A stretch of 60,072 bases of DNA from Chloroflexi bacterium TSY (GTDB lineage Bacteria > Chloroflexota > Anaerolineae > Caldilineales > Caldilineaceae), in the NCBI GenBank assembly GCA_019217005.1, contig JAHBNG010000090.1, forward strand, positions 1 to 60,072, read 5' to 3'. Every line of letters starts with the position of its first letter. Position 1 is the stretch's first letter. The position numbers were made by a program, and so were the translations under genes. The notes beneath the pieces are model-generated. The model did not search any database and was not told where the DNA came from. It was given only the letters and a program-made list of their open reading frames with translations. Of the stretch, positions 1 to 60,072 are shown in pieces.

Positions 1-2128
1 CGTGACCTGTTTGCGTCGATTCTGGGCTGGATCGTCCCGTTCATTGGTTAGGTGCTGAATGAAGACTCGCACATTGACATAGTTGTGCAGCACCGAATCG
101 GAAACGTAGGTGGGAAAGACGCCACTCCCTCTGGAATTAGACCGGGGCATGTCGATACCAAAGACCATCCCCTGGATATCGGCGTTTGTGATGGTCAGAT
201 CCAGATTTTCGTAGCGCACTAAACTCATGCCAATCGAACGCATATCGATGCGCCCGTAGGTAGAAATGCCTGATGTAACCGCTTGGTCGCCACGGATCTT
301 AAGACCATCAAAGGTGGTTTTGCCATTATGATACCAGCGCACACCAGCCTCATAGGGGTGCCAGATGATGGTATCTTTGATCTTGAGTTCGTCCCACTGA
401 TCAATGTCGCATATACAACTAACCCACGCGCCATACAGACCGACAGCCATAGGACCATAGGCTTCATTGTTGGTGAAGCTGAGGAGCGGCTTAGCGCGCA
501 CAGTCTCGCCCTCATCTGGGTTCATATGCGGATTGGCACCAGGAAAAAGGGGGATGACCTGCTCCTTGAGGTAGTAGCCGCTATAGTAATGCCCCGAAAA
601 GCGCACGTCCGCGGCGACATTATCTTCCACCCAGTTGTTGGGACCCCGAAACCAAAAGCCCGTGCCGTCTATCCCCAGATGGCCCTTTTTGTCCGAGTCA
701 CCAGAAGGCTGGGGAATGCGCGCCTCTCCGGTGCCGTGGATGCGCACTGCAAAGTTACGGGCAAAGAGATTATAGCTCTCGGTGCCGTCTTCGGTTTGAA
801 AGCCAGCCCCCGCGAAGTTATAAGCTACATTATCGCTGATTTTGCCAAAGTGAGAGCCGTGAGCAACCAGTGCCCATTTGAAGTTGTGATCATACGCGGA
901 TGAAGTATAGATGGCGTTGCCCACAAACTCATATTGCCAGCCATTGGTCTCCAACCAATCCCGCTTCTTTTCTGCTTTGAGATCAGATGGCATCTGGTTG
1001 CGCCCGTCCGTGCCAGGTGCTGGACCGCGCAAGTGATGGAAATGGACCGAATAGCGAGAAATCTGATTGGTGCCGATTTGGGTGGCATTGCCGTTGTCAT
1101 CAAATTGAGTGCTGTGCAGCGTCTCGTTTTTGGTTCTGCCCAAATCACAAAAGCCAGCATTGTGAATCGACACGCTCGCCGCGGCGGCGAAAAATGTATG
1201 ACCGCGGGTGCCAGATGGGTTTTGCGAACAGAAGGTGACGTTGCGGGTCAAGTTACCAACATGGGGCAAGAGGCGTTCGCCTGAAAACGAGGTGGTTGGG
1301 GTGCCATCCGCATCTGTGGGGTCGAGATGGTCAAAGGCGAGTGGCGTCTCTAGCATTAGTTTGCGGCCATCAGGTGAAACTGAACTTATGGTCAGCACCT
1401 CTGTCTGGTAGTCGCTGTTGACAAAGTCCTTCAGCCGCTTGGGGTGATCGGCGGACATATTGCGCGAATCGGGTAGAACAATCCGATCACCTACTCGCCA
1501 ACCAGCGACAGGTTCGCGCAATGTCAAAGTTGTCTCGCCTGCGTGTGGCTCGAGGCTGATTCGAGTCCAGGTTGGCGTTTTGGCAGCTCCAAAGATAGTG
1601 ATTTTGCCGAAAACCACAAGTCCATTGCCATACTGTCCTGGATCGCTCTCTAGGTCAATGGGTCGGTCTGCGAAACGTATCTTGGTTGTGATGCTAGGAA
1701 GGATGGGGTTGCTCTCTGTGCCAACTTCCAGTGCACCCACCGTATAAGACCTGCAAAGTGCCCACCGTAAGCGATGTATCCATATCCGTGCGAAACGCCA
1801 GCCGACCGTTGGGGTAGACTGCCAGATCATAGACTTCCGTCTGTGTATCGAAGATGACTTTGTGGTGCACCACAACCACGTCGGCTGCCCCTGGCAGCGG
1901 CCCACCCCATGTAGTCGCATCGGACCAGGCACCATCTTGGACGCTCTCCACAATCGGACCCTGAGCCAAATCGGGATGGGCCACGTTGGGAATCCAGGGC
2001 TCAGATGGCATGGAGATGTACTTGCCAGGTTCTTCTGTGGTTGGCGTAGCGTAAGCCGAACGTGTAGAATCAGCCGGCCCAATGACGATAATCGTAAGCA
2101 GTAGGCAGAATCCGAGTATGCGCTGCAT
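1..2128 (-). CDS. Secreted G8-domain / beta-helix protein, partial and frameshifted
   Basis: The reading frame starts at the ATG at 2126-2128, after an AGGGG-type ribosome site, with a hydrophobic signal peptide (MQRILGFCLLLTIIVIG). Residues about 60-135 look like a G8 domain: DGAWSDATTWGG, then a conserved DVVVVHHKV strand and LTVGTLQVLYGG. The frame breaks at 1736-1738, where one extra G in a GGG run pushes translation into an early stop at 1694. The next frame continues without a stop to base 1 (GALEVGTESNP, then WRVGDRIVLP, then SVHFHHLRG and many short beta-helix-like turns). G8 proteins are extracellular and thought to bind or act on glycans; the substrate here is unknown. The C-terminus lies outside the window. 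The break may be a sequencing error, because both halves are well conserved in style. Confidence 0.75.
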
Positions 2129-2484
2129 GATAAACCCCTGTCCCTATGGGTGACTTTCAGACAATCCGCGTTACATTTATCATACTGTGGGATTTAGATT
2201 ATTGCTCTACACGGTTACGATTAGATACGTTCTAGCAGACTACTCGTCGCGTTCGGCTAAACGATAGATGTTATACGTGCCGATATAGAGCTTTTTGGAG
2301 TGGCCGAGGAATACAGTGTTAGAGACTTACTGGTCTGGTTCCGAGGCATCCGAATCGCTTTCAATTTGCCGGTCAGTATTGAGTCGTTGTCGAAAGCGAT
2401 AAGATTTGCCGGTGAATTCGATAAGTAATATTCGACATAATACGCACCTTAATCAAGCGAAACGGATGATGTATAGCATTATCC

Positions 2485-2520
2485 TGCTCATCGGCGGTGA
2501 TGTGGTACCGCCGATGAGCA
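2485..2520. repeat. Perfect 14-bp hairpin
   Basis: TGCTCATCGGCGGT (2485-2498) and its exact reverse complement (2507-2520) are separated by an 8-base loop. No T run follows on either side, so it is not an ordinary intrinsic terminator. It could be an element end, an operator or an RNA structure. Confidence 0.6.
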
Positions 2521-2972
2521 AGACCTGGGCGTTGGCGCAATCACCCGAACAATATAAAATTGGCTGCCAAAGTCTATTAAACCAAGTGCACCATAACCAC
2601 CAAAAGTATTACTGCTATCGATGGATTCGTTCGGGTCAACTATTTGGTCCAGTTCAGGATTTTGTTTGGAATCGCCAGTCCCTACAACATCTCAGGGAGA
2701 GTCCTCCGTTGGATTTAGCGAGGATGCTCATTAACCTTGCTGACCATACCCCTTATGAGAGAACAAACTCGCCGTATGAACCACATGGTTAGCTGCCTTT
2801 CCGTTAGAGGAGTGAACCTCTTGTGGGGCTCACTTAACATCCTGTCCGTCATCTGGTCAATCCGTTTGGCAACGGCTTACCAATTAAGCAACTTGGCGCA
2901 ACTGCTCATCAAATCATGATTGATTTCAGAAGGCAAAATTGGTATGGTTCCTGCCTTTTGAGCTATACTTAG

Positions 2973-3050
2973 AACCTATCCGAAAAGTGGTTGTGAGTCC
3001 AGCTAGCTTCTCGAGTGAGAATGCACCGTCACAGAACTTTTCGGATAAGC
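2973..3050. repeat. Possible 78-bp miniature inverted-repeat element
   Basis: Outer arms TATCCGAAAAGT (2977-2988) and ACTTTTCGGATA (3036-3047) are exact inverted repeats, and the match continues imperfectly to the ends (about 13 of 15). The unit is flanked by the direct repeat ACTTAG at 2967-2972 and 3051-3056, as expected for a target-site duplication. There is no coding content. Only one copy is seen in this window, so mobility is inferred. Confidence 0.45.
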
Positions 3051-3342
3051 ACTTAGGAGCCAGAATTAAAGCACTCCCTGAAATTACCTCTTCATCAAAG
3101 CTTTACCCTATCAAAGTTGTCGTTACTTGGCTTTTTGGATTGGGATTGTGGCTTAAAATCACCTGAATTCGGATATTTGGGTCGCCAAATTGGCGCATTA
3201 TCAAGTGTACAATCCTTGGCCATCGTTTTGTCACGTTGACGTTTTTTCGTGACGTTTTTTCGTAAAGTAGACCTGTTAAATCATGCTATGACTGATACCC
3301 GGCTGCCCACAAGCCCTGGCCCTTGGGAAAGGAGGAGTGAAG

Positions 3343-4146
3343 ATGACGTTGATCACGCACAGCGCGATTTTTCCATTCACAGAAAAATTCAAGATTGAAC
3401 CCCCACGGAGTACGCTGGAGGTCCGCACTATCTTCGCCCGCGCCTCAGGGAGCGATGCCATTGGCGACGGCAAAACCGAGGGCTCGGCCTACCGAACCTT
3501 CCAGCGGGCGATCTTGGATGTTCCCACATTTATCCCCCACAATGTCCGCTACGTCGTCGACATCACCGGCATCGGCACCAAGGATTTGCTGCCCGACTTC
3601 ACCCTGCCAATCTTTCTCTCTCCCGACCCGGGTCTGTTAGACTTCTCCGCGAATTCCATTCAAGCAATTGCGGCACCATTGACCATCTTTGCGGAGCCCA
3701 ATGTCGTTGACTCGATCGCCACATCGAAACTCACGGGCATCAGTTCCGATCCTACTAGCAAGATTCGGACGCTGAACACGACCAAAAACTTTACGGCAAA
3801 CCAGCACAAGAACCGCTACGTCGTCGGCAGCGACTTCAGCCATATCGGGGTGATTTCGAGCAACACGGCCGGGCCGGATAGCGACGTCGAGATCACCGAT
3901 ACCTTCGACCTCACCCCACCTATCGACATCGTCGAAGAAAGTGCAGAGCAACGCTCGCCTGCCGGTGCGAGCCTCATCATTGCCAAACAGCTATGCGACA
4001 TATCATGGCAGGGCATCAAGTTCACAAACGCCGGCAGTGGCGGGGCAATCTCAAACCGTATACTCACCCAAGAACATGCCGCCCCAGCGGTCGGAAGGTG
4101 GTTGCATGGTAATCGTGCTATCGAACGATTGATCACCCCATTATGA
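3343..4146 (+). CDS. Hypothetical protein, beta-helix-like, probably 3'-truncated
   Basis: A strong ribosome site (AAGGAGG at 3329-3335) sits 7 bases before the ATG at 3343, which is preferred over the GTG at 3337 because that would touch the ribosome site. The protein of about 267 residues carries FARASGSDAIGDGKTEGSAY near residue 33, a pattern often seen at the start of extracellular right-handed beta-helix proteins, then repeating strand/turn text (IQAIAAPLTIFAEP, ISWQGIKFTNAG). After FTNAGSGGAI the sequence loses this character and ends soon afterwards, so the gene is likely cut or frame-shifted and lacks most of its helix. No signal peptide is visible. Function unknown. Confidence 0.5.
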   Translation: MTLITHSAIFPFTEKFKIEPPRSTLEVRTIFARASGSDAIGDGKTEGSAYRTFQRAILDVPTFIPHNVRYVVDITGIGTKDLLPDFTLPIFLSPDPGLLDFSANSIQAIAAPLTIFAEPNVVDSIATSKLTGISSDPTSKIRTLNTTKNFTANQHKNRYVVGSDFSHIGVISSNTAGPDSDVEITDTFDLTPPIDIVEESAEQRSPAGASLIIAKQLCDISWQGIKFTNAGSGGAISNRILTQEHAAPAVGRWLHGNRAIERLITPL

Positions 4147-4531
4147 TCTCCATACGAGACGTCTTCTGTTCCAATCGTCAGCCATAACCCCCCCCAACGG
4201 TCACCGGCTGGGGTTGTTGATCAGCCATAACCCCCAGGGTTTGTCTACACTCGCTTGAAGGCTTGCGTCTGGAGTTTCGCCCAGAGGACTGTGAGGCGGA
4301 GACATATGCGGTGCACAAGAGCATGCAAATGTTTACGATCGATGGGCATTTCTTGTGACACCGCTCGAAGCACAGTGAGACGACGAAGTCGCTCCCGCGA
4401 CCCAAAGTCTCACAAAGAGGAAAAGCCCGTTGCATCACACGGACTTTCAATATTGAACACTTTTTCGATTCACTTGGCGTTGGGGCAGATGCACGTGTGT
4501 CCGTGGCCTATAGTTCGGGACCTTAAATAGC

Positions 4532-4565
4532 AAAAGGGCCGACAGATTGATTTGTCGGCCCTTTT
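4532..4565. terminator. Bidirectional intrinsic terminator
   Basis: A 13-bp stem AAAAGGGCCGACA (4532-4544) pairs with TGTCGGCCCTTTT (4553-4565) around an 8-base loop, giving a U-tract on both strands. It lies downstream of the minus-strand phosphotransferase gene ending at 4671. Confidence 0.8.
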
Positions 4566-4584
4566 CTCGTTGTTATCAGAATAA

Positions 4585-4660
4585 CCTATGGGCGGGAGCG
4601 ACGGGAGTCGAATACGCACTGGCACCCACGCCATCTTCTGTTTTTGCCTGTTCACATTAT
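4585..4660. repeat. Dispersed repeat, copy 1
   Basis: Shares GCGGGAGCGACGGGAGTCGA, then ACTGGCACCCAC, TCTTCTGTTT and GTTCACATT with copies near 8336-8460 and 57960-58095. All three lie at the 3' side of minus-strand genes. Read on the minus strand, the end TTCGACTCCCGTCGCTCCCG resembles the T-loop and 3' acceptor strand of a tRNA, but no complete cloverleaf can be drawn. Confidence 0.6.
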
Positions 4661-4670
4661 GGTTTTGTCC

Positions 4671-5645
4671 TTAATCAGTCGGGTGCATTGGCAGTGGGCC
4701 TTTTTCAAGTGTGCGCTCGAGGGCGCGGGCTACCGCCTCAAGGTCTTTCTGGTTGCCGGTCCAAGCATTCCAGCCAAGGTGTGTTGCCCCGATTTGAAGC
4801 TCATAACAATGATGTCGTAAAGAAGCATTCACAAGATCTGCTTCGGTTAGATCTTGAGCGACCATGGTTCGATTCCAGATGTCTGACGCAGCAATACCCG
4901 GATGCCAGTCGCTCCAGAATGTACACCAAGCAACATCGTACAAGAAATCGCCGTACGCCGAACATTTCCATGAGAAAATGGCCGTCACTTGTGACGCATC
5001 GTTCGAAACGAGAACATTCTGATGAAGCAGATCGCCATGGATGAGGTCCCTGCGTTCTGGGCAAACCGACAGCAACTCATGGATACGCGACTCACAAGTT
5101 TTGAACAGATTATCAATGACAGGGTTTTCTGCGAGTTTTGCTCTCCAGCCACTCACACGAACATCAGGATTGTCAACCAGCCCACCAGTCAGCCAGCTGT
5201 GCCAAGTCATATTCGTTGATCCTTCCTGGTCGTACCAAATCACCCCGTCGTCTTCTGAAGTGGCCACTGCACGCATTTCAGCCAGGAGCGTTTCCAGGGC
5301 GCTGCCAACAGCACGACCTTCATCTGCAGAGGTGGTCTCGATGAAACGGCCAAAATGACGCTCCGAAATAGCATAGTTGAGACCCAGTGCCTTTCCTGTG
5401 TTGATCACAGTTGGAACTGGCAGGTTTGGGCCATTGAAGCGCATGGCCGCAGTGTCGATTGCAAAACCCTCAGCCATGTCGCTGAGCCGAAGCACGAAGT
5501 CTTGCGTGCCGACGCGATAGGCAAACGCCGAGGACCAGAAACCACCCGAAAGTGAAACGAGCCCTCTGATCTCAGCATTGTATAGCCCAGTGAGCCATGC
5601 AGATATTTGCTCAACAGAAGGGTATGATTGTTCGTCAGTTGTCAT
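4671..5645 (-). CDS. Aminoglycoside-phosphotransferase-like protein with altered active site
   Basis: A 324-residue protein of the APH/choline-kinase fold, closest in style to hygromycin-B kinases. It has a glycine-rich N-lobe (LSGGFWSSAFAYRV, about 32-45), the catalytic loop LIHGDLLHQN (201-210, with Asp205 and Asn210) and the C-lobe YGDFLYDVAWCTFW. The second metal-binding Asp, normally in a DW motif (for example FDWGC), is Ser225 here (IFSWKCSAYGD). A Ser codon TCA replaces GAY, which takes two or more base changes. Members transfer phosphate from ATP to a sugar or aminocyclitol hydroxyl. Without this Asp, activity is doubtful; it may be a binding protein or decaying gene. It ends just before dispersed repeat copy 1 and the terminator at 4532-4565. 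Confidence 0.85.
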   Translation of the reverse strand: MTTDEQSYPSVEQISAWLTGLYNAEIRGLVSLSGGFWSSAFAYRVGTQDFVLRLSDMAEGFAIDTAAMRFNGPNLPVPTVINTGKALGLNYAISERHFGRFIETTSADEGRAVGSALETLLAEMRAVATSEDDGVIWYDQEGSTNMTWHSWLTGGLVDNPDVRVSGWRAKLAENPVIDNLFKTCESRIHELLSVCPERRDLIHGDLLHQNVLVSNDASQVTAIFSWKCSAYGDFLYDVAWCTFWSDWHPGIAASDIWNRTMVAQDLTEADLVNASLRHHCYELQIGATHLGWNAWTGNQKDLEAVARALERTLEKGPLPMHPTD

Positions 5646-5856
5646 ACTAATTTACCTTAGGCCAAAGGCTTCATAACCTGTTCGACTCTCCTGGCTGATC
5701 CTGGTCAAGAATGAAGCTTGTCTACGAGACACAAGCCCCTAGATTTATCTATGGGGTTCCTGACAGGCTTGGCAAGCAGTATATGGAGCACACACCAGGA
5801 CACTTCGAAAATAAAATCAGCCTTGGTGATGGAAGCCGCCTCGTCGATAGTCCGGC

Positions 5857-6789
5857 TTAGCCAATCTCTGGAAATCCGTGTTGATCCCGATGATACTGCG
5901 AGTCGAAGATTTGCGTGCTCTTGAACCACTCGTGACGCCCATCTGTGGCTTCCTCGTAGACGCTGGCCAACAGTTCCTGCTGCTGCGCCTCGGACAAGGG
6001 CGTGAAGGCGCGAGCCATTTCTACGTCTTGCTGCAAATTTTCCAGCGACTCGATACCGCAAACAAGGGTACTGATGGGCAATGACAAAGCAAAAGTGCGG
6101 CACTGCTCCGCAGTCAAGCCAAGTTCGGTAACCAGTTGTCCTCGCCCCCCCAGGCTCTTCATACCAATCACGCCGATATTCCGACGGTTCAACGTGGGCA
6201 AGACTTCTTTTTGAAAACTCCGGTAGTGGGCATCCAAGACATTTATGGGCATCTGACAGGTGTCCCACTCAAAGTCTTGCGCCAGCATGCTCTTCAAGAT
6301 GTCAGGACCCTTATGACCGGTGAAACCGATAAAACGTATCTTGCCAGCCTGGCGCGCGTCCAGTGCCGCTTCGAGGGCTCCGCCGGATTGGAATATCCAA
6401 TCGGGATCGTTGTCGTAGTTGATCTCGTGGAACTGCCAGACATCGATCACGTCGGTTTGTAGCCGGCGTAAACTCTCGTGCAATTGCGCCTCTGCTGTTT
6501 TACGATCGCGCCCACAGACCTTGGTCATGAGGGTAACCTGGTCACGGCGGCCTTTGAGGGCCAGTCCCATTCGGCGCTCGGATTCTCCCTGGTGATACTC
6601 CCAGGCATTGTCCATAAATGTCACACCAGCATCAATCGCGCTTTGCACCAAGCGTATGGTCGTTTGCTCATCAATGTACGGTCGGACACAGTGGCCGCCG
6701 CCGAAACCAATAATCGAGACCTTCAATCCGGTCTTACCTAACTTACGAACGGGCAAACCGCCTTCGTTTCGTTCCAGATCTTGTATCAT
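5857..6789 (-). CDS. Aldo/keto reductase
   Basis: A 310-residue NAD(P)H-dependent oxidoreductase of the AKR (TIM-barrel) family, normal in length. The expected tetrad is visible: Asp60 and Tyr65 (FMDNAWEYHQG), Lys90 (LMTKVCGRD) and His121 (VWQFHE). LGKTGLKVSIIGFGGG at the N-terminus is the typical first strand. The last 70 residues are a helical tail (SEAQQQELLASVYEE), as in the bacterial perakine-reductase/YghZ-like branch. It starts at the ATG at 6787-6789. It is a monocistronic neighbour of the phosphotransferase on the same strand, with about 210 bases between them. The substrate cannot be told from sequence; reduction of an aldehyde or sugar ketone is the general role. Confidence 0.93.
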   Translation of the reverse strand: MIQDLERNEGGLPVRKLGKTGLKVSIIGFGGGHCVRPYIDEQTTIRLVQSAIDAGVTFMDNAWEYHQGESERRMGLALKGRRDQVTLMTKVCGRDRKTAEAQLHESLRRLQTDVIDVWQFHEINYDNDPDWIFQSGGALEAALDARQAGKIRFIGFTGHKGPDILKSMLAQDFEWDTCQMPINVLDAHYRSFQKEVLPTLNRRNIGVIGMKSLGGRGQLVTELGLTAEQCRTFALSLPISTLVCGIESLENLQQDVEMARAFTPLSEAQQQELLASVYEEATDGRHEWFKSTQIFDSQYHRDQHGFPEIG

Positions 6790-6822
6790 TGCTTAGCCGT
6801 GCCTCACTTTCTTTATTTATTT

Positions 6823-6932
6823 GTAGCTGTTCAGCTTATCAGCATTTCAGCCGTCAGCTATTCATTTTTGGACCGACGGCCCTGACTAAGAATCAACCAA
6901 GCTGAGCGCTGATGGCTGACAAGCTGAATGCT
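6823..6932. repeat. Imperfect inverted repeat in intergenic DNA
   Basis: Two arms rich in CAGCTT-TCAGC-TCAGC (about 6828-6858, and its inverted counterpart about 6898-6930) can fold into a long imperfect hairpin between divergent genes (6789 minus, 7140 plus). There is no T run. The remaining bases to 7139 hold the putative promoter region of the membrane-protein pair but no motif I would assert. Confidence 0.4.
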
Positions 6933-7139
6933 TACCTTTATTTTTAACAGCAATCAATTTAGGTTACGGCCAACGCTTTCAAATCAGTGCCCGGGAAAAG
7001 AAGAGTGCCATATTTCTTTTTGGAATGCAAGCGTTGAATCAACTTTGTATAGATATTCAGTCCCCTGCCCCTAAAAAATGCTAGAGCAGGCGGATTGGAT
7101 TTCTGTGGCAATTACGGGTAAACTTGCGGTCAGAGGATA

Positions 7140-7709
7140 ATGATGAAGACACTTGCCACCGACTTCCTTGCCCGCTTGCCACCCAGGCTTGAGAGTCTGG
7201 CCTTCATCCTTATCCTCTCGCTTGGGGTGATGGCGCTTTGCCTCAGTTGGATTAGCGTTTCAAACTATGTCGACTCGATCCAGAGCATCCGTCGCTTAAC
7301 GCTAATCATCACCGATTTACAGTTCATTGATGACAACAACCCCCGAGTTCAAGTACAGTTTCGGTTACACAACCCTTCATCGTTGGCCATGCAGGTTAAT
7401 AGCTATTTCTTTGAATTATCTGTTAATGAACATTTGGTCGGCACGACGAGCAGCAGTTATCGGGGGACGGACGCTACAGTCAATGTCAGCGTGTATAGTC
7501 AGGCGACCAGGATTAATCGTATTTTGGAGGCTGGCCAGTCCTTGGATTTGGACTTTACGTTATACATTGCGCCGGCCCAGCAGACGCTTGTTCGGCAAGC
7601 GGAACAAGCAAATAACCCTACTTGGCTTGCGGATACAGGCTTTTGGTTAGTTTTTCCCCATGTTGTAGAAGAAGATTTAATTCGGTTGAAAGTCGAATTT
7701 GAACATTAG
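7140..7709 (+). CDS. Membrane-anchored protein with LEA14-like domain
   Basis: 189 residues. One clear transmembrane helix lies at about 20-40 (LAFILILSLGVMALCLSWISV) after a short basic N-terminus. It is followed by an extracytoplasmic domain in which FIDDNNPRVQVQFRLHNPSS has the feel of a late-embryogenesis-abundant-14/WHy beta-sandwich. No enzymatic motif is seen. The stop overlaps the start of the next membrane gene by 11 bases, so the two are probably co-translated and may act together. Function unknown. Confidence 0.7.
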   Translation: MMKTLATDFLARLPPRLESLAFILILSLGVMALCLSWISVSNYVDSIQSIRRLTLIITDLQFIDDNNPRVQVQFRLHNPSSLAMQVNSYFFELSVNEHLVGTTSSSYRGTDATVNVSVYSQATRINRILEAGQSLDLDFTLYIAPAQQTLVRQAEQANNPTWLADTGFWLVFPHVVEEDLIRLKVEFEH

Positions 7710-8118
7710 ACGCCTAAAGCAAATTCTCAAGGAAGGCTTAGCCCTGATGTCGGCGGCCGTCATGTTCGCCTTCGTGGGCTTAATATCAATGACAGAGGTG
7801 CAGCAGTTTGTGCCGTGGGCCACCAATATTTTAGGGCTGTTCGCTGCGGCGATTATCTGTTGCCTGCTCCTGGTGCTAATGAGTCCGCGAGCGGTGTGGT
7901 TGATGGGCTTGGCCTCGACCTTGAGCGTCATTATTTTTTCCGCCTTTTGGACCTACTGCACCTGGAGGCTAGTGGGGGCTGTCTTTTCTCTGACCGATCC
8001 AGTGACATCAAACCTGTTGATCCTGTATCTCGTTCCGCGTGGTCTTATCCTCTTTTACGACTATCGCGGGAGGAGTGCTGACCGTTATCACTGTCCGCTT
8101 GTGTGGCCAGATTTGTAA
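7699..8118 (+). CDS. Small multi-spanning membrane protein
   Basis: 139 residues from a TTG at 7699, which overlaps the previous gene; the ATG at 7747 (MSAAVMFAFVG) is an alternative start. At least three hydrophobic segments are visible: SAAVMFAFVGLISM, NILGLFAAAIICCLLLVLM and LMGLASTLSVIIFSAFWTY. A fourth is LLILYLVPRGLILFY. No known family is recognised. It is likely a partner of the preceding single-pass protein. The C-terminus (GRSADRYHCPLVWPDL) is short and polar. No terminator is visible after it. Confidence 0.6.
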   Translation: MNIRRLKQILKEGLALMSAAVMFAFVGLISMTEVQQFVPWATNILGLFAAAIICCLLLVLMSPRAVWLMGLASTLSVIIFSAFWTYCTWRLVGAVFSLTDPVTSNLLILYLVPRGLILFYDYRGRSADRYHCPLVWPDL

Positions 8119-8294
8119 GCTGAGATCGAGTACTGTGGCGAATACCGTCGAGCAACATTCTCCAGGTTAGCAATTACGCATTGATTCTGCTAATGGCCCG
8201 ATTGCTGACGCGTTAAGTCTCCACACAAAGAACTGCAAACTAGACGGACACAGAATATGGCGTCCGAATCAGTATTTCGACACGCAATGTACCG

Positions 8295-8331
8295 CAAAAA
8301 AGAAGAACCTCGAGATGATCTGAAGGTTCTT
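8295..8331 (-). terminator. Intrinsic terminator, minus strand
   Basis: The stem AAGAACCT (8303-8310) / AGGTTCTT (8324-8331) is preceded on the plus strand by an A run (8296-8301), which becomes a U-tract after the hairpin on the minus strand. It lies downstream of the S9 peptidase fragment and dispersed repeat copy 2. Confidence 0.65.
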
Positions 8332-8337
8332 TGTGTC

Positions 8338-8625
8338 CTATATTTGTTTACTATAGGTCTGCGGGAGCGATGGCATTCGAATACCCACTGGCACCCACAG
8401 AGTCTTCTGTTTCTTCCAGCTCACATTGTGGATGAATATCTGGCGGTTCATATCGGTCAGCCACGCTTCTTCAACGGTGTATACAACCTGACTGCCGTCT
8501 GGCGAAAGAGTTGCTTCACGGATGAAGGGATAGTGAATTTGATGCGCCGTCATCCACCGGTTGGTTGTGTGTGTCGGCATATACCCCTGCCATTTTAGGA
8601 CAACGCGTAATACTTGGGAGATCAA
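8338..8625 (-). pseudogene. Fragment of an S9 (prolyl-oligopeptidase-type) peptidase, plus dispersed repeat copy 2
   Basis: The minus strand encodes MTAHQIHYPFIREATLSPDG and SQVVYTVEEAWLTD, the typical beginning of the beta-propeller of S9 acylaminoacyl/dipeptidyl peptidases. After about 70 residues the match runs into a sequence shared with copies at 4585-4660 and 57960-58095 (WVPVGIR-PSLP in translation). No propeller or alpha/beta-hydrolase domain follows, so only a 5' stub remains. The preceding gap 8119-8337 holds only the terminator at 8295-8331. Confidence 0.65.
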
Positions 8626-8711
8626 GGTTCGCCTAGGTGACAGTCGCTTTTAAGCGAAGCGACGGTGACTGCCACCCAGAACGGGAAGTACTTTTTGGGC
8701 ACTCACTTATA

Positions 8712-10484
8712 CTACTCCGCCGCGCGCGACCAGTCGGCAATGTTCCACATCTCTGAGTCCCAGCCGTTGATCTGGACGCCCAGAAGCGAATTTGCGTGGG
8801 CCGAGGCAAAGCCACGGAAGACGAGGGGGATCTGGTAGCCACTTTGTACGTTGATATCATTCAACTGCTTGACCAGTTCGATCCGGCGTTCGCCCACCGG
8901 GGTTTGGGTCAACTCATCGAATAGGGCATCGAATTCCTCGTTACAGCCGCGGTAGACGTTGTTGCCCAGCCAGTTGTTGTCTCGTCGCGAGATTTCAGAG
9001 CAGAGAAGCCCCGCCAAATGCTGCTGTGCATCGATGGGTGGGCCGTCGGTGTACATCTCCACATCGGCATAGAACTTGCCATAGGTGTCTGGGCTGTTGG
9101 GATCGCCACCGAAGTAGACGCCTGCATCGTGATTGATCAGTTCGGTCTCCACGCCAATTTCTGACCACCACTGCTTAATCAAAGCCTGGGTCTTCTGGCG
9201 CACCGAGTTGGTCGAGGTCTGATAGCGGATCTGCAAGGGCACACCATCTAGTTCGCGGATACCGTCGCCATCGCTATCGACGATACCTGCGTCGTCGAGC
9301 AGTTGATTGGCACCAGCAATATCCTGCACCAAGCAATCGTCATTGACGTTAGAGACGTAGGCGGGTGGACCAGGAATAATGTTGCAGGTTGGTCGACCGG
9401 CAAAGCCATAGAGCTGGGTGGCAATCAGGTCACGATCAATTGCCTTGGAGAGCGCCTCATAGACCGCAGGATGGGTCAAGAAGGGGTGGGGGTTGGGATC
9501 TTCGGGAGTCCATTCCGACCGTTTTTCACCTAGTTCGGGATCTGGATTGGTCTGGTTGGGCAAGAGGCGCTCAACAAGGCCGGCAAATGCGACGACAATT
9601 TGACCATTGCCATCAGCTTCCATTTCGGTGAGTACATCCGGCTCTACCTGTAGATTCCAGGCATAGTCGGCTTCACCCGTCTGTAACACGGCTCGCGCTG
9701 CCGATGTCGCGTCGCCGCCACCTTTGAAGATGACTTGGGAGAAGGCGGTGTTGTCCGCGTTGCGGTAGTGTTCATTCGCTACGTAGGTCACCACATCGTT
9801 GACCTTGAAATCTACAATCGTGTAGGGCCCCGTGCCGTGGGGCATCAGATTCTGCTCTGAGCATTGCTGGGCCGCCGCACCCAGACAGTCAGCAAATTGC
9901 GCTTTCTGGATTATGGGTGCTCGTGCGGTCACAAATGGTGTATAGGGAAAGGGTGTTGGATCATCAAAGGTGATCTTGATGGTCAGATCATCGACCGCTT
10001 CCACGCTTTCGACCCCTTCAAAGTTGGTGAGCGAGGCACAGCCCGCGTCGGGGTGCGTACAATATTCCCAAGTAAAGACGGCATCATCTGCAGTGACAGG
10101 TGTACCGTCAGACCAGAGCAGCCCTTCTTTCAACTGCCAGGTGATGGTAGTCAGATCTTCAGAAACGCCGCCATTTTCAATTGTAGGGATCTCGGCCCCC
10201 AATTTGAGGGCAAACTCTCCCGCTTCGTTCAGGTTGGCCAATGGCTCCAGGGTAATCGCGGCAGCATCCACATCCTTTCCGCCGCCTGATAGATAAGGAT
10301 TGGGTAGGGACGCCGCCTGCCAGTAGAGGATGGTGAGCGTCTCCCCGTCACTGGCCTCGGCCGAATCAGCCGAAGCGGCACTCGACTCACCACCAGTTGC
10401 AGCAGGTTGGACCGCGGTCGCACATGCGCTAACCAGCAGGACCGCCACAACGAACAGCGACAATAGAGATAGTTGCTTTTGCAT
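8712..10484 (-). CDS. ABC transporter substrate-binding lipoprotein (family 5, oligopeptide type)
   Basis: Starts at the ATG at 10484, 6 bases after AAGGAG; an in-frame upstream GTG/ATG region lacks a ribosome site. About 590 residues: a lipoprotein signal with lipobox LVSAC, a low-complexity Ala/Ser linker, then a SBP_bac_5 domain (TLTILYWQAASLPNPYLSGG, LKEGLLWSDGTPVTADDAVF, HGTGPYTIVDFKVNDVV, AIDRDLIATQLYGFAG, LLDDAGIVDSDGDGIRELDG). It would capture peptides or other small ligands at the outer face of the membrane and hand them to a Dpp/Opp-type permease. It is the last gene of the 16390-8712 minus-strand block, behind the M24 peptidase. An imperfect hairpin at 8634-8674 lies downstream. 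Confidence 0.95.
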   Translation of the reverse strand: MQKQLSLLSLFVVAVLLVSACATAVQPAATGGESSAASADSAEASDGETLTILYWQAASLPNPYLSGGGKDVDAAAITLEPLANLNEAGEFALKLGAEIPTIENGGVSEDLTTITWQLKEGLLWSDGTPVTADDAVFTWEYCTHPDAGCASLTNFEGVESVEAVDDLTIKITFDDPTPFPYTPFVTARAPIIQKAQFADCLGAAAQQCSEQNLMPHGTGPYTIVDFKVNDVVTYVANEHYRNADNTAFSQVIFKGGGDATSAARAVLQTGEADYAWNLQVEPDVLTEMEADGNGQIVVAFAGLVERLLPNQTNPDPELGEKRSEWTPEDPNPHPFLTHPAVYEALSKAIDRDLIATQLYGFAGRPTCNIIPGPPAYVSNVNDDCLVQDIAGANQLLDDAGIVDSDGDGIRELDGVPLQIRYQTSTNSVRQKTQALIKQWWSEIGVETELINHDAGVYFGGDPNSPDTYGKFYADVEMYTDGPPIDAQQHLAGLLCSEISRRDNNWLGNNVYRGCNEEFDALFDELTQTPVGERRIELVKQLNDINVQSGYQIPLVFRGFASAHANSLLGVQINGWDSEMWNIADWSRAAE

Positions 10485-10596
10485 TTGGATATTTCTCCTT
10501 GATGGATATTGAAAAAATGAACTCCACATTTCAGGACTTACGCAACATCCTCGCCCCTACTAGAGGAAACGTAGCTCGTCGTGCGTAAGACTACAT

Positions 10597-11757
10597 CTAA
10601 ATCTCATGGTCGAGAATTCGATTCAAGGCTCGACTGCCCTGTTCCTCGACCACCACATCGATCTCAAAGCGTGTGCCGCCAAAGTCGAAGCCGTGCAGGT
10701 CAAATTTGACAGCCAGGGTCATGCCTGGTTCCAGCAAAAAGGACGAATCGGCATCCAGATTGGGCCACTCGACCACGTTGACCCCTACCCCATGGCCCAC
10801 GGCGCGCATCCCTTTGGCGTAGAGCGTGAAATAAGATTCATAGCCTGCCGCACGTGATTGTGCCAGAAAGTAGTCATAGATGACGTGGGCCGGTCGACCT
10901 GGCACCATCGATTCGACCACCCCACGTAATGTCTGGCGACTAAAGTCCAACAAGCCCCGCTGCTCATCGCTGATGCGAAACGCATCATCTTCGCGAAAAA
11001 CCGTGATGGAAACATCAGAACAGTAGCCGCGGTAGAAGGGGTTGACGTCGATTAGCACCGGATCGCCCAGCTCAATCGGCTTATCGGTGGCCCGCCAAGT
11101 TGGTTTTTGGGTGTTGATGCCGGAAGAGAGAATGGTGGCGCTGCCCAACTCGGCCCCGCCCATGCGCACAACATGCTCCGCCGTCGCGGCCAGTTCAATC
11201 TCGCTAATCGGACCTTCTTTCAGTCGCTCTACTGCCGCAATGATTCCGGCATCACCCAACTGAGCGGCTTTTTCCATGAGCGCGATTTCGGCGGAACTCT
11301 TGACAGAGCGCATTTTGTTCAGCAAATCGTCAGCATAGACAAAGTCGCTATCGGCCAAGGCCAAGCGCGAACGCCGATAGTACTTTACCGGCAGCAGCGC
11401 CTCGCCTACCAATCCCACCCGCAGCTTGCGGCCCTTGCGTCCGTTTTGCTCGAGGAAAAAGGCATTCAGTTCATCCACTGGGCGAATATCCTCAATCCAG
11501 GAGATGCCCGCTGCGGTCTTGGCATTGATGGCTCCCAAAAAGAGAACGACATCGCCATCCACGGGCACATAGACGCCCTGGGGTGATTCCTCAATGACGT
11601 TGATGGGATGATAATCGGAGAGGTAGAGTGTGCTGCCGGGGCGATACTCATCGGAAAAGGCAAAGAGCGCATCCAACCCGCGAGCGACAATCTGCCCACG
11701 GATTGTCTCCACACGCTGGTGAAACTGTTCAACGGGCAGACCGGTGTAACCATTCAT
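10597..11757 (-). CDS. M24-family metallopeptidase (Xaa-Pro aminopeptidase-like)
   Basis: 386 residues: an N-terminal creatinase-type domain (1-150) and a pita-bread catalytic domain. Metal-ligand positions visible are the two Asp of VLIDVNPFYRGYCSDVS, the His of VGHGVGVN and a Glu in TRFEIDVVV. The other usual Glu (normally xEPG) is not seen; the equivalent segment reads LAVKFDLHG, so the metal site may differ. The family removes N-terminal residues before proline or cleaves related C-N bonds (creatinase). The stop of the upstream dioxygenase gene is only 8 bases away, so they are likely one operon with the binding protein below, consistent with processing of an imported peptide-like compound. 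Confidence 0.88.
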   Translation of the reverse strand: MNGYTGLPVEQFHQRVETIRGQIVARGLDALFAFSDEYRPGSTLYLSDYHPINVIEESPQGVYVPVDGDVVLFLGAINAKTAAGISWIEDIRPVDELNAFFLEQNGRKGRKLRVGLVGEALLPVKYYRRSRLALADSDFVYADDLLNKMRSVKSSAEIALMEKAAQLGDAGIIAAVERLKEGPISEIELAATAEHVVRMGGAELGSATILSSGINTQKPTWRATDKPIELGDPVLIDVNPFYRGYCSDVSITVFREDDAFRISDEQRGLLDFSRQTLRGVVESMVPGRPAHVIYDYFLAQSRAAGYESYFTLYAKGMRAVGHGVGVNVVEWPNLDADSSFLLEPGMTLAVKFDLHGFDFGGTRFEIDVVVEEQGSRALNRILDHEI

Positions 11758-11765
11758 TGTATTGT

Positions 11766-12595
11766 TTACCCGCCGCCATTTGCGGCATAGACAACCGTGT
11801 TCAGTTCACTATCAGCTAACGCACCTGTCTTGCGTCCACCCAAATAGACCTTGGCATCATTGACCCGGCTAGGATTGTCCAACTCACCCACCCGCGTGCC
11901 ATCGGGATAGTAGGTCACAATCATGGCTTCGCGCATGGTCTCTGTTTGGTTGGCCGTAGCCCCGTGTATCAGCCAGCCGTTGTGGAACGTGGCATCGCCT
12001 GCTTTCATGGGTTGCTGCCAGGTGGCGAAGCCTTTCTCTTCTACGACACCATCAAAGACATCCTGCGATTCGTCGGAAATCTTGTAGTGACCCAGATATC
12101 CATCGCGATGCGACCCGCTGGCATAGAGGATCGGCCCCATCTCTAGCGATACGTCGACCAGGGGCATCCACATGCCGGTCGATTGATTGGTCGCCAGCGG
12201 CCAATAATATTGATCCTGATGCCAGGGGCTATGGCTGCCGCCAGGCTCCTTGAAGAGTGCCTGCTCGTGAAGGATGCGCACACGCTCGACCCCATTGAGT
12301 TCAGCCACAATTTTGGCAAAACGTCGCGCCAACACAAAGGCTCTGACCCCATCATGCTTAAAGCGCAGATTGAGCGTTTGTAAGAAGGCTTTGCCGAACG
12401 CATCTCGCTTGCTCAATTCACCCTTGTCTGGGAAATTGGCGTAGGCAGCTTCGGTGATGGCCTGACGATAGATTGCCACTTCTTCCGCGTTAGAGACGTT
12501 GGGCAGGTAGACGTGCCCGTCGCGGCGGCAGGCAGGCAGGCATCAATCTGCTCTTGAGTCAGCGGATATTCAGAAGATAAATCTGGATGGCTCAT
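11766..12595 (-). CDS. Phytanoyl-CoA dioxygenase-family oxygenase, frame broken at a GGCA repeat
   Basis: The natural start is the ATG at 12595 (MSHPDLSSEYPLTQEQIDAC); the rest is in another frame (RRDGHVYLPNVSNAEEVAIY onwards). The break falls exactly in four tandem GGCA units (12527-12542). With two units, or five, the frame reads DACRRDGHVYLP, a normal PhyH start. The core carries the Fe(II) ligands HxD (WHQDQYYW) and the distal His (LIHGATANQT), plus the Arg of MREAMIVTYYPDG for 2-oxoglutarate. Such enzymes hydroxylate small molecules using O2 and 2-oxoglutarate. As sequenced, the gene would give only a 60-residue peptide unless the 237-residue part starts internally. It sits between the permease pair and the M24 peptidase. 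Confidence 0.85.
12527..12542. repeat. Tetranucleotide tandem repeat (GGCA)4 inside the dioxygenase gene
   Basis: Four perfect GGCA units (TGCC on the coding strand) lie near codon 21 of the phytanoyl-CoA dioxygenase gene and coincide with the frame break. Unit number changes by slippage would switch the frame. Confidence 0.8.
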
Positions 12596-12952
12596 GGATT
12601 CTCCTCACTCAAAAACACGCGGGTTATGGGACTCAAAAAACGAATTCGGCAACCAAGACGGACACGAGAAATGGCGATGCCGCCGTTCCTACTGACCATG
12701 TGGTCTTCCGCCATTCCTCATGCCCCTTCACCTAACGCCGAGAAGATGACCACGGTGATTAACGCATGTGACACGGTTTGAGATGACGCTTATCTCGCAC
12801 GGGTGTGCAGGTCTAAAGCTCCTTCTAGATAGTGGAGCGAACGCTCATAAGTATGGAAGATAAATCCGAGATAATTGGGCAGCTTTGGGGAAACTGCTCA
12901 TATTGTAGCACGGACATTTTTGAGCGACAAACAACCGCTATCCACCTGCCAC
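12596..12952. other. Gap between dppC and the dioxygenase gene
   Basis: About 357 bases with no gene, terminator or repeat that I can support. It may hold a promoter for the dioxygenase/M24/binding-protein part of the block. Confidence 0.5.
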
Positions 12953-13843
12953 CTACTTGGGATCCAGCAGATCCCGCAGATTGTCGCCCATGAAGTTGAA
13001 GGTCAAGACGGCGAGCATAATAGTCAGCCCCGGAAAGATCGAGATAGCAGGTGCGATCTGCAAGTAGGGTCTTCCTTCGTTAATGATCGATCCCCAGGAA
13101 GGATCGGGCGGCTGGATGCCCAAGCCTAAGTAGCTGAGCGACGCTTCGGTCAAGATGGCAAAGGAGAGCATGATGGGCGCTTGCACCACAATGGGCGCAA
13201 TGACATTGGGCAACAGATGGCGTACCATGATGGGCAAATGCTTCACGCCCACGGCGTGAGCGGCCATGACATAGTCCTGCTCTTTTTCCGAGAGTGTGGG
13301 GCCGCGGGCCACGCGGAAGAAAAATGGCGTGTAGATGACGGCGATGGCGAGGATGGCATTGCGCACGCTCGGTCCCAATATCCCCGCAATCACAACGGCG
13401 AGAAGTAGCGATGGAAAGGAGAGCAGAATATCCATCGCCCGCCCCAGAAATTGATCTGTGCCCCGGCCAAAATAACCGGCCAACATTCCCAATGGTACGC
13501 CGATCACGATGGCAATGGCAACCGCAGCCAAAGCCACTCCCAAAGAAGCACGCGTACCGTGGAGTATCCGTGACAGGACATCACGGCCAAAGTTATCCGT
13601 GCCAAACCAATGGGCAGATGATGGCCCCTGCATGGCCGACGGTACATCCATTTTGTAGGCGTCATAGGGGGCAAAAGTCGTGGGCGTAAGGCCAATGACC
13701 AGAAACATGAGGAAGATGCCGCTGGGGATCAGCAGACCCCGAACGACCCGCCAGCGTCGCCTCTTTGTTGCGGCGAGATTTGCTGTGGCGAGATTTGCTG
13801 CGCTGAAATTTGCTGTGTCGCTTTGCGCGGTTGGAGCTATCAC
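12953..13843 (-). CDS. Peptide-type ABC transporter permease, DppC-like
   Basis: 296 residues starting with GTG at 13843, which overlaps the stop of the preceding permease gene (GTGA). It has the N-terminal OppC-type extension, then GLLIPSGIFLMFLVIGL as first membrane helix, the HWFGTDNFGRDVLSRILHG motif typical of DppC/OppC and a BPD_transp_1 domain with the cytoplasmic EAA loop (TEASLSYLGLGIQPPDPSWG). The first 30 residues contain a small repeat (NLATANLAAT) from a short DNA duplication. It forms the channel together with the gene at 13840-14790. No ATPase subunit is encoded nearby. Confidence 0.95.
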   Translation of the reverse strand: MIAPTAQSDTANFSAANLATANLAATKRRRWRVVRGLLIPSGIFLMFLVIGLTPTTFAPYDAYKMDVPSAMQGPSSAHWFGTDNFGRDVLSRILHGTRASLGVALAAVAIAIVIGVPLGMLAGYFGRGTDQFLGRAMDILLSFPSLLLAVVIAGILGPSVRNAILAIAVIYTPFFFRVARGPTLSEKEQDYVMAAHAVGVKHLPIMVRHLLPNVIAPIVVQAPIMLSFAILTEASLSYLGLGIQPPDPSWGSIINEGRPYLQIAPAISIFPGLTIMLAVLTFNFMGDNLRDLLDPK

Positions 13844-14790
13844 GAATAGCGCACCCGTGGATCCGCGACGCCATAGAGCAAGTCGACGATCAGATTGGTC
13901 AAGGCAAAGAGCAAGGCGATGACGAGCGTGGCCCCCTGCACCACCGGAAAGTCGCGCTGGATGATGCCCTGAAGCAGCAAGCGGCCAATCCCCGGTAGCG
14001 TGAAGACCTCCTCAACCACCACAGCACCGCCAAAAAGATAGCCCATCTGCAAGCCGATCACGGTGAGCACAGGGATGAGCATGTTGCGTAAGGCATGGGT
14101 AAAGAGAATCGCCCGCGTCGATAACCCTTTGCCCCGTGCGACTGTGATGTACTCGCGGCGGTAAACCTCTAGCATGGACGTGCGCGTAATGCGCACAATG
14201 GCCGCCGCACTCGCCGTCCCTAGCGTGATCACGGGCAATGCCATCAGAGTCAGGTTGCCAACCAGATCATCGCGGGGCGAAATCCAACGCAGGGGCGGCG
14301 TCCAGCGCAGGTAGAGGGAGAAGAGCAGGAGCAACATGGTTCCTTGCCAGAAGACGGGTGTCGATAACCCCAGCAGCGAGGTTGTGCGCAACAGAAGATC
14401 GGGCCAGCGTTGCCGATATTGTGCGGCCAGAATCCCCATGGGAATGCCGATGAGCACAGAAAAGATGGTGGCCAGTAGCGCCAACTCCAGCGTGACAGCG
14501 AGACTGTCAAAGAGCACCTTGGTCACGGGAATGCCAGTGCGCCACGAAGTACCCAGATCGCCCTGCCAGGTGCGCATCATCCAATTTCCGAATTGGATAT
14601 ACCAGGGCTGATCTAGCCCAAAGAAGGCGCGCAACTCTGCCATTTGCTGCGAGTTGATCTGCCCCTGCAGGTCGACCATCTGGGTGACGACCGACCCGGG
14701 CACAAGTTGCATCAACAAAAAGACCAGCAGGGGCAGACCAAAGGCAGTCAATATCAGATAGAGCAGACGGCGAATGAGGTATTGAATCAC
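13840..14790 (-). CDS. Peptide-type ABC transporter permease, DppB-like
   Basis: 316 residues: YLIRRLLYLILTAFGLPLLV forms the first helix, followed by the OppB-type segment (LRAFFGLDQPWYIQFGNWM), five further helices and the EAA-like loop (KGLSTRAILFTHALRNMLIP). It ends in VDLLYGVADPRVRYS, the typical DppB tail. It lies 28 bases after the binding-protein gene and overlaps dppC by 4 bases, so the three form a classic SBP-DppB-DppC operon. Confidence 0.95.
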   Translation of the reverse strand: MIQYLIRRLLYLILTAFGLPLLVFLLMQLVPGSVVTQMVDLQGQINSQQMAELRAFFGLDQPWYIQFGNWMMRTWQGDLGTSWRTGIPVTKVLFDSLAVTLELALLATIFSVLIGIPMGILAAQYRQRWPDLLLRTTSLLGLSTPVFWQGTMLLLLFSLYLRWTPPLRWISPRDDLVGNLTLMALPVITLGTASAAAIVRITRTSMLEVYRREYITVARGKGLSTRAILFTHALRNMLIPVLTVIGLQMGYLFGGAVVVEEVFTLPGIGRLLLQGIIQRDFPVVQGATLVIALLFALTNLIVDLLYGVADPRVRYS

Positions 14791-14818
14791 TTAATCTGCC
14801 GTTCCTTGTGCCTACCGT

Positions 14819-16390
14819 TTACGCACTCATCCAAACCCAGCGCAGATTGTGGTAATGTCCGCTCGGATGTTGTTTGAAGTTGTGGACGGTCTGCTGCTGG
14901 GCCGTGACAATATCGGCAGAAAAAAGCGGAACAATCGGCACTTGCTCGCCGATCATTTCTTGAATTTCGATATAGGTCTGCACCCGCGCATCGGGATCCA
15001 CAGAATAGCGTCCCTGATCGAGCAGTTCGGAGATCTCTTCATTGCCCCAGCCGCGAAAATCCTTGCCTTCAGGCGGAACGCGGAACTGATTGTAGAGAGG
15101 CATATCCGGGTCGATCCAACCGCCCCAAGCATTCATGGTGAAGTCCTCAAAGGTCCCCGCCAGGAAATTGTCGATCCAGACGCCCAACTCTTGCTGCTCA
15201 ATCTCTACATTGACGCCGATCTCGCTGAGGTTTTCGGCGATCACTTGCGCCGCCGCGCCTAGTGCCGAGTAGCCCACAATGGTGATCAGCGTCACGTCCA
15301 GTCCATCGGGATAGCCCGCTTCGGCCAAAAGGGAACTGGCCCGATCCAGATCGCGGGTAAAGAAGGGGTGATCTTCCGGTGCCAGGGACGGCCACAAGGC
15401 CGGCGGCAGGACATTCAGATGGGTTCCCAATCCACCAATTGCGGCCTGGATGATCGACTCGCGGTCAATGGCCGCGGCGATGGCCTGGCGCACCTTCACA
15501 TCGCTGTATGGCTCCACATCCAGCGGGAAGTCGAGAATGCTCCAGCGCGCGGCGGGCCAGAGCGAGGAGGCCAGATTCGCATCATCTTTGACCAGCAGAT
15601 AGTTCTTGGAATCTTCAAAGATGGTCAGATGCACATCGCCGGAGCGCAACCCGGCAATGATGCTGCTCTCGTCGGGAATAATCTGGATGGTGAGTTCGTC
15701 CAAGTAAACATTCTCGGCATTCCAATAGTTGGGATTGCGCGTCAACACCAGTCGTTGGTTCTGCACAAATTCGGCTACGTGAAATGCACCCGACCCCACT
15801 GCTGTCTGCGTGAGATCGACTTCGTCCGCTGCTCCCTTGGGCAAGATATAGGCATAGCGTCCCCCTAAGGCAGCCAGCAACGGTGCAGTGGGTTGCGACA
15901 ATTCAAAGGCGACGGTCTGCGCATCCAACGCCTTCATGCTTTCGATGCTGCTATAGAAGCCAGCCCCCGGCGACTCTAATACGCGCTCCATCGAGTAAAT
16001 GACATCCTCAGCGTCCAACACCTTGCCGTTGCTAAACTCAACACCTTGTCGTAGATGAAAGATCCACGTATTGCCTTCAGTCTCCCAGCTTTCCGCCAGC
16101 CCAGGTTGTACCGAAAAGTCCTCGCCCCACTCCACAAGCGTATCATACATGAGCGGGCCGCGACGCATCCGGGCATCGGAAATCTCCATCTGTGGATCCA
16201 GGTTTGGTGTGGCAACCGTTGTGGCAAAGACAAGATTCCCGCCACGGACCGGATCCGCAGGGACTGCGGCATCGGTCGTTGTCTCTGGCGCGCTGGTGGG
16301 TGCCATGCAGCTTGTGCTCAGGCCAGCCAGGAGCGCGGTGCTGGCGCTTACGCGCAAAAAATCGCGTCGGTTTAGGCCATTTCTAGCCAT
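14819..16390 (-). CDS. Tat-exported substrate-binding lipoprotein (family 5)
   Basis: Starts at the ATG at 16390, preceded by GGAGGAA. About 523 residues: a twin-arginine signal (LNRRDFLRVSASTALLAGL) with lipobox STSC, then SBP_bac_5 with LDPQMEISDARMRRGPLMYD, LRQGVEFSNGKVLDAEDVIY, AVGSGAFHVAEFV and AIDRESIIQAAIGG. It is exported folded and anchored outside the membrane, feeding the DppB/DppC pair directly downstream. The 207 bases upstream separate it from the divergent FG-GAP gene and should contain both promoters. Confidence 0.95.
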   Translation of the reverse strand: MARNGLNRRDFLRVSASTALLAGLSTSCMAPTSAPETTTDAAVPADPVRGGNLVFATTVATPNLDPQMEISDARMRRGPLMYDTLVEWGEDFSVQPGLAESWETEGNTWIFHLRQGVEFSNGKVLDAEDVIYSMERVLESPGAGFYSSIESMKALDAQTVAFELSQPTAPLLAALGGRYAYILPKGAADEVDLTQTAVGSGAFHVAEFVQNQRLVLTRNPNYWNAENVYLDELTIQIIPDESSIIAGLRSGDVHLTIFEDSKNYLLVKDDANLASSLWPAARWSILDFPLDVEPYSDVKVRQAIAAAIDRESIIQAAIGGLGTHLNVLPPALWPSLAPEDHPFFTRDLDRASSLLAEAGYPDGLDVTLITIVGYSALGAAAQVIAENLSEIGVNVEIEQQELGVWIDNFLAGTFEDFTMNAWGGWIDPDMPLYNQFRVPPEGKDFRGWGNEEISELLDQGRYSVDPDARVQTYIEIQEMIGEQVPIVPLFSADIVTAQQQTVHNFKQHPSGHYHNLRWVWMSA

Positions 16391-16645
16391 GGTGTTCCTC
16401 CAAGGGTTGTGTGGTCGTGGCTGTTGCTTCAGCTTCATGGAAATTGAGATTTATTTTGATGGTAAGAAGATGGGGAATTAGGTTAACCCTACAACCTCAG
16501 TATAAATCAGCCATGTGGTGTTGTCAACTGTATCAAAAATTATCACTCAGGGAATCAATTGCTTGCAGCGGCCTAACGCTGATATAATCTATACTATTTC
16601 TCCTTCAGTTCGGACAGCACCCTTACCTACGATGACGAAACCTTT

Positions 16646-19419
16646 ATGCACAACCAATCAATCGATATCTCTAACGCGGAACCGAGGTCGGAGCAGAGCC
16701 CCAACGTTGGTGTCTGGGTCACGGCCGGGTTTACAGCCTTTCGCCAGGGAATCTTTGGCAGCGCCGGAGCCAATTTGTACGTTTCACGCGCGGGGGTGCT
16801 GCAACGTATCCACCATTTTGATCTCAACCAGAACGGTTATGTAGACCTGATCTTCTGTAATAGTCAGGATCACTGGGAGCGACCGCCGGTCTACGTTTAT
16901 CGCAACTGCCTGGCCCGTGGGACTCGTCATGAACTGGCGGCTGAGGGTGCACGTGCCGGAGTTGTTGCCGATCTGAATGGGGATGGATATGACGATCTGG
17001 TGGTTGGCAACTACTACAACGGCATTATGCTGGAACTAAATGCCACCATTTACTTTGGTTCGCCCCAAGGGTGGTCGGAGCAATTCAGTCAGCCCTTGCC
17101 TGCACCGCTCTGCAGCAGTGTGGCTTCGGGTGACTTCAATGGCGATGGCCGTCCCGATCTGGCGTTTCTATGTGACGGCAAGGTTCGTCTCTTCTATCAA
17201 AGTGAACTCGGTTTTGAACCACAACGATACCAGAAGCTTGCGATTGAAGGCGAACAGCTTGATGCCGCCGACCTGGATGGCGATGGCTATGCGGACCTCC
17301 TCGTGCGCGACGTGGAGGGTGCCGTTCGCGTCTATTGGGGTGCTGAAGATGGTTTAGACATCGAGCGCAGTTCCCTCGTGCCGATTCCTGTCGACGCGCC
17401 AGAGACTTCGATCCACCAAGATCTAACCAGCGATGCTGAGCACGTGGAAGACGCCTCGCCGTTGGTGCGCGCTCTTTGTTTGGATGACACGACGCATATC
17501 TTTGTGGCACATCGTCAATTTGCTGCTCTCGTACCAGTTTCACTGGAGCGCACTTTTGACGCTCCGCTTCTGTTTAGATGTGCCGGTGCAATGGCAGTTG
17601 CTGCGGGCGATCTTAGCGGGACCAGCCATGAGGATTTGGTGTTCGCCTGCCGTGAATCCGATCAACCTGCTGCCAACGGTGAACGGCGTCAGCGTTCTTG
17701 GATCTATTGGAGCGATCGGGGTCAATATAGTGAGGCGAATCGCTCAAGCCTGTCGACCTTTCATGCCTGTGACGTAGCCGTGGCCGATCTGGATGGTGAT
17801 GGCTGTGCGGAAGTCGTGATCTGTCAGAATCACGATGGCGTATCGTATACGACTGCGGCGCTCGTATTCCGAGGCGGTCGTGTAGGCATCAACAACGAAC
17901 CGATCCAGCTGGCATCTCATGATGCTCGCCGAGTTTTGATAGGTCGCAGTTCTGACCAGCCAACGCCCGACGTGGTGCTAATCAATCACTTTGCGCGCAG
18001 CAAGATTGGCAACATCGACAATGTTATCTACTTCGGCGGCCCTGATGGCTATCAACCCGAGCGCTGCCAAAGATTGCCCGGCTGGGGTGCTGTCGAGGTG
18101 CTGCGCGTCGATCTCAACGACGACGGCCTACCCGATCTCGTCTTTGCCAATGCTGCCGAAAACTCGATCAGACGCGATCCGGGTTCCTATATCTATTTGA
18201 ACAGTCAGTCCGGATTTGCGTCGCAGCCGAGCCTATCGCTACCCACAACGCGAGCCCATGGCGTAGTCTGTGCTGACCTGAACCACAATGGCTATCTCGA
18301 TCTGGTCTTCTGTGGTTTCGACAATCCTGAATTACTCTTCTTCTACGGTTCTGCCACCGGCTTCGATGCAGCCAATCCCACGCGTCTGCTAATGGAACAC
18401 CAAGGCGAACGCTTTCAAGAACCGCGCTGGATCTATCTGGCGGATCTCAACAATGACGGCTACCTTGATCTCGTTGTTCCCCAATGTGCGTCTGACCGAT
18501 TCTTTATTCTTTGGGGTGGGCCTGACGGGTTCGACATGGCGCGCTGTCAGTTTCTGTCGGCCATTCACGTCATCTGTGCACGGGCGGCGGATCTGACCGG
18601 TAACGGATATCTGGATCTGATTGTAGGCAGCCTTGCACCGTCGCCTCATGGCCCTCACGATTCGTTTGTCTATATCTTCTGGAATGGCCCGGCTGGGCTA
18701 AGTTCGGCGCGCTGCACGGTCTTACCGGCCAATCACGTGAACTGTATTGCCGTGGCCGACTTCAACAATGACGGTCGCCTCGATCTTTTGTCGGCTCCTA
18801 TGCCGATGGCCGGGTGCGCGATCTGGATTCCTATATCTATTGGAATCGTCCAGGACGCTACTTTTCTGCTGAGGATTGTACACGACTCTTTACCCATTCG
18901 GCTTCGGGCTGTGTGGCTGCCGATTTTAACCATGACGGCTATGTTGACCTGGCGATTGCCAATCACAAAGTGTGGGGCGATCACGTGGGCTACTCTGAGG
19001 TCTGGTGGAATGGGCCGGAGGGCTTCGACAACCGCCGCACCACCCGCCTGCCGACCAGCGGTCCACACGGGATGACGGCAGTCGAGCCGGGCAACCAAAA
19101 CGATCGCGGGGAGTTGGAATATTACATCTCAACACCGTTCGAGCTACCCGACGGTGCCGTGCCAGTGCAAATATCCTGGCAGGCTGAATTGCGGCCAGAA
19201 ACCTGGCTGCAAGCACAGTTGCGATCTGCTCGAACGGTCGATCAACTGAAGGCAAAGCCCTGGGTTGGTCCAGAAGGAGAGAATAGCTGGTTTGACAACG
19301 AAAAAATGGTCCCCCAAGATTTGTGCAGTGGAAAATGGCTTCAATATCGGCTGGCCTTGGGTTCTACGAACAGCGGCTGTACGGCCCGCGTCCGCGAGGT
19401 ATGCGTGAGCTATGGCTGA
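16646..19419 (+). CDS. FG-GAP/VCBS repeat beta-propeller protein, frameshifted
   Basis: About 924 residues when repaired. At least twelve calcium-binding-like repeats of the form D-x-[DN]-x-[DN]-G-x-x-D are visible (for example DLNGDGYDDLVV, DFNGDGRPDLAF, DLDGDGYADLLV, DLNDDGLPDLVF, DLNHNGYLDLVF, DLNNDGYLDLVV, DFNHDGYVDLAI), which build integrin-alpha-like propellers. The frame is lost at about 18786: one T is missing from a T run, where CTTTTGTC should be CTTTTTGTC to give DLFVGSYADGRV, and the next frame continues to 19419 with a further repeat and a C-terminal beta-domain. No signal peptide is visible at the N-terminus (MHNQSIDISNAEPRS), odd for this usually secreted family. Ligand unknown; carbohydrate binding or recognition is possible. 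Confidence 0.85.
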
Positions 19420-19649
19420 AATGTACCCAGCACCTCGATACCACCCTTTACGCTCAACAATGCGCGAATTCAGTTGGAGGCGCGCTGCCTGATTCACGAT
19501 CGGCAGACCAATGAGACGACCGAGTATGAGCTGGGTGCAGCGTGCAAGTCAGAACATACTCGGTGTATCCGCCAACATCAGGCAACAGCCCAATGCCGAT
19601 TTTTGCTGCATCCTCTCCTGCGAGCATTTTCTTAATCTAAAAAGCTGGG
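19420..19649. other. Gap with possible coding debris
   Basis: A short open stretch reads IQLEARCLIHDRQTNETTEY but has no start and no recognised family. Probably debris. Confidence 0.35.
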
Positions 19650-19984
19650 ACAAAAACGGCAAGGGGTGATGTTTTACCCACCTTCACGCTGGCTGCAGCC
19701 GGAACGCCAGTTTTATCGACATTGGCGACGTGATCGAGCAGAAGCTGGCTGCGCTCGACTGTATGGTGAGCCAGGGCTACGCGGGAGCCTATGCATACAA
19801 ACGGATCGAGACCAGCGATGGTGCTTTTGGTAACGCTGGCGGCGTGGCCTATGCCGAGGGCTTCATCAGCATGAACGCCGAAACTCACTACCACCTGCCT
19901 GTCACGGATTATGCGATCAAGTCAGCGCGCGCCTCTGACCACGAGTTGATTGAGGAACGCTCGGGAAAGATTGCCACCAGTTGA
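19650..19984 (+). pseudogene. C-terminal remnant of a PIG-L/LmbE-like deacetylase
   Basis: Two frames carry pieces of one protein: VMFYPPSRW in one, then FIDIGDVIEQKLAALDCMVS, GAYAYKRIETSDGAFGNAGG and HYHLPVTDYAIKSARASDHE in the next, ending at 19984. The order FYP-...-FIDIGDVIEQKLAAL is like the end of PIG-L de-N-acetylases, which act on N-acetylglucosaminyl conjugates. The N-terminal zinc motif (HPDDE) is absent, so only the tail of a lost gene remains. Family assignment is from memory of the pattern and is uncertain. Confidence 0.5.
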
Positions 19985-20023
19985 TAGTGCAATACGGTGT
20001 GCAGATTGACACGGATACTAAGG

Positions 20024-20053
20024 AACACGGATAAGAGCACGGTTATCCGTGTT
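20024..20053. repeat. 11-bp hairpin
   Basis: AACACGGATAA (20024-20034) pairs exactly with TTATCCGTGTT (20043-20053). No T run follows. It lies between two gene remnants. Confidence 0.5.
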
Positions 20054-20092
20054 CGATAGATTGACCCCACAAAACGTCAAAGAACCCGAGAC

Positions 20093-20234
20093 ACTCAAAA
20101 TTTTCAGCTGAAACAACCAGCAACCCATCTAGGTCGTGCTGTGCTATCAGGGATCGTGCGCGGTCGATCTCAATGTATGTCATCCACTATGATCCTGCAT
20201 ATAATCATTGAGACTGCAACTTGAGACAGCAAAT
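20093..20234 (-). pseudogene. 5' remnant of an M24 peptidase gene
   Basis: About 142 bases match 33380-33525, which holds the start and upstream leader of the complete M24 gene on the minus strand. Here the ATG at 20183 opens a frame reading MTYIEIDRARSLIAQHDLDG then LLVVSAENFE, almost the same as the intact paralogue, and then homology stops. It marks a deleted or partly duplicated M24 gene next to the plus-strand transporter block. Confidence 0.8.
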
Positions 20235-20496
20235 AATTTGCGACTGCTCAGACCCTTCTTTGGGATTCCTTGACCTTTCGTCCCACAACGACTATACTCA
20301 CGAGGAAGAATGCGAGTGCTGTTGTCGCCTCTATCAGTATACGCGGCTTTCCTGTATCATATTCAAGTTACTCAGCTACCACCCACAAATCATCGATGTT
20401 CATCAGAGGAAATTGGGCAAGTGAAATGTCCGTCAGAGACGAAAACACCGAATAGCACGATTTTTTAGATGAACCAATATCCGGAAGGAGATACAT

Positions 20497-22149
20497 GTGC
20501 GTAGACTTTTGCTCAAGATTTTGCTGATTAGTTCTCTAATTGCTCTGGCAGCCTGTGGCACGCCGGCAGGTGATAATGGTTCCACGGGCGCTTCATCAGA
20601 CACTGCTGGCGATGCGATGGCCGACGGTGGCCAAATGCTGCGTTTAGGCGTGGCCGCGGCTGATCTGGGTACGCTTGATCCACACTTTGCTGCTGGAACC
20701 AACGACCGTACAGTGGTCGATATGATCTTCAACGGTCTGGTGCGTTACGTACCCGGCAATGCACCGAAAATCGAGGCCGATCTAGCCACAGAAGTACCGG
20801 AACCGGTGCTCAATGATGACGGCACGCAGACGTGGACCTTCAACCTGCGTCAGGGTATCATGTGCCATGCCAGCGGTGACATGGAAGCCTACGAGCTGAC
20901 CTCCGAGGACGTGGTCTACTCTCTCGAAAAATCGGCCAATCCCGACCGCTCGGCCTACGCCAGCGCATATTCAGGCATGACCTTTGAGGCAGCGGACGAC
21001 TACACGGTCAATGTGACGCTAGAGCAGCCGCTCTCGCCGTCGCTCTTCCTGCCTAGCTTCACCGACTATGCCGGTGGCTTCATTGTCTGCAAAAGGGCGG
21101 TCGAAGCGTTAGGCGACGAGGCCTTCGTGACCAATCCGGTCGGGACTGGGCCGTTCATGTTCGACAGCTACTCTCCACAAGAGAAGGTTATACTGGTGGC
21201 CAATTCCGACTACTTCCACGGCGAGCCCCAATTAGCGGGTGTGGAAGTGCGCTATATGCCCGATTTCAGCAGCCGCGACCTGGGCTTGAAGGCTGGTGAG
21301 CTAGACGTGATCGATGGGCTGAACGACAGTGCGTGGATCGAAGCCACCAATGCCGAAGATGGGCTAACGGTTGATACGTTTGGACCGGGCGAGGTTGCCA
21401 CCATTCACTTCAACACCTCGGTCGAGCCGCTGGATAATCCGCAGGTGCGGCAAGCTATCTCCCATGCTCTAGAGCGCGACGAGTTCCTGGCTCTCTACGC
21501 TGAGGAGGCAGGCGAGAATGTCTTTGCGCCGGTTCCCTTTCAATTCATGGAAGGTGGCTTGACCCAGGAAGAGGTTGAAGCGGCAGGCGTCTACTACGAG
21601 TATGATCCAGAAAAAGCCGCCGATCTGTTGGCCGAAGTGGGCTTTGGCGACGGCTTTTCGCTCACGGTCAACTCGTCGGAGTTAGAGGCCTACCGCCGCA
21701 TCTACGAGAGTATGCAGGCACAGCTTGGAGCAATTGGTATCGACCTACAGATCAACATTGTGGATCACTCCAGCATGCACAGCCTGATCCGCGAAGATGC
21801 TAATCCGATTGTGGTCTACGTGGCCTTCCGCCCCAACGCAGATGTCTACCTGACTCGATTCTACCTATCGGATTCGATCGTTGTGACTGGGGCCGCACCC
21901 GACACCAACTTCTCGCATTACACGGGGATTGACGATCTGATTCTAGAAGCGCGCTTCGAAACCGATCAGGATCGTCAGATCGAGCTGTGGAAAGAGGCAC
22001 AGCTCAAGATACTGGAAGATGCCATTTCGCACACGCTGCACTATCAGGGCCAAATCTATGCCCGCAGCAATACAGTCGATTATGGCCACGAGCTGAACTC
22101 TGCACTCAACCTCTACCCGCAGATCACCGAGAAGACGACGATCAACTAG
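20497..22149 (+). CDS. Substrate-binding lipoprotein (family 5)
   Basis: Starts at GTG 20497, 6 bases after AAGGAG. 550 residues: signal peptide with lipobox LAAC (residues about 16-20), then SBP_bac_5 (LGTLDPHFAAGTNDRTVVD, LRQGIMCHASGDMEAYELTS, VGTGPFMFDSYSPQEKVILV, ALERDEFLALYAEEAGENVF). It delivers a ligand to the DppB/DppC pair at 22591-24441. A 440-base gap with several palindromes separates it from the permease genes, more than usual within such an operon. The downstream FAD and SDR enzymes suggest an amino-acid or amine-derived ligand (inference). Confidence 0.95.
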   Translation: MRRLLLKILLISSLIALAACGTPAGDNGSTGASSDTAGDAMADGGQMLRLGVAAADLGTLDPHFAAGTNDRTVVDMIFNGLVRYVPGNAPKIEADLATEVPEPVLNDDGTQTWTFNLRQGIMCHASGDMEAYELTSEDVVYSLEKSANPDRSAYASAYSGMTFEAADDYTVNVTLEQPLSPSLFLPSFTDYAGGFIVCKRAVEALGDEAFVTNPVGTGPFMFDSYSPQEKVILVANSDYFHGEPQLAGVEVRYMPDFSSRDLGLKAGELDVIDGLNDSAWIEATNAEDGLTVDTFGPGEVATIHFNTSVEPLDNPQVRQAISHALERDEFLALYAEEAGENVFAPVPFQFMEGGLTQEEVEAAGVYYEYDPEKAADLLAEVGFGDGFSLTVNSSELEAYRRIYESMQAQLGAIGIDLQINIVDHSSMHSLIREDANPIVVYVAFRPNADVYLTRFYLSDSIVVTGAAPDTNFSHYTGIDDLILEARFETDQDRQIELWKEAQLKILEDAISHTLHYQGQIYARSNTVDYGHELNSALNLYPQITEKTTIN

Positions 22150-22157
22150 TAAACCTC

Positions 22158-22220
22158 GACATAAATAGTTACATAGATAGTAGGCCGCCTGCTCTCGAGT
22201 GGCGCTAACTGTTTATGTCG
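22158..22220. repeat. Inverted repeat after the binding-protein gene
   Basis: CGACATAAATAGTT (about 22158-22171) and AACTGTTTATGTCG (22207-22220) pair with one mismatch. It may attenuate transcription into the permease genes or protect the 3' end of the binding-protein mRNA. No T run. Confidence 0.4.
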
Positions 22221-22295
22221 TAAGTATTTACGCCGATATACCAGGAATCTTCATATAGGGAAATTCGTACAGAAGAGTCAAGTTTTGTGGATAGT

Positions 22296-22357
22296 CAGTA
22301 GACCGCAATCGTTAGATTCTTCGCTTCACTCGAGAATGACACCATTGCGGTCTACTG
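22296..22357. repeat. 14-bp perfect inverted repeat with conserved loop motif
   Basis: CAGTAGACCGCAAT (22296-22309) and ATTGCGGTCTACTG (22344-22357) enclose a 34-base loop reading TTAGATTCTTCGCTTCACTC then GAGAATGAC. The loop text resembles the cores of the repeats at 22477-22554 and 45383-45551. Confidence 0.6.
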
Positions 22358-22476
22358 ATAGTAGATAGTTACATACATATGTCACCATCCACTATCAACT
22401 ATCCACCAGGACCAGACGACTCGTCGGTTTGAGGCACAGCTTCACTAGTATTGCGGCGAGTCTTTGGACGGATTCA

Positions 22477-22554
22477 GTCATTTCGAGCGGAGGTACGGAG
22501 CGAGAAATCTCGAGTTATCAGAGAGGGCTTTTTCGGCATTCGCCTCGAAATGAC
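22477..22554. repeat. REP-like palindromic element
   Basis: GTCATTTCGAGCG (about 22478-22490) and CGCCTCGAAATGAC (about 22541-22554) are inverted. Between them are ACGGAGCGAGAAATCTCGAG and a second small hairpin. The text (gtcatttcgagcg...gagaaatctcg) is of the type found as dispersed intergenic repeats in many bacteria. Confidence 0.55.
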
Positions 22555-22590
22555 AAGGTCTCGTTGTCGTTGTCCCGTATTCTTCTTTAA

Positions 22591-23532
22591 ATGTTCCGCT
22601 ATATCTTACGCCGACTTCTACTCGCTATCCCTACGATGCTGGCCGTGTTGACGCTGGTCTTCATCATCGTGCGCGTCCTGCCGGGCGATCCTGCGCAGGC
22701 GTCGCTGGGCGACTATGCATCTGCCGAGGCCGTGGAGGCTTTACGAGCGCGTCTGGGGTTGGACAAGCCGCTGCCGGTTCAGTATTTCGACTTCCTCACT
22801 GGTATCTTGCGCGGCGACTTGGGCAAATCCATGAAGAATGGACAGCCGGTGGCTGAGAAGATCCTTTTTGTGCTGCCCTACACGGTAGAGCTAACATTCG
22901 CCGCCGTACTGCTAGGCGTGATCATGGGCGTTCCGTTGGGCATTGCTACCGCACTGCGCCGCAATGGGCTGATCGACTATATTGGGCGCACCTTTTCGCT
23001 GGCTGGGTTGTCGGTTCCCGCCTTCTACCTGGGCATTTTTCTCATGCTGATCTTTGGTGTGGAGCTGGATTGGTTCCCAGTGGTCGGCGCAGGTAACCGC
23101 GAAAGTCTGGGCAGCCGCCTCTATTATCTCTTCCTACCTGCGCTTACGCTAGGGCTGATCATGATGGCCTACGTCACTCGCATGACCCGCTCGGCCATGC
23201 TCAACATTATTAGCGAAGATTACGTGCGTACCGCACGTGCTAAAGGTCTAGGTGAGCGAGTGGTCATGGTGCGCCATGCACTGCGTTCGGCACTAATCCC
23301 CATTGTGTCGATTGTTGGGCTCTTTACCGTCAGCCTCATTGGCAGTTCGGTCATGACCGAGATCGTCTTCTCGCGCCCTGGCTTGGGCAAGATGATGGTC
23401 GATTCGATGAAGCAGCGCGACTATACGACCATCCAGTCGATCATGGTGATCTACGCCTTTCTCATCGTGTTGGTCAACCTGATTGTTGACTTACTATACG
23501 GTTTTACAGATCCGCGCGTGCGCTACGAATAG
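22591..23532 (+). CDS. Peptide-type ABC transporter permease, DppB-like
   Basis: 313 residues: YILRRLLLAIPTMLAVLTLV as first helix, RVLPGDPAQASLGDYAS and LRARLGLDKPLPVQYFDFLT in the periplasmic part, then a BPD_transp_1 domain with AKGLGERVVMVRHALRSALI as EAA loop. It ends VDLLYGFTDPRVRYE, like the other DppB proteins here. It lies 18 bases before dppC. No clear ribosome site precedes the ATG. Confidence 0.95.
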   Translation: MFRYILRRLLLAIPTMLAVLTLVFIIVRVLPGDPAQASLGDYASAEAVEALRARLGLDKPLPVQYFDFLTGILRGDLGKSMKNGQPVAEKILFVLPYTVELTFAAVLLGVIMGVPLGIATALRRNGLIDYIGRTFSLAGLSVPAFYLGIFLMLIFGVELDWFPVVGAGNRESLGSRLYYLFLPALTLGLIMMAYVTRMTRSAMLNIISEDYVRTARAKGLGERVVMVRHALRSALIPIVSIVGLFTVSLIGSSVMTEIVFSRPGLGKMMVDSMKQRDYTTIQSIMVIYAFLIVLVNLIVDLLYGFTDPRVRYE

Positions 23533-23550
23533 TTTGTAAATGATATCTAT

Positions 23551-24441
23551 ATGCAAAAGACCCTGACGCTCAGTGCTCTTGAAGAGCCCCTTACCCCCTC
23601 ACAGGGCGAAGCAGCGCGACTCTGGCGCACTTTCAAACGCAATCGCGTTGCGCTGATTGGGCTGGTGTTAGTCGTGGTCATTATGGCAATTGCCATAGCC
23701 GCACCTATGCTGGCTCCACACGACCCAATTGCTCAGTCCGCACGCGACCGACTGACCCCGCCCAACAGCCTATATCCGCTCGGCCGGGACGACTATGGAC
23801 GCGACCTGTTCTCGCGCATTATCTACGGCACGCGCATCTCGCTGCTGGTCGGGCTACTCTCCGTGCTCATTGGCGGTATCGCCGGTACGATCATGGGGGT
23901 TGTGGCCGGATTCAAGGGGGGGACGATTGAAACCATCATCATGCGCGTGGTGGATACGCTGCTGGCCTTTCCCGACCTGATCACCGGTCTGCTGGTGCTG
24001 GCCGTTCTTGGCAGCGGGCTAGACAAGATGATCATCGCCATCGCCATTGTGATTTCACCCCGCTTTGCTCGCCTGGCGCATGGACCAACCCTCGCTCTGC
24101 GCGAAAAGGACTTCATCAGCTCGGCCCGCTCCATTGGTGTGGGAGATGTGCGCATGCTGAGTCGCCACATCATCCCCAACGTAGCAGGCGAACTGCTCGT
24201 CATGGCCAGCTTGTGGGCTGCCGCCGCCATTCGCATCGAAGCCAACCTCAGCTTTATCGGCCTGGGCGTTGCGCCACCCACCCCGACTTGGGGTCAGATG
24301 ATCCGCGACGGCACAAGTCACCTGACGACTGCACCTTGGTTTTCCATTGCACCTGGTGTGGCCATTCTCATTACCGTGCTCGCCTTCAACCTTCTGGGTG
24401 ACGGCCTGCGCGACGTGCTCGATCCCAAGTTGCAAGTCTGA
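23551..24441 (+). CDS. Peptide-type ABC transporter permease, DppC-like
   Basis: 296 residues with an OppC-type N-terminus (LWRTFKRNRVALIGLVLVVV), PLGRDDYGRDLFSRIIYGTR and the EAA loop (RIEANLSFIGLGVAPPTPTW). It ends GDGLRDVLDPKLQV. It pairs with the preceding DppB. The FAD oxidoreductase gene begins 45 bases later on the same strand. Confidence 0.95.
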   Translation: MQKTLTLSALEEPLTPSQGEAARLWRTFKRNRVALIGLVLVVVIMAIAIAAPMLAPHDPIAQSARDRLTPPNSLYPLGRDDYGRDLFSRIIYGTRISLLVGLLSVLIGGIAGTIMGVVAGFKGGTIETIIMRVVDTLLAFPDLITGLLVLAVLGSGLDKMIIAIAIVISPRFARLAHGPTLALREKDFISSARSIGVGDVRMLSRHIIPNVAGELLVMASLWAAAAIRIEANLSFIGLGVAPPTPTWGQMIRDGTSHLTTAPWFSIAPGVAILITVLAFNLLGDGLRDVLDPKLQV

Positions 24442-24485
24442 GGTACCAACGAATTGTGAACGGTGAATGAGGGTCTAATAAACTC

Positions 24486-25622
24486 ATGGACTATGTTATC
24501 ATCGGCGGTGGTGTCTACGGCTGTGGCGTCGCCTGGGAGCTAGCTAGCCGTGGCGCAGAAGTGCTGCTGCTTGAAGCCAAGACAATTGCATCCGGTGCAT
24601 CGGGTGGACTCGGCAAACGGGGCGTGCGCGCCAACGGGCGCGATTTGCGCGAATTGCCGCTTATGCACCTTTCCTATGGACGCTGGCCGGAACTGCACGA
24701 AGAATTAGGAGGCAAAACCAGCTACGAGCGCATCGGACACCTCCAGCTCATCGAACGCGAAAACGAGCGGCTCGCCGCACCTCACGTCGCGTGGATGCAG
24801 GAACAGCAGGGTATTCCCACTCAACTACTCAACGGCAACGAACTGCGTGAGCGAGAGCCACACCTCTCCGAGGATGTCATTGCTGCACTCTACTGCCCGA
24901 ATGATGGCGTCGCTGACCACACGCAGACCACTCTGAGCTTTGCCCAAGCTGCACAAAAGCTCGGTGCAGAGATACACGAGCAGACCCGCCTCACCACCAT
25001 CGAATCGAATGCAGGTAAGGTGACAGCCATTATTACAGACAGCAACGAACGCATTACCGTCAACCAGGCACTCATCCTGCTCTGCAACAGCCACGTTCCG
25101 CACATTTTGCAGCAGCACTTCGACATTTCGCTACCCGTTTGGCTGCGTCTGCCGCAAGTAATGCTCACCGAGCCGCTAGACAGCGTACCGCTCCACCATC
25201 TGCTTGGCCACGCCAGCCGCGTTCTTGCCATGAAAGCCCACAACGTCGACAGCAGCGGTCGCGGCCAGATTATGATCTCAGGCGGCTGGATGGGCAAGTG
25301 GGATGAACAAACGCAAAGCGGACATACGCAGCCGGATCAGATTACTGGAAACTTCGAGCAGGCAGTTGCCCTCTTCCCATCACTAGCAGGTGTACAAATT
25401 GCCAAAGCGGACGCCAGCCGCCTCGAAACTCTAAGCGTCGACGACATTCCGATCATCGACAAATTAGCGGCTGTAGACAATCTCTTCTACGGAGTTGGAT
25501 GGTCGGGGCACGGCTGGGCCATTGCTCCCGCACTCACCCGCCTGCTCGCCGACTGGGTATGGAGCGGTGAACAGCCTGACTTGCTACGGCCATTTGCATA
25601 CAGGCGATTCGCTAAAGGCTAA
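24486..25622 (+). CDS. FAD-dependent oxidoreductase (DAO / sarcosine-oxidase-beta-like)
   Basis: 378 residues. An N-terminal FAD-binding Rossmann motif VIIGGGVYGCGVAWELASRG with Glu31 for the ribose (LLLEAKTIASGASGG) is followed by a DAO substrate domain. The C-terminal FAD motif is LFYGVGWSGHGWAIAPALTR. Such enzymes oxidise secondary or D-amino acids (sarcosine, N-methyl amino acids, glycine). It follows the transporter genes and precedes an SDR and a second DAO enzyme, suggesting a catabolic pathway for the imported compound. GGKTSYERIGHLQL is typical of the beta-subunit type, normally part of a hetero-oligomer; no alpha subunit is present here. Confidence 0.92.
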   Translation: MDYVIIGGGVYGCGVAWELASRGAEVLLLEAKTIASGASGGLGKRGVRANGRDLRELPLMHLSYGRWPELHEELGGKTSYERIGHLQLIERENERLAAPHVAWMQEQQGIPTQLLNGNELREREPHLSEDVIAALYCPNDGVADHTQTTLSFAQAAQKLGAEIHEQTRLTTIESNAGKVTAIITDSNERITVNQALILLCNSHVPHILQQHFDISLPVWLRLPQVMLTEPLDSVPLHHLLGHASRVLAMKAHNVDSSGRGQIMISGGWMGKWDEQTQSGHTQPDQITGNFEQAVALFPSLAGVQIAKADASRLETLSVDDIPIIDKLAAVDNLFYGVGWSGHGWAIAPALTRLLADWVWSGEQPDLLRPFAYRRFAKG

Positions 25623-25656
25623 AGTCCATGTCCGTAGGAGCCATATCGAAACCATC

Positions 25657-26472
25657 ATGATCACCTCCCTGACCAATAAACGAATTCTTGTCACTGGCGC
25701 ATCGAGCGGCATTGGTGCGGGTATTGCCAAAGCGTTTGGCGCATCTGGCGCACAGGTGCTGATCCAATACCGCTGCGCTGAAGCGGGCGCGCAACGCGTT
25801 GCCGAACAGGTCAACGAGGCTGGCGGCAGCGGCTCGATCGTTCATGCCGATCTGCGCTCGGAAATGGCCATCGATCGCATCTTTGCTCACATCGACAAGA
25901 CGTGGGGCGGCATTGATGTGCTGGTCAACAACGCAGGCGTCGTCCATAAGGGCAGCGCGCTAGACACGACCTCGGACTACTGGAACAATACGATCAACAT
26001 CAATCTGCGTGCACCCTATCTGCTCTGTCGTCACGCCGCGCGGCGCATGATCAAGGCCGGAAACTGTGGCAGCATTGTCAACGTCACCAGCGTTGCTGGC
26101 ACGCGCAGCGGCATGTATGTCTCGGCCTATGCGGCCTCTAAGGCCGCGCTTGACGCACTGACCCGCAGCCTGGCAACGGAGTGGGCGCAGTATGGCATTC
26201 GCGTCAATGCAGTTGCCCCCGGCGTTGTGCCCGTGGAGCGACAGCAAGAACGTCTTTATGCCGCGCAAGAGCAATGGATGGAACAGATCCCGCTCGGGCG
26301 CTTTGGCACGCCTGGGGACATCGGTGCGCTGGTCATATTTCTGGCTAGTGACAGTGCCTCGTGGATCACCGGTCAGACCTACATCATCGATGGCGGCGCG
26401 CTGGCCCGCTCCGGACCACCTGGCCCCCCACCCGATCTACCCGTTCCACCGCCACTTATCGTTGACAATTGA
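25657..26472 (+). CDS. Short-chain dehydrogenase/reductase (FabG-like)
   Basis: 271 residues from the ATG at 25657; the frame is open further upstream inside the previous gene, but the SDR fold begins exactly here. TGASSGIGAGIAKAF (cofactor loop), NNAGVVHKG, Ser near VNVTSVAG and the YAASK catalytic pair (Tyr and Lys) are present. It ends WITGQTYIIDGGALA, then a proline-rich tail. The family performs NAD(P)-linked oxidation or reduction of alcohols and ketones. It starts 34 bases after the first FAD enzyme and is followed 38 bases later by the second. Confidence 0.93.
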   Translation: MITSLTNKRILVTGASSGIGAGIAKAFGASGAQVLIQYRCAEAGAQRVAEQVNEAGGSGSIVHADLRSEMAIDRIFAHIDKTWGGIDVLVNNAGVVHKGSALDTTSDYWNNTININLRAPYLLCRHAARRMIKAGNCGSIVNVTSVAGTRSGMYVSAYAASKAALDALTRSLATEWAQYGIRVNAVAPGVVPVERQQERLYAAQEQWMEQIPLGRFGTPGDIGALVIFLASDSASWITGQTYIIDGGALARSGPPGPPPDLPVPPPLIVDN

Positions 26473-26510
26473 CAATTATCAATTAACACGATAACAACCG
26501 TGAGGGTATC

Positions 26511-27698
26511 ATGACAAAGCAAACAACCTCCGCTCCCGTCGTCATCATCGGCGGCGGCATTGCTGGCTGTGCCACTGCATTCTACCTGGCCAAGCGCGGC
26601 GTCCACGCCCTGCTGTTGGAGAAATCGACCTTTGGCTTCGAGGCATCGGGTCGCAACGCCGGTGGTGTACGTGCTCAGTGCCGCGACATCTCGGCCGACC
26701 GCATTCTGGCGATGAAGAGCATCGAGCTATGGCAGACCCTCGATGACGAACTCGAGACGGTCACCGAATATACGCAAGGCGGGACCATCCGCCTTGCCGC
26801 CAACCAGCAGCGCCTTGATGAACTCGCAGCGCAGTCAAAAGGGGAGCTGGCCGACGGCCTCTACGTCGAGATGTGGAATCAGGATAAACTCTATCGCCAT
26901 TGCCCCTTTCTGGCCAGCGGCTTTATCGGTGCAAAGTATTGCCCAACCGACGGCAACGCCAATCCAAAGCTGGTTGCACCTGCCTTTGCTGCCGCCGCAG
27001 AGCGCCTGGGCGCACGCACCTGGAAGCACACGGAGGTTTCCGCGGTGAACGTTGAGGATGGCCAAGTTCGCAGCGTGACTGCATGTAACGCCGACGGCGA
27101 ATGGCAGATCGAGACTGAGATGGTCGTTCATACCGGCGGGCCGTGGACGTCGATCTTGGCGCAGCAGCTTGGCCTCCAGGTGCCGATTGTGCCGTCGCGT
27201 ACCATCATTGGGCGCACAGAACCGATGCCGTCTCTTTTCAGTGAATTCATTTCCAGCCACGATGCCGAAGTCTACGCCCGACCAGACAAGCGGGGCTGCA
27301 TTCACATTGGCGCGGTGGCCCAACCCATCGACGCGTTTGAAAACTGTACAGCAGAAGATGTGCGCACCTATCTGGAGAAACGGATCAATCTAATCCCTGC
27401 ACTGGGCGAACCAACGATTGAAGAAGTCTGGTGGGGCGATCTGGCCATGACTCCCGATCGTCAACCCATCATCGGTCCGGTCGAGGGCGTTGACGGCTAC
27501 CTGCTTGCCGCTGGCTTTAGTGGGCACGGCTTCTGCCTGGGTCCCATCATGGGCAAGCTGATGAGCGAGCTCGTCATCGACGGCCAAGCCTCATTGCCGA
27601 TTGATGCGTTCAGCGTCCATCGCTTTGATGAGAGCAACGAATTTGGTCGCGGCAAGCTTCAGGGCACTGGGGAGGGAACTGTTGAGGAAATTGTCTAG
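26511..27698 (+). CDS. FAD-dependent oxidoreductase (DAO / sarcosine-oxidase-beta-like)
   Basis: 395 residues with PVVIIGGGIAGCATAFYLAK, then LLEKSTFGFEASGRNAGGVR and the C-terminal GYLLAAGFSGHGFCLGPIMG. It is about the length of monomeric sarcosine oxidase and the sarcosine-oxidase beta subunit, and is a distant paralogue of the enzyme at 24486. It is probably the last gene of the plus-strand block, which converges with dppC at 27836; 137 bases lie between, without an evident terminator. Substrate: an N-substituted or D-amino acid (inference from family and context). Confidence 0.93.
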   Translation: MTKQTTSAPVVIIGGGIAGCATAFYLAKRGVHALLLEKSTFGFEASGRNAGGVRAQCRDISADRILAMKSIELWQTLDDELETVTEYTQGGTIRLAANQQRLDELAAQSKGELADGLYVEMWNQDKLYRHCPFLASGFIGAKYCPTDGNANPKLVAPAFAAAAERLGARTWKHTEVSAVNVEDGQVRSVTACNADGEWQIETEMVVHTGGPWTSILAQQLGLQVPIVPSRTIIGRTEPMPSLFSEFISSHDAEVYARPDKRGCIHIGAVAQPIDAFENCTAEDVRTYLEKRINLIPALGEPTIEEVWWGDLAMTPDRQPIIGPVEGVDGYLLAAGFSGHGFCLGPIMGKLMSELVIDGQASLPIDAFSVHRFDESNEFGRGKLQGTGEGTVEEIV

Positions 27699-27835
27699 GG
27701 AGGCCAACCATATTTTGATCGTAGATTGACTGCGCATCATAACCAGCATCGCTCAATAGCTCAGCCGCCTCTTGAGGCAGATTTTCATCAACTTCGAATT
27801 ATCCATAACTTCGATTTGCAGGCTCTGTGTAGTGG

Positions 27836-28723
27836 TCAGTCTATCTTAAGGCGCGGATCGATGGCCTCGCGCAGACCATCCCCGACGAAATTGATGCTAG
27901 CGACAGTCAAGGTTATCACCGCACCGGAAAAGATGGCTAGCCAGCCAGCATTACGCAAATAGCGCTGTGCGTTAAAGAGCATATTGCCCCAACTAGCAGT
28001 GGGCGGCTGAATGCCAAAGCCCAGAAAAGAGAGGGCCGATTCGATTAAAATGGCATAGGCGACCAACAGCGTGGCGGTGACCACAATTGGTCCGATGGCA
28101 TTGGGTAGAAGATGGACAAAGATGATTCGGAGATCGGGGGTACCGATACTGCGTGCCGCTTCCGTAAACTGTGCCTTACGCAGCGCTAAAAACTCCCCAC
28201 GTACCAGGCGGGCTACACCCATCCAAGAGACTGCGGCCAAGATCAGGGTCAACTTGATGGGTGTGATCTCCGTAAAGGCTCCGATGACCAGCGCTAGCGG
28301 TAAAATCGGCAGGGAGAGCATAATATCGACTAGCCGTGAAATCAGGGCATCAATGAACTGGCCATAGTAGCCTGCCAAAGCACCCAAAAGAGCGCCGAAG
28401 GTGACAGCAATTGATGAGGCACATAGCCCCACCAGCAGAGAGATGCGGCCAGCAAAGACCAAACGACTGAAGACGTCGCGCCCCAGATCGTCTGTTCCCA
28501 ACCAGTGATCCACATTGGGCGGCTGTAGCGCACTATAGGGGTCGACTGCATCTGGATCATAGGGCGCAATGAGCGGCGCAAAGATAGCGGCCAGCGAGAG
28601 TACTACTAGAATCGTCACCCCAAACAACGCTAGCGGATTGCGCCGAAAGCGTTGCCAAACCAATGCACGCATTGTGCGTGATTGACGCGGTGTCATAGAT
28701 AGCTCGGCTGCTTTCTCTGTCAT
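27836..28723 (-). CDS. Peptide-type ABC transporter permease, DppC-like
   Basis: 295 residues: WQRFRRNPLALFGVTILVVL as the OppC-type start, HWLGTDDLGRDVFSRLVFAG, an EAA loop (IESALSFLGFGIQPPTASWG) and the tail GDGLREAIDPRLKID. Its ATG overlaps the stop of the kinase gene (ATGA), so translation is coupled. It forms the channel with DppB at 29380-30327, although the kinase gene sits between them. Confidence 0.95.
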   Translation of the reverse strand: MTEKAAELSMTPRQSRTMRALVWQRFRRNPLALFGVTILVVLSLAAIFAPLIAPYDPDAVDPYSALQPPNVDHWLGTDDLGRDVFSRLVFAGRISLLVGLCASSIAVTFGALLGALAGYYGQFIDALISRLVDIMLSLPILPLALVIGAFTEITPIKLTLILAAVSWMGVARLVRGEFLALRKAQFTEAARSIGTPDLRIIFVHLLPNAIGPIVVTATLLVAYAILIESALSFLGFGIQPPTASWGNMLFNAQRYLRNAGWLAIFSGAVITLTVASINFVGDGLREAIDPRLKID

Positions 28724-29361
28724 CGTCGAGCCGCCTGCGCTTTCGCATCCAGATTTTTTCTAGCCGCTTTTGCTATCTCTCGCGCTAACTCGTCCGTCGG
28801 CTTTGTTCCATCGACAATTAAGTTGCTATCCGCTCTTACCTGTTCAATACACGTAAGATAGTATTCGCGTGCCAATGCATAGTTTGAATAATAATTCGCA
28901 ACTTTCTCAATTGCCCAAGCCAGTTTTTCGGATGGCATGCCTGTGAGGCATTGCTCCAGGTCTTGCACCAGCTTACGCGATAAGGCGATTTCTAATGGTA
29001 CGTCAACCAACACCACATACTCTATCAACTCACGCATTCCTGTTCGCGCTCGACCCGATGGTTCCTCATAGACAACGTATGTGGCTGGCTGGACCTCCCC
29101 TTTGCCGTCGGGCAAGGAAATTGCTCTTCCACTACGTAAAGCAATCAAGTCCTCACGGAGTTGAGGAATCTTCCATGCATCCAAATCTTTACCTTCTTCG
29201 AGCCAACGTACAGGATCTGTTGGATACTCGGCAACTGATTTATAGTCATCAAAGTGAAGCGACACGGCATTGCCAAGTACCTCTGCAACGCGCTCGGTCA
29301 GGGTCGTTTTCCCTGCACCAGAAGTACCGCCAATAACGATGACAAAGCTGCCAGAAGTCAT
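28720..29361 (-). CDS. P-loop kinase, uridine-kinase-like, inside a transporter operon
   Basis: 213 residues with a Walker A motif (VIGGTSGAGKTTLTERVAEV, about 9-28), an early acidic FDDYKSVAEYPTD segment typical of uridine/nucleoside kinase-like folds, RTGMRELIEYVVLVDVPLEI as Walker-B-like strand, and RKLVQDLEQC as lid. The gene lies between dppB (gap 18 bases) and dppC (overlap ATGA), so it belongs to the transport operon. It probably phosphorylates the imported substrate or a product of it. Nucleoside, sugar-alcohol and pantothenate-type kinases share this fold, so the substrate cannot be read from sequence. Confidence 0.82.
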   Translation of the reverse strand: MTSGSFVIVIGGTSGAGKTTLTERVAEVLGNAVSLHFDDYKSVAEYPTDPVRWLEEGKDLDAWKIPQLREDLIALRSGRAISLPDGKGEVQPATYVVYEEPSGRARTGMRELIEYVVLVDVPLEIALSRKLVQDLEQCLTGMPSEKLAWAIEKVANYYSNYALAREYYLTCIEQVRADSNLIVDGTKPTDELAREIAKAARKNLDAKAQAARR

Positions 29362-29379
29362 AGATACTTCCTTCGGTGG

Positions 29380-30327
29380 TTATTCATCGTACCGAATCTG
29401 TGGATTGGCGAGACCGTAGCAGACATCGGCCACCAAGTTACCCACAACGACCAGAAAAGCCGAGAGCATAAACGTACCCATCAACACAGGATAGTTACGT
29501 CCCAAGATCGACTCCGTGATTAAGCGCCCGATACCAGGCCAGGAAAAAACGACCTCGGTCACCAATGCACCCGATAAGAGCCGGGGCACTTCCAGCCCCA
29601 ACAGGGTGATGATTGGAATGCTCGCGTTGCGAAAGGCGTGACGCAAAATGACGCTTTGGTTGCTCAACCCTTTGGCTTGGGCCGTACGTACATAATCCTC
29701 CTGCATCACCTCGATCATGCTGGAGTGAATATAGCGGGCAAAGCCGGCCATGCTGACCAGCGCCAGGACCAATGCAGGCGTGATCAGGTGATGCAACTGG
29801 TCGAGCAGGTCGCCCGATTGCCCTCTGCCGCCTGTTGGAATCCAGCCCAAACCTCTGGCAAAGAATAGAATGGCCATGAGGCCGGTCCAGAAAGTTGGCA
29901 CAGAGATCCCCAACATGGTTAAAATGTTTATGAGATAACGCGGCAGCCTGGTCGCACGAGTGGCCGTATAGATCCCAATCGGCACAGCCAACACAATGGC
30001 GATGAACAGCGAGGCACCCATGAGTTCCACAGTTGCTGGCAGTCGCTCCCAAATTGCTTGCGTCACAGGGCGACCATCTTTATAAGAATTGCCCCAGTTG
30101 CCGGTCAACATCCCGCTTAACCATTTGACATACTGTACCGGCAACGAGTCGTTCAACCCTAAATTCTCTTGCATCTGTGCCAAATCTTCGGCACGCACAG
30201 CCGGAGAGCCAGCATAGATGTCCGCTGGCCCTCCTGGCGGCAGATGTATGAGCAAAAATAGAATGACTGAAATTCCCAAAAGCAGGGGAATTGCACCTAG
30301 CAGACGGCGCAGAATATACTGCCCCAT
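29380..30327 (-). CDS. Peptide-type ABC transporter permease, DppB-like
   Basis: The true start is the ATG at 30327 (MGQYILRRLLGAIPLLLGI), preceded by AGGGA; the frame is open 26 codons upstream but that part has no ribosome site. 315 residues with LPPGGPADIYAGSPAVRAED, QENLGLNDSLPVQYVKWLSG, EAA-loop KGLSNQSVILRHAFRNASIP and the C-terminal VADVCYGLANPQIRYDE. It lies 160 bases after the binding-protein gene. Confidence 0.94.
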   Translation of the reverse strand: MGQYILRRLLGAIPLLLGISVILFLLIHLPPGGPADIYAGSPAVRAEDLAQMQENLGLNDSLPVQYVKWLSGMLTGNWGNSYKDGRPVTQAIWERLPATVELMGASLFIAIVLAVPIGIYTATRATRLPRYLINILTMLGISVPTFWTGLMAILFFARGLGWIPTGGRGQSGDLLDQLHHLITPALVLALVSMAGFARYIHSSMIEVMQEDYVRTAQAKGLSNQSVILRHAFRNASIPIITLLGLEVPRLLSGALVTEVVFSWPGIGRLITESILGRNYPVLMGTFMLSAFLVVVGNLVADVCYGLANPQIRYDE

Positions 30328-30489
30328 TTGATTGTTCCCTAACCTAGCCAAGGCGGCTTCGCTTCCAAAGCAGAACCAAAAGGAGAAGATGATTAAGATG
30401 AACAAGATGAATGGTTGCTCATCTCATTCATCTTGTCACGTTCAGCGACTTCATGCTCGCAGTGCAAGCAATTGGTTGATAAGATACGA

Positions 30490-32205
30490 TTAACTATTGG
30501 TCAACCACCATTCATGGACATTCCACATGTTGGTGGCACTGGATGCATTAGGCACGAACCCTTGCACGCGGGTACCCACAGCATCGAAGAAGATACGGTT
30601 GTAGAGCCAGATATTGGTGGCATCTTCCACAACGCTCTCCTGAAACTGGGCGTACTTCTCCATGCGCGCCTCCCGGTCGGGCGTCTTTAAGGCATCCAGC
30701 AGCAGCGTGTCGGTTTCTGGATTTTCGTAGTTGAGCCAATGTCCGGCACTAGTACTCAGCCAGCGTTCATTATAGCCGCTCGGGTCTACAGAAAAGCCCC
30801 AGAAGCCGTAGGCCCACTGATAATTCTGTTCGACCATGGCCGCGACAAATGTGGCGGCATCGACTTGGTTGATATTCACCTCGGCTCCGATCTCTTTCCA
30901 CATGGCTTGGCAGAGCTGCACAATCTGCAACCGCTCGCTGTCACCCGCAATATTGAGCAATTCTAGCGTAAGCCGCTCGCCATCCTTGGCCCGTATACCA
31001 TCCTCGCCTTCCTGCCAACCAGCCTCTTCTAACAACGCCTTGGCCTGGTCGGGGTCAAAAGGGAAGCGGTCGGACTGATCAACATAGGCCCAACTGGGTG
31101 TGGCAACCGGCGAACCATGGGGTTCCACAAGGTCCTGAAGCACCGTCTCTGTGATCTGGCGCTTGTCTAGCCCATAGGTCAACGCATGACGCACTTGCTT
31201 GTCCCCCAGAATCGGGTCGGCATTATTGATCGTAAAATGGAAATAGGAATGGGCTGGCGTGGCAAAGACCTCGTAATCATCAAGTTCGCGGGCAATCGGC
31301 ACATGCTCGGCCGTCAAGACAAAGCGCATATCAATTTCGCCCGTCTCTAACATGGTCAGTAATGTATCGGAATTGGGTACAATGCGATAATCGATACGCT
31401 CAATATAGGCTCCGTCGCGATAGTAGTTCTCGTTGCGCTCCAGCACAATCCGATCACCCGAAGCCCATTCAACAAATTTGTATGGTCCTGTCCCCACAGT
31501 GGGAGCGCGGTTGTATTCGCTAGTATTCATATCCTCGCTTTCGAAGACGTGCTTGGGTAGAATGCCGCGGTAGCCCCACGTTTCCAGAAAGACAACACTC
31601 GGTTCTTTGAGTTGGAAGACTACTGTATGATCGTCTGGCGCCTCGACAGACTCGATTAGATCAAAGCCGCTGCGTGAACGAGCGTTGACTTCGGGATTGG
31701 CAATCGCTTCATAGGTAAAGGCCACATCCGCCGCGGTAAAGGGTGTCCCATCGTGCCAGGTGACATCGTCACGCAGTACGTATGTATAGGTTTTGAGATC
31801 CTCGCTGATGCCTCCGTTTTCCACGGACGGAACTTCAGCCGCCAACGTAGGCACATGAGTTCCAACCGGATCGACGCGCGTTAGTGATTCATAGATCATC
31901 GATTCAACCTCCATGCCGACCGTCAGACCTGTCAGCCAGGGATTGAGGCTGTCTGGCTCCTGAATCGAGCCAATGATCAATTCGCCACCTACCTGTGGAC
32001 CGCTGCCTTCCGCGGCTGGGTCGGCTTGAGCATTGCTGCCGCTAGCAGCAGATGATTCATCACTGGGTGCGCCATCTGGAGGTGCTGCACATGCAGCCAA
32101 GAGTTGCCCCAGCGTTAAGGTACCAGCCGTCATACCACTCACTTTGAGTAGGGTGCGCCGCGACATTCGGCGTGGCTCTGAATTGTGATTGTTTGGTGAA
32201 GCCAT
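30490..32205 (-). CDS. Tat-exported substrate-binding lipoprotein (family 5)
   Basis: 571 residues, ATG 32205 with AGGAG-type ribosome site. Twin-arginine signal MSRRTLLKVSGMTAGTLTLG and lipobox LAAC, then an Ala/Ser/Gly linker and SBP_bac_5 (IIGSIQEPDSLNPWLTGLTV, LRDDVTWHDGTPFTAADVAF, VGTGPYKFVEWASGDRIVLE, GLDKRQITETVLQDLVEPHG). It is the first transport component after the M24 gene, separated by only 26 bases, so they are co-transcribed and probably handle the same ligand. Confidence 0.95.
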   Translation of the reverse strand: MASPNNHNSEPRRMSRRTLLKVSGMTAGTLTLGQLLAACAAPPDGAPSDESSAASGSNAQADPAAEGSGPQVGGELIIGSIQEPDSLNPWLTGLTVGMEVESMIYESLTRVDPVGTHVPTLAAEVPSVENGGISEDLKTYTYVLRDDVTWHDGTPFTAADVAFTYEAIANPEVNARSRSGFDLIESVEAPDDHTVVFQLKEPSVVFLETWGYRGILPKHVFESEDMNTSEYNRAPTVGTGPYKFVEWASGDRIVLERNENYYRDGAYIERIDYRIVPNSDTLLTMLETGEIDMRFVLTAEHVPIARELDDYEVFATPAHSYFHFTINNADPILGDKQVRHALTYGLDKRQITETVLQDLVEPHGSPVATPSWAYVDQSDRFPFDPDQAKALLEEAGWQEGEDGIRAKDGERLTLELLNIAGDSERLQIVQLCQAMWKEIGAEVNINQVDAATFVAAMVEQNYQWAYGFWGFSVDPSGYNERWLSTSAGHWLNYENPETDTLLLDALKTPDREARMEKYAQFQESVVEDATNIWLYNRIFFDAVGTRVQGFVPNASSATNMWNVHEWWLTNS

Positions 32206-32231
32206 CTTTCTCCTCTTCTTGTTACAGTTTT

Positions 32232-33470
32232 TTATATCTCTACTTGAACCAAATCAATGGGCAATCGATTGAAGGATTCGTAACCGTCTTCGGTAATCAG
32301 AATATCATCTTCGTTCTGGAATCCGCCAATCCCGTTAATGTAGTAAGGCACTTCAAAGGCCAACACCATGCCTGGTTCCAAAACGCGCTGCTCGTCCGCA
32401 CAGATGCGGGGCCACTCTTCGCCATCGATATCGCTGCCAATGCTGTGCCCAAAATGACCGCGCGCGTACGTGGGAAACCCGGCGGCCCGTACCGCACCCT
32501 GTGTCGCATAGAAGACATCACAGAAGCGTTGACTTGGCCTGCATTTTGCTAGGCCTGCCTCGTACCCGGCCAGCAATGCATCCTGGATACGACGTTGGGC
32601 ATCTGTGGCTGGACCAACGGTAAAGGTGCGGCCGATGTCTGTCTTATAGCCGAGAATCTGCACGCCACTGTCGAACTGGATCAGATCACCACACTGCGCT
32701 GGCCGCAACGGGTCACCCGTGCCCCATAACGCTGGCCCCAAATGGACAGAGGTTCTGGCTGACTCAAAGCCAAGCTCTTGCGCGTCTCGCGCCGCTGCAT
32801 AGACGGCTTCGTGGAAACGGGCGCGGATATCCAGCGCTATAGTCTGTCCATCTAAATGCTCTAACGCAGCCATGATGCCATATTCGGATAGTTGGACACC
32901 GTACCGCAACAGATCGATTTCTGTGGCATTTTTGAGCAGCCGCAACTCGCGAATCAGAGGTGAACTGTTGACAAACTCAGTTGTTGGAAAGAGCTTTGAC
33001 AAGCGCGTAAAATCCTGAGCAGGTGCAAATTCTAATTCAACACCCACCCGTTTGCCACTGAGCACGCACGCATCCATTGCCTGCTGCAAACAGGACTCCA
33101 CATTGGTCCAGTCAAATGTTTCCGGGCGCACATTATTGCGTCCAGCCGTTGCGCGCGCCACGCGATCATCAATCTCCATCGCCCCATCTTGCTCGACTTC
33201 GATGGCTTCAATCCAAAGGGGATGGCTCAAGATCTGGGCATCGTCATTGACCCGCTGTACAGCTGCCTGAATCGTATCAGGCACAACAAAGCTGCGCTTG
33301 CCACCAGCCGTCAATAGAGCAGAAGCAGGTCCAGCGCGTCGCCACATGGTGACCGGGAAGCCCGGTACACCAGCAAAATACTCAAAATTTTCGGGTGAAA
33401 CAACCAGCAACCCATCCAGGTCATGCTGTGCTATCAGGGATCGTGCGCGGTCAATGTCAACGTATGTCAT
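32232..33470 (-). CDS. M24-family metallopeptidase (Xaa-Pro dipeptidase/creatinase type)
   Basis: 412 residues. The N-terminal creatinase-N domain contains LIAQHDLDGLLVVSPENFEY. The full metal set of the pita-bread domain is visible: two Asp (IQFDSG and KTDIGRT), His (GHFGHSIG), and two Glu (LAFEVPYY and FQNEDDI). It should be active, unlike the divergent one at 10597. It leads the minus-strand operon M24 - binding protein - DppB - kinase - DppC. The first 31 codons and leader are partly duplicated at 20093-20234. Confidence 0.93.
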   Translation of the reverse strand: MTYVDIDRARSLIAQHDLDGLLVVSPENFEYFAGVPGFPVTMWRRAGPASALLTAGGKRSFVVPDTIQAAVQRVNDDAQILSHPLWIEAIEVEQDGAMEIDDRVARATAGRNNVRPETFDWTNVESCLQQAMDACVLSGKRVGVELEFAPAQDFTRLSKLFPTTEFVNSSPLIRELRLLKNATEIDLLRYGVQLSEYGIMAALEHLDGQTIALDIRARFHEAVYAAARDAQELGFESARTSVHLGPALWGTGDPLRPAQCGDLIQFDSGVQILGYKTDIGRTFTVGPATDAQRRIQDALLAGYEAGLAKCRPSQRFCDVFYATQGAVRAAGFPTYARGHFGHSIGSDIDGEEWPRICADEQRVLEPGMVLAFEVPYYINGIGGFQNEDDILITEDGYESFNRLPIDLVQVEI

Positions 33471-34270
33471 CCACTGTGCTCCTGTGTAGTTTCATTGAGG
33501 CTGCATCTTCAGATAGCAAATAAGTGGTACTGTTGTATTGCGGTCGATTCTAAAACGGGAGTTTGCCAAAGTGCTTCCAGAGTGACCAAACACTCATTTT
33601 GAAACGGAGCTGAGAACAGATGCGGTGATAGATATGGGAATATAGGATTTCTTAGACCAGATTTAGTCTATCATATCAGGGCGGCATATCAAAACGATAT
33701 CAAAGTGGGAGATTGCTTCAATCAGCTTCTTGGGAGTAGCGTCATCGCCGCACCCGGCCAGTCAAACCATAAAAAACAACCCAATGCGGCGATGTGCTGC
33801 TACGCCTTGTTTCTTGAGAGCACCAGATTGCTTTCAGCCGTCCACTCTCACAGAAATTATCTGACGCTCCTAAATGCAGGACTTATGGGTTTGTTTCGGC
33901 CATTTAGCACTTGGACAGTTCGATTGCTACTGACTCTCTGTTCGCTACTATAGACTATCAGTCGGAAGTACCAAAAGGCAAGCCAACGTGCTGATGCTGC
34001 CATCCTGACACTAGCTACATGATTATGTGCCGCAGATTCCTCAGCGCCCTGATACCATATAATTGCAAATCTCTATCAGCAATTCGCCGGACAGCGTTTG
34101 TTAGATGCTGTACACTACGTAACAGTTTTCGGGCAGTAGCCAGAGTTGCTATCTAGACAACAACCGCGATAATACTCAATAAGGCGATGCTGAACTGTAA
34201 ACGGTTCAAACGGTGAGAAGCTTCCTACAAACTGCCGCCCACAGTCACACCTCGGGGCGCATGACTTAAA
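33471..34270. other. 800-base gap without a supported gene
   Basis: Contains the promoter side of the M24 operon near 33490-33560 and AT-rich DNA. An 82-codon open frame (33705-33953) has no ribosome site or motif and is not called. Nothing else is recognised. Confidence 0.5.
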
Positions 34271-34752
34271 GCTTTTCCTACTATTTTCCACCCAAATTTC
34301 AAATACTTATCATGCACCTTGTTCCCAACCCCAGTTAAATTCATGTATTTTTCGGCCCTTGATCAGACAGATCTCTATATAAGGGCATTTCTAGTTCTGT
34401 CTTTTTCTGTGGTTTAAAGATCCGAGCATCGCAACCTAAAGAGGGGGTATCGTGTCCGATTACCTTGAAGCCACTCAGATTTCCTAACACACACCTAACT
34501 TGGCCACCCCCCTTGTATCGCCATCTAATGTTGCTCATGCCCGGCCTTGTATGCGGGGCAAGTTCATCTTCATTGACGATGAAAAGTTTTATGTCCGTGG
34601 CGTGACTTACGGCCCGTTTCGTCCAGATGGGAACGGCTGCGAATACCATACATTGGCGTCTGTCGACCGGGATTTTGCGCTGATAGCGGCCAATGGAATG
34701 AATGCAGTCCGTACCTATACCGTACCACCCCGATGGCTGTCAGATGTTGCCC
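34271..34752 (+). pseudogene. Truncated duplicate of the 5' end of the GH-GT2 gene
   Basis: Leader and first about 100 codons match 37306-37893 closely. Relative to the intact copy, a C-to-T change creates TAA in the eleventh or twelfth codon (TCC TAA CAC versus TCC CAA CAC), the upstream leader lacks about 87 bases, and homology stops at about 34752, after which a short unrelated frame ends at a TAG. The remaining frame from an internal start encodes FIFIDDEKFYVRGVTYGPFR and ALIAANGMNAVRTYTV. Non-functional. Confidence 0.88.
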
Positions 34753-34926
34753 GGGGGACGCCCCCAGAAGCGATTGTGTTGGCCTAGCACTCTAGGTAAC
34801 AGTTATCCCCCGTGTTGTTCTACGTAGAATTTATCTCTAGTATTTTGTCAGATAAGTTATAATACGGTAAACTCTGCCAGAAAGTGACTAAAAAAACGAG
34901 GAGGCAGAGAGAAATGAAGTAAGTAT

Positions 34927-35141
34927 CAGTAGATCCAAATTTGGCGTTTTTGGCTATTTTCAGTCGAGATTGCAGGGATTTTGGAGTCATTTATTCAGAT
35001 TTCGGTTACAGAAAACAACCTATTTCATATCTGAAAATCGCCCAAATCTAACGCAAAAACTAGATATCGACCGGCAAATTTGTATTTATGTCAACTGTTT
35101 AGCCAGAATTCTCTCTCAAAACCTGAAATTTGGATCTACTG
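34927..35141. mobile_element. 215-bp MITE, copy A
   Basis: Starts CAGTAGATCCAAATTT and ends AAATTTGGATCTACTG (perfect terminal inverted repeats), flanked by the direct repeat AGTAT (34922-34926 and 35142-35146). It has no coding capacity. A second 215-bp copy at 57731-57945 differs at about one base. It is inserted inside the IS630-type element. Confidence 0.9.
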
Positions 35142-35247
35142 AGTATATAAAGTTAAACTAAGTGATAAAGACAGAAATGAATTAAGGCGAATAACGGCAA
35201 AAGGAAAAGAGAACGTAAGAAAGATAAGAAGGGCACATATTCTGCTC

Positions 35248-36266
35248 TTGTCAGATGGAGGAAAAACAGACAGAGAAATCATGGAACGAGTGGGAGTGAC
35301 GCGAGCAACGGTGGTGCGAATCCGCAAAAGATATGTGACGGAAGGGCTAACCAAAGCCCTAGAAGAGAGGCCAAGAAGCGGACGACCAGTCGAGATTAGT
35401 AACGAAGCCAGAGCCAAAATCACGGCACTAGCGTGTACGAAAGGACCAGATGGGCGAAGCCGATGGACTTTAAGGCTGCTAGCAACCACAGCGGTTGAGT
35501 TAAAGTTTGTGGAAGACATTTCGCATGAAACCGTGAGTGAAATTCTGAAAAACGAACTGAAACCCCATTTGAAGGTGCAGTGGTGTATCGGAAAGTTAAC
35601 ACCTACATACTTGTGGCACATGGAACAAATCTTGGACCTCTATGCACAGCCCTATGACCCCAAGAATCCTCTCTGGTGGGTGTTACGATGAAAACCTTGT
35701 CAGCTCTTGATACAATCGTGCCGATTGAGATGAAACCAGGCAAGAAATGGCGCTATGATCATCACTATGAACGCAAGGGCATCTGTTACATCTTGATTGC
35801 TTACCAGCCACACACTGGACAGCGGGTTGTTCAGATTACCGAACGGCGCAGAGGCCAAGAGTATGCTCGCTTCATGCATGATCTCAAAACGAAACACAAT
35901 CCTGATGCCGATTCATTACAGATTGTTCAGGATAATCTCAACATTCATTCACCCAGTTCCTTCTACACCATCTTTTCGCGAGGAAGCTTTCGCTCTGGCT
36001 CAGCACTTTCAGATGGTTTATACCCCGTCAACGGGAGTTGGCTTAATATGGTTGAAATTGAACTCTCGGTTATCACTCGCCAAGTTCTTGATCGCCGCAT
36101 TGATTCCAAAGAGCTTCTTGAGACTGTTGTCCTTGCTCTTGTCAACGAGCGCAATGAACAATCCGCTACCATTCAATGGCAATTTACCCCCGCTCTCGCT
36201 CGCCAGAAGTTCCAGCGTTTCTATCCTGTTTTGGATACCGATTCTGATGACCAACCTGTATCATAA
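35248..36266 (+). pseudogene. IS630-family transposase, frame-broken
   Basis: The 5' part (35248-35691) encodes helix-turn-helix DNA-binding modules (TDREIMERVGVTRATVVRIR, LEERPRSGRPVEISNEARAK). The 3' part (35676-36266) encodes the DDE nuclease (IEMKPGKKWRYDHHYERKGI, IVQDNLNIHSP with the second Asp, SWLNMVEIELSV with the Glu). Between them, all three frames hold fragments of WWVCYDEKPCQLL, so the first catalytic Asp (in YDE) cannot be joined to either part without two or more frame changes. It could be a decayed gene; a programmed shift alone does not explain it. Confidence 0.8.
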
Positions 36267-36318
36267 CTTATCTGACAAAATACTAGAGTGTTTCCTATAA
36301 AATTAAAGGAGTATAATC

Positions 36319-37191
36319 ATGAAATATATCCTCTCGCTCTTTTTTGTTCTCGTACCACTAACTATTTTTTATACTATCGCCCAGGCTGACAGCGGCTCTG
36401 TTGTTCCGATTAGTACTGAATCATATGAAGTACCTATCACGGTAAACGGTTCGACGTTTACATTAACTATAGAGGTCAAAGACAGCAATGTTGTAGCTGT
36501 CACAACTGGTATTGCAGATGTTGGTGTGGGCGCAATATCTAAAATAACGAAAGATAAAGAATATCCACCTGAAGTTTCATCGACGATATATGCAATTAAA
36601 AACTTTCCTAAATTTCCAATAGGTAATGATGGGGTAGTTGATGTCGTAAGCATGGGGCCGTATATTTACAAAAACGAAACAACGAAGATCCATGTTGTCA
36701 TACGCAATAACACTGACGAAATTGTTTATGGGGCAAACCTGGAAGGTGAAGCGTATGATCCCAATGACAATCTGCTTGGATTTGGCAAGAACCTGCATCT
36801 TACATTTCCTCGCGTTATTAAGCCTGGGCAAATTTCTGCCGGAATCATCTATTTTCTAGGTATGGAAATAACAGAAAAAGATACGGTTAAAATGTCAGTA
36901 ACATACTCTAGTGTTGAAGATTTATCTAGAGAATATGCACTAGCAATTGATGACTCTGTTCGCCCAAACAGAACCAAAGATAGCATTATGGGCACTTTAT
37001 CCAATCCAAATGATATACCCGTACAGATGAGCTGGATCAACTTACTTTGTTTTGACACGGAATCAGGACAAATATACACCAAACATGGTAAATCAAGTGC
37101 AAAGTCCCTTGATCCTGGCGAATCGGCATCATTCCAGATCTTCAGCGATTGTGAATCGTATATAATATCCGCAACAGGCCGCAAAAGATAA
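36319..37191 (+). CDS. Secreted protein of unknown function
   Basis: 290 residues from an ATG preceded by AAAGGAG. A signal peptide is clear (MKYILSLFFVLVPLTIFYTI, cleavage near AQADSG). It is followed by about 80 residues of extracellular beta-type sequence and then a Fx-LYD/NEAT-like immunoglobulin-style stretch (MGPYIYKNETTKIHVVIRNN, GANLEGEAYDPNDNLLGFGK, VIKPGQISAGIIYFLGMEI, then a second unit near DSIMGTLSNPNDIPVQMSWI). The GC content is lower than that of its neighbours, and it lies between an IS element and a duplicated segment, which suggests transfer. A strong terminator follows at 37204-37239. No enzymatic motif. Confidence 0.8.
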   Translation: MKYILSLFFVLVPLTIFYTIAQADSGSVVPISTESYEVPITVNGSTFTLTIEVKDSNVVAVTTGIADVGVGAISKITKDKEYPPEVSSTIYAIKNFPKFPIGNDGVVDVVSMGPYIYKNETTKIHVVIRNNTDEIVYGANLEGEAYDPNDNLLGFGKNLHLTFPRVIKPGQISAGIIYFLGMEITEKDTVKMSVTYSSVEDLSREYALAIDDSVRPNRTKDSIMGTLSNPNDIPVQMSWINLLCFDTESGQIYTKHGKSSAKSLDPGESASFQIFSDCESYIISATGRKR

Positions 37192-37203
37192 TCATCATTC
37201 GAG

Positions 37204-37239
37204 AAGCGGCGATCCTCATTGAGGATCGCCGCTTTTTTG
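37204..37239 (+). terminator. Intrinsic terminator
   Basis: A 14-bp stem AAGCGGCGATCCTC / GAGGATCGCCGCTT with a 3-base loop is followed by TTTTTT. It ends the transcript of the secreted protein. Confidence 0.9.
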
Positions 37240-37305
37240 TCTGTTGATCAATCCCTCCATCCCGGGATACCGGAGCGAAAATGGCTGGTATTCAAAATCT
37301 ATTTC

Positions 37306-37893
37306 GCTTCTCCTACTATTTTCCACCCAATTTGAAATACTCTTCATACGCCTTGTTCCCAACCCCAGTTAAATGTTTCGTTAATTAAATTCTGAGGGAT
37401 AGTATCTTGTGCCTATCACTCGACTAATATGCGGCAGATTGATCCATCATAGCTTCTTTAACAAAACATTAAATTCATGTATTTTTCGGCCCTTGATCAG
37501 ACAGATCTATATATAAGGACATTTCTAGTTCTGTCTTTTTCTGTGGTTTAAAGATCCTAGCATCGCAACCTAAATAGGAAGCATCGTGTCCGAATACCTT
37601 GAAGCCACTCAGATTTCCCAACACACACCTAACTTGGCCACCCCCCTTGTGTCGCCATCTAATGTTGCTCATGCCCGGCCTTGTGTGCGGAGCAAATTCA
37701 TCTTCATTGACGATGAAAAGTTTTATGTCCGTGGTGTGACTTACGGCCCGTTTCGTCCAGATGGGAACGGCTGCGAATACCATACATTGGCGTCTGTCGA
37801 CCGGGATTTTGCGCTGATAGCGGCCAATGGGATGAATGCAGTCCGTACCTACACCGTACCACCCCGATGGCTGTTAGATGTTGCCCAGGAGTA
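37306..37893. repeat. Duplicated segment, intact copy
   Basis: Matches 34271-34752 apart from an extra segment of about 87 bases near 37376-37462. It contains the leader, GTG start and first about 100 codons of the GH-GT2 gene. Confidence 0.85.
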
Positions 37894-40138
37894 CGGTCTG
37901 CGCGTCATGGTCGGTTTGCCTTGGGAACAGCATATCACCTTTCTTGATTGTAGCAAACGTATCCAATCAATTGAGAATCGTTTGCGCGAAGGGGTGCGCG
38001 AATGCGCTGGTCATCCGACAGTCTTGTGCTATACAATTGGCAACGAAATCCCAGCCCCAATAGTCCGTTGGTATGGACCCCGTCGCGTGGAACGGTTCCT
38101 GCATCGCCTCTATCAGGCCGCAAAAGCTGAAGATCCAGATGGGCTTGTCACTTACGTCAACTATCCGACAACCGAGTATCTGCGGCTTCCGTTTATCGAT
38201 TTCGTCTGTTTTAACGTGTACTTGGAGTCACAAGAGCGTCTTGATGTATATCTTGCTTGCCTACAAAATTTGGCAGACGAACGCCCCTTAGTGATGGCGG
38301 AGATTGGTCTGGATAGTCAACGGAATGGTGAGGATGTCCAGGCTATCACGCTCGATTGGCAGGTCAGAACCGTGTTCGCATCTGGTTGTGCGGGTGCCTT
38401 TATTTTTGCCTGGACTGACGAGTGGCATCGAGGAGGCTATGATATCGAAGAGTGGGATTTCGGCTTGACAGACCGAAACCGCCGCCCGAAGCCAGCGCTA
38501 AAGGCTATCCGCAACGCCTTTGCTGAAGTACCTATGTCGCCCAATCTGCCGTGGCCGCGCGTGTCGGTGGTTGTATGCTCGCACAATGGCGCGCGCACGC
38601 TTCATGACTGTTGCGAAGGTTTACGGCAATTAGCGTATCCAGACTTTGAAGTAATTGTGGTCAACGACGGCTCAACAGATGAGACGGCGCATATCGCCCA
38701 AGATTATGGGTTCCGGGTGATCAGCACCCCCAATAGGGGGTTAAGCCACGCTCGAAACAGAGGTATGGAAGCAGCCACAGGGGAAATTGTCGCCTACATT
38801 AATGACGATGCCTGCCCGGATCCTCACTGGCTTACCTATTTAGCAGCCACATTTTTAAGCAAGCCCTATGTTGGCGTCGGCGGTCTGAACATTACTTACC
38901 CTGGAGATGGCCCGATCGCTAATTGTGTAGCCAACGCGCCCGGCAATCCTACGCACATCCTGCTCACAGATCAGGAAGCAGAACACATTCCTGGCTGTAA
39001 TATGGCCTTCCGCAAGGAGGCGCTCGAGGCAATCGGCGGCTTCGATCCTCAGTTCCGTATTGCAGGTGATGACGTTGACGTATGCTGGAGCTTACAGCAA
39101 CAGGGTTGGAAGTTAGGGTTCAATCCGGCCGCTATGGTGTGGCACCATCGACGAAACTCAGTTACAGGGTATTGGAAACAACAATTGAACTACGGCAAGG
39201 CAGAAGGGCTGCTGGAGCTGAAGTGGCCCGACAAGTATAATGCGATCGGTCATTTGGCCTGGCAAGGAAAACTATATTGTAATGGCCACAGGGAAGCTTT
39301 GCTTTTTCAACGGCAGCGAATTCATCACGGGGTGTGGGGCAGTGGATTATTCCAGTCGATCTACGAAACGGCACCGGGCACGCTGCTGTCAACGCTGCTA
39401 ATGCCAGAGTGGTATCTGATTATTGTCGGGCTAGCTGTGCTTTCAGCCCTGGGTATTTTCTGGTGGCCACTCTTTTTTGCCCTGCCCCTCCTGGTCCTAG
39501 CAATTGTTCCTCCCATACTCCAGAGCGTATTGAGTGGGTCGCAGGCTTCATTTTCAACTGAACCTCGTTCTCATTTTGCTCAGCTCAAAATGCAAAGCCT
39601 AACAGCCTTGCTTCAGGTTACGCAACCGCTAGTTCGTCTGGCCGGTCGTTTGCGCTATGGCTTGACGCCCTGGCGGAGACGCGGTATTTCCTATTATGCC
39701 TTCCCCATGCCGCGCATCTCTACAGTCTGGAGCGAGACCTGGCAAGCGCCCGACAATCGGCTCGAGAATATTGAGGCAACTTTGCAAACACAGGCTGTGG
39801 TTGTTAAGCGTGGCGGTGACTATGATCCCTGGGATTTAGAAATTCGAGGTGGGCTATTCGGCAACGTCCGTACCTGCATGGCCATTGAAGAACATGGCGG
39901 CGGAAAACAACTGATCCGGCTTCGATCCTGACCCATTTTTTCTATTCCGGGACTTCTGACAACAATTCTGTTTGTGTTTCTGGCCGTAACGGCGGCTATT
40001 GATCAGGCCTGGCTTGTAACTGGATTACTCGGATTCGTAGCCATCCTGTTTGCCTTACGCGCATTTGGGGATTGCGCCGCCGCCACAGCGTCCTTCCTAG
40101 AAGTACTGAAGCAGCCGCAAATAGGGGGAGACGGATGA
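37586..40138 (+). CDS. GH-like / glycosyltransferase-2 fusion, interrupted by an in-frame TGA
   Basis: GTG start at 37586 after AGGAAG. Residues about 35-310 form a TIM-barrel glycoside-hydrolase-like domain: FIFIDDEKFYVRGVTYGPFR, CYTIGNEIPAPIV with acid/base-like Glu154, VMAEIGLDS with nucleophile-like Glu239. Residues 326-560 are a GT2 domain (RVSVVVCSHNGARTLHDCCE, VIVVNDGSTDETAH, AYINDDACPD, HIPGCNMAFRKEALEAIGGF). Membrane helices follow (IIVGLAVLSALGIFWWP). The frame hits TGA at 39929-39931 (RLRS-stop), yet continues for 68 codons with two further hydrophobic segments and ends at 40138 in an ATGA overlap with the ABC gene. The TGA fits a TGG-to-TGA nonsense change; the intact protein would have 849 residues. 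Confidence 0.85.
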
Positions 40139-41946
40139 CTGCTAAAACCTATACGGACATCCTCCTTTTCAGACGCTTGCTACACTACGCAAGACCCTAC
40201 GGGCCTCATATTGTCGGTATTTTTTTGCTAAGCTTGCTCTCAACACCTCTTGCGCTGCTGACGCCTTTGCCCTTGAAAATCGCCGTCGACAGTGTTATTG
40301 GCATCGAACCGATTCCGCACTTTCTGGATATGCTGCTACCCGCAGCCGCCACCCAGTCGGCTGCCACGACCCTGATCGTTGTCGTTGGTCTCTTGATGCT
40401 CATCACACTACTGAAACAACTCCAGGAACTGATGAGTTCGGTCCTGCATACTTATACGGGTGAAAAACTGTTGCTGGATTTCCGCGCCCAACTCTTTTGC
40501 CACAGCCAGCGGCTTTCGTTGACTTACCACGATACAAAGGGAACAGCTGACACTACTTACCGCATCCAATACGACGCATCTGCGATCCGCTATGTCACCA
40601 TTGACGGGGTGGTGCCGCTTGTCACCGCCAGCTTTACCCTGGTTTCAATGCTCTATATTACCTTTCAGCTTGACCAGCAACTCGCGTTTATTGCCCTATC
40701 CATATCACCTATCCTTTTCATCATTGCCAGAGTCTATCGCCAACGCTTGCGTCAGCAGTCACGTGAGGTTAAGAAGCTTGAAAGTGTTGCCTTGTCAGTC
40801 GTGCAGGAAGTACTGACCGCTCTCCGCATTGTGAAGGCGTTCGGTCAAGAGGACCGCGAGCAGAAGCGCTTTTTACGTCAGTCAAGAGCAGGTTTGGGGG
40901 CTCGCATCCACCTGACAATGGTCGAAGGCAGTATGGGACTTCTCCTCGGCCTGACGATGGCCCTCGGAACGGCAGCCGTTCTCTTTATCGGCGTTCGTCA
41001 CGTGTTGCAGGGGATCCTCACCTTGGGTGACCTGCTCTTGGTGATGGGTTATCTTTCGCAACTCTATGATCCGCTAAAAACAATTAGCCGAAAAACTGCC
41101 CGACTACAGTCATATCTAGCCAGCGCGGAACGGGCTCTTACCCTCCTGGATCAACCTTCCGATGTTGCTGAACGACCAAACGCCCGACCGATCACTCGTG
41201 TCAAAGGCTTCATAACATTGCGTGATGTATCATTTAGCTACCACGATAAGCAGCCGGTTCTGAGCCATATCTCCGTTGATGTCCCGGCTGGGACACGCGT
41301 GGGTATTGCCGGCAAAACCGGGGCAGGGAAAACAACGCTCATGAGCTTATTGCCCCGATTTTATGATCCTACCGCCGGTCAGGTCTTGCTCGATGGTCTT
41401 GATTTGCGCGACTACAGACTGGCTGATCTGCGCAACCAATTCTCGATTGTTCTTCAGGACACGATCCTCTTCTCAACGACTATTGCTGAGAACATTGCCT
41501 ATACCCGCCCAGGCGCCAGCGAGCAGGAGGTTGTTGAAGCGGCTAGGGCAGCTAATGCCCACGATTTCATCGCCAGTCTCCCTAACGGCTATCAAACCCA
41601 GGTTGGCGAACGCGGCATGCGTCTTTCCGGAGGGGAACGCCAGCGGATTGCGCTGGCTCGGGCCTTCCTGAAAGACGCCCCCATTCTCATCATGGACGAA
41701 CCGACCAGCTCCGTTGACATGAAAACTGAAACTGAGATTATGGAAGCCATAGAGAAGCTGATGAATGGCCGCACGACCTTTATGATCGCCCATCGTCTGA
41801 GTACTCTTGAACACTGCGACCTGTTGCTGGTGGTTGAAGAAGGTCGTCTGCTTGATATGACATCTGACGTGTCAATGACGGTCAAGGAGATGCTGCCGTC
41901 AGACAGACTTGTGCCGGCCATTTCGGGAGACGAAGTCTATGTCTAG
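40135..41946 (+). CDS. ABC exporter (MsbA-like half transporter)
   Basis: 603 residues from the ATG at 40135, preceded by AGGGGGAG. The transmembrane domain (1-310) contains six helices (LLSLLSTPLALLTPLPLKIA, TLIVVVGLLMLITLLKQL and others). The nucleotide-binding domain has Walker A GIAGKTGAGKTTLMSLL (about 388-404), Q-loop IVLQDTILFSTT, signature RLSGGERQRIALARAFL (about 495-511), Walker B PILIMDEPTSSVD and the His of TFMIAHRLST. It would homodimerise to export a lipid, glycolipid or small molecule. It overlaps the GT gene upstream and the kinase gene downstream, placing it in a glycoconjugate operon. Confidence 0.95.
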   Translation: MTAKTYTDILLFRRLLHYARPYGPHIVGIFLLSLLSTPLALLTPLPLKIAVDSVIGIEPIPHFLDMLLPAAATQSAATTLIVVVGLLMLITLLKQLQELMSSVLHTYTGEKLLLDFRAQLFCHSQRLSLTYHDTKGTADTTYRIQYDASAIRYVTIDGVVPLVTASFTLVSMLYITFQLDQQLAFIALSISPILFIIARVYRQRLRQQSREVKKLESVALSVVQEVLTALRIVKAFGQEDREQKRFLRQSRAGLGARIHLTMVEGSMGLLLGLTMALGTAAVLFIGVRHVLQGILTLGDLLLVMGYLSQLYDPLKTISRKTARLQSYLASAERALTLLDQPSDVAERPNARPITRVKGFITLRDVSFSYHDKQPVLSHISVDVPAGTRVGIAGKTGAGKTTLMSLLPRFYDPTAGQVLLDGLDLRDYRLADLRNQFSIVLQDTILFSTTIAENIAYTRPGASEQEVVEAARAANAHDFIASLPNGYQTQVGERGMRLSGGERQRIALARAFLKDAPILIMDEPTSSVDMKTETEIMEAIEKLMNGRTTFMIAHRLSTLEHCDLLLVVEEGRLLDMTSDVSMTVKEMLPSDRLVPAISGDEVYV

Positions 41947-42931
41947 CCATGTCGTCAATAGCGTAACCCAGGCGAATTCATCCGAACATCTGGCTGTCAA
42001 GACCTGGCACGAGCTGGGCCTGAGTCGCGTTGAGCCTGAAGCCATTGTCACGCTCAAAGCACAACAGACGGCGAGCCAAATGTCAGCTACCTATCGTCTC
42101 GAAGGAGTTGGGCCGGGGGGCAGTGGCGTGATCGCCAAACGCTGTCAGCAAACGACCGGGGTGATCGAGCACACCATCTACAAAGAAATCCTACCCCACC
42201 TCCCTATACCGACTTTGTCCTGCTACGGCTTTGTGGCAGAACCCGAGGGGGAGTTCTGTTGGCTATTCCTCGAAGATGCTGGTAGCGAGGCATACGTACC
42301 GCAGTGCGCCGCGCAGCGCCTGCTTGCTGCGGCGTGGTTGGGGAAGATGCACACGGCTGCAGCAAGCCTAATAGTGACTGTCCAATTGCCTGACCGAGGA
42401 CCAGTCCACTATTTGAACCACTTGCGGTCAGCCCGCAACACGATTCTGCAACACTTTGATAATCCTGCCCTTCGGGATGAAGACCGAGAACTCCTCAGAT
42501 CGATCCTGCAGCAGCTCGATCTCGTGGAATCGAACTGGAGCCAGGTGGAAACGTTTTGCCGGAGCGTATCAAGAACGCTCGTCCACGGCGACTTTGTCAG
42601 TAAGAATGTCGGGGTTCAGAGAGACGATGGCAGGATGATTCTGCTCCCTTTTGACTGGGAGACCGCTGGGTGGGGCGCGCCTGCCGCCGACGTCCTCCGT
42701 ATCGATCTACCTGCCTACTGGGCAGCTGTGTACGATGATTGGCCTGGGGTGGAACTTCAAACCCTGGAGCAGATGGCGATCATTGGGCAACTATTTCGCG
42801 GCTCTCTGGCACCAATCAATTGGGAAGCGCAGAGCCTGGCATACGAGTGGGTTCAAAGTTCGATGAGTTGCTTGCACGTTTTTCATACTCGGCTGACCGA
42901 GGCTATCCGGGCGTCAGGCTGGGCAGGTTGA
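41939..42931 (+). CDS. APH/choline-kinase-family phosphotransferase, copy 1
   Basis: The ATG at 41939 overlaps the ABC gene stop by 8 bases; 330 residues. Catalytic loop RTLVHGDFVSKNVGV and metal motif LLPFDWETAGWG are intact, so it is a plausible kinase. N-lobe YRLEGVGPGGSGVIAKRCQQ binds ATP. The family phosphorylates small hydroxyl-containing molecules such as sugars, aminoglycosides, choline or homoserine. Together with the other three in this cluster, it probably modifies a sugar or amino-alcohol unit of the exported product (inference). Confidence 0.88.
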   Translation: MSSHVVNSVTQANSSEHLAVKTWHELGLSRVEPEAIVTLKAQQTASQMSATYRLEGVGPGGSGVIAKRCQQTTGVIEHTIYKEILPHLPIPTLSCYGFVAEPEGEFCWLFLEDAGSEAYVPQCAAQRLLAAAWLGKMHTAAASLIVTVQLPDRGPVHYLNHLRSARNTILQHFDNPALRDEDRELLRSILQQLDLVESNWSQVETFCRSVSRTLVHGDFVSKNVGVQRDDGRMILLPFDWETAGWGAPAADVLRIDLPAYWAAVYDDWPGVELQTLEQMAIIGQLFRGSLAPINWEAQSLAYEWVQSSMSCLHVFHTRLTEAIRASGWAG

Positions 42932-42935
42932 ACTG

Positions 42936-43914
42936 ATGTCTAAACACGCGACCGTCGAGATTATCCAAACCAATCTGATCGAACATCCGGCCGTCATAGC
43001 CTGGAATGAACGCCAGCCAAACTCGGTTGCGCCTAAGGCGATAGCTATTCTAAAGGAGTCGCCGCGGAAAAACCCAGTGAAGGAGTCGGCCGTCTACCGG
43101 CTTGAGGGTCTTGGGCCGGGGCAAGGCAGTGATTGCCAAACGGTGTCGGCGGACTATCGCAGCTGTCGAGCGGATCATATATGAGGAAGTTCTCCCGCAC
43201 TTGCCCATTGCTTCCCTTCGCTATTACGGGTTCATAGAGGATGCAAATGACGCGTTTTGCTGGTTGTTTCTAGAAGATACGTGCGGAGTGCCCTATTCAC
43301 CACAAATTGCGGAACATCGTGCTTGCGCAGCACGATGGCTAGGCCTCATGCATACCTCGACTGCTAAGATTACAGCTGCACTGCAATTGCCCAACCGTGG
43401 GCCGGATCACTATCTGGCCCACCTCAAATCGGGCCGCAGCACGATACAGCAGAATCTGGGCAACCCGGCGCTAACTGGGGACGACTTGGCACTATTGGCA
43501 TCCATTATCCAGCAGTGTAATCGGCTGGCATCGCACTGGGATCAGATTGAGCAATTTTGTTTCGCCATGCCCGACACCCTCGTTCACGGTGACTTTTTCA
43601 GCAAGAACGTGCACATTCGAAATGGTTGGGATGGTCTTGAGCTTTTACCTTTCGATTGGGAACTTGCTGGCTGGGGCGTACCCGCTATTGATCTGGTCCA
43701 ACTAGATATGACTACTTACAGAGCTGTTGTGCAGGCCGTCTGGCCGGGGTTAGATGGTCAGACTCTGCAGCAGCTGACAGACATTGGCCAAACGTTCCGC
43801 TATCTCGCCGCTATCGATTGGGAATCCGAAGGACTCGCCTATCGATGGGTGGAAAAGCCTCTCAGAAACATGCAAGTCTGCCAATCATGGCTGGCCGATA
43901 TAGACTTATTGTAA
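42936..43914 (+). CDS. APH-family phosphotransferase, copy 2, frameshifted
   Basis: Begins with the ATG at 42936, 4 bases after the copy 1 stop (MSKHATVEIIQTNLIEHPAV). The frame slips at about 43125: an extra A in GGGGCAAGGCAG. With CAG in place of CAAG, GLGPGQAVIAKRC lines up with GVGPGGSGVIAKRC of copy 1, and the second frame continues to 43914 with HGDFFSKNVHI and LLPFDWELAGWG, so the active site is intact in the second part. It is a close paralogue of copy 1. As sequenced, only an 82-residue product arises from the natural start, unless an internal start such as 43102 is used. Confidence 0.85.
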
Positions 43915-43927
43915 ACATAAGCAGACT

Positions 43928-44194
43928 CAGTAGATCCAATTTCCTGCGGAGGAGGCGTTCTCTATTACACGCAGTAGACATAATCCTGCATTTCTCAGTC
44001 AAAACAGACTCGAGCGGGCCAAATGGTCCGAGATTCTCTACTGCGTCTTTTTTCGCCATTTGAACGCTCTACCTCTGAGAAATCCTACTGCGTGTAATCT
44101 CTAACGCCGGATCGAGTCGAGTAGAGCCGCATTAGAGAATGGCTGCGCCATACATGGCGACTCCGCGTACATAAACCACAATTTGGATCTACTG
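43928..44194. mobile_element. 267-bp MITE-like element, related ends but different interior
   Basis: Begins CAGTAGATCCAATTT and ends AATTTGGATCTACTG, flanked by the direct repeat AGACT (43923-43927 and 44195-44199). The termini match those of the 215-bp MITEs, but the interior is different and contains nested palindromes, including TATTACACGCAGTAG (about 43964-43978) and CTACTGCGTGTAAT (about 44084-44097). It lies between kinase copies 2 and 3. Confidence 0.8.
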
Positions 44195-44230
44195 AGACTG
44201 GATATATACAGGCTCAAATTGAGGATATTA

Positions 44231-45338
44231 ATGATTGAGGGTCTTGATGGCTTACTCGCAAATATGGACCAATCCGGTCTACCCGAACTCCGCGACTTAC
44301 TGATGGCGATGCTGGGTGGGCCAACAGTCGACGGCCAACTGCTCGAAGAACAGAAGCTGCTGCGCTCACGCGTATACCGTTTACGCTTTGACGTCGACGG
44401 CGATGTTCGTTCACTAATCGTTAAGCGCTTCTTGCCAGAGCGCGCGCGGCGTGAACAACTGGCCATACAGCAATGGCTTCCGGCGGTCGGCCTACCACGA
44501 AGTGCGCCCATATTGTTAGGGGTCGCAGCAGCCCAAGGCGGTCAATATGTCTGGCATGTCTATGAAGACCTTGGAGACTGGACCCTCGATAAAAATGGTC
44601 TAGAGCCTGGACAAGCCGAAGCCATGAAGGATTGTGGTTTTCTCTCTCCGTTAACGATGAGTCCGGTTATCGAGCGCGTAGAAGTGGCAGTCGAATTGAT
44701 TGCACAGCTACATACGCGGTTTGCCGATCATGCCTTGCTCGCGGCGTGCCGTCTGCATGGGGGAGACCTGGGGCTCTACTTTTTTACGTCGAGTGTGCGC
44801 GACGCAATTCGTAGCTTGCAATCGCTGCGTCCACCAAAGGTCGAGCTATCTTTGGATCGCCAGACCTTGCGCAACCGCCTGCTGCAACATTTACGCCGCC
44901 TTATCGATGAACAGCCGTACCGCACAGAAACCATGATAGAATTCGGTGGACCTGATACGTTGCTCCATGGCGATTTTAGTGTAAAGAACACCTTTGTACG
45001 CCACACAAAAAACAAGCTGCAGGCGCAGCTCATCGACTGGGACCATGCTGGTGTCGGCCCCTATATGCTATGATCTCTCGAATTTCCTAGTTCAATTTCC
45101 ACCTCGTGACCGGCAGCCGATTCTGGACTTTTACCAACAAGCAAGTGAGTGGCATGGACAACAATGGCCATCTGTGGAGGTCTGGAACGTGCTCTTTGAT
45201 ACGGTGGAGTGTGCCCGACTGGCAAATAGCATTATCTGGCCGGCGCTTGCTGCCGGGGAGGATCAGGCAGCAGAATGGGCTTTCGACGAATTGATGCAGA
45301 TTGAGGAATGGTTTGCGGCGTTAGGTCCAGTCCTCTGA
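44231..45338 (+). CDS. APH-family phosphotransferase, copy 3, frameshifted
   Basis: The start at ATG 44231 (MIEGLDGLLANMDQS) is chosen because upstream codons lie in the end of the mobile element. The first frame runs to a TGA at 45073 and includes DTLLHGDFSVKNTFV and LIDWDHAGVGP. The break at about 45060 is an extra C in a CCCC run; with three C, GGC CCT ATA TGC continues as VGPICYDLSNFL into the frame ending at 45338. The active site motifs are complete. The N-terminal region is more divergent (HSRVYRLRFDVDGDVRSLI). Confidence 0.83.
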
Positions 45339-45382
45339 ATAAGGCTCATCTAGCAAAAAAGTGAGCAAATCGAGATCGCTCA

Positions 45383-45551
45383 GAGGGTGTTTTAAAGTGT
45401 CAATGCGTGTCATTCTGCTCACGCAGTGGTCCGAAGGACGCCGGAGGAACGGAGCGAAGAATCCTCTTTCTGCGCTTGGAACGTGGGATTCTCCCTTCGG
45501 AAGACTCAGGGCCGCAAAGCCTCCTCAGAATGACTTTTAAAACACCCCCTC
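45383..45551. repeat. REP-like palindromic element
   Basis: GAGGGTGTTTTAAAG (45383-45397) and CTTTTAAAACACCCCCTC (45534-45551) are inverted, and inside them GTCATTCTG (45409-45417) and CAGAATGAC (45526-45534) are inverted too. The core contains GGAGCGAAGAATCC. It fills most of the gap between kinase copy 3 and the deacetylase gene. Confidence 0.6.
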
Positions 45552-45635
45552 AGGGAGCAAAGATCGCATTTGCACACTTTTGGCAGATGAGCGCTGAATG
45601 AACTATATCCTGTTGCATAAAGAGGATTCGATATT

Positions 45636-46337
45636 ATGAAATATTGTATCGTGAATGGCGATGACTTTGGTGCCAGCCATGGGATCAATCGTGGAATCAT
45701 TGAAGCGCATCGCTCTGGTATCCTGACGAGTACCAGTTTGATGGTCAACATGCCTTGTAGTGAAGCGGCGGCCACACTGAGTCGTGACGTGCCGAATTTA
45801 AGTATTGGATTGCACGTAAATCTCACCAATGAGGATGAGGACCCCTTTGTTGATCTAACCAATATGGACGCGTGTCAGGCTGAGGTAGACCGCCAGTTCA
45901 ATCACTTCCAAACCTTGATGAGTCGGCTACCAACCCATCTCGACTCGCATCATAATATCCACCGAGACCCTCAGTTGCTCCCTCTCTTCCTTGATATAGC
46001 CCGGCAGCACGGATTGCCATTGCGAGAACATTCGCCAGTTCGGTACTTTTCAAACTTCTATGGTCAATGGGGTGGAGAGACACATCTGGAGCAGATAAGC
46101 GTAGACAGCTTAGTTCAAATGCTAGAGACCGAAGTTCGGAAAGGGTTTACCGAATTGAGCTGCCATCCGGGCTATGTTGATCCCGATTTTCAATCCATCT
46201 ACGCCATCGAGCGTGAGGCGGAGTTGAAGACACTTTGCGACCCCGCTATCCGGAAGAAGTTTGCGGAGCTAGAAATCCAACGCATTAGTTTTCGAGAGCT
46301 TGGCGAATTTCTATCCACTGACTTGGTTCAGGAGTAG
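45636..46337 (+). CDS. YdjC/ChbG-family carbohydrate deacetylase
   Basis: 233 residues with the family start CIVNGDDFGASHGINRGIIE (metal Asp pair), LSIGLHVNL, the His cluster THLDSHHNIHRDP and ELSCHPGYVDP. These enzymes remove N-acetyl groups from chito-oligosaccharides or diacetyl-sugars. Length is slightly short of typical (250). It precedes the glycosyltransferase gene by only 6 bases. In this cluster it probably prepares an amino sugar for the exported glycoconjugate (inference). Confidence 0.93.
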   Translation: MKYCIVNGDDFGASHGINRGIIEAHRSGILTSTSLMVNMPCSEAAATLSRDVPNLSIGLHVNLTNEDEDPFVDLTNMDACQAEVDRQFNHFQTLMSRLPTHLDSHHNIHRDPQLLPLFLDIARQHGLPLREHSPVRYFSNFYGQWGGETHLEQISVDSLVQMLETEVRKGFTELSCHPGYVDPDFQSIYAIEREAELKTLCDPAIRKKFAELEIQRISFRELGEFLSTDLVQE

Positions 46338-46986
46338 ACGATTATGACGTCCGTTGTTATCTCACCTTCGAATGTGGTAACCTTCCCAGAAGGTGGCGGC
46401 CATTTCTGGGTTTACATGCAATATGTGCAGGGCCTACATCAACTGGGATGTGATGTTTATTGGCTAGAGCAATTCCACAGCAGCGGCGATTCAAGACGGG
46501 ATGACATGAGGCTCTCGACGTTCTTCGAACGGATGGTGCGTTATGAATTAGAGGGCAAGGCCATACTCTACACTGCGCCGGAAGCGCCCCCCAAAAACGG
46601 TGCACTATATGAGTATATAGGCGTTTCACAATCTGCAGTTGAAACGCTCTTTCAGCAAGCAGACCTCTTACTAAACTTCCACTATACCATTGACCCAGCG
46701 CTATTAGCCTGCTTCAAACGCACTGCGCTGGTTGACATCGATCCGGGTCTGCTCCAATTTTGGATGAGCGTTGGACAACTTGAGGTGCCTAAGCATGATG
46801 TATATTTCAGTATTGGAGAGACTGTAGGCGCGTCAACTGCGCTGTTTTCGGACTGTGGGTTGCCCTGGGTTCGCATTCGTCCGCCAGTCTGTCTGGCGTT
46901 GTGGCCGTATACGTACAATGCCAACTGCGAAGCGTTTACAACGGTCTCCGGCTGGTGGGGTGGTGACGGCAAAGGGGAATGGATAA

Positions 46987-48310
46987 GGCTAAACCAAAAA
47001 AATAATTATACGCGAACGAGAGAATGGAGAGGGGGAATAAGGACAAACCATTTTTCTAAACCAGGTAAACGTTGGAAGCGTTGTGCCAAACGGTCCATCT
47101 CTTTCTGAGTGAGTTTGACGCCGGTCTCATAAAGAGTGGAATTCAGGTGAACGAAGGGTTGTAGTTGGTTAAAGCGAAAAGAACGGGCAAAATTGAGAAC
47201 GGTCTCAAGAGAATCGAGAGAGAACCGTTCCAGTGTTTTCAAGATGGCGAAAAGAACCCAAGAGAATCCCGTTCCAGTGTTTTCAAGATGGGTTCGATGG
47301 GGTTGTATTTACTGTGATAAGGAGGGTAGCAGGCGAGCTGAATAGAGAGACGATAGTGCTCAACAAACTGAGTGAGACGATACATAAACTGAGTCCGACG
47401 GGTATGATTTTCGGGACCATTGTCCTGATTGATCACGAGGTCTTGACGTGAGGAAAGTGTTCACGTACGCTTTCCCAAAATCAATCAGGCAGTCGACAAT
47501 ACAGTCACTCGTCACTTTCGACTGAGTCAAGTAAAGAAAGAGTTCCTTGGTTGAAGGGAGGTAAATGCCAAAAGGAGTGACTTTCTCGGTCTTCTTATCT
47601 TGAAAGTCATGATCGAGCGCTTTGACAACCACTCGACTTATCCCTTCTCTCGAGAAACGGTCAAGTAAAATCGTCGCTTTGGCATCCCAAGAGGCGCAGA
47701 ACCGTCTCGTCTGCATCCGCTTCTTGATTGATCTGATGAATTCTATCAAAGATCGCATCGGTCTCTGGGATCTTTTTCACTGGTTGACTTTTTTTGACCC
47801 GGTTTGAGCCATAGCCTAACTCATTGAGCTTCAAGCGGATGGCCTCTTCGCCAGGCAATTCCTCATCTGTGTATCCTTTCTGCTCGATGAGCTGGGTACG
47901 CATTTCGGCGGCGGTTAGTCGAGTGTACAATTGGGGTCGAAAGGTGGGATCGGTCTGGCTGAATTGATCGGCGATTTCAACCATATCGGCCAGTAAAGTG
48001 GGGATATGGTCTTCGGCTTTTGCGACCACGTCGGTGGCTTTGGTCGACATAACAGAAGCCGCCTTCTAGTTCTTCCAGGGCTTTGGCTATCGTCGCCCGA
48101 TTCCAGCCCAACTCTCGTTCTGCTTTCGTCGGACTCCCTTCGCATATCGTTTTGACCGTTTGGGCCATGAAGTGCCTTCTTTCGTATCCACTTAACATGG
48201 CCTTCGTCTCTTTCAAGACTTCAACCATTTCTGGCGAGATTGTCATTTTTGCTCCTTTTGGAGAGCTAGTTTAACACCTTCTCGCGTATATTTTATTTTT
48301 TGGATTGGCC
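46987..48310 (-). mobile_element. ISAzo13-type insertion sequence
   Basis: Outer ends GGCTAAACCAAAAAAATAAT and, inverted, GGCCAATCCAAAAAATAAAA are related terminal inverted repeats, both running on to TATACGCG. The element is flanked by TAA on each side (46984-46986 and 48311-48313), a likely 3-base target duplication. It carries one transposase on the minus strand (47006-48246) with several frame breaks. Confidence 0.88.
47006..48246 (-). pseudogene. ISAzo13-family transposase, degenerate
   Basis: Pieces in order: MTISPEMVEVLKETKAMLSG with the helix-turn-helix ELGWNRATIAKALEEL; then AEDHIPTLLADMVEIADQFS, KGYTDEELPGEEAIRLKLNE and KKIPETDAIFDRIHQIN; then VVVKALDHDFQDKKTEKVTP, IVDCLIDF; then LVINQDNGPENHTRRTQF and YPPYHSKYNPIE. 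They occur in three frames, so at least three indels break the gene. Near 47228-47291 the sequence GTTCCAGTGTTTTCAAGATG occurs twice, 43 bases apart, where the catalytic NPIERCWG-type motif should continue, so this site is also altered. Order and motifs are those of the Rhodopirellula/ISAzo13 family. Confidence 0.85.
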
Positions 48311-48944
48311 TAACGGATGGACAAGAAATCTTCTATGAAAATAACAAGCGAGTTACCTTTTTGCAATTCGTGACCCTTCCAGGCCTGACCTCTCAAGTCC
48401 TTGAACTGGCGCTTTGTCTCGGTGATGGAGATGATGAAGCGGAACAAGACCAGGTTCAGGAGAACCGGCGGTGGCAGGGAACAGCCCCTTGCCCGCCTGA
48501 TGTGACCGATTATATAGGTGATGCAGAGGATCGAAGAACGCTAGAGAGGCATGGTTGGCGCATTCGCCATTCTCATACCGTTGCGAGCAGCCCAGAAATG
48601 TATCAGTCGTACATCCAGCAGTCACGAGGAGAATATAGCTGCGCCAAACCTTCCTGTATGCAGTTTCAGAACGCCTGGATAAGCGACCGCACACTATGCT
48701 ATTTAGCCAGTGGAAAGCCAGCGGTGGTTCAAAACACAGGGCCAAGTTCCTTCCTGCCTAATGGGGAAGGCTTGTTCCGTTTCTCAACCCTGGTGGAGGC
48801 AGCCAATGCTTTGGAGACGATCAATGCGAATTACAAACAACAATGCGAAGCGGCGCGAGAGCTTGCTAAAACTCATTTTGATGCCCAGCAAACCCTGCAA
48901 GGCATGGTAAACTTGGCGCTTAAATGACCGGGTGAGGATCACGT

Positions 48945-49961
48945 ATGGACTACGACGAGACAACTTGTCTGATGATCGAAACTTTGGCCGCGGGACTATC
49001 CGCACTACGTGGCCAAGCGGTCACCATTCACAAAATGCAGCGTGAATTATTCTCCGGCAGCTCAAGTTTTTCGACAGAGCTGCTGCGGGTGCTTGTGAAT
49101 GATGACGAATGGCTGGCGGTGTTTTTTAAGGATCTCAATCCCCACCATCAACTCGATATCGCGCAAAACATCCGTTGCAAGCCGGAACTAGACCGAAGTT
49201 ATCGTGAGTTGCAGATGTATCGGGAGATTCTGCCTCGATTGCAATTGGGCACTCCGGCGCTTTACGCCTTTCGCTGGGAGCCACACGCTGACCATTTTTG
49301 GCTCTTTATTGAAAATGCTGGCCCCAAGCGACTGAGCCGTTTGGGAGACTTTCAGCTTTGGGTCGCGGCAGCGCGGTGGGCAGCCCGGTTTCACGCTGCT
49401 GTGCGCAATCTCCCGGTTGAAAAGACCGATTTTCTAATCTATTATGACCAGGCTCACTATCACTCTTGCGCAAAGCACCTGGAGCAAAACCTCGCAAAAT
49501 TCGATGTCGAACAGCAACAGGTTATCCACCACGCGCTTGATGCTTATCAGGACATCTTCGATGACCTGGTTGCGTTGCCAAGGCATCTCATCCACGGGGA
49601 GTTCTTTGGTAAGAATGTAATGATCCGTCCGGGAAATCCAGATGAGCCGGTCGCCGTGATCGATTGGGAAACGGCCACGATTGGCCCTGGCTACGTCGAT
49701 CTGGTGAGCATCAGCGCTGGCCGGTGGACCATCGAGCAAAGGCAGACCATGTGGCGGGCCTACTTTGATCAGTATCAAGCGGAGACAGGGCTACAATTGA
49801 ATTGGGAGCACTTTTGCCATGAACTTGGTCAGGTGGCCTTGTATCGAGCTTTGGCCTGGCTCGGTTGGTGGTCAAATGGGGATGCTGCTCACATTGTCCG
49901 GTGGATGGCAGAGTTGGACAAGGTAACGACTACTATTTTTCAGGCAACTCATAGCAAGTGA
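48945..49961 (+). CDS. APH-family phosphotransferase, copy 4, with HGE catalytic motif
   Basis: 338 residues. The catalytic loop reads RHLIHGEFFGKNVMI: the usual catalytic Asp is Glu. The metal motif AVIDWETATIGPGYVDL is intact. The N-lobe (SFSTELLRVLVNDDEWLAVF) is more divergent than in copies 1-2. The Glu form may be inactive or altered in mechanism. It starts 17 bases after the interrupted glycosyltransferase gene and closes the plus-strand cluster, converging with the subtilase gene. Confidence 0.85.
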   Translation: MDYDETTCLMIETLAAGLSALRGQAVTIHKMQRELFSGSSSFSTELLRVLVNDDEWLAVFFKDLNPHHQLDIAQNIRCKPELDRSYRELQMYREILPRLQLGTPALYAFRWEPHADHFWLFIENAGPKRLSRLGDFQLWVAAARWAARFHAAVRNLPVEKTDFLIYYDQAHYHSCAKHLEQNLAKFDVEQQQVIHHALDAYQDIFDDLVALPRHLIHGEFFGKNVMIRPGNPDEPVAVIDWETATIGPGYVDLVSISAGRWTIEQRQTMWRAYFDQYQAETGLQLNWEHFCHELGQVALYRALAWLGWWSNGDAAHIVRWMAELDKVTTTIFQATHSK

Positions 49962-50021
49962 CGACAGTTTATGTGATTTCTGAATTGTTGACTGAAGATC
50001 ATATTTTTACCGATAAATCGT

Positions 50022-52376
50022 TTAACGTCGTAAGACGGGTAAAAAGATCTGGTACGATTGTTGTACCGCACGAATTTGAAGAGCAATCTGTATACCATCA
50101 GAAGTGGTATAGTTTTTAACAATGACGCTTCTTCCCTTGGTCAAGTTGCCACTTAGCACTGTATCAACGGTCACAACATAATCGGTTCCTCCAATGATCC
50201 AAATACCTTCGTTACCTGTACTGGGCACGGCATTGATCTGACCTTGTCTCTGGGTTACCTTGAGCGGCTGCATTGAGACAAAGGCTGCGGTGATCGTCGC
50301 CGAGGGCACTGGCGTAGCCGTCTCTGTTTCCGACGGCGATGGATGTGGTACAGGGGTTGCCGTTACGCTAGGCACAGGGGTTGAGGATGCTGTTGTATCG
50401 GGTGTGACGGTCGTTGTTGGCACAGGTGTGGCGGTGGTAATAGATGTGTTGGTGATTGTGTCCGTTACGCTGGGAGTCACGCTGACTGTTACTTCTGGTG
50501 TGAGGGTCGTTGTTAGCACAGCTGTAGCAGTGGTAACAGGTGTGTTGGTTATTGTGTCTGTTACACTGGGAGCAATGCTGACCGTTACTTCTGGTGTGAG
50601 GGTCGTTGTTGGCACAGGTGTAGCGGTGGTAACAGGTGTGTTGGTTATTGTGTCCGTTATGCTGGGAGTCACGCTGACTGTTACTTCTGGTGTGAGGGTC
50701 GTTGTTGGCACAGGTGTAGCGGTGGTAACAGGTGTGTTGGTTATTGTGTCCGTTATGCTGGGAGTCACGCTGACTGTTACTTCTGGTGTGAGGGTCGTTG
50801 TCATGGTAGGTGAAACTGTGATGGTTATGGTTGGGATACTGGTAGGTGAGGGCATCGGTGTGCCATTTGCACATCTCTTAGTGCGAATACGCACGGCTGT
50901 ATAGGGTTGGGCATTAGTCGACTCCTCTGCATGGTAGTCCACGCGCACGCAGGCGCCCACAACCAACGGGCCTCGACCTCTATACAATTCGGTCGTCGTA
51001 TCGACCAGATACCCTCTTCCTGCAATCACCCAAGTTCCTGTAAGGCTACTGCTAGGAAGAATTTCAATTTGGCCAAATGTCTCGCTGATAACCGTACCCG
51101 GATCGGTTGGTGCCTGGCAGTTCCCCGCGTCATCGCAGAGTGCTTGCAGGCTGGCCGCGACAGCGATTCTACCTACCCCTAATGCTCCTGCAAATCCTGG
51201 GTTGAGTGACTCTATTGAGACGGCTGTGTTACGAATGTGTTGTGCAACATTGCGCGCCGGGGTGTTTGGCGCAACGCCAAGAATAAGCGCAGCCTGACCG
51301 CTGACAAATGGCACGGCCATGGATGTGCTGCTCCACCAGGCATGACCATCGGGCGGGAATATGCTATAGATACTTGAACCTGGCGCAGCTATATCGATCC
51401 AGTGGCCAAAGTTGGCAAAGGTTGACTTTGTGTTGTTGGCATCGGTGGCGGTGACTCCGAACACTCCTTCTTCTGCTGCGGGGTACTGTTTGTTATTGCC
51501 ATTTAGGTTCCCTGCAGCGCCAATGATCAGTACATCATACCGATCTTCCATATCATCAAGTACGTCCTCCATCAGTTCTGACTGTTGGCTCGTGCCCAGG
51601 CTGAGGTTGATGATATGGGCACCGTTTTGGGCCGCATAGCGTAGCGCTTCGGCAAGCACAAAGACGTTGCCACGCCCGTCAGCGTCTAGCACGCGTAGCG
51701 GCATGATCTGCGCTTCGGGTGCAACCAGATGAACAATCCCCGCAACGTGGGTACCGTGTCCCCATGCCTCATCGATCAGTCCATCACCATCGTCATCCAG
51801 GTTGTTGATTTCATCCTCAGGAACTGGGTCATCGTCGACAAAATCATAACGGCTTGTGGTCAGATGAGCGGCCAGGGTTGGATGGTTGAGTTGTAGACCC
51901 GTATCCAGAACAGCGACGACGACGCCATTGCCGCGGTTGAGCAAATGGGCATCGGCCAGCCCCAACAAGGCAGTGGCATATTGACCCATCAGCGGGGCTA
52001 CGTCTGGTCCACCCCAATCCCAAGAGCCACGTCCATCACCTTCTGGAGCCTCGGTCAGGTGGTTGGGTTCTGCATAGAGGAAACGCAAATCGTCTTGCAT
52101 TTGGTCGGCAATGGTTATGGCATTACTACCGGACGGTGTTTGCAATCGATAGATACCTTGGCTTCCTAATAAGATTTCCAACGTGCTGGTACCGTATTCA
52201 CGATTGATAACATCGATGCTTGTAGCCCTGGCCGGATTTAACTTAACGACAACTTCTGTAGATTTAGATTTGCCTGAGGTTTTTCCAGCCCAACCAATAT
52301 GCGCGCTAGACGGAAATAATCCCACCAAGAGGCCCGCGATTAATATTAATTTGAGGTAAATCCATTGATATTTCAT
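50022..52376 (-). CDS. Secreted S8 subtilisin-like protease with Thr/Pro repeats
   Basis: 784 residues. Signal peptide at 1-30 (YLKLILIAGLLVGLFPSS), a propeptide-like region, and a peptidase S8 domain with Asp158 (AVLDTGLQ), His207 (GHGTHVAG), oxyanion Asn290 (GAAGN) and Ser352 (STSMAVPFVSG). A DUF5666-like module follows (GQIEILPSSSLTGTWVIAGR), then four 32-residue Thr/Pro/Val repeats (VTVSVTPSITDTITNTPV), a second DUF5666-like module (GIWIIGGTDYVVTVDTV) and the tail YQIFLPVLRR, a Chloroflexota-style C-terminus. The ATG overlaps the stop of the CHAT gene (ATGA), so the two are translated together. Substrate: probably extracellular protein. Confidence 0.93.
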   Translation of the reverse strand: MKYQWIYLKLILIAGLLVGLFPSSAHIGWAGKTSGKSKSTEVVVKLNPARATSIDVINREYGTSTLEILLGSQGIYRLQTPSGSNAITIADQMQDDLRFLYAEPNHLTEAPEGDGRGSWDWGGPDVAPLMGQYATALLGLADAHLLNRGNGVVVAVLDTGLQLNHPTLAAHLTTSRYDFVDDDPVPEDEINNLDDDGDGLIDEAWGHGTHVAGIVHLVAPEAQIMPLRVLDADGRGNVFVLAEALRYAAQNGAHIINLSLGTSQQSELMEDVLDDMEDRYDVLIIGAAGNLNGNNKQYPAAEEGVFGVTATDANNTKSTFANFGHWIDIAAPGSSIYSIFPPDGHAWWSSTSMAVPFVSGQAALILGVAPNTPARNVAQHIRNTAVSIESLNPGFAGALGVGRIAVAASLQALCDDAGNCQAPTDPGTVISETFGQIEILPSSSLTGTWVIAGRGYLVDTTTELYRGRGPLVVGACVRVDYHAEESTNAQPYTAVRIRTKRCANGTPMPSPTSIPTITITVSPTMTTTLTPEVTVSVTPSITDTITNTPVTTATPVPTTTLTPEVTVSVTPSITDTITNTPVTTATPVPTTTLTPEVTVSIAPSVTDTITNTPVTTATAVLTTTLTPEVTVSVTPSVTDTITNTSITTATPVPTTTVTPDTTASSTPVPSVTATPVPHPSPSETETATPVPSATITAAFVSMQPLKVTQRQGQINAVPSTGNEGIWIIGGTDYVVTVDTVLSGNLTKGRSVIVKNYTTSDGIQIALQIRAVQQSYQIFLPVLRR
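50401..50800. repeat. 96-bp tandem repeat in the subtilase gene
   Basis: Four units of 96 bases (50401-50496, 50497-50592, 50593-50688, 50689-50784) and a partial fifth unit. Units 3 and 4 are identical, so duplication is recent; units 1-2 differ slightly. They encode the 32-residue Thr/Pro-rich linker repeats. Confidence 0.92.
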
Positions 52377-55373
52377 TGTAGTCCGATGCGTCGATCTTCT
52401 CTCACGTTCGCAGGGTTCACTTCAGACAGATTCAATTGAGGCGCAGCAAAACCATTCCCAAATACAACAAAAGGTGCCCAGTAGTACGGATGAGGATAGA
52501 TCTCCATGAGTGAAAGCTGGGCTTCACGCAGTGCCATGGCAGGCGATTCCCCCTGAGCCATCCGTTCATACCATTCTGCCATGAGGACGGCACCCACATC
52601 ATCTTGGACAAGCCACTGGCTGACGACTAGCGTTGTTGCCCCTGCCCCCAGAAAGGCACGAGCCAAGCCGAGCAACTCATCGCCGCCGAGTATATGACTA
52701 CGCCCCGATTTACAAGCACTGAGTGTTACCAGTGCGCCGCTCAGGTCATGGCGGGCTGCATCAGCCGCAGTCAGCCAGCCAGCCATCAGCCAACTTTAAT
52801 GCCGAAAAGAGGGGATTGTCAGCGCGAAATAGTCCATGGCAGGCAAGATGTAGCAGCCGAGATGATGCAGCCTGTGAGGCGAAAACGTCCATCGTGGCCT
52901 GTTCGTTGAGATAGACGGTCACGTCTCCTACTTGCTGCGCAACAATCGCGACTTCTTCTTCGACAGCTGGTATATCAGCTTCAGCCACACCCATGATCAA
53001 TGCTTGTCCAGTTTGGCGTAGGGATCGACGCAAACAAATGGCCAAGACTGTTGCGCTGGGCGCGAAAGAGAGAACATAACGCGCTAGCAGATGTTGCTGG
53101 CCATCGTAGAGCGCATGAAAGGGAACATGGTGCAACAGGCCATGAGGTACAATGATGAGCTTGGGCACGGAGCGGACTGATGGATGAAGTGAAATCGCTT
53201 GCATGGAAACCAGCGGCTCCAACAGCTCACAGTAGAGCGCATTGAGGATCTGTAGCGTCGTTCGTTCTAGGTGTACCATGTGGCGGTTCACTAGCGCGTC
53301 TCCTGCTCGAAAAACCTCTAACTGGGTGTTGAATTTATTCAGCAATTGCTCGATGGCTTCCGTTGATGATATCCAACGCCGCATATGGATACTGTTGCAC
53401 CCAACAACAAAGGCGATGATTTCATCTTCTAGAATGTAATATGACAAAATCTGGGTATCAGGCGACAATTGAGCTTGAATTTCTACCAGTGACAATGGCG
53501 TTGCAAACGAGGTAGATGTAGGTTCATGAAGCGGTACTTGTATAGTTAACTGCTTAATTATCTGCTCGATGTATACGGCACGCGTCTGCAGTTCCGAAAA
53601 GCGTAGGTTGCGGTCCCCACTGGGTAGAGTCCCTGATTCGCGTGCCATACGGTCGCTGCCATCATCTAGCATATCATTGTAAATGGCGTTCAGATCGGCC
53701 TGCAGTTGGTGCAGTCTTTCGCCAATTTCCCGGGGCAATTCGCTGCTTGATTCTATCGACAGCGCACCTGAGATACGATCGAGCAGGGTGCGGGCACGGG
53801 CGCGCTCTGTTACATCAAAAGCTCGTTGTATATTTTCCTCATCATTGCGCGCGATATAGATGGATAGCAGCGCATCGTATGCTGCAATTTTGTCGCGCAA
53901 AAAGGACGTACGCATGGTCTCTCGTGCCAATGTATTGCGAAGCGCTTCTATCTCTTTCACGGCGTTTGTGAGCAATCTTTCGGCTTCTGCTCTTTGATTT
54001 TGAGTCAGCCTCAATCTACCTAAACGTTGCTCTACTCGATAGCGAAGATGGGGTAGGTTCAGCTTTTGAGAGATCGTTGCGGCAGCTTGAAGGTGAGTTT
54101 CAACCAGGGCTGTGGTATCCGCCTGTAGATCAGCTAGCTGCAGATGGGCAAAAAATTGTTGTACAGGCCAATCTCCTTGCGATGCCAGTTCCAATGCATG
54201 GTTCGCCACAGTGACAGCCACCTCCTGTTGACCCCGGTGTGCAATCACAGCGGATTCTTCTGTCATAACACCAGCACGCAGCGGTGCATTGCCCACTTTG
54301 GCAAATAACGCGGCCGCCTTTGTCAATGCAGACTGCGCTTCATCCAATTGCCCCATCATCTGCCGCGTGGCGCCCATGCCCCAAAGCGCCCAAGCTTGTT
54401 CATAGACCATGCCAGCCGCACCTAATATTGCTTCAACTTCGCAAAATGCTGCGAGTGCCTCATCGTAGAGGTTTAGCGCAAGATAGGTATCGGCCATCTG
54501 CCTCAGATTGATCTGCTGATCTACTTTGGTATCTTGACCTTTTAAGAGCGTTTGGGAGCGTTCATAGGCCATGAGAGAAGCTGTATAATTGCCCAAGAGG
54601 AGATACACCTCGCCCAGGTTGCTCTGGGTATGTGCCTGTGGCAGGTGCAATCCAGCATTCTCTTGAATGTGTGCCAGGCTCTGAAAAACGTGTAACGCTT
54701 CGCTTGCTCGACCTAGATAGAGCAGCGCAAGTCCTCGATTGTTGCTGACCATTGCGATCCGTTCAGGCATGTCGAGTACCCGATACTGTCTTTCAGCGTT
54801 ATCTAAGGCTGAAAGCGCCTCTTGATAGCGCCCGCTATAGATGAAACACATGCCGCGTTGAGCATGGGCCAAGGCGATTATCAATTGTATCTCTAGGGGG
54901 TCGTATTTCCCTTCCTCAGAGCGGAGGATCTCGGCGCGATTGAGCATGGACTGCCCAACATCAAGCGCGTCTTGAAAACGGCCTTGTTCTCCCAGAACGC
55001 GCATCAAGCCAGCGTTGGTGCGAATGGACTCTAGCACCATACCCAAATCTGTGTAAAGCGCCCGGGCGTGCACGATTAACTCATTTGCGGTTGCAAAGTC
55101 GCCATTGATGGCATGGCTTTGAGCCTCTAGATAGAGTGCGCGAGGGACAAGCGTTGGGATACGGATGTGTGTTGCGGCTTGTCGACAGCACACGGCTAGC
55201 TGTCTAGCCTGCCCAGGGTTGCGCCGTGCTAGTTTTTCCGTCTCATCGAGCAGACTATCAATGCCGAGCTCATCTAGCAATTCGGCCTTTTGGAGTACAT
55301 CTATTTGCTCCTCGAATGTCTGTAAGGCAAGCAGTTCATCGAGCCACACAGCGTTGATAAAGGAATCTGTCAT
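52373..55373 (-). CDS. TPR-CHAT protein, frame broken at an AGCC repeat
   Basis: About 998 residues when repaired. Helical TPR-type repeats span about 60-480 (ALSALDNAERQYRVLDMPER, SLMAYERSQTLLKGQDTKVD, LNLYDEALAAFCEVEAILGA), followed by a CHAT caspase-like domain. Its His lies in HLACHGLFRADNP (His846) and its Cys in LVTLSACKSG (about 886). The frame is lost between them at three tandem AGCC units (52773-52784). With two units the protein reads LADGWLTAADAAR; as sequenced, it stops at LADGWLADCG. CHAT proteins are proteases or regulators of other proteases. It overlaps the subtilase by 4 bases and follows the sigma/anti-sigma genes. Confidence 0.9.
52773..52784. repeat. Tetranucleotide tandem repeat (AGCC)3 inside the CHAT gene
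   Basis: Three AGCC units (GGCT on the coding strand) lie between the codons for the catalytic His and Cys of the CHAT domain and coincide with the frame break. One unit less, or two more, restores the frame. Confidence 0.8.
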
Positions 55374-55620
55374 AGAGTACGTTTACTTTGGTAACTCAAG
55401 TTGCTACCTCCTATCTCTACCTTCAGTGCAGATTCGTAAAATTGAGCTCTCACCTCGAGATAGAGAGCAACTTAGATTAGGAGTCGTAAAATTCAAGCAA
55501 ATAAATAAATATGGATGAATCGATTCGTTTATATACCGCACGAGCTTATAAATTTAAAATCAATTTGAGCCGTTTTAGTCGAGTAGAGACGACAAATTAA
55601 TTTTAAATCTGTGGCCGTGC
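55374..55620. other. Gap before the CHAT gene
   Basis: About 250 bases, AT-rich. CGTAAAATT occurs twice (near 55433 and 55486), which could be a pair of binding sites, but nothing further supports this. Confidence 0.3.
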
Positions 55621-56280
55621 TCAGTATATGTCTGATATTTCAAGTATGATTTGAAATGTATCCCCTACGAATTTCATTTGATAGTCGTGCTGTGCAACAG
55701 ACTCAAAGGCAAATTCGCCCAGAGAATTCGCGGTAGTACTCGTGATGACCTCCTCATCTAGCATCAGTTCTATACGTACGTGTTCGAGAGGGAACGTTTC
55801 TAGCGGTAGAAGCTGACCATTAATGCCGACTTTCTGCTGATCATGAGGTCTATGAACATTGATCACAATATCGGCAACTTCTGCGCGAAAGGTGAGTAGT
55901 CGGGTATCGGCTGTTTGTGCAGTACGTGCACCGGCGGAGGCCACCGTTGCACCGCTATCGAAGGTCAAGGAAGCGATCAGTTGGCGTAGTACGCTAGGTT
56001 GTGCATTACGAGTCGATTGAGATATAGAGCGATGTTGGGCATATTGAGCAAATTGATTTCGTAAATTGCTGCGCACGCGAGTGGGCGGCACCTCATGATT
56101 CAGTTCGCCGCGCAAGCGCACAAACGCTTGAAGCCAAAGAACCTCAGCCTGGATAGCCTCCTCATTGCCTGAAAGAAGAGAGGCCACCTTTGTTTCTACC
56201 TTTGCAATCTCTTGTGGAGAGAGACGTCCATCGATCCAATCGAGCAGTTCTTCAAACGTGGGTCTGACGTTGTCGGTCAT
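55621..56280 (-). CDS. Putative anti-sigma / regulatory protein
   Basis: About 219 residues from the ATG at 56280 (AAGGTG 8 bases upstream). FEELLDWIDGRLSPQEIAKV is typical of the N-terminal segment of zf-HC2-like anti-sigma proteins, but the zinc ligands (HxxxC-x2-C) are missing. There is no transmembrane helix. The C-terminal half (EVADIVINVHRPHDQQKVGI, ITSTTANSLGEFAFESVAQH) looks like a carboxypeptidase-regulatory/immunoglobulin-like fold. It lies 366 bases after the ECF sigma gene and 248 bases before the TPR-CHAT gene on the same strand, so it may link the sigma factor and the CHAT/protease pair (inference). Confidence 0.65.
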   Translation of the reverse strand: MTDNVRPTFEELLDWIDGRLSPQEIAKVETKVASLLSGNEEAIQAEVLWLQAFVRLRGELNHEVPPTRVRSNLRNQFAQYAQHRSISQSTRNAQPSVLRQLIASLTFDSGATVASAGARTAQTADTRLLTFRAEVADIVINVHRPHDQQKVGINGQLLPLETFPLEHVRIELMLDEEVITSTTANSLGEFAFESVAQHDYQMKFVGDTFQIILEISDIY

Positions 56281-56645
56281 TTCATGCACACCTTTGCGTA
56301 TGTATCCATTCTGGAAGAGATGAATCCAGTAAGTATCTGAAAGAAAGGTTTGTAAGCTTCTTCGGAATGCTAACTCTTTGATTCAACCCTTACAGTTGAC
56401 CCATTTGTCAAGACCACAAAAAGCACGCCAACCTTCACTTTAATGACTTGTATGACAAATTCAGAGAATGGATTTCCAATATTGACGCAAGTTGCGATCT
56501 ATGAGCTTTCCCACTGGTGGCGAATTTTGAACGCATAAGTCTAACCTCACAGGAGAAGCAACTTGGATTATATTAATACTGTCTTTAACGTAGGGGGAAA
56601 ATACATCAATTGTAGAAAAGTCGAATATTGATAGTTGATTGAACT
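56281..56645. other. Gap between sigma and anti-sigma genes
   Basis: 365 AT-rich bases. No gene or terminator is supported. It may hold a promoter for the anti-sigma/CHAT/subtilase genes, possibly driven by the adjacent sigma factor. Confidence 0.35.
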
Positions 56646-57245
56646 TTACGAAGACCCGAGCAGATCGCGTAAACGCTTGAGACAACGGGCGCGAGTGGGG
56701 CCGATACTGCCTTCGGGCATCTCCATACGGTTGGCAATTTCAGCATAAGAAGGTTCCTTTTCATCTAGATAAAGCGCAGTAAGCAATTGACGACAGCGTT
56801 CGCTAAGTCTTGATAAACCAGTCTGAAGCCATTGGGCAAGCTCCCAATGCTCTATACTTTTTTCCTTGGCTATCCGCGGCAATAGTCCAACAGCAATCTC
56901 GGGATCGGTTAGTCTGCTTTGGCGGCGCAACTGCCGTACTAGGAGGTGTTTGCTATGACGACGCGCAACGGTACTCAACCAACCAGATAAGCTACCTTCA
57001 TCGGTCATCTGGTCCAAACTTTGGAGTAATATCGTGAAGGTCTGCTGTGTAATATCAGCCGCATCATCAAAAGAGAGACCGCTATTGCGCGCGATAGAAA
57101 AGACGAGCCGTTCATATTTATCTAGTAAACGATCCCAGGCTTGCTCATTGCCCTGACGGCAGGCGCGTAACAAGCCTTCATCTTCAGCAATATCATTATT
57201 GTGTTTGGACCGATCTTCCCTGTTCTCAGCTAGCGTTGGATTCAT
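56646..57245 (-). CDS. ECF-type RNA polymerase sigma factor
   Basis: 199 residues. Sigma region 2 spans about 25-95 (AWDRLLDKYERLVFSIARNS, DDAADITQQTFTILLQSLDQ) and includes the -10 recognition helix (LSGWLSTVARRHSKHLLVRQ). Region 4 lies at the end (LSERCRQLLTALYLDEKEPS, YAEIANRMEMPEGSIGPTRA, helix-turn-helix). It is of normal ECF length. It would direct polymerase to its own set of promoters, likely including the CHAT/protease genes downstream. Confidence 0.93.
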   Translation of the reverse strand: MNPTLAENREDRSKHNNDIAEDEGLLRACRQGNEQAWDRLLDKYERLVFSIARNSGLSFDDAADITQQTFTILLQSLDQMTDEGSLSGWLSTVARRHSKHLLVRQLRRQSRLTDPEIAVGLLPRIAKEKSIEHWELAQWLQTGLSRLSERCRQLLTALYLDEKEPSYAEIANRMEMPEGSIGPTRARCLKRLRDLLGSS

Positions 57246-57263
57246 GGTTATCTATGTAATTCA

Positions 57264-57275
57264 GAAACATGTTTC
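57264..57275. promoter_or_regulatory. 12-bp palindrome upstream of the sigma gene
   Basis: GAAACATGTTTC lies about 19 bases before the start codon of the sigma gene. It could be an operator or autoregulatory site; a chance palindrome cannot be excluded. Confidence 0.25.
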
Positions 57276-57332
57276 AGCAACATAGTGCAGTTGGAACAGC
57301 ACAGAGTACATAGTACGTGGCAAAAAAAGAAC

Positions 57333-57596
<264 letters not shown>

Positions 57597-57730
57597 CTAT
57601 TTCGAATTCATTCTATCACAATCATCGCCAATTATTGAATTGAATTCAGTTGTGTTGAGGCCTCTACTAACGGCATATTTCTTGGAATCGTTATACAAAA
57701 TAAAAAGAGCCTCCAACAATTCTAGAGACT

Positions 57731-57945
57731 CAGTAGATCCAAATTTGGCGTTTTTGGCGATTTTCAGTCGAGATTGCAGGGATTTTGGAGTCATTTATTC
57801 AGATTTCGGTTACAGAAAACAACCTATTTCATATCTGAAAATCGCCCAAATCTAACGCAAAAACTAGATATCGACCGGCAAATTTGTATTTATGTCAACT
57901 GTTTAGCCAGAATTCTCTCTCAAAACCTGAAATTTGGATCTACTG
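57731..57945. mobile_element. 215-bp MITE, copy B
   Basis: Perfect terminal inverted repeats CAGTAGATCCAAATTT / AAATTTGGATCTACTG, flanked by AGACT (57726-57730 and 57946-57950). It matches copy A at 34927 over its whole length with about one difference (GGCGATTTTC here, GGCTATTTTC there). Non-coding. Confidence 0.92.
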
Positions 57946-57950
57946 AGACT

Positions 57951-58095
57951 CTTGTCATCCTATATTTGATTCCTATAGGTCCTGCGGGAGCGACGGGAGT
58001 CGAATACGTACTGGCACCCACGGAAGATTGTGTTTGTTCCAGTTCACATTGTGGATGAGTATTTGGCCGTTGATGCCGAAATATCAGCCTTTGTG
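57951..58095. repeat. Dispersed repeat, copy 3
   Basis: Contains TCCTATATTTG, CCTATAGGTC, TGCGGGAGCGACGGGAGTCG, ACTGGCACCCAC and GTTCACATTGTGGATGAGTA, shared with copies at 8336-8460 and 4585-4660. It lies directly after MITE copy B and before the end of the ATPase/TPR gene. Confidence 0.7.
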
Positions 58096-58101
58096 TAGAG
58101 A

Positions 58102-59967
58102 CTACTCTGACGGCAATTGATCAAGTAAGGCCTTCGCTTCCAACAGATCTGGTGTGTCAATTCCTTCTGTGAACCAACTGTAGATGTCGTTCAGCTCTGC
58201 ACGCGCAATTTCGCGTTTCACTTGCGTATCCGACAGCTTGCTCAAGTCCATGATTGCTCTCAGCTCGAATGATCTCGCCTGTTGCCGGCGCGCAATTTCA
58301 ATTGCGTGGAGTAGACACCCCTCAATCTCGATCTCGGCAGCGCCGTTTTTGTGAAGCAGTTCCGCCTTGAGCCGGAACATTTCAGACTGCGACCAAAATT
58401 CACTGCTTTCTTGGGCTGATTGTTCCGCAGCATTCACTACACAAAGAGCATCTTCGAGTCTGCCGATCTTTTCATAGGCTCTTGCAAGTAGGCAAAGATA
58501 ATGTGGCCGCGCCAAATTGCCCCACACAGTTGTCAATGCTTTAAGAGCCTGCTGTATTGAGTCCACTGCTTCTTCGCATTGGTCCAACTGAGTTAGAGCC
58601 CAGCCCCGCATCACATTCGCGTGTTCGATCCACTGTTTGAACTCATGCTCAATAGACACCTTAATGGCTAATTCAGCATGTTCCTGTACATCTGCTACTT
58701 TCCGTCGAAAATGATGGAATACAGCGGCAAAAAAGTGAGCGACTGCGATACTGTGGGGATGAGCTAGCTTATAGGCGAGCGCTACTGCTCGTTGACTCCT
58801 CCTAAGCGCTTTGTCTGGGTAACCGAGGATCCAGAAGATTAACGCCGCATAAGAGAGGCAATCGACTCCAGGATCCGGTAGAGCATGATAGATATGACGC
58901 TTCTCGGGATTGTAGAGAGCAAGACCCTGTTCCAGATGTACCATGCTGGATAGGAACTCGCCCTGATGCGTGAATGTCACCCCAAGTCCCTCATGTGCAG
59001 CGAGCAAAAGCGGCAAATCGTGGACGCGCTGCGCAATCTCGAGACATTGCTCCCCTAAATTCCGTGCTGCTTCTAAATTGCCCCTCATCATATAGCAAGT
59101 TCTGAGACCTGCGAGTACTTGTGATAGCTCTGAGATTACTCCTAGTTTGTCACACAAAGTTTGTGCTCTTACATAGGCATCTTCTACCGCTGCTGCTCCA
59201 TATCCATGTACGGTCATGAGTACCTTGCCAAGAGTAATCTGTAGCGTCAGTTCTTGGCGGTCACGTTCACGACTGCTGGGCATGAGCACAAGTTGAGACA
59301 GTGCACGCTGATAGTAGCCAATCGCTGTTTCCGCGGCAAACTTTTCCTCGGACAATCGTGCTGATTGCAGGTAATAATGGAGCGCTTCTACTTCATCACC
59401 AGCCTGTTCATAATGATATGCCAAGTGTGCAGCCATTGTTGGCATTTCATTTGGATAGTGCTTCTTGATTGCTTCAGCAACGCAACGGTGCAGTGACGTG
59501 CGACGGGGTTGGCTCAAACCCTTATATGTCACTTCCCGAATTTTGTCATGGCTGAAAGTGAAAAGACCGTGTCTAGTATCGATCAGTAGGCCACAAGCAA
59601 GCAAATTTTCTAAGCAGGCCCAAGTCTCCTTCTCGCTTAGATCGCTCAGCTCTATAAGTAAATCTTTTCCAAATTCACCACGCGTCACTGCGGCCGCAGT
59701 TAAGAGCTCGCGACTAGGTTTATCTAGTTTGTTAAGTCTGCTGTTGATAATTGTCTGTATCTGGGAGGGTATTACGTCCATCTGCTTGCGAAAAGCATCT
59801 TCCCACTCCTCATCTGTACTCGGTAGATGACCTTCCGCGACCAAATTGGAAATCGTTTCAACAATGAATAAGGGGTTGCCTTGGGTGTTCTCATTAATCA
59901 GTTCACCAAAGGCAGCATCATTACCAGTCCAAGATGTCAAGTCCTTCAGTAGGTCTACATAGGGCAA
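58102..59967 (-). CDS. ATPase/TPR regulatory protein, probably missing its N-terminus
   Basis: 621 residues counted from a TTG at 59967; the same frame is open to about 60026 (EPPQIIPSFLSCTSTRLPYV), where a stop lies. The N-terminal part reads like the C-terminal half of an AAA_16/NB-ARC-type ATPase (NENTQGNPLFIVETISNLVA, a GNPF motif, VIPSQIQTIINSRLNKLDKP, winged helix LLTAAAVTRGEFGKDLL). The remaining two thirds are TPR repeats (AIGYYQRALSQLVLMPSSRE, AYEKIGRLEDALCVVNAAEQ, VDSIQQALKALTTVWGNLAR). Such proteins normally carry an N-terminal cyclase, kinase or DNA-binding domain plus P-loop, none of which is seen here, so the gene is probably truncated or frame-broken upstream of the window edge. 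Confidence 0.75.
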   Translation of the reverse strand: MPYVDLLKDLTSWTGNDAAFGELINENTQGNPLFIVETISNLVAEGHLPSTDEEWEDAFRKQMDVIPSQIQTIINSRLNKLDKPSRELLTAAAVTRGEFGKDLLIELSDLSEKETWACLENLLACGLLIDTRHGLFTFSHDKIREVTYKGLSQPRRTSLHRCVAEAIKKHYPNEMPTMAAHLAYHYEQAGDEVEALHYYLQSARLSEEKFAAETAIGYYQRALSQLVLMPSSRERDRQELTLQITLGKVLMTVHGYGAAAVEDAYVRAQTLCDKLGVISELSQVLAGLRTCYMMRGNLEAARNLGEQCLEIAQRVHDLPLLLAAHEGLGVTFTHQGEFLSSMVHLEQGLALYNPEKRHIYHALPDPGVDCLSYAALIFWILGYPDKALRRSQRAVALAYKLAHPHSIAVAHFFAAVFHHFRRKVADVQEHAELAIKVSIEHEFKQWIEHANVMRGWALTQLDQCEEAVDSIQQALKALTTVWGNLARPHYLCLLARAYEKIGRLEDALCVVNAAEQSAQESSEFWSQSEMFRLKAELLHKNGAAEIEIEGCLLHAIEIARRQQARSFELRAIMDLSKLSDTQVKREIARAELNDIYSWFTEGIDTPDLLEAKALLDQLPSE

Positions 59968-60072
59968 TCGCGTACTTGTACAAGAAAGAAAAGAAGGGAT
60001 AATCTGGGGTGGTTCATTTTAGCTGGATAGATAGGTTCTTTACTTTCTGGTAAAAGAAAAGAGATGAGGTGA

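Follow-up and report, generated by a model that had tools for sequence, protein, structure and literature searches.

What does a TPR-CHAT protease act upon when its gene lies between those of an anti-sigma-like protein and a subtilase? The question is raised by a stretch of 60,072 nucleotides from Chloroflexi bacterium TSY, here called the window, in which these genes follow that of an ECF sigma factor (Table 1). The original prediction was of a proteolytic relay, in which CHAT cleavage might act on the anti-sigma-like protein or on the subtilase. Domain matches confirm that the sigma, anti-sigma-like, TPR-CHAT and S8 genes are all on the minus strand. The absence of a CRISPR locus also agrees with a repeat scan: a search for CRISPR-like arrays (at least three exact 20-mers spaced 45–90 bases) found none in the window, and among 138 further loci flagged only L020, which has repeated GC-rich 20-mers.

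Table 1. Features of the sigma factor, anti-sigma, TPR-CHAT and subtilase locus in the window.
Feature	Position	Strand	Evidence
ECF sigma factor, 199 aa	56646..57245	minus	Sigma70_r2 4.9e-10, Sigma70_r4_2 2.5e-6, TIGR02937 2.5e-21
Anti-sigma-like protein, 222 aa, GTG start	55621..56289	minus	profile A2 matches, AlphaFold model, hydropathy
Candidate CHAT contact or cleavage site: Arg122 codon, in loop preceding beta sandwich	55924..55926	minus	invariance, coil loop
TPR-CHAT first ORF, 870 aa, TPR solenoid and CHAT His half	52761..55373	minus	CHAT 3.3e-24, TPR_12 4.6e-24
Short tandem repeat, 3 copies of a 4-base unit, frame-change site in CHAT	52773..52784	minus	sequence
TPR-CHAT second ORF, 137 aa, CHAT Cys half (LSACKSG)	52373..52786	minus	CHAT 2.1e-31
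Subtilase, 784 aa, probably secreted, D/H/S motifs present	50022..52376	minus	Peptidase_S8 3.2e-42, mycosin-like 1.3e-48

Is this arrangement a peculiarity of one contig? The window sigma factor has 31 aligned orthologues (29–56% identity) and the first TPR-CHAT ORF has 29 relatives (34–48%). Among the best 80 of 391 loci from a scan of genome contigs, all four genes were present in 41 of the 49 that were testable, mainly from Chloroflexota, Actinomycetota and Acidobacteriota; an ECF gene lay upstream on the same strand in 57/63, an anti-sigma gene adjoined in 52/54, and an S8 gene was found no more than 4 kb downstream in 55/60. As background, the parts of these loci that lie over 5 kb away from CHAT, 340 kb in all, contained one ECF, two anti-sigma and no S8 matches. 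The linkage of the four genes is far above chance; their adjacency is conserved in relatives and the CHAT and anti-sigma genes are linked there, the two points on which the original prediction had staked itself. The six loci without the upstream ECF match are L004, L020, L025, L032, L039 and L042; tblastn revealed that L004 does have ECF and anti-sigma genes, and that L020 has an ECF gene on the opposite strand.

The association extends to whole genomes, for which 6–10 candidates were scored per genome. TPR-CHAT is present in 45/47 Chloroflexota genomes with the anti-sigma family versus 33/353 without it (p=1.2e-35), and in a second comparison in 23/24 versus 95/272 (p=2.5e-9), both values being uncorrected for phylogeny. 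At the thresholds used, the family-bearing genomes without a CHAT match were G075, G236 and G667, the last of which does match PF12770. For adjacency within this comparison 48 CHAT rows were entered, and 12 unmatched rows were compared by eye against the full list. Mirror-tree correlations across 47 loci were 0.78–0.91, but they lack a species baseline and we draw no support from them. A shared ECF promoter motif before each gene, proposed as a check, did not emerge: a crude dyad scan upstream of the ECF, anti-sigma, CHAT and S8 genes (61, 69, 73 and 72 regions, respectively) gave none that could be claimed. Dyads exceeded the shuffled level, but the regions scanned include coding DNA, and the top S8 dyad, on inspection by eye, comes from the CHAT gene itself, whose last part encodes a conserved HPYYWAPF.

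What is the second protein of the set? A protein search for close homologues of the window protein returned only the query itself, and the family was instead uncovered by tblastn of the CHAT-selected loci. Alignment A2 comprises 40 of 42 sequences (L028 and L037 were left out), with starts picked by expected position and GTG or TTG read as M. In the window protein a helical anti-sigma domain (residues 12–95, four helices in an AlphaFold model with pLDDT 87) is followed by a loop and a C-terminal beta sandwich (129–218), and there is no clear transmembrane helix by hydropathy. The N-terminal part of profile A2 matches RsiW (7.7e-4) and, more weakly, ChrR, DdvA and RskA; the C-terminal part matches NOMO2/transthyretin-like domains, and CarboxypepD_reg is matched by 20 of 40 family members. 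The protein had been described as zinc-less, which is true of the window copy; 4 of 41 relatives (L036, L038, L048 and L069) retain the HxxxCxxC ligands, and zf-HC2 is matched by 4/40. Compared with the ZAS family, the window protein shares homology in the helical domain and is without the HxxxCxxC ligands. These matches make the protein a fusion of two domains, an anti-sigma domain of degenerate zinc type and a carboxypeptidase-regulatory-like beta domain. Homologues with the beta domain and loop mostly adjoin CHAT, some of them having no ECF gene in the surrounding DNA examined. Those matched only in the N-terminal part are ordinary anti-sigmas beside ECF genes, with no CHAT in the surrounding DNA examined.

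The loop that links the two domains holds an arginine, Arg122 in the window, that is invariant in 40/40 sequences of A2 and in 23/23 sequences from the class of genome G004, all counts being of homologues retrieved with a profile that already has the Arg as an invariant position. It is likewise found in 100/100 non-identical homologues spanning the loop and beta domain, a count of rows that reach profile position 150, none gapped at the Arg position, which left out rows without loop coverage as well as L101, whose protein is of the ordinary anti-sigma kind and aligns an Ala there. The next residue is S, G, A or T in 88 of the 100, and the loop is coil, with block pLDDT values of 74 and 69. Two further columns, G158 and F193, are equally invariant (40/40), so the Arg may be structural. 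Some homologues without CHAT in the surrounding DNA examined retain it too (L139, L140 twice and the second copy in L045; also L172, L175, L179 and L181). PF12770 CHAT genes are present elsewhere in 12/12 genomes checked, a weak rescue because CHAT is common in that class (118/296 genomes). The W-x-x-x-D that is invariant in CHAT had suggested a separase-like pocket for a P1 Arg, a reading that we rejected once Craspase was aligned. According to the accessible text of PMC9729208, separase D2151 reads the P1 Arg and Craspase has Lys670 in its place. By this equivalence, none of the 25 sequences of alignment A5 has an acidic residue at the position, so the Arg as P1 is without separase-type support.

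Taking these observations together, we narrowly favor the view that the four genes are a protease-gated sigma switch, in which TPR-CHAT acts on the anti-sigma via the Arg loop, probably by cleaving it, and frees the ECF sigma factor. From the directly supported features, namely the conserved gene set, the anti-sigma domain (by homology), the catalytic residues of the relatives, the invariant loop Arg and the linkage of CHAT with the beta domain, we infer sigma binding, cleavage, the cut site, the signal and the regulon. The soluble anti-sigma would hold the sigma factor through its degenerate zinc-type helical domain, while the beta domain and preceding Arg loop would present it to TPR-CHAT. 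The TPR array would sense a signal, upon which CHAT would act on the anti-sigma, most likely with a cut in the loop at the invariant Arg or close to it, so that the anti-sigma is disabled and the sigma factor freed.

Where does this leave the subtilase? The window protein has a signal-like hydrophobic N-terminal stretch and catalytic motifs, as well as Thr/Pro-rich C-terminal repeats (a tandem repeat at 50401–50801). At loci from the best 80 of 391, a hydrophobic 15-mer lies ahead of the catalytic Asp in 64/72 subtilase relatives; a hydrophobic 19-mer within the aligned region, which is a different measure, occurs in 2/80 CHAT and 0/70 anti-sigma proteins. Of the two predicted relays, the one from CHAT to the anti-sigma is best supported, and the one from CHAT to the subtilase was rejected on likely topology. 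The secreted subtilase would more likely be an output of the sigma regulon than a target of CHAT.

Similar gene sets have been described. The CHAT domain is related to Csx29 of Craspase (8.3e-15; Foldseek 6.7e-14), and the available portions of PMC10028731 and PMC9729208 describe cleavage of the sigma inhibitor Csx30 by Csx29. Craspase (Csx29, Csx30 and CASP-sigma, of type III-E CRISPR) likewise encodes a TPR-CHAT protein, a sigma inhibitor and a sigma factor together, but it is CRISPR-linked, whereas the present loci have no CRISPR array by repeat scan. The catalytic His and Cys are shared, being invariant in 39/39 relatives, with the window pair in different frames. Csx30, described up to residue 560 and, in PMC9729208, reported to be cut after Leu407, differs from the 222-aa anti-sigma with its carboxypeptidase-regulatory-like domain, for which the candidate site predicted from the alignment is the loop Arg. 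In the open-licence literature, the one prior mention of the neighbourhood was in the accessible part of PMC8999054, where a section mainly on actinobacterial cases describes ECF54 as lacking an anti-sigma and as having genes for CHAT, a subtilase and a 'carboxypeptidase' nearby. The likeness to ECF54 is by gene neighbourhood alone; the present set does include an anti-sigma domain, and it extends to Chloroflexota and Acidobacteriota. From that partial description, we think that the 'carboxypeptidase' is the anti-sigma with its carboxypeptidase-regulatory-like domain. The available text of PMC8195603 notes that genes for ECF sigma factors also occur close to other systems with caspase domains.

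An anti-sigma function and CHAT are already joined in nature, because PDB 8rot, titled transmembrane anti-sigma factor DdvA, holds a 991-aa CHAT-domain chain; Foldseek matched the TPR-CHAT model to DdvA (8rot, 8rw5) at 3.3e-12. In DdvA, presumably from Myxococcus, both are in one protein that is transmembrane by title, whereas here they are in two proteins without clear membrane segments. In the CalpL-CalpT-CalpS system of type III CRISPR the protease is likewise said to release a sigma factor from its inhibitor, but CalpL is reportedly a different, cyclic-nucleotide-activated and CRISPR-linked protease.

Does CHAT need to cut at all? TPR-CHAT could instead control the anti-sigma by binding, as an allosteric partner or scaffold, with the loop Arg used for docking or to stabilize the fold. 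This would suit the missing separase-type Asp (by the equivalence in the accessible part of PMC9729208), the two other invariant beta-domain columns, the Arg in homologues without CHAT nearby, and DdvA, which by title and chain name unites the two functions. However, catalytic His and Cys invariant in 39/39 relatives are hard to explain without catalysis, and an Arg followed by a small residue (88/100) in a coil loop resembles a scissile site, and we consider binding alone unlikely.

Two other explanations seem to us quite improbable. The proposal in the available section of PMC8999054, that there is no anti-sigma and that CHAT, subtilase and 'carboxypeptidase' degrade the sigma factor itself, conflicts with the probable nature of the 'carboxypeptidase', a regulatory-like beta domain (CarboxypepD_reg in 20/40) on an anti-sigma domain, and with a subtilase that looks secreted. 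An equally slim chance attaches to a defence module of the kind proposed for Craspase, in which infection activates CHAT and the sigma factor then induces genes for immunity or for killing. The kinship to Csx29 would fit, but PADLOC gave no match for the window sigma, anti-sigma or CHAT, and for the subtilase only a generic subtilase model and a weak IetS match. There is also no CRISPR-like array in the window, and among 30 of its other ORFs those matched by Pfam resemble transport, metabolism and phosphotransferase genes, with one FG-GAP protein.

If the protease-gated switch is correct, it would assign a definite target, and a predicted site within it, to many of the TPR-CHAT proteins in Chloroflexota, Actinomycetota and Acidobacteriota, and a group described without an anti-sigma would turn out to have a sigma/anti-sigma pair whose release depends on an unusual protease. 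The origin of the sigma arm of Craspase could then be studied through a relative that is free of CRISPR. A more doubtful extension is that this is a widespread CRISPR-free form of sigma release, the ancestral or parallel one from which the CRISPR-linked Csx29/Csx30/sigma set was put together. In it, TPR-CHAT would cut a soluble anti-sigma at a single Arg loop that is conserved throughout, and solitary copies of the beta domain elsewhere in some genomes would be further CHAT substrates.

The window itself departs from its relatives within CHAT. A single TPR-CHAT protein with a His/Cys pair had been reported, yet the pair is split across two ORFs in different frames: CHAT profile positions 3–167 are in the first ORF and 176–289 in the second, with the His846 codon at 52836–52838 and the Cys codon at 52712–52714. 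Likewise, the ATGA overlap reported between the CHAT gene and the subtilase exists at 52373–52376, but it joins the subtilase to the second CHAT ORF rather than to a whole gene. The switch of frame falls at the short tandem repeat, and the first ORF stops just past a D-G-W-L motif, in a stretch that is unbroken in 29/29 aligned relatives. Unless this break arose through an assembly error, the switch in the window is inactive or unswitchable. That the organism has a whole gene, the break being a sequencing or assembly error, or else a programmed frameshift, has for this copy a chance only a little short of even. The second ORF has no further stop over 137 codons and keeps the CHAT motifs, and in three others among the best 80 of 391 loci (L021, L028 and L046), each from a metagenome assembly, CHAT is likewise divided between two frames, at different places in the gene from the window site. 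A conserved programmed frameshift is at odds with the single frame read at the site in 78/80 relative loci, again of the best 80 of 391. The residue after the window CHAT Cys is Lys, where 29/29 relatives of alignment A1 have Glu.

The sigma factor, anti-sigma-like protein, TPR-CHAT protein and subtilase named in the original prediction all lie on the minus strand of the window, and their neighbourhood is conserved. The TPR-CHAT alignment was scanned against one genome per species and the best 80 of 391 loci were kept; neighbouring genes were detected independently of the query and counted where the flank sufficed. Among these best 80, 57 of 63 loci have an ECF gene upstream of CHAT in the same orientation, the anti-sigma gene adjoins CHAT in 52 of 54 (40 upstream, 12 downstream), an S8 protease gene follows within 4 kb in 55 of 60, and the complete four-gene set is found in 41 of 49. 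The parts of these loci lying beyond 5 kb of CHAT, 340 kb in all, gave 1 ECF, 2 anti-sigma and 0 S8 matches. The proposed relay was to be abandoned if the neighbourhood was not conserved or CHAT and anti-sigma genes were mostly unlinked; given these counts and the near-empty distant background, it was not refuted. The 80 loci belong mostly to Anaerolineae, Caldilineae, Chloroflexales, Rubrobacteraceae, one Pseudonocardia and Acidobacteria; some of the acidobacterial loci have the anti-sigma gene after CHAT. The sigma/anti-sigma/TPR-CHAT module is real, conserved and CRISPR-free. At one acidobacterial locus (L045) it is flanked by an SBP_bac_5 gene (7369-9183) and an HD_5 domain gene (14946-15641), and several other loci have similar-sized ORFs at equivalent places.

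Features of the four-gene cluster and phosphotransferase genes in the window
Feature	Position	Strand
ECF sigma factor	56646-57245	minus
Anti-sigma-like protein, 222 aa	55621-56289	minus
TPR-CHAT first ORF: TPRs, CHAT profile positions 3-167, catalytic His	52761-55373	minus
TPR-CHAT second ORF: CHAT profile positions 176-289, catalytic Cys	52373-52786	minus, other frame than first ORF
Tandem repeat, 4-base unit in three copies, site of CHAT frame change	52773-52784	
Subtilase	50022-52376	minus
APH family gene (PF01636)	4671-5645	
APH family gene (PF01636)	41909-42931	
APH family gene (PF01636)	43102-43914	
APH family gene (PF01636)	44183-45073	
APH family gene (PF01636)	48945-49961	

The neighbourhood itself is not new, since the ECF54 account in a 2022 review (PMC8999054) places carboxypeptidase, subtilase and CHAT proteins around that sigma factor group. 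That account reports a proposal of proteolytic control without an anti-sigma factor, whereas the set described here has a probable one with an invariant loop Arg. We think the ECF54 'carboxypeptidase' is the anti-sigma-like protein found here. This anti-sigma identity, the extension to Chloroflexota and Acidobacteriota and the invariant loop seem to be new.

The window copy is a poor example of the module. Both members of the predicted His/Cys pair are present, but not in a single TPR-CHAT gene: the reading frame shifts at a D-G-W-L motif, inside the tandem repeat. Likewise, the ATGA overlap with the subtilase exists, but involves the second CHAT ORF rather than a whole CHAT gene. The D-G-W-L stretch is unbroken in 29/29 aligned relatives, and one frame crosses the break site in 78 of the best 80 loci (of 391), the exceptions being L033, truncated by a contig end, and L034, whose C-terminal half is missing. 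Is the split a draft-assembly error? This is a live explanation, because CHAT is also spread over two frames, at other sites, in three loci (L021, L028, L046), all metagenome-assembled. In L034 the CHAT lacking its Cys half is nearly directly joined to subtilase sequence (12262-12365), through either a deletion or an assembly join.

The anti-sigma profile comprised 40 sequences, the window protein and 39 orthologues of 19-35% identity to it. Its N-terminal half matches solved anti-sigma domains (RsiW, 7.7e-4; ChrR, DdvA and RskA weaker) and its C-terminal half NOMO/transthyretin-like beta domains. The zinc motif HxxxCxxC is kept in 4 of 41 relatives; zf-HC2 was matched by 4/40 members and CarboxypepD_reg by 20/40, and the window protein matched neither at E <= 0.01. 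In its AlphaFold model (pLDDT 87) residues 12-95 are helical and a coil (116-128) leads into a beta sandwich (129-218); one short helix and two short strands are also predicted. None of the anti-sigma sequences has a clear transmembrane helix (top 19-residue hydropathy 1.86). Together these results point to a protein that is probably an anti-sigma factor, soluble and no longer carrying zinc ligands, and we are largely confident of its anti-sigma role.

R122 in the coil and two beta-domain residues, G158 and F193, are the only invariant positions of the alignment. The loop Arg is present in 100/100 non-identical homologues spanning loop and beta domain, with S/G/A/T as the next residue in 88, and in 23/23 homologues from the class to which the Pseudonocardia genome belongs. 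As judged from the alignment, an Arg before a small would-be P1' residue would suit a scissile site, without proving one.

All 39 of 39 TPR-CHAT relatives keep the catalytic His and Cys. An intact relative was modelled (pLDDT 89.7) as a TPR solenoid followed by CHAT, with a low-confidence loop (residues 900-910) immediately past the Cys. The top Foldseek structures were human separase (5.7e-15), Craspase Csx29 (6.7e-14) and, lower, DdvA (3.3e-12); by sequence, the best solved matches were Craspase chains (8.3e-15). According to PMC10028731 and PMC9729208, Csx30, the protein cut by the Craspase TPR-CHAT, binds a sigma factor and inhibits it. The latter also describes how separase reads a P1 Arg through D2151, the Craspase equivalent being Lys670. 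Unlike separase, 0/25 TPR-CHAT sequences carry an Asp or Glu at this site in the alignment, which speaks against simple transfer; the loop Arg would thus be either read by another pocket or not P1. Release by protease is the probable, unproven mechanism of the module. That CHAT acts in some way on the anti-sigma protein we consider likely; that it does so by cleavage is an even call, and cleavage at the loop Arg is a tentative suggestion.

The beta domain and loop track CHAT: some homologues adjoin CHAT with no ECF in the locus DNA examined, and N-terminal-only matches are ordinary anti-sigmas next to an ECF. In raw counts that ignore kinship between genomes, CHAT (E <= 1e-40) is present in 45/47 Chloroflexota genomes with the anti-sigma family versus 33/353 lacking the family; in the Pseudonocardia class (CHAT at E <= 1e-20) the figures are 23/24 versus 95/272. 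CHAT lies within 6 kb of 47/59 Chloroflexota family matches, and within about 5 kb in eight of twelve wider Pseudonocardia-class loci, the others being L172, L175, L179 and L181. Arg-bearing copies also occur without CHAT in the locus DNA examined at L139, at L140 (twice) and as a second copy in L045. Might these have a CHAT partner in trans? PF12770 CHAT genes were found in 12/12 genomes, including those of L139, L140, L172, L175, L179 and L181, versus 1/14 controls; because CHAT is common in the Pseudonocardia class anyway (118/296 genomes), we regard this as no more than possible. L140, at the same place as L122, has a tandem pair of solitary beta-domain proteins that carry the loop Arg, and neither CHAT nor ECF occurs in 12 kb; these proteins are possible CHAT targets in trans. 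Longer homologues with the same Arg adjoin CHAT at L129-L137 (Chloroflexota search, 5-14 Mb genomes), several with two zinc-finger-like HxxxCxxC motifs; no ECF was found in the locus DNA examined there.

The original prediction also offered the subtilase as a CHAT target. The window subtilase shows the catalytic D/H/S motifs, and its N-terminus is signal-like. Among 72 relatives the motifs are present in 64, and a hydrophobic 15-mer ahead of the catalytic Asp likewise in 64. By a different measure, a hydrophobic 19-mer inside the aligned region, the counts are 2/80 for CHAT (best 80 of 391 loci) and 0/70 for anti-sigma proteins. An output role for the subtilase is therefore likelier than a role as CHAT target. 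A shared ECF promoter motif before each gene was looked for and none was established. The Thr/Pro-rich subtilase tail contains a 96-bp tandem repeat (4.2 copies, 50401-50801).

Elsewhere in the 60-kb window, four of the five APH phosphotransferase matches fall within 41.9-50 kb. Several oligopeptide-type ABC transporter sets (SBP_bac_5, BPD_transp_1) occupy 8712-33470, together with M24 peptidases, several FAD oxidoreductases and one PhyH protein. An 809-aa FG-GAP repeat protein (16646-19075) weakly matches TcdB_toxin_midN (2.3e-7), probably through shared repeats. Near the window edge, a TPR protein (58102-59967) matches the C-terminal part (702-1267) of the TOMM kinase/cyclase model TIGR03903 at 4.2e-64, under the model's curated cut-off.
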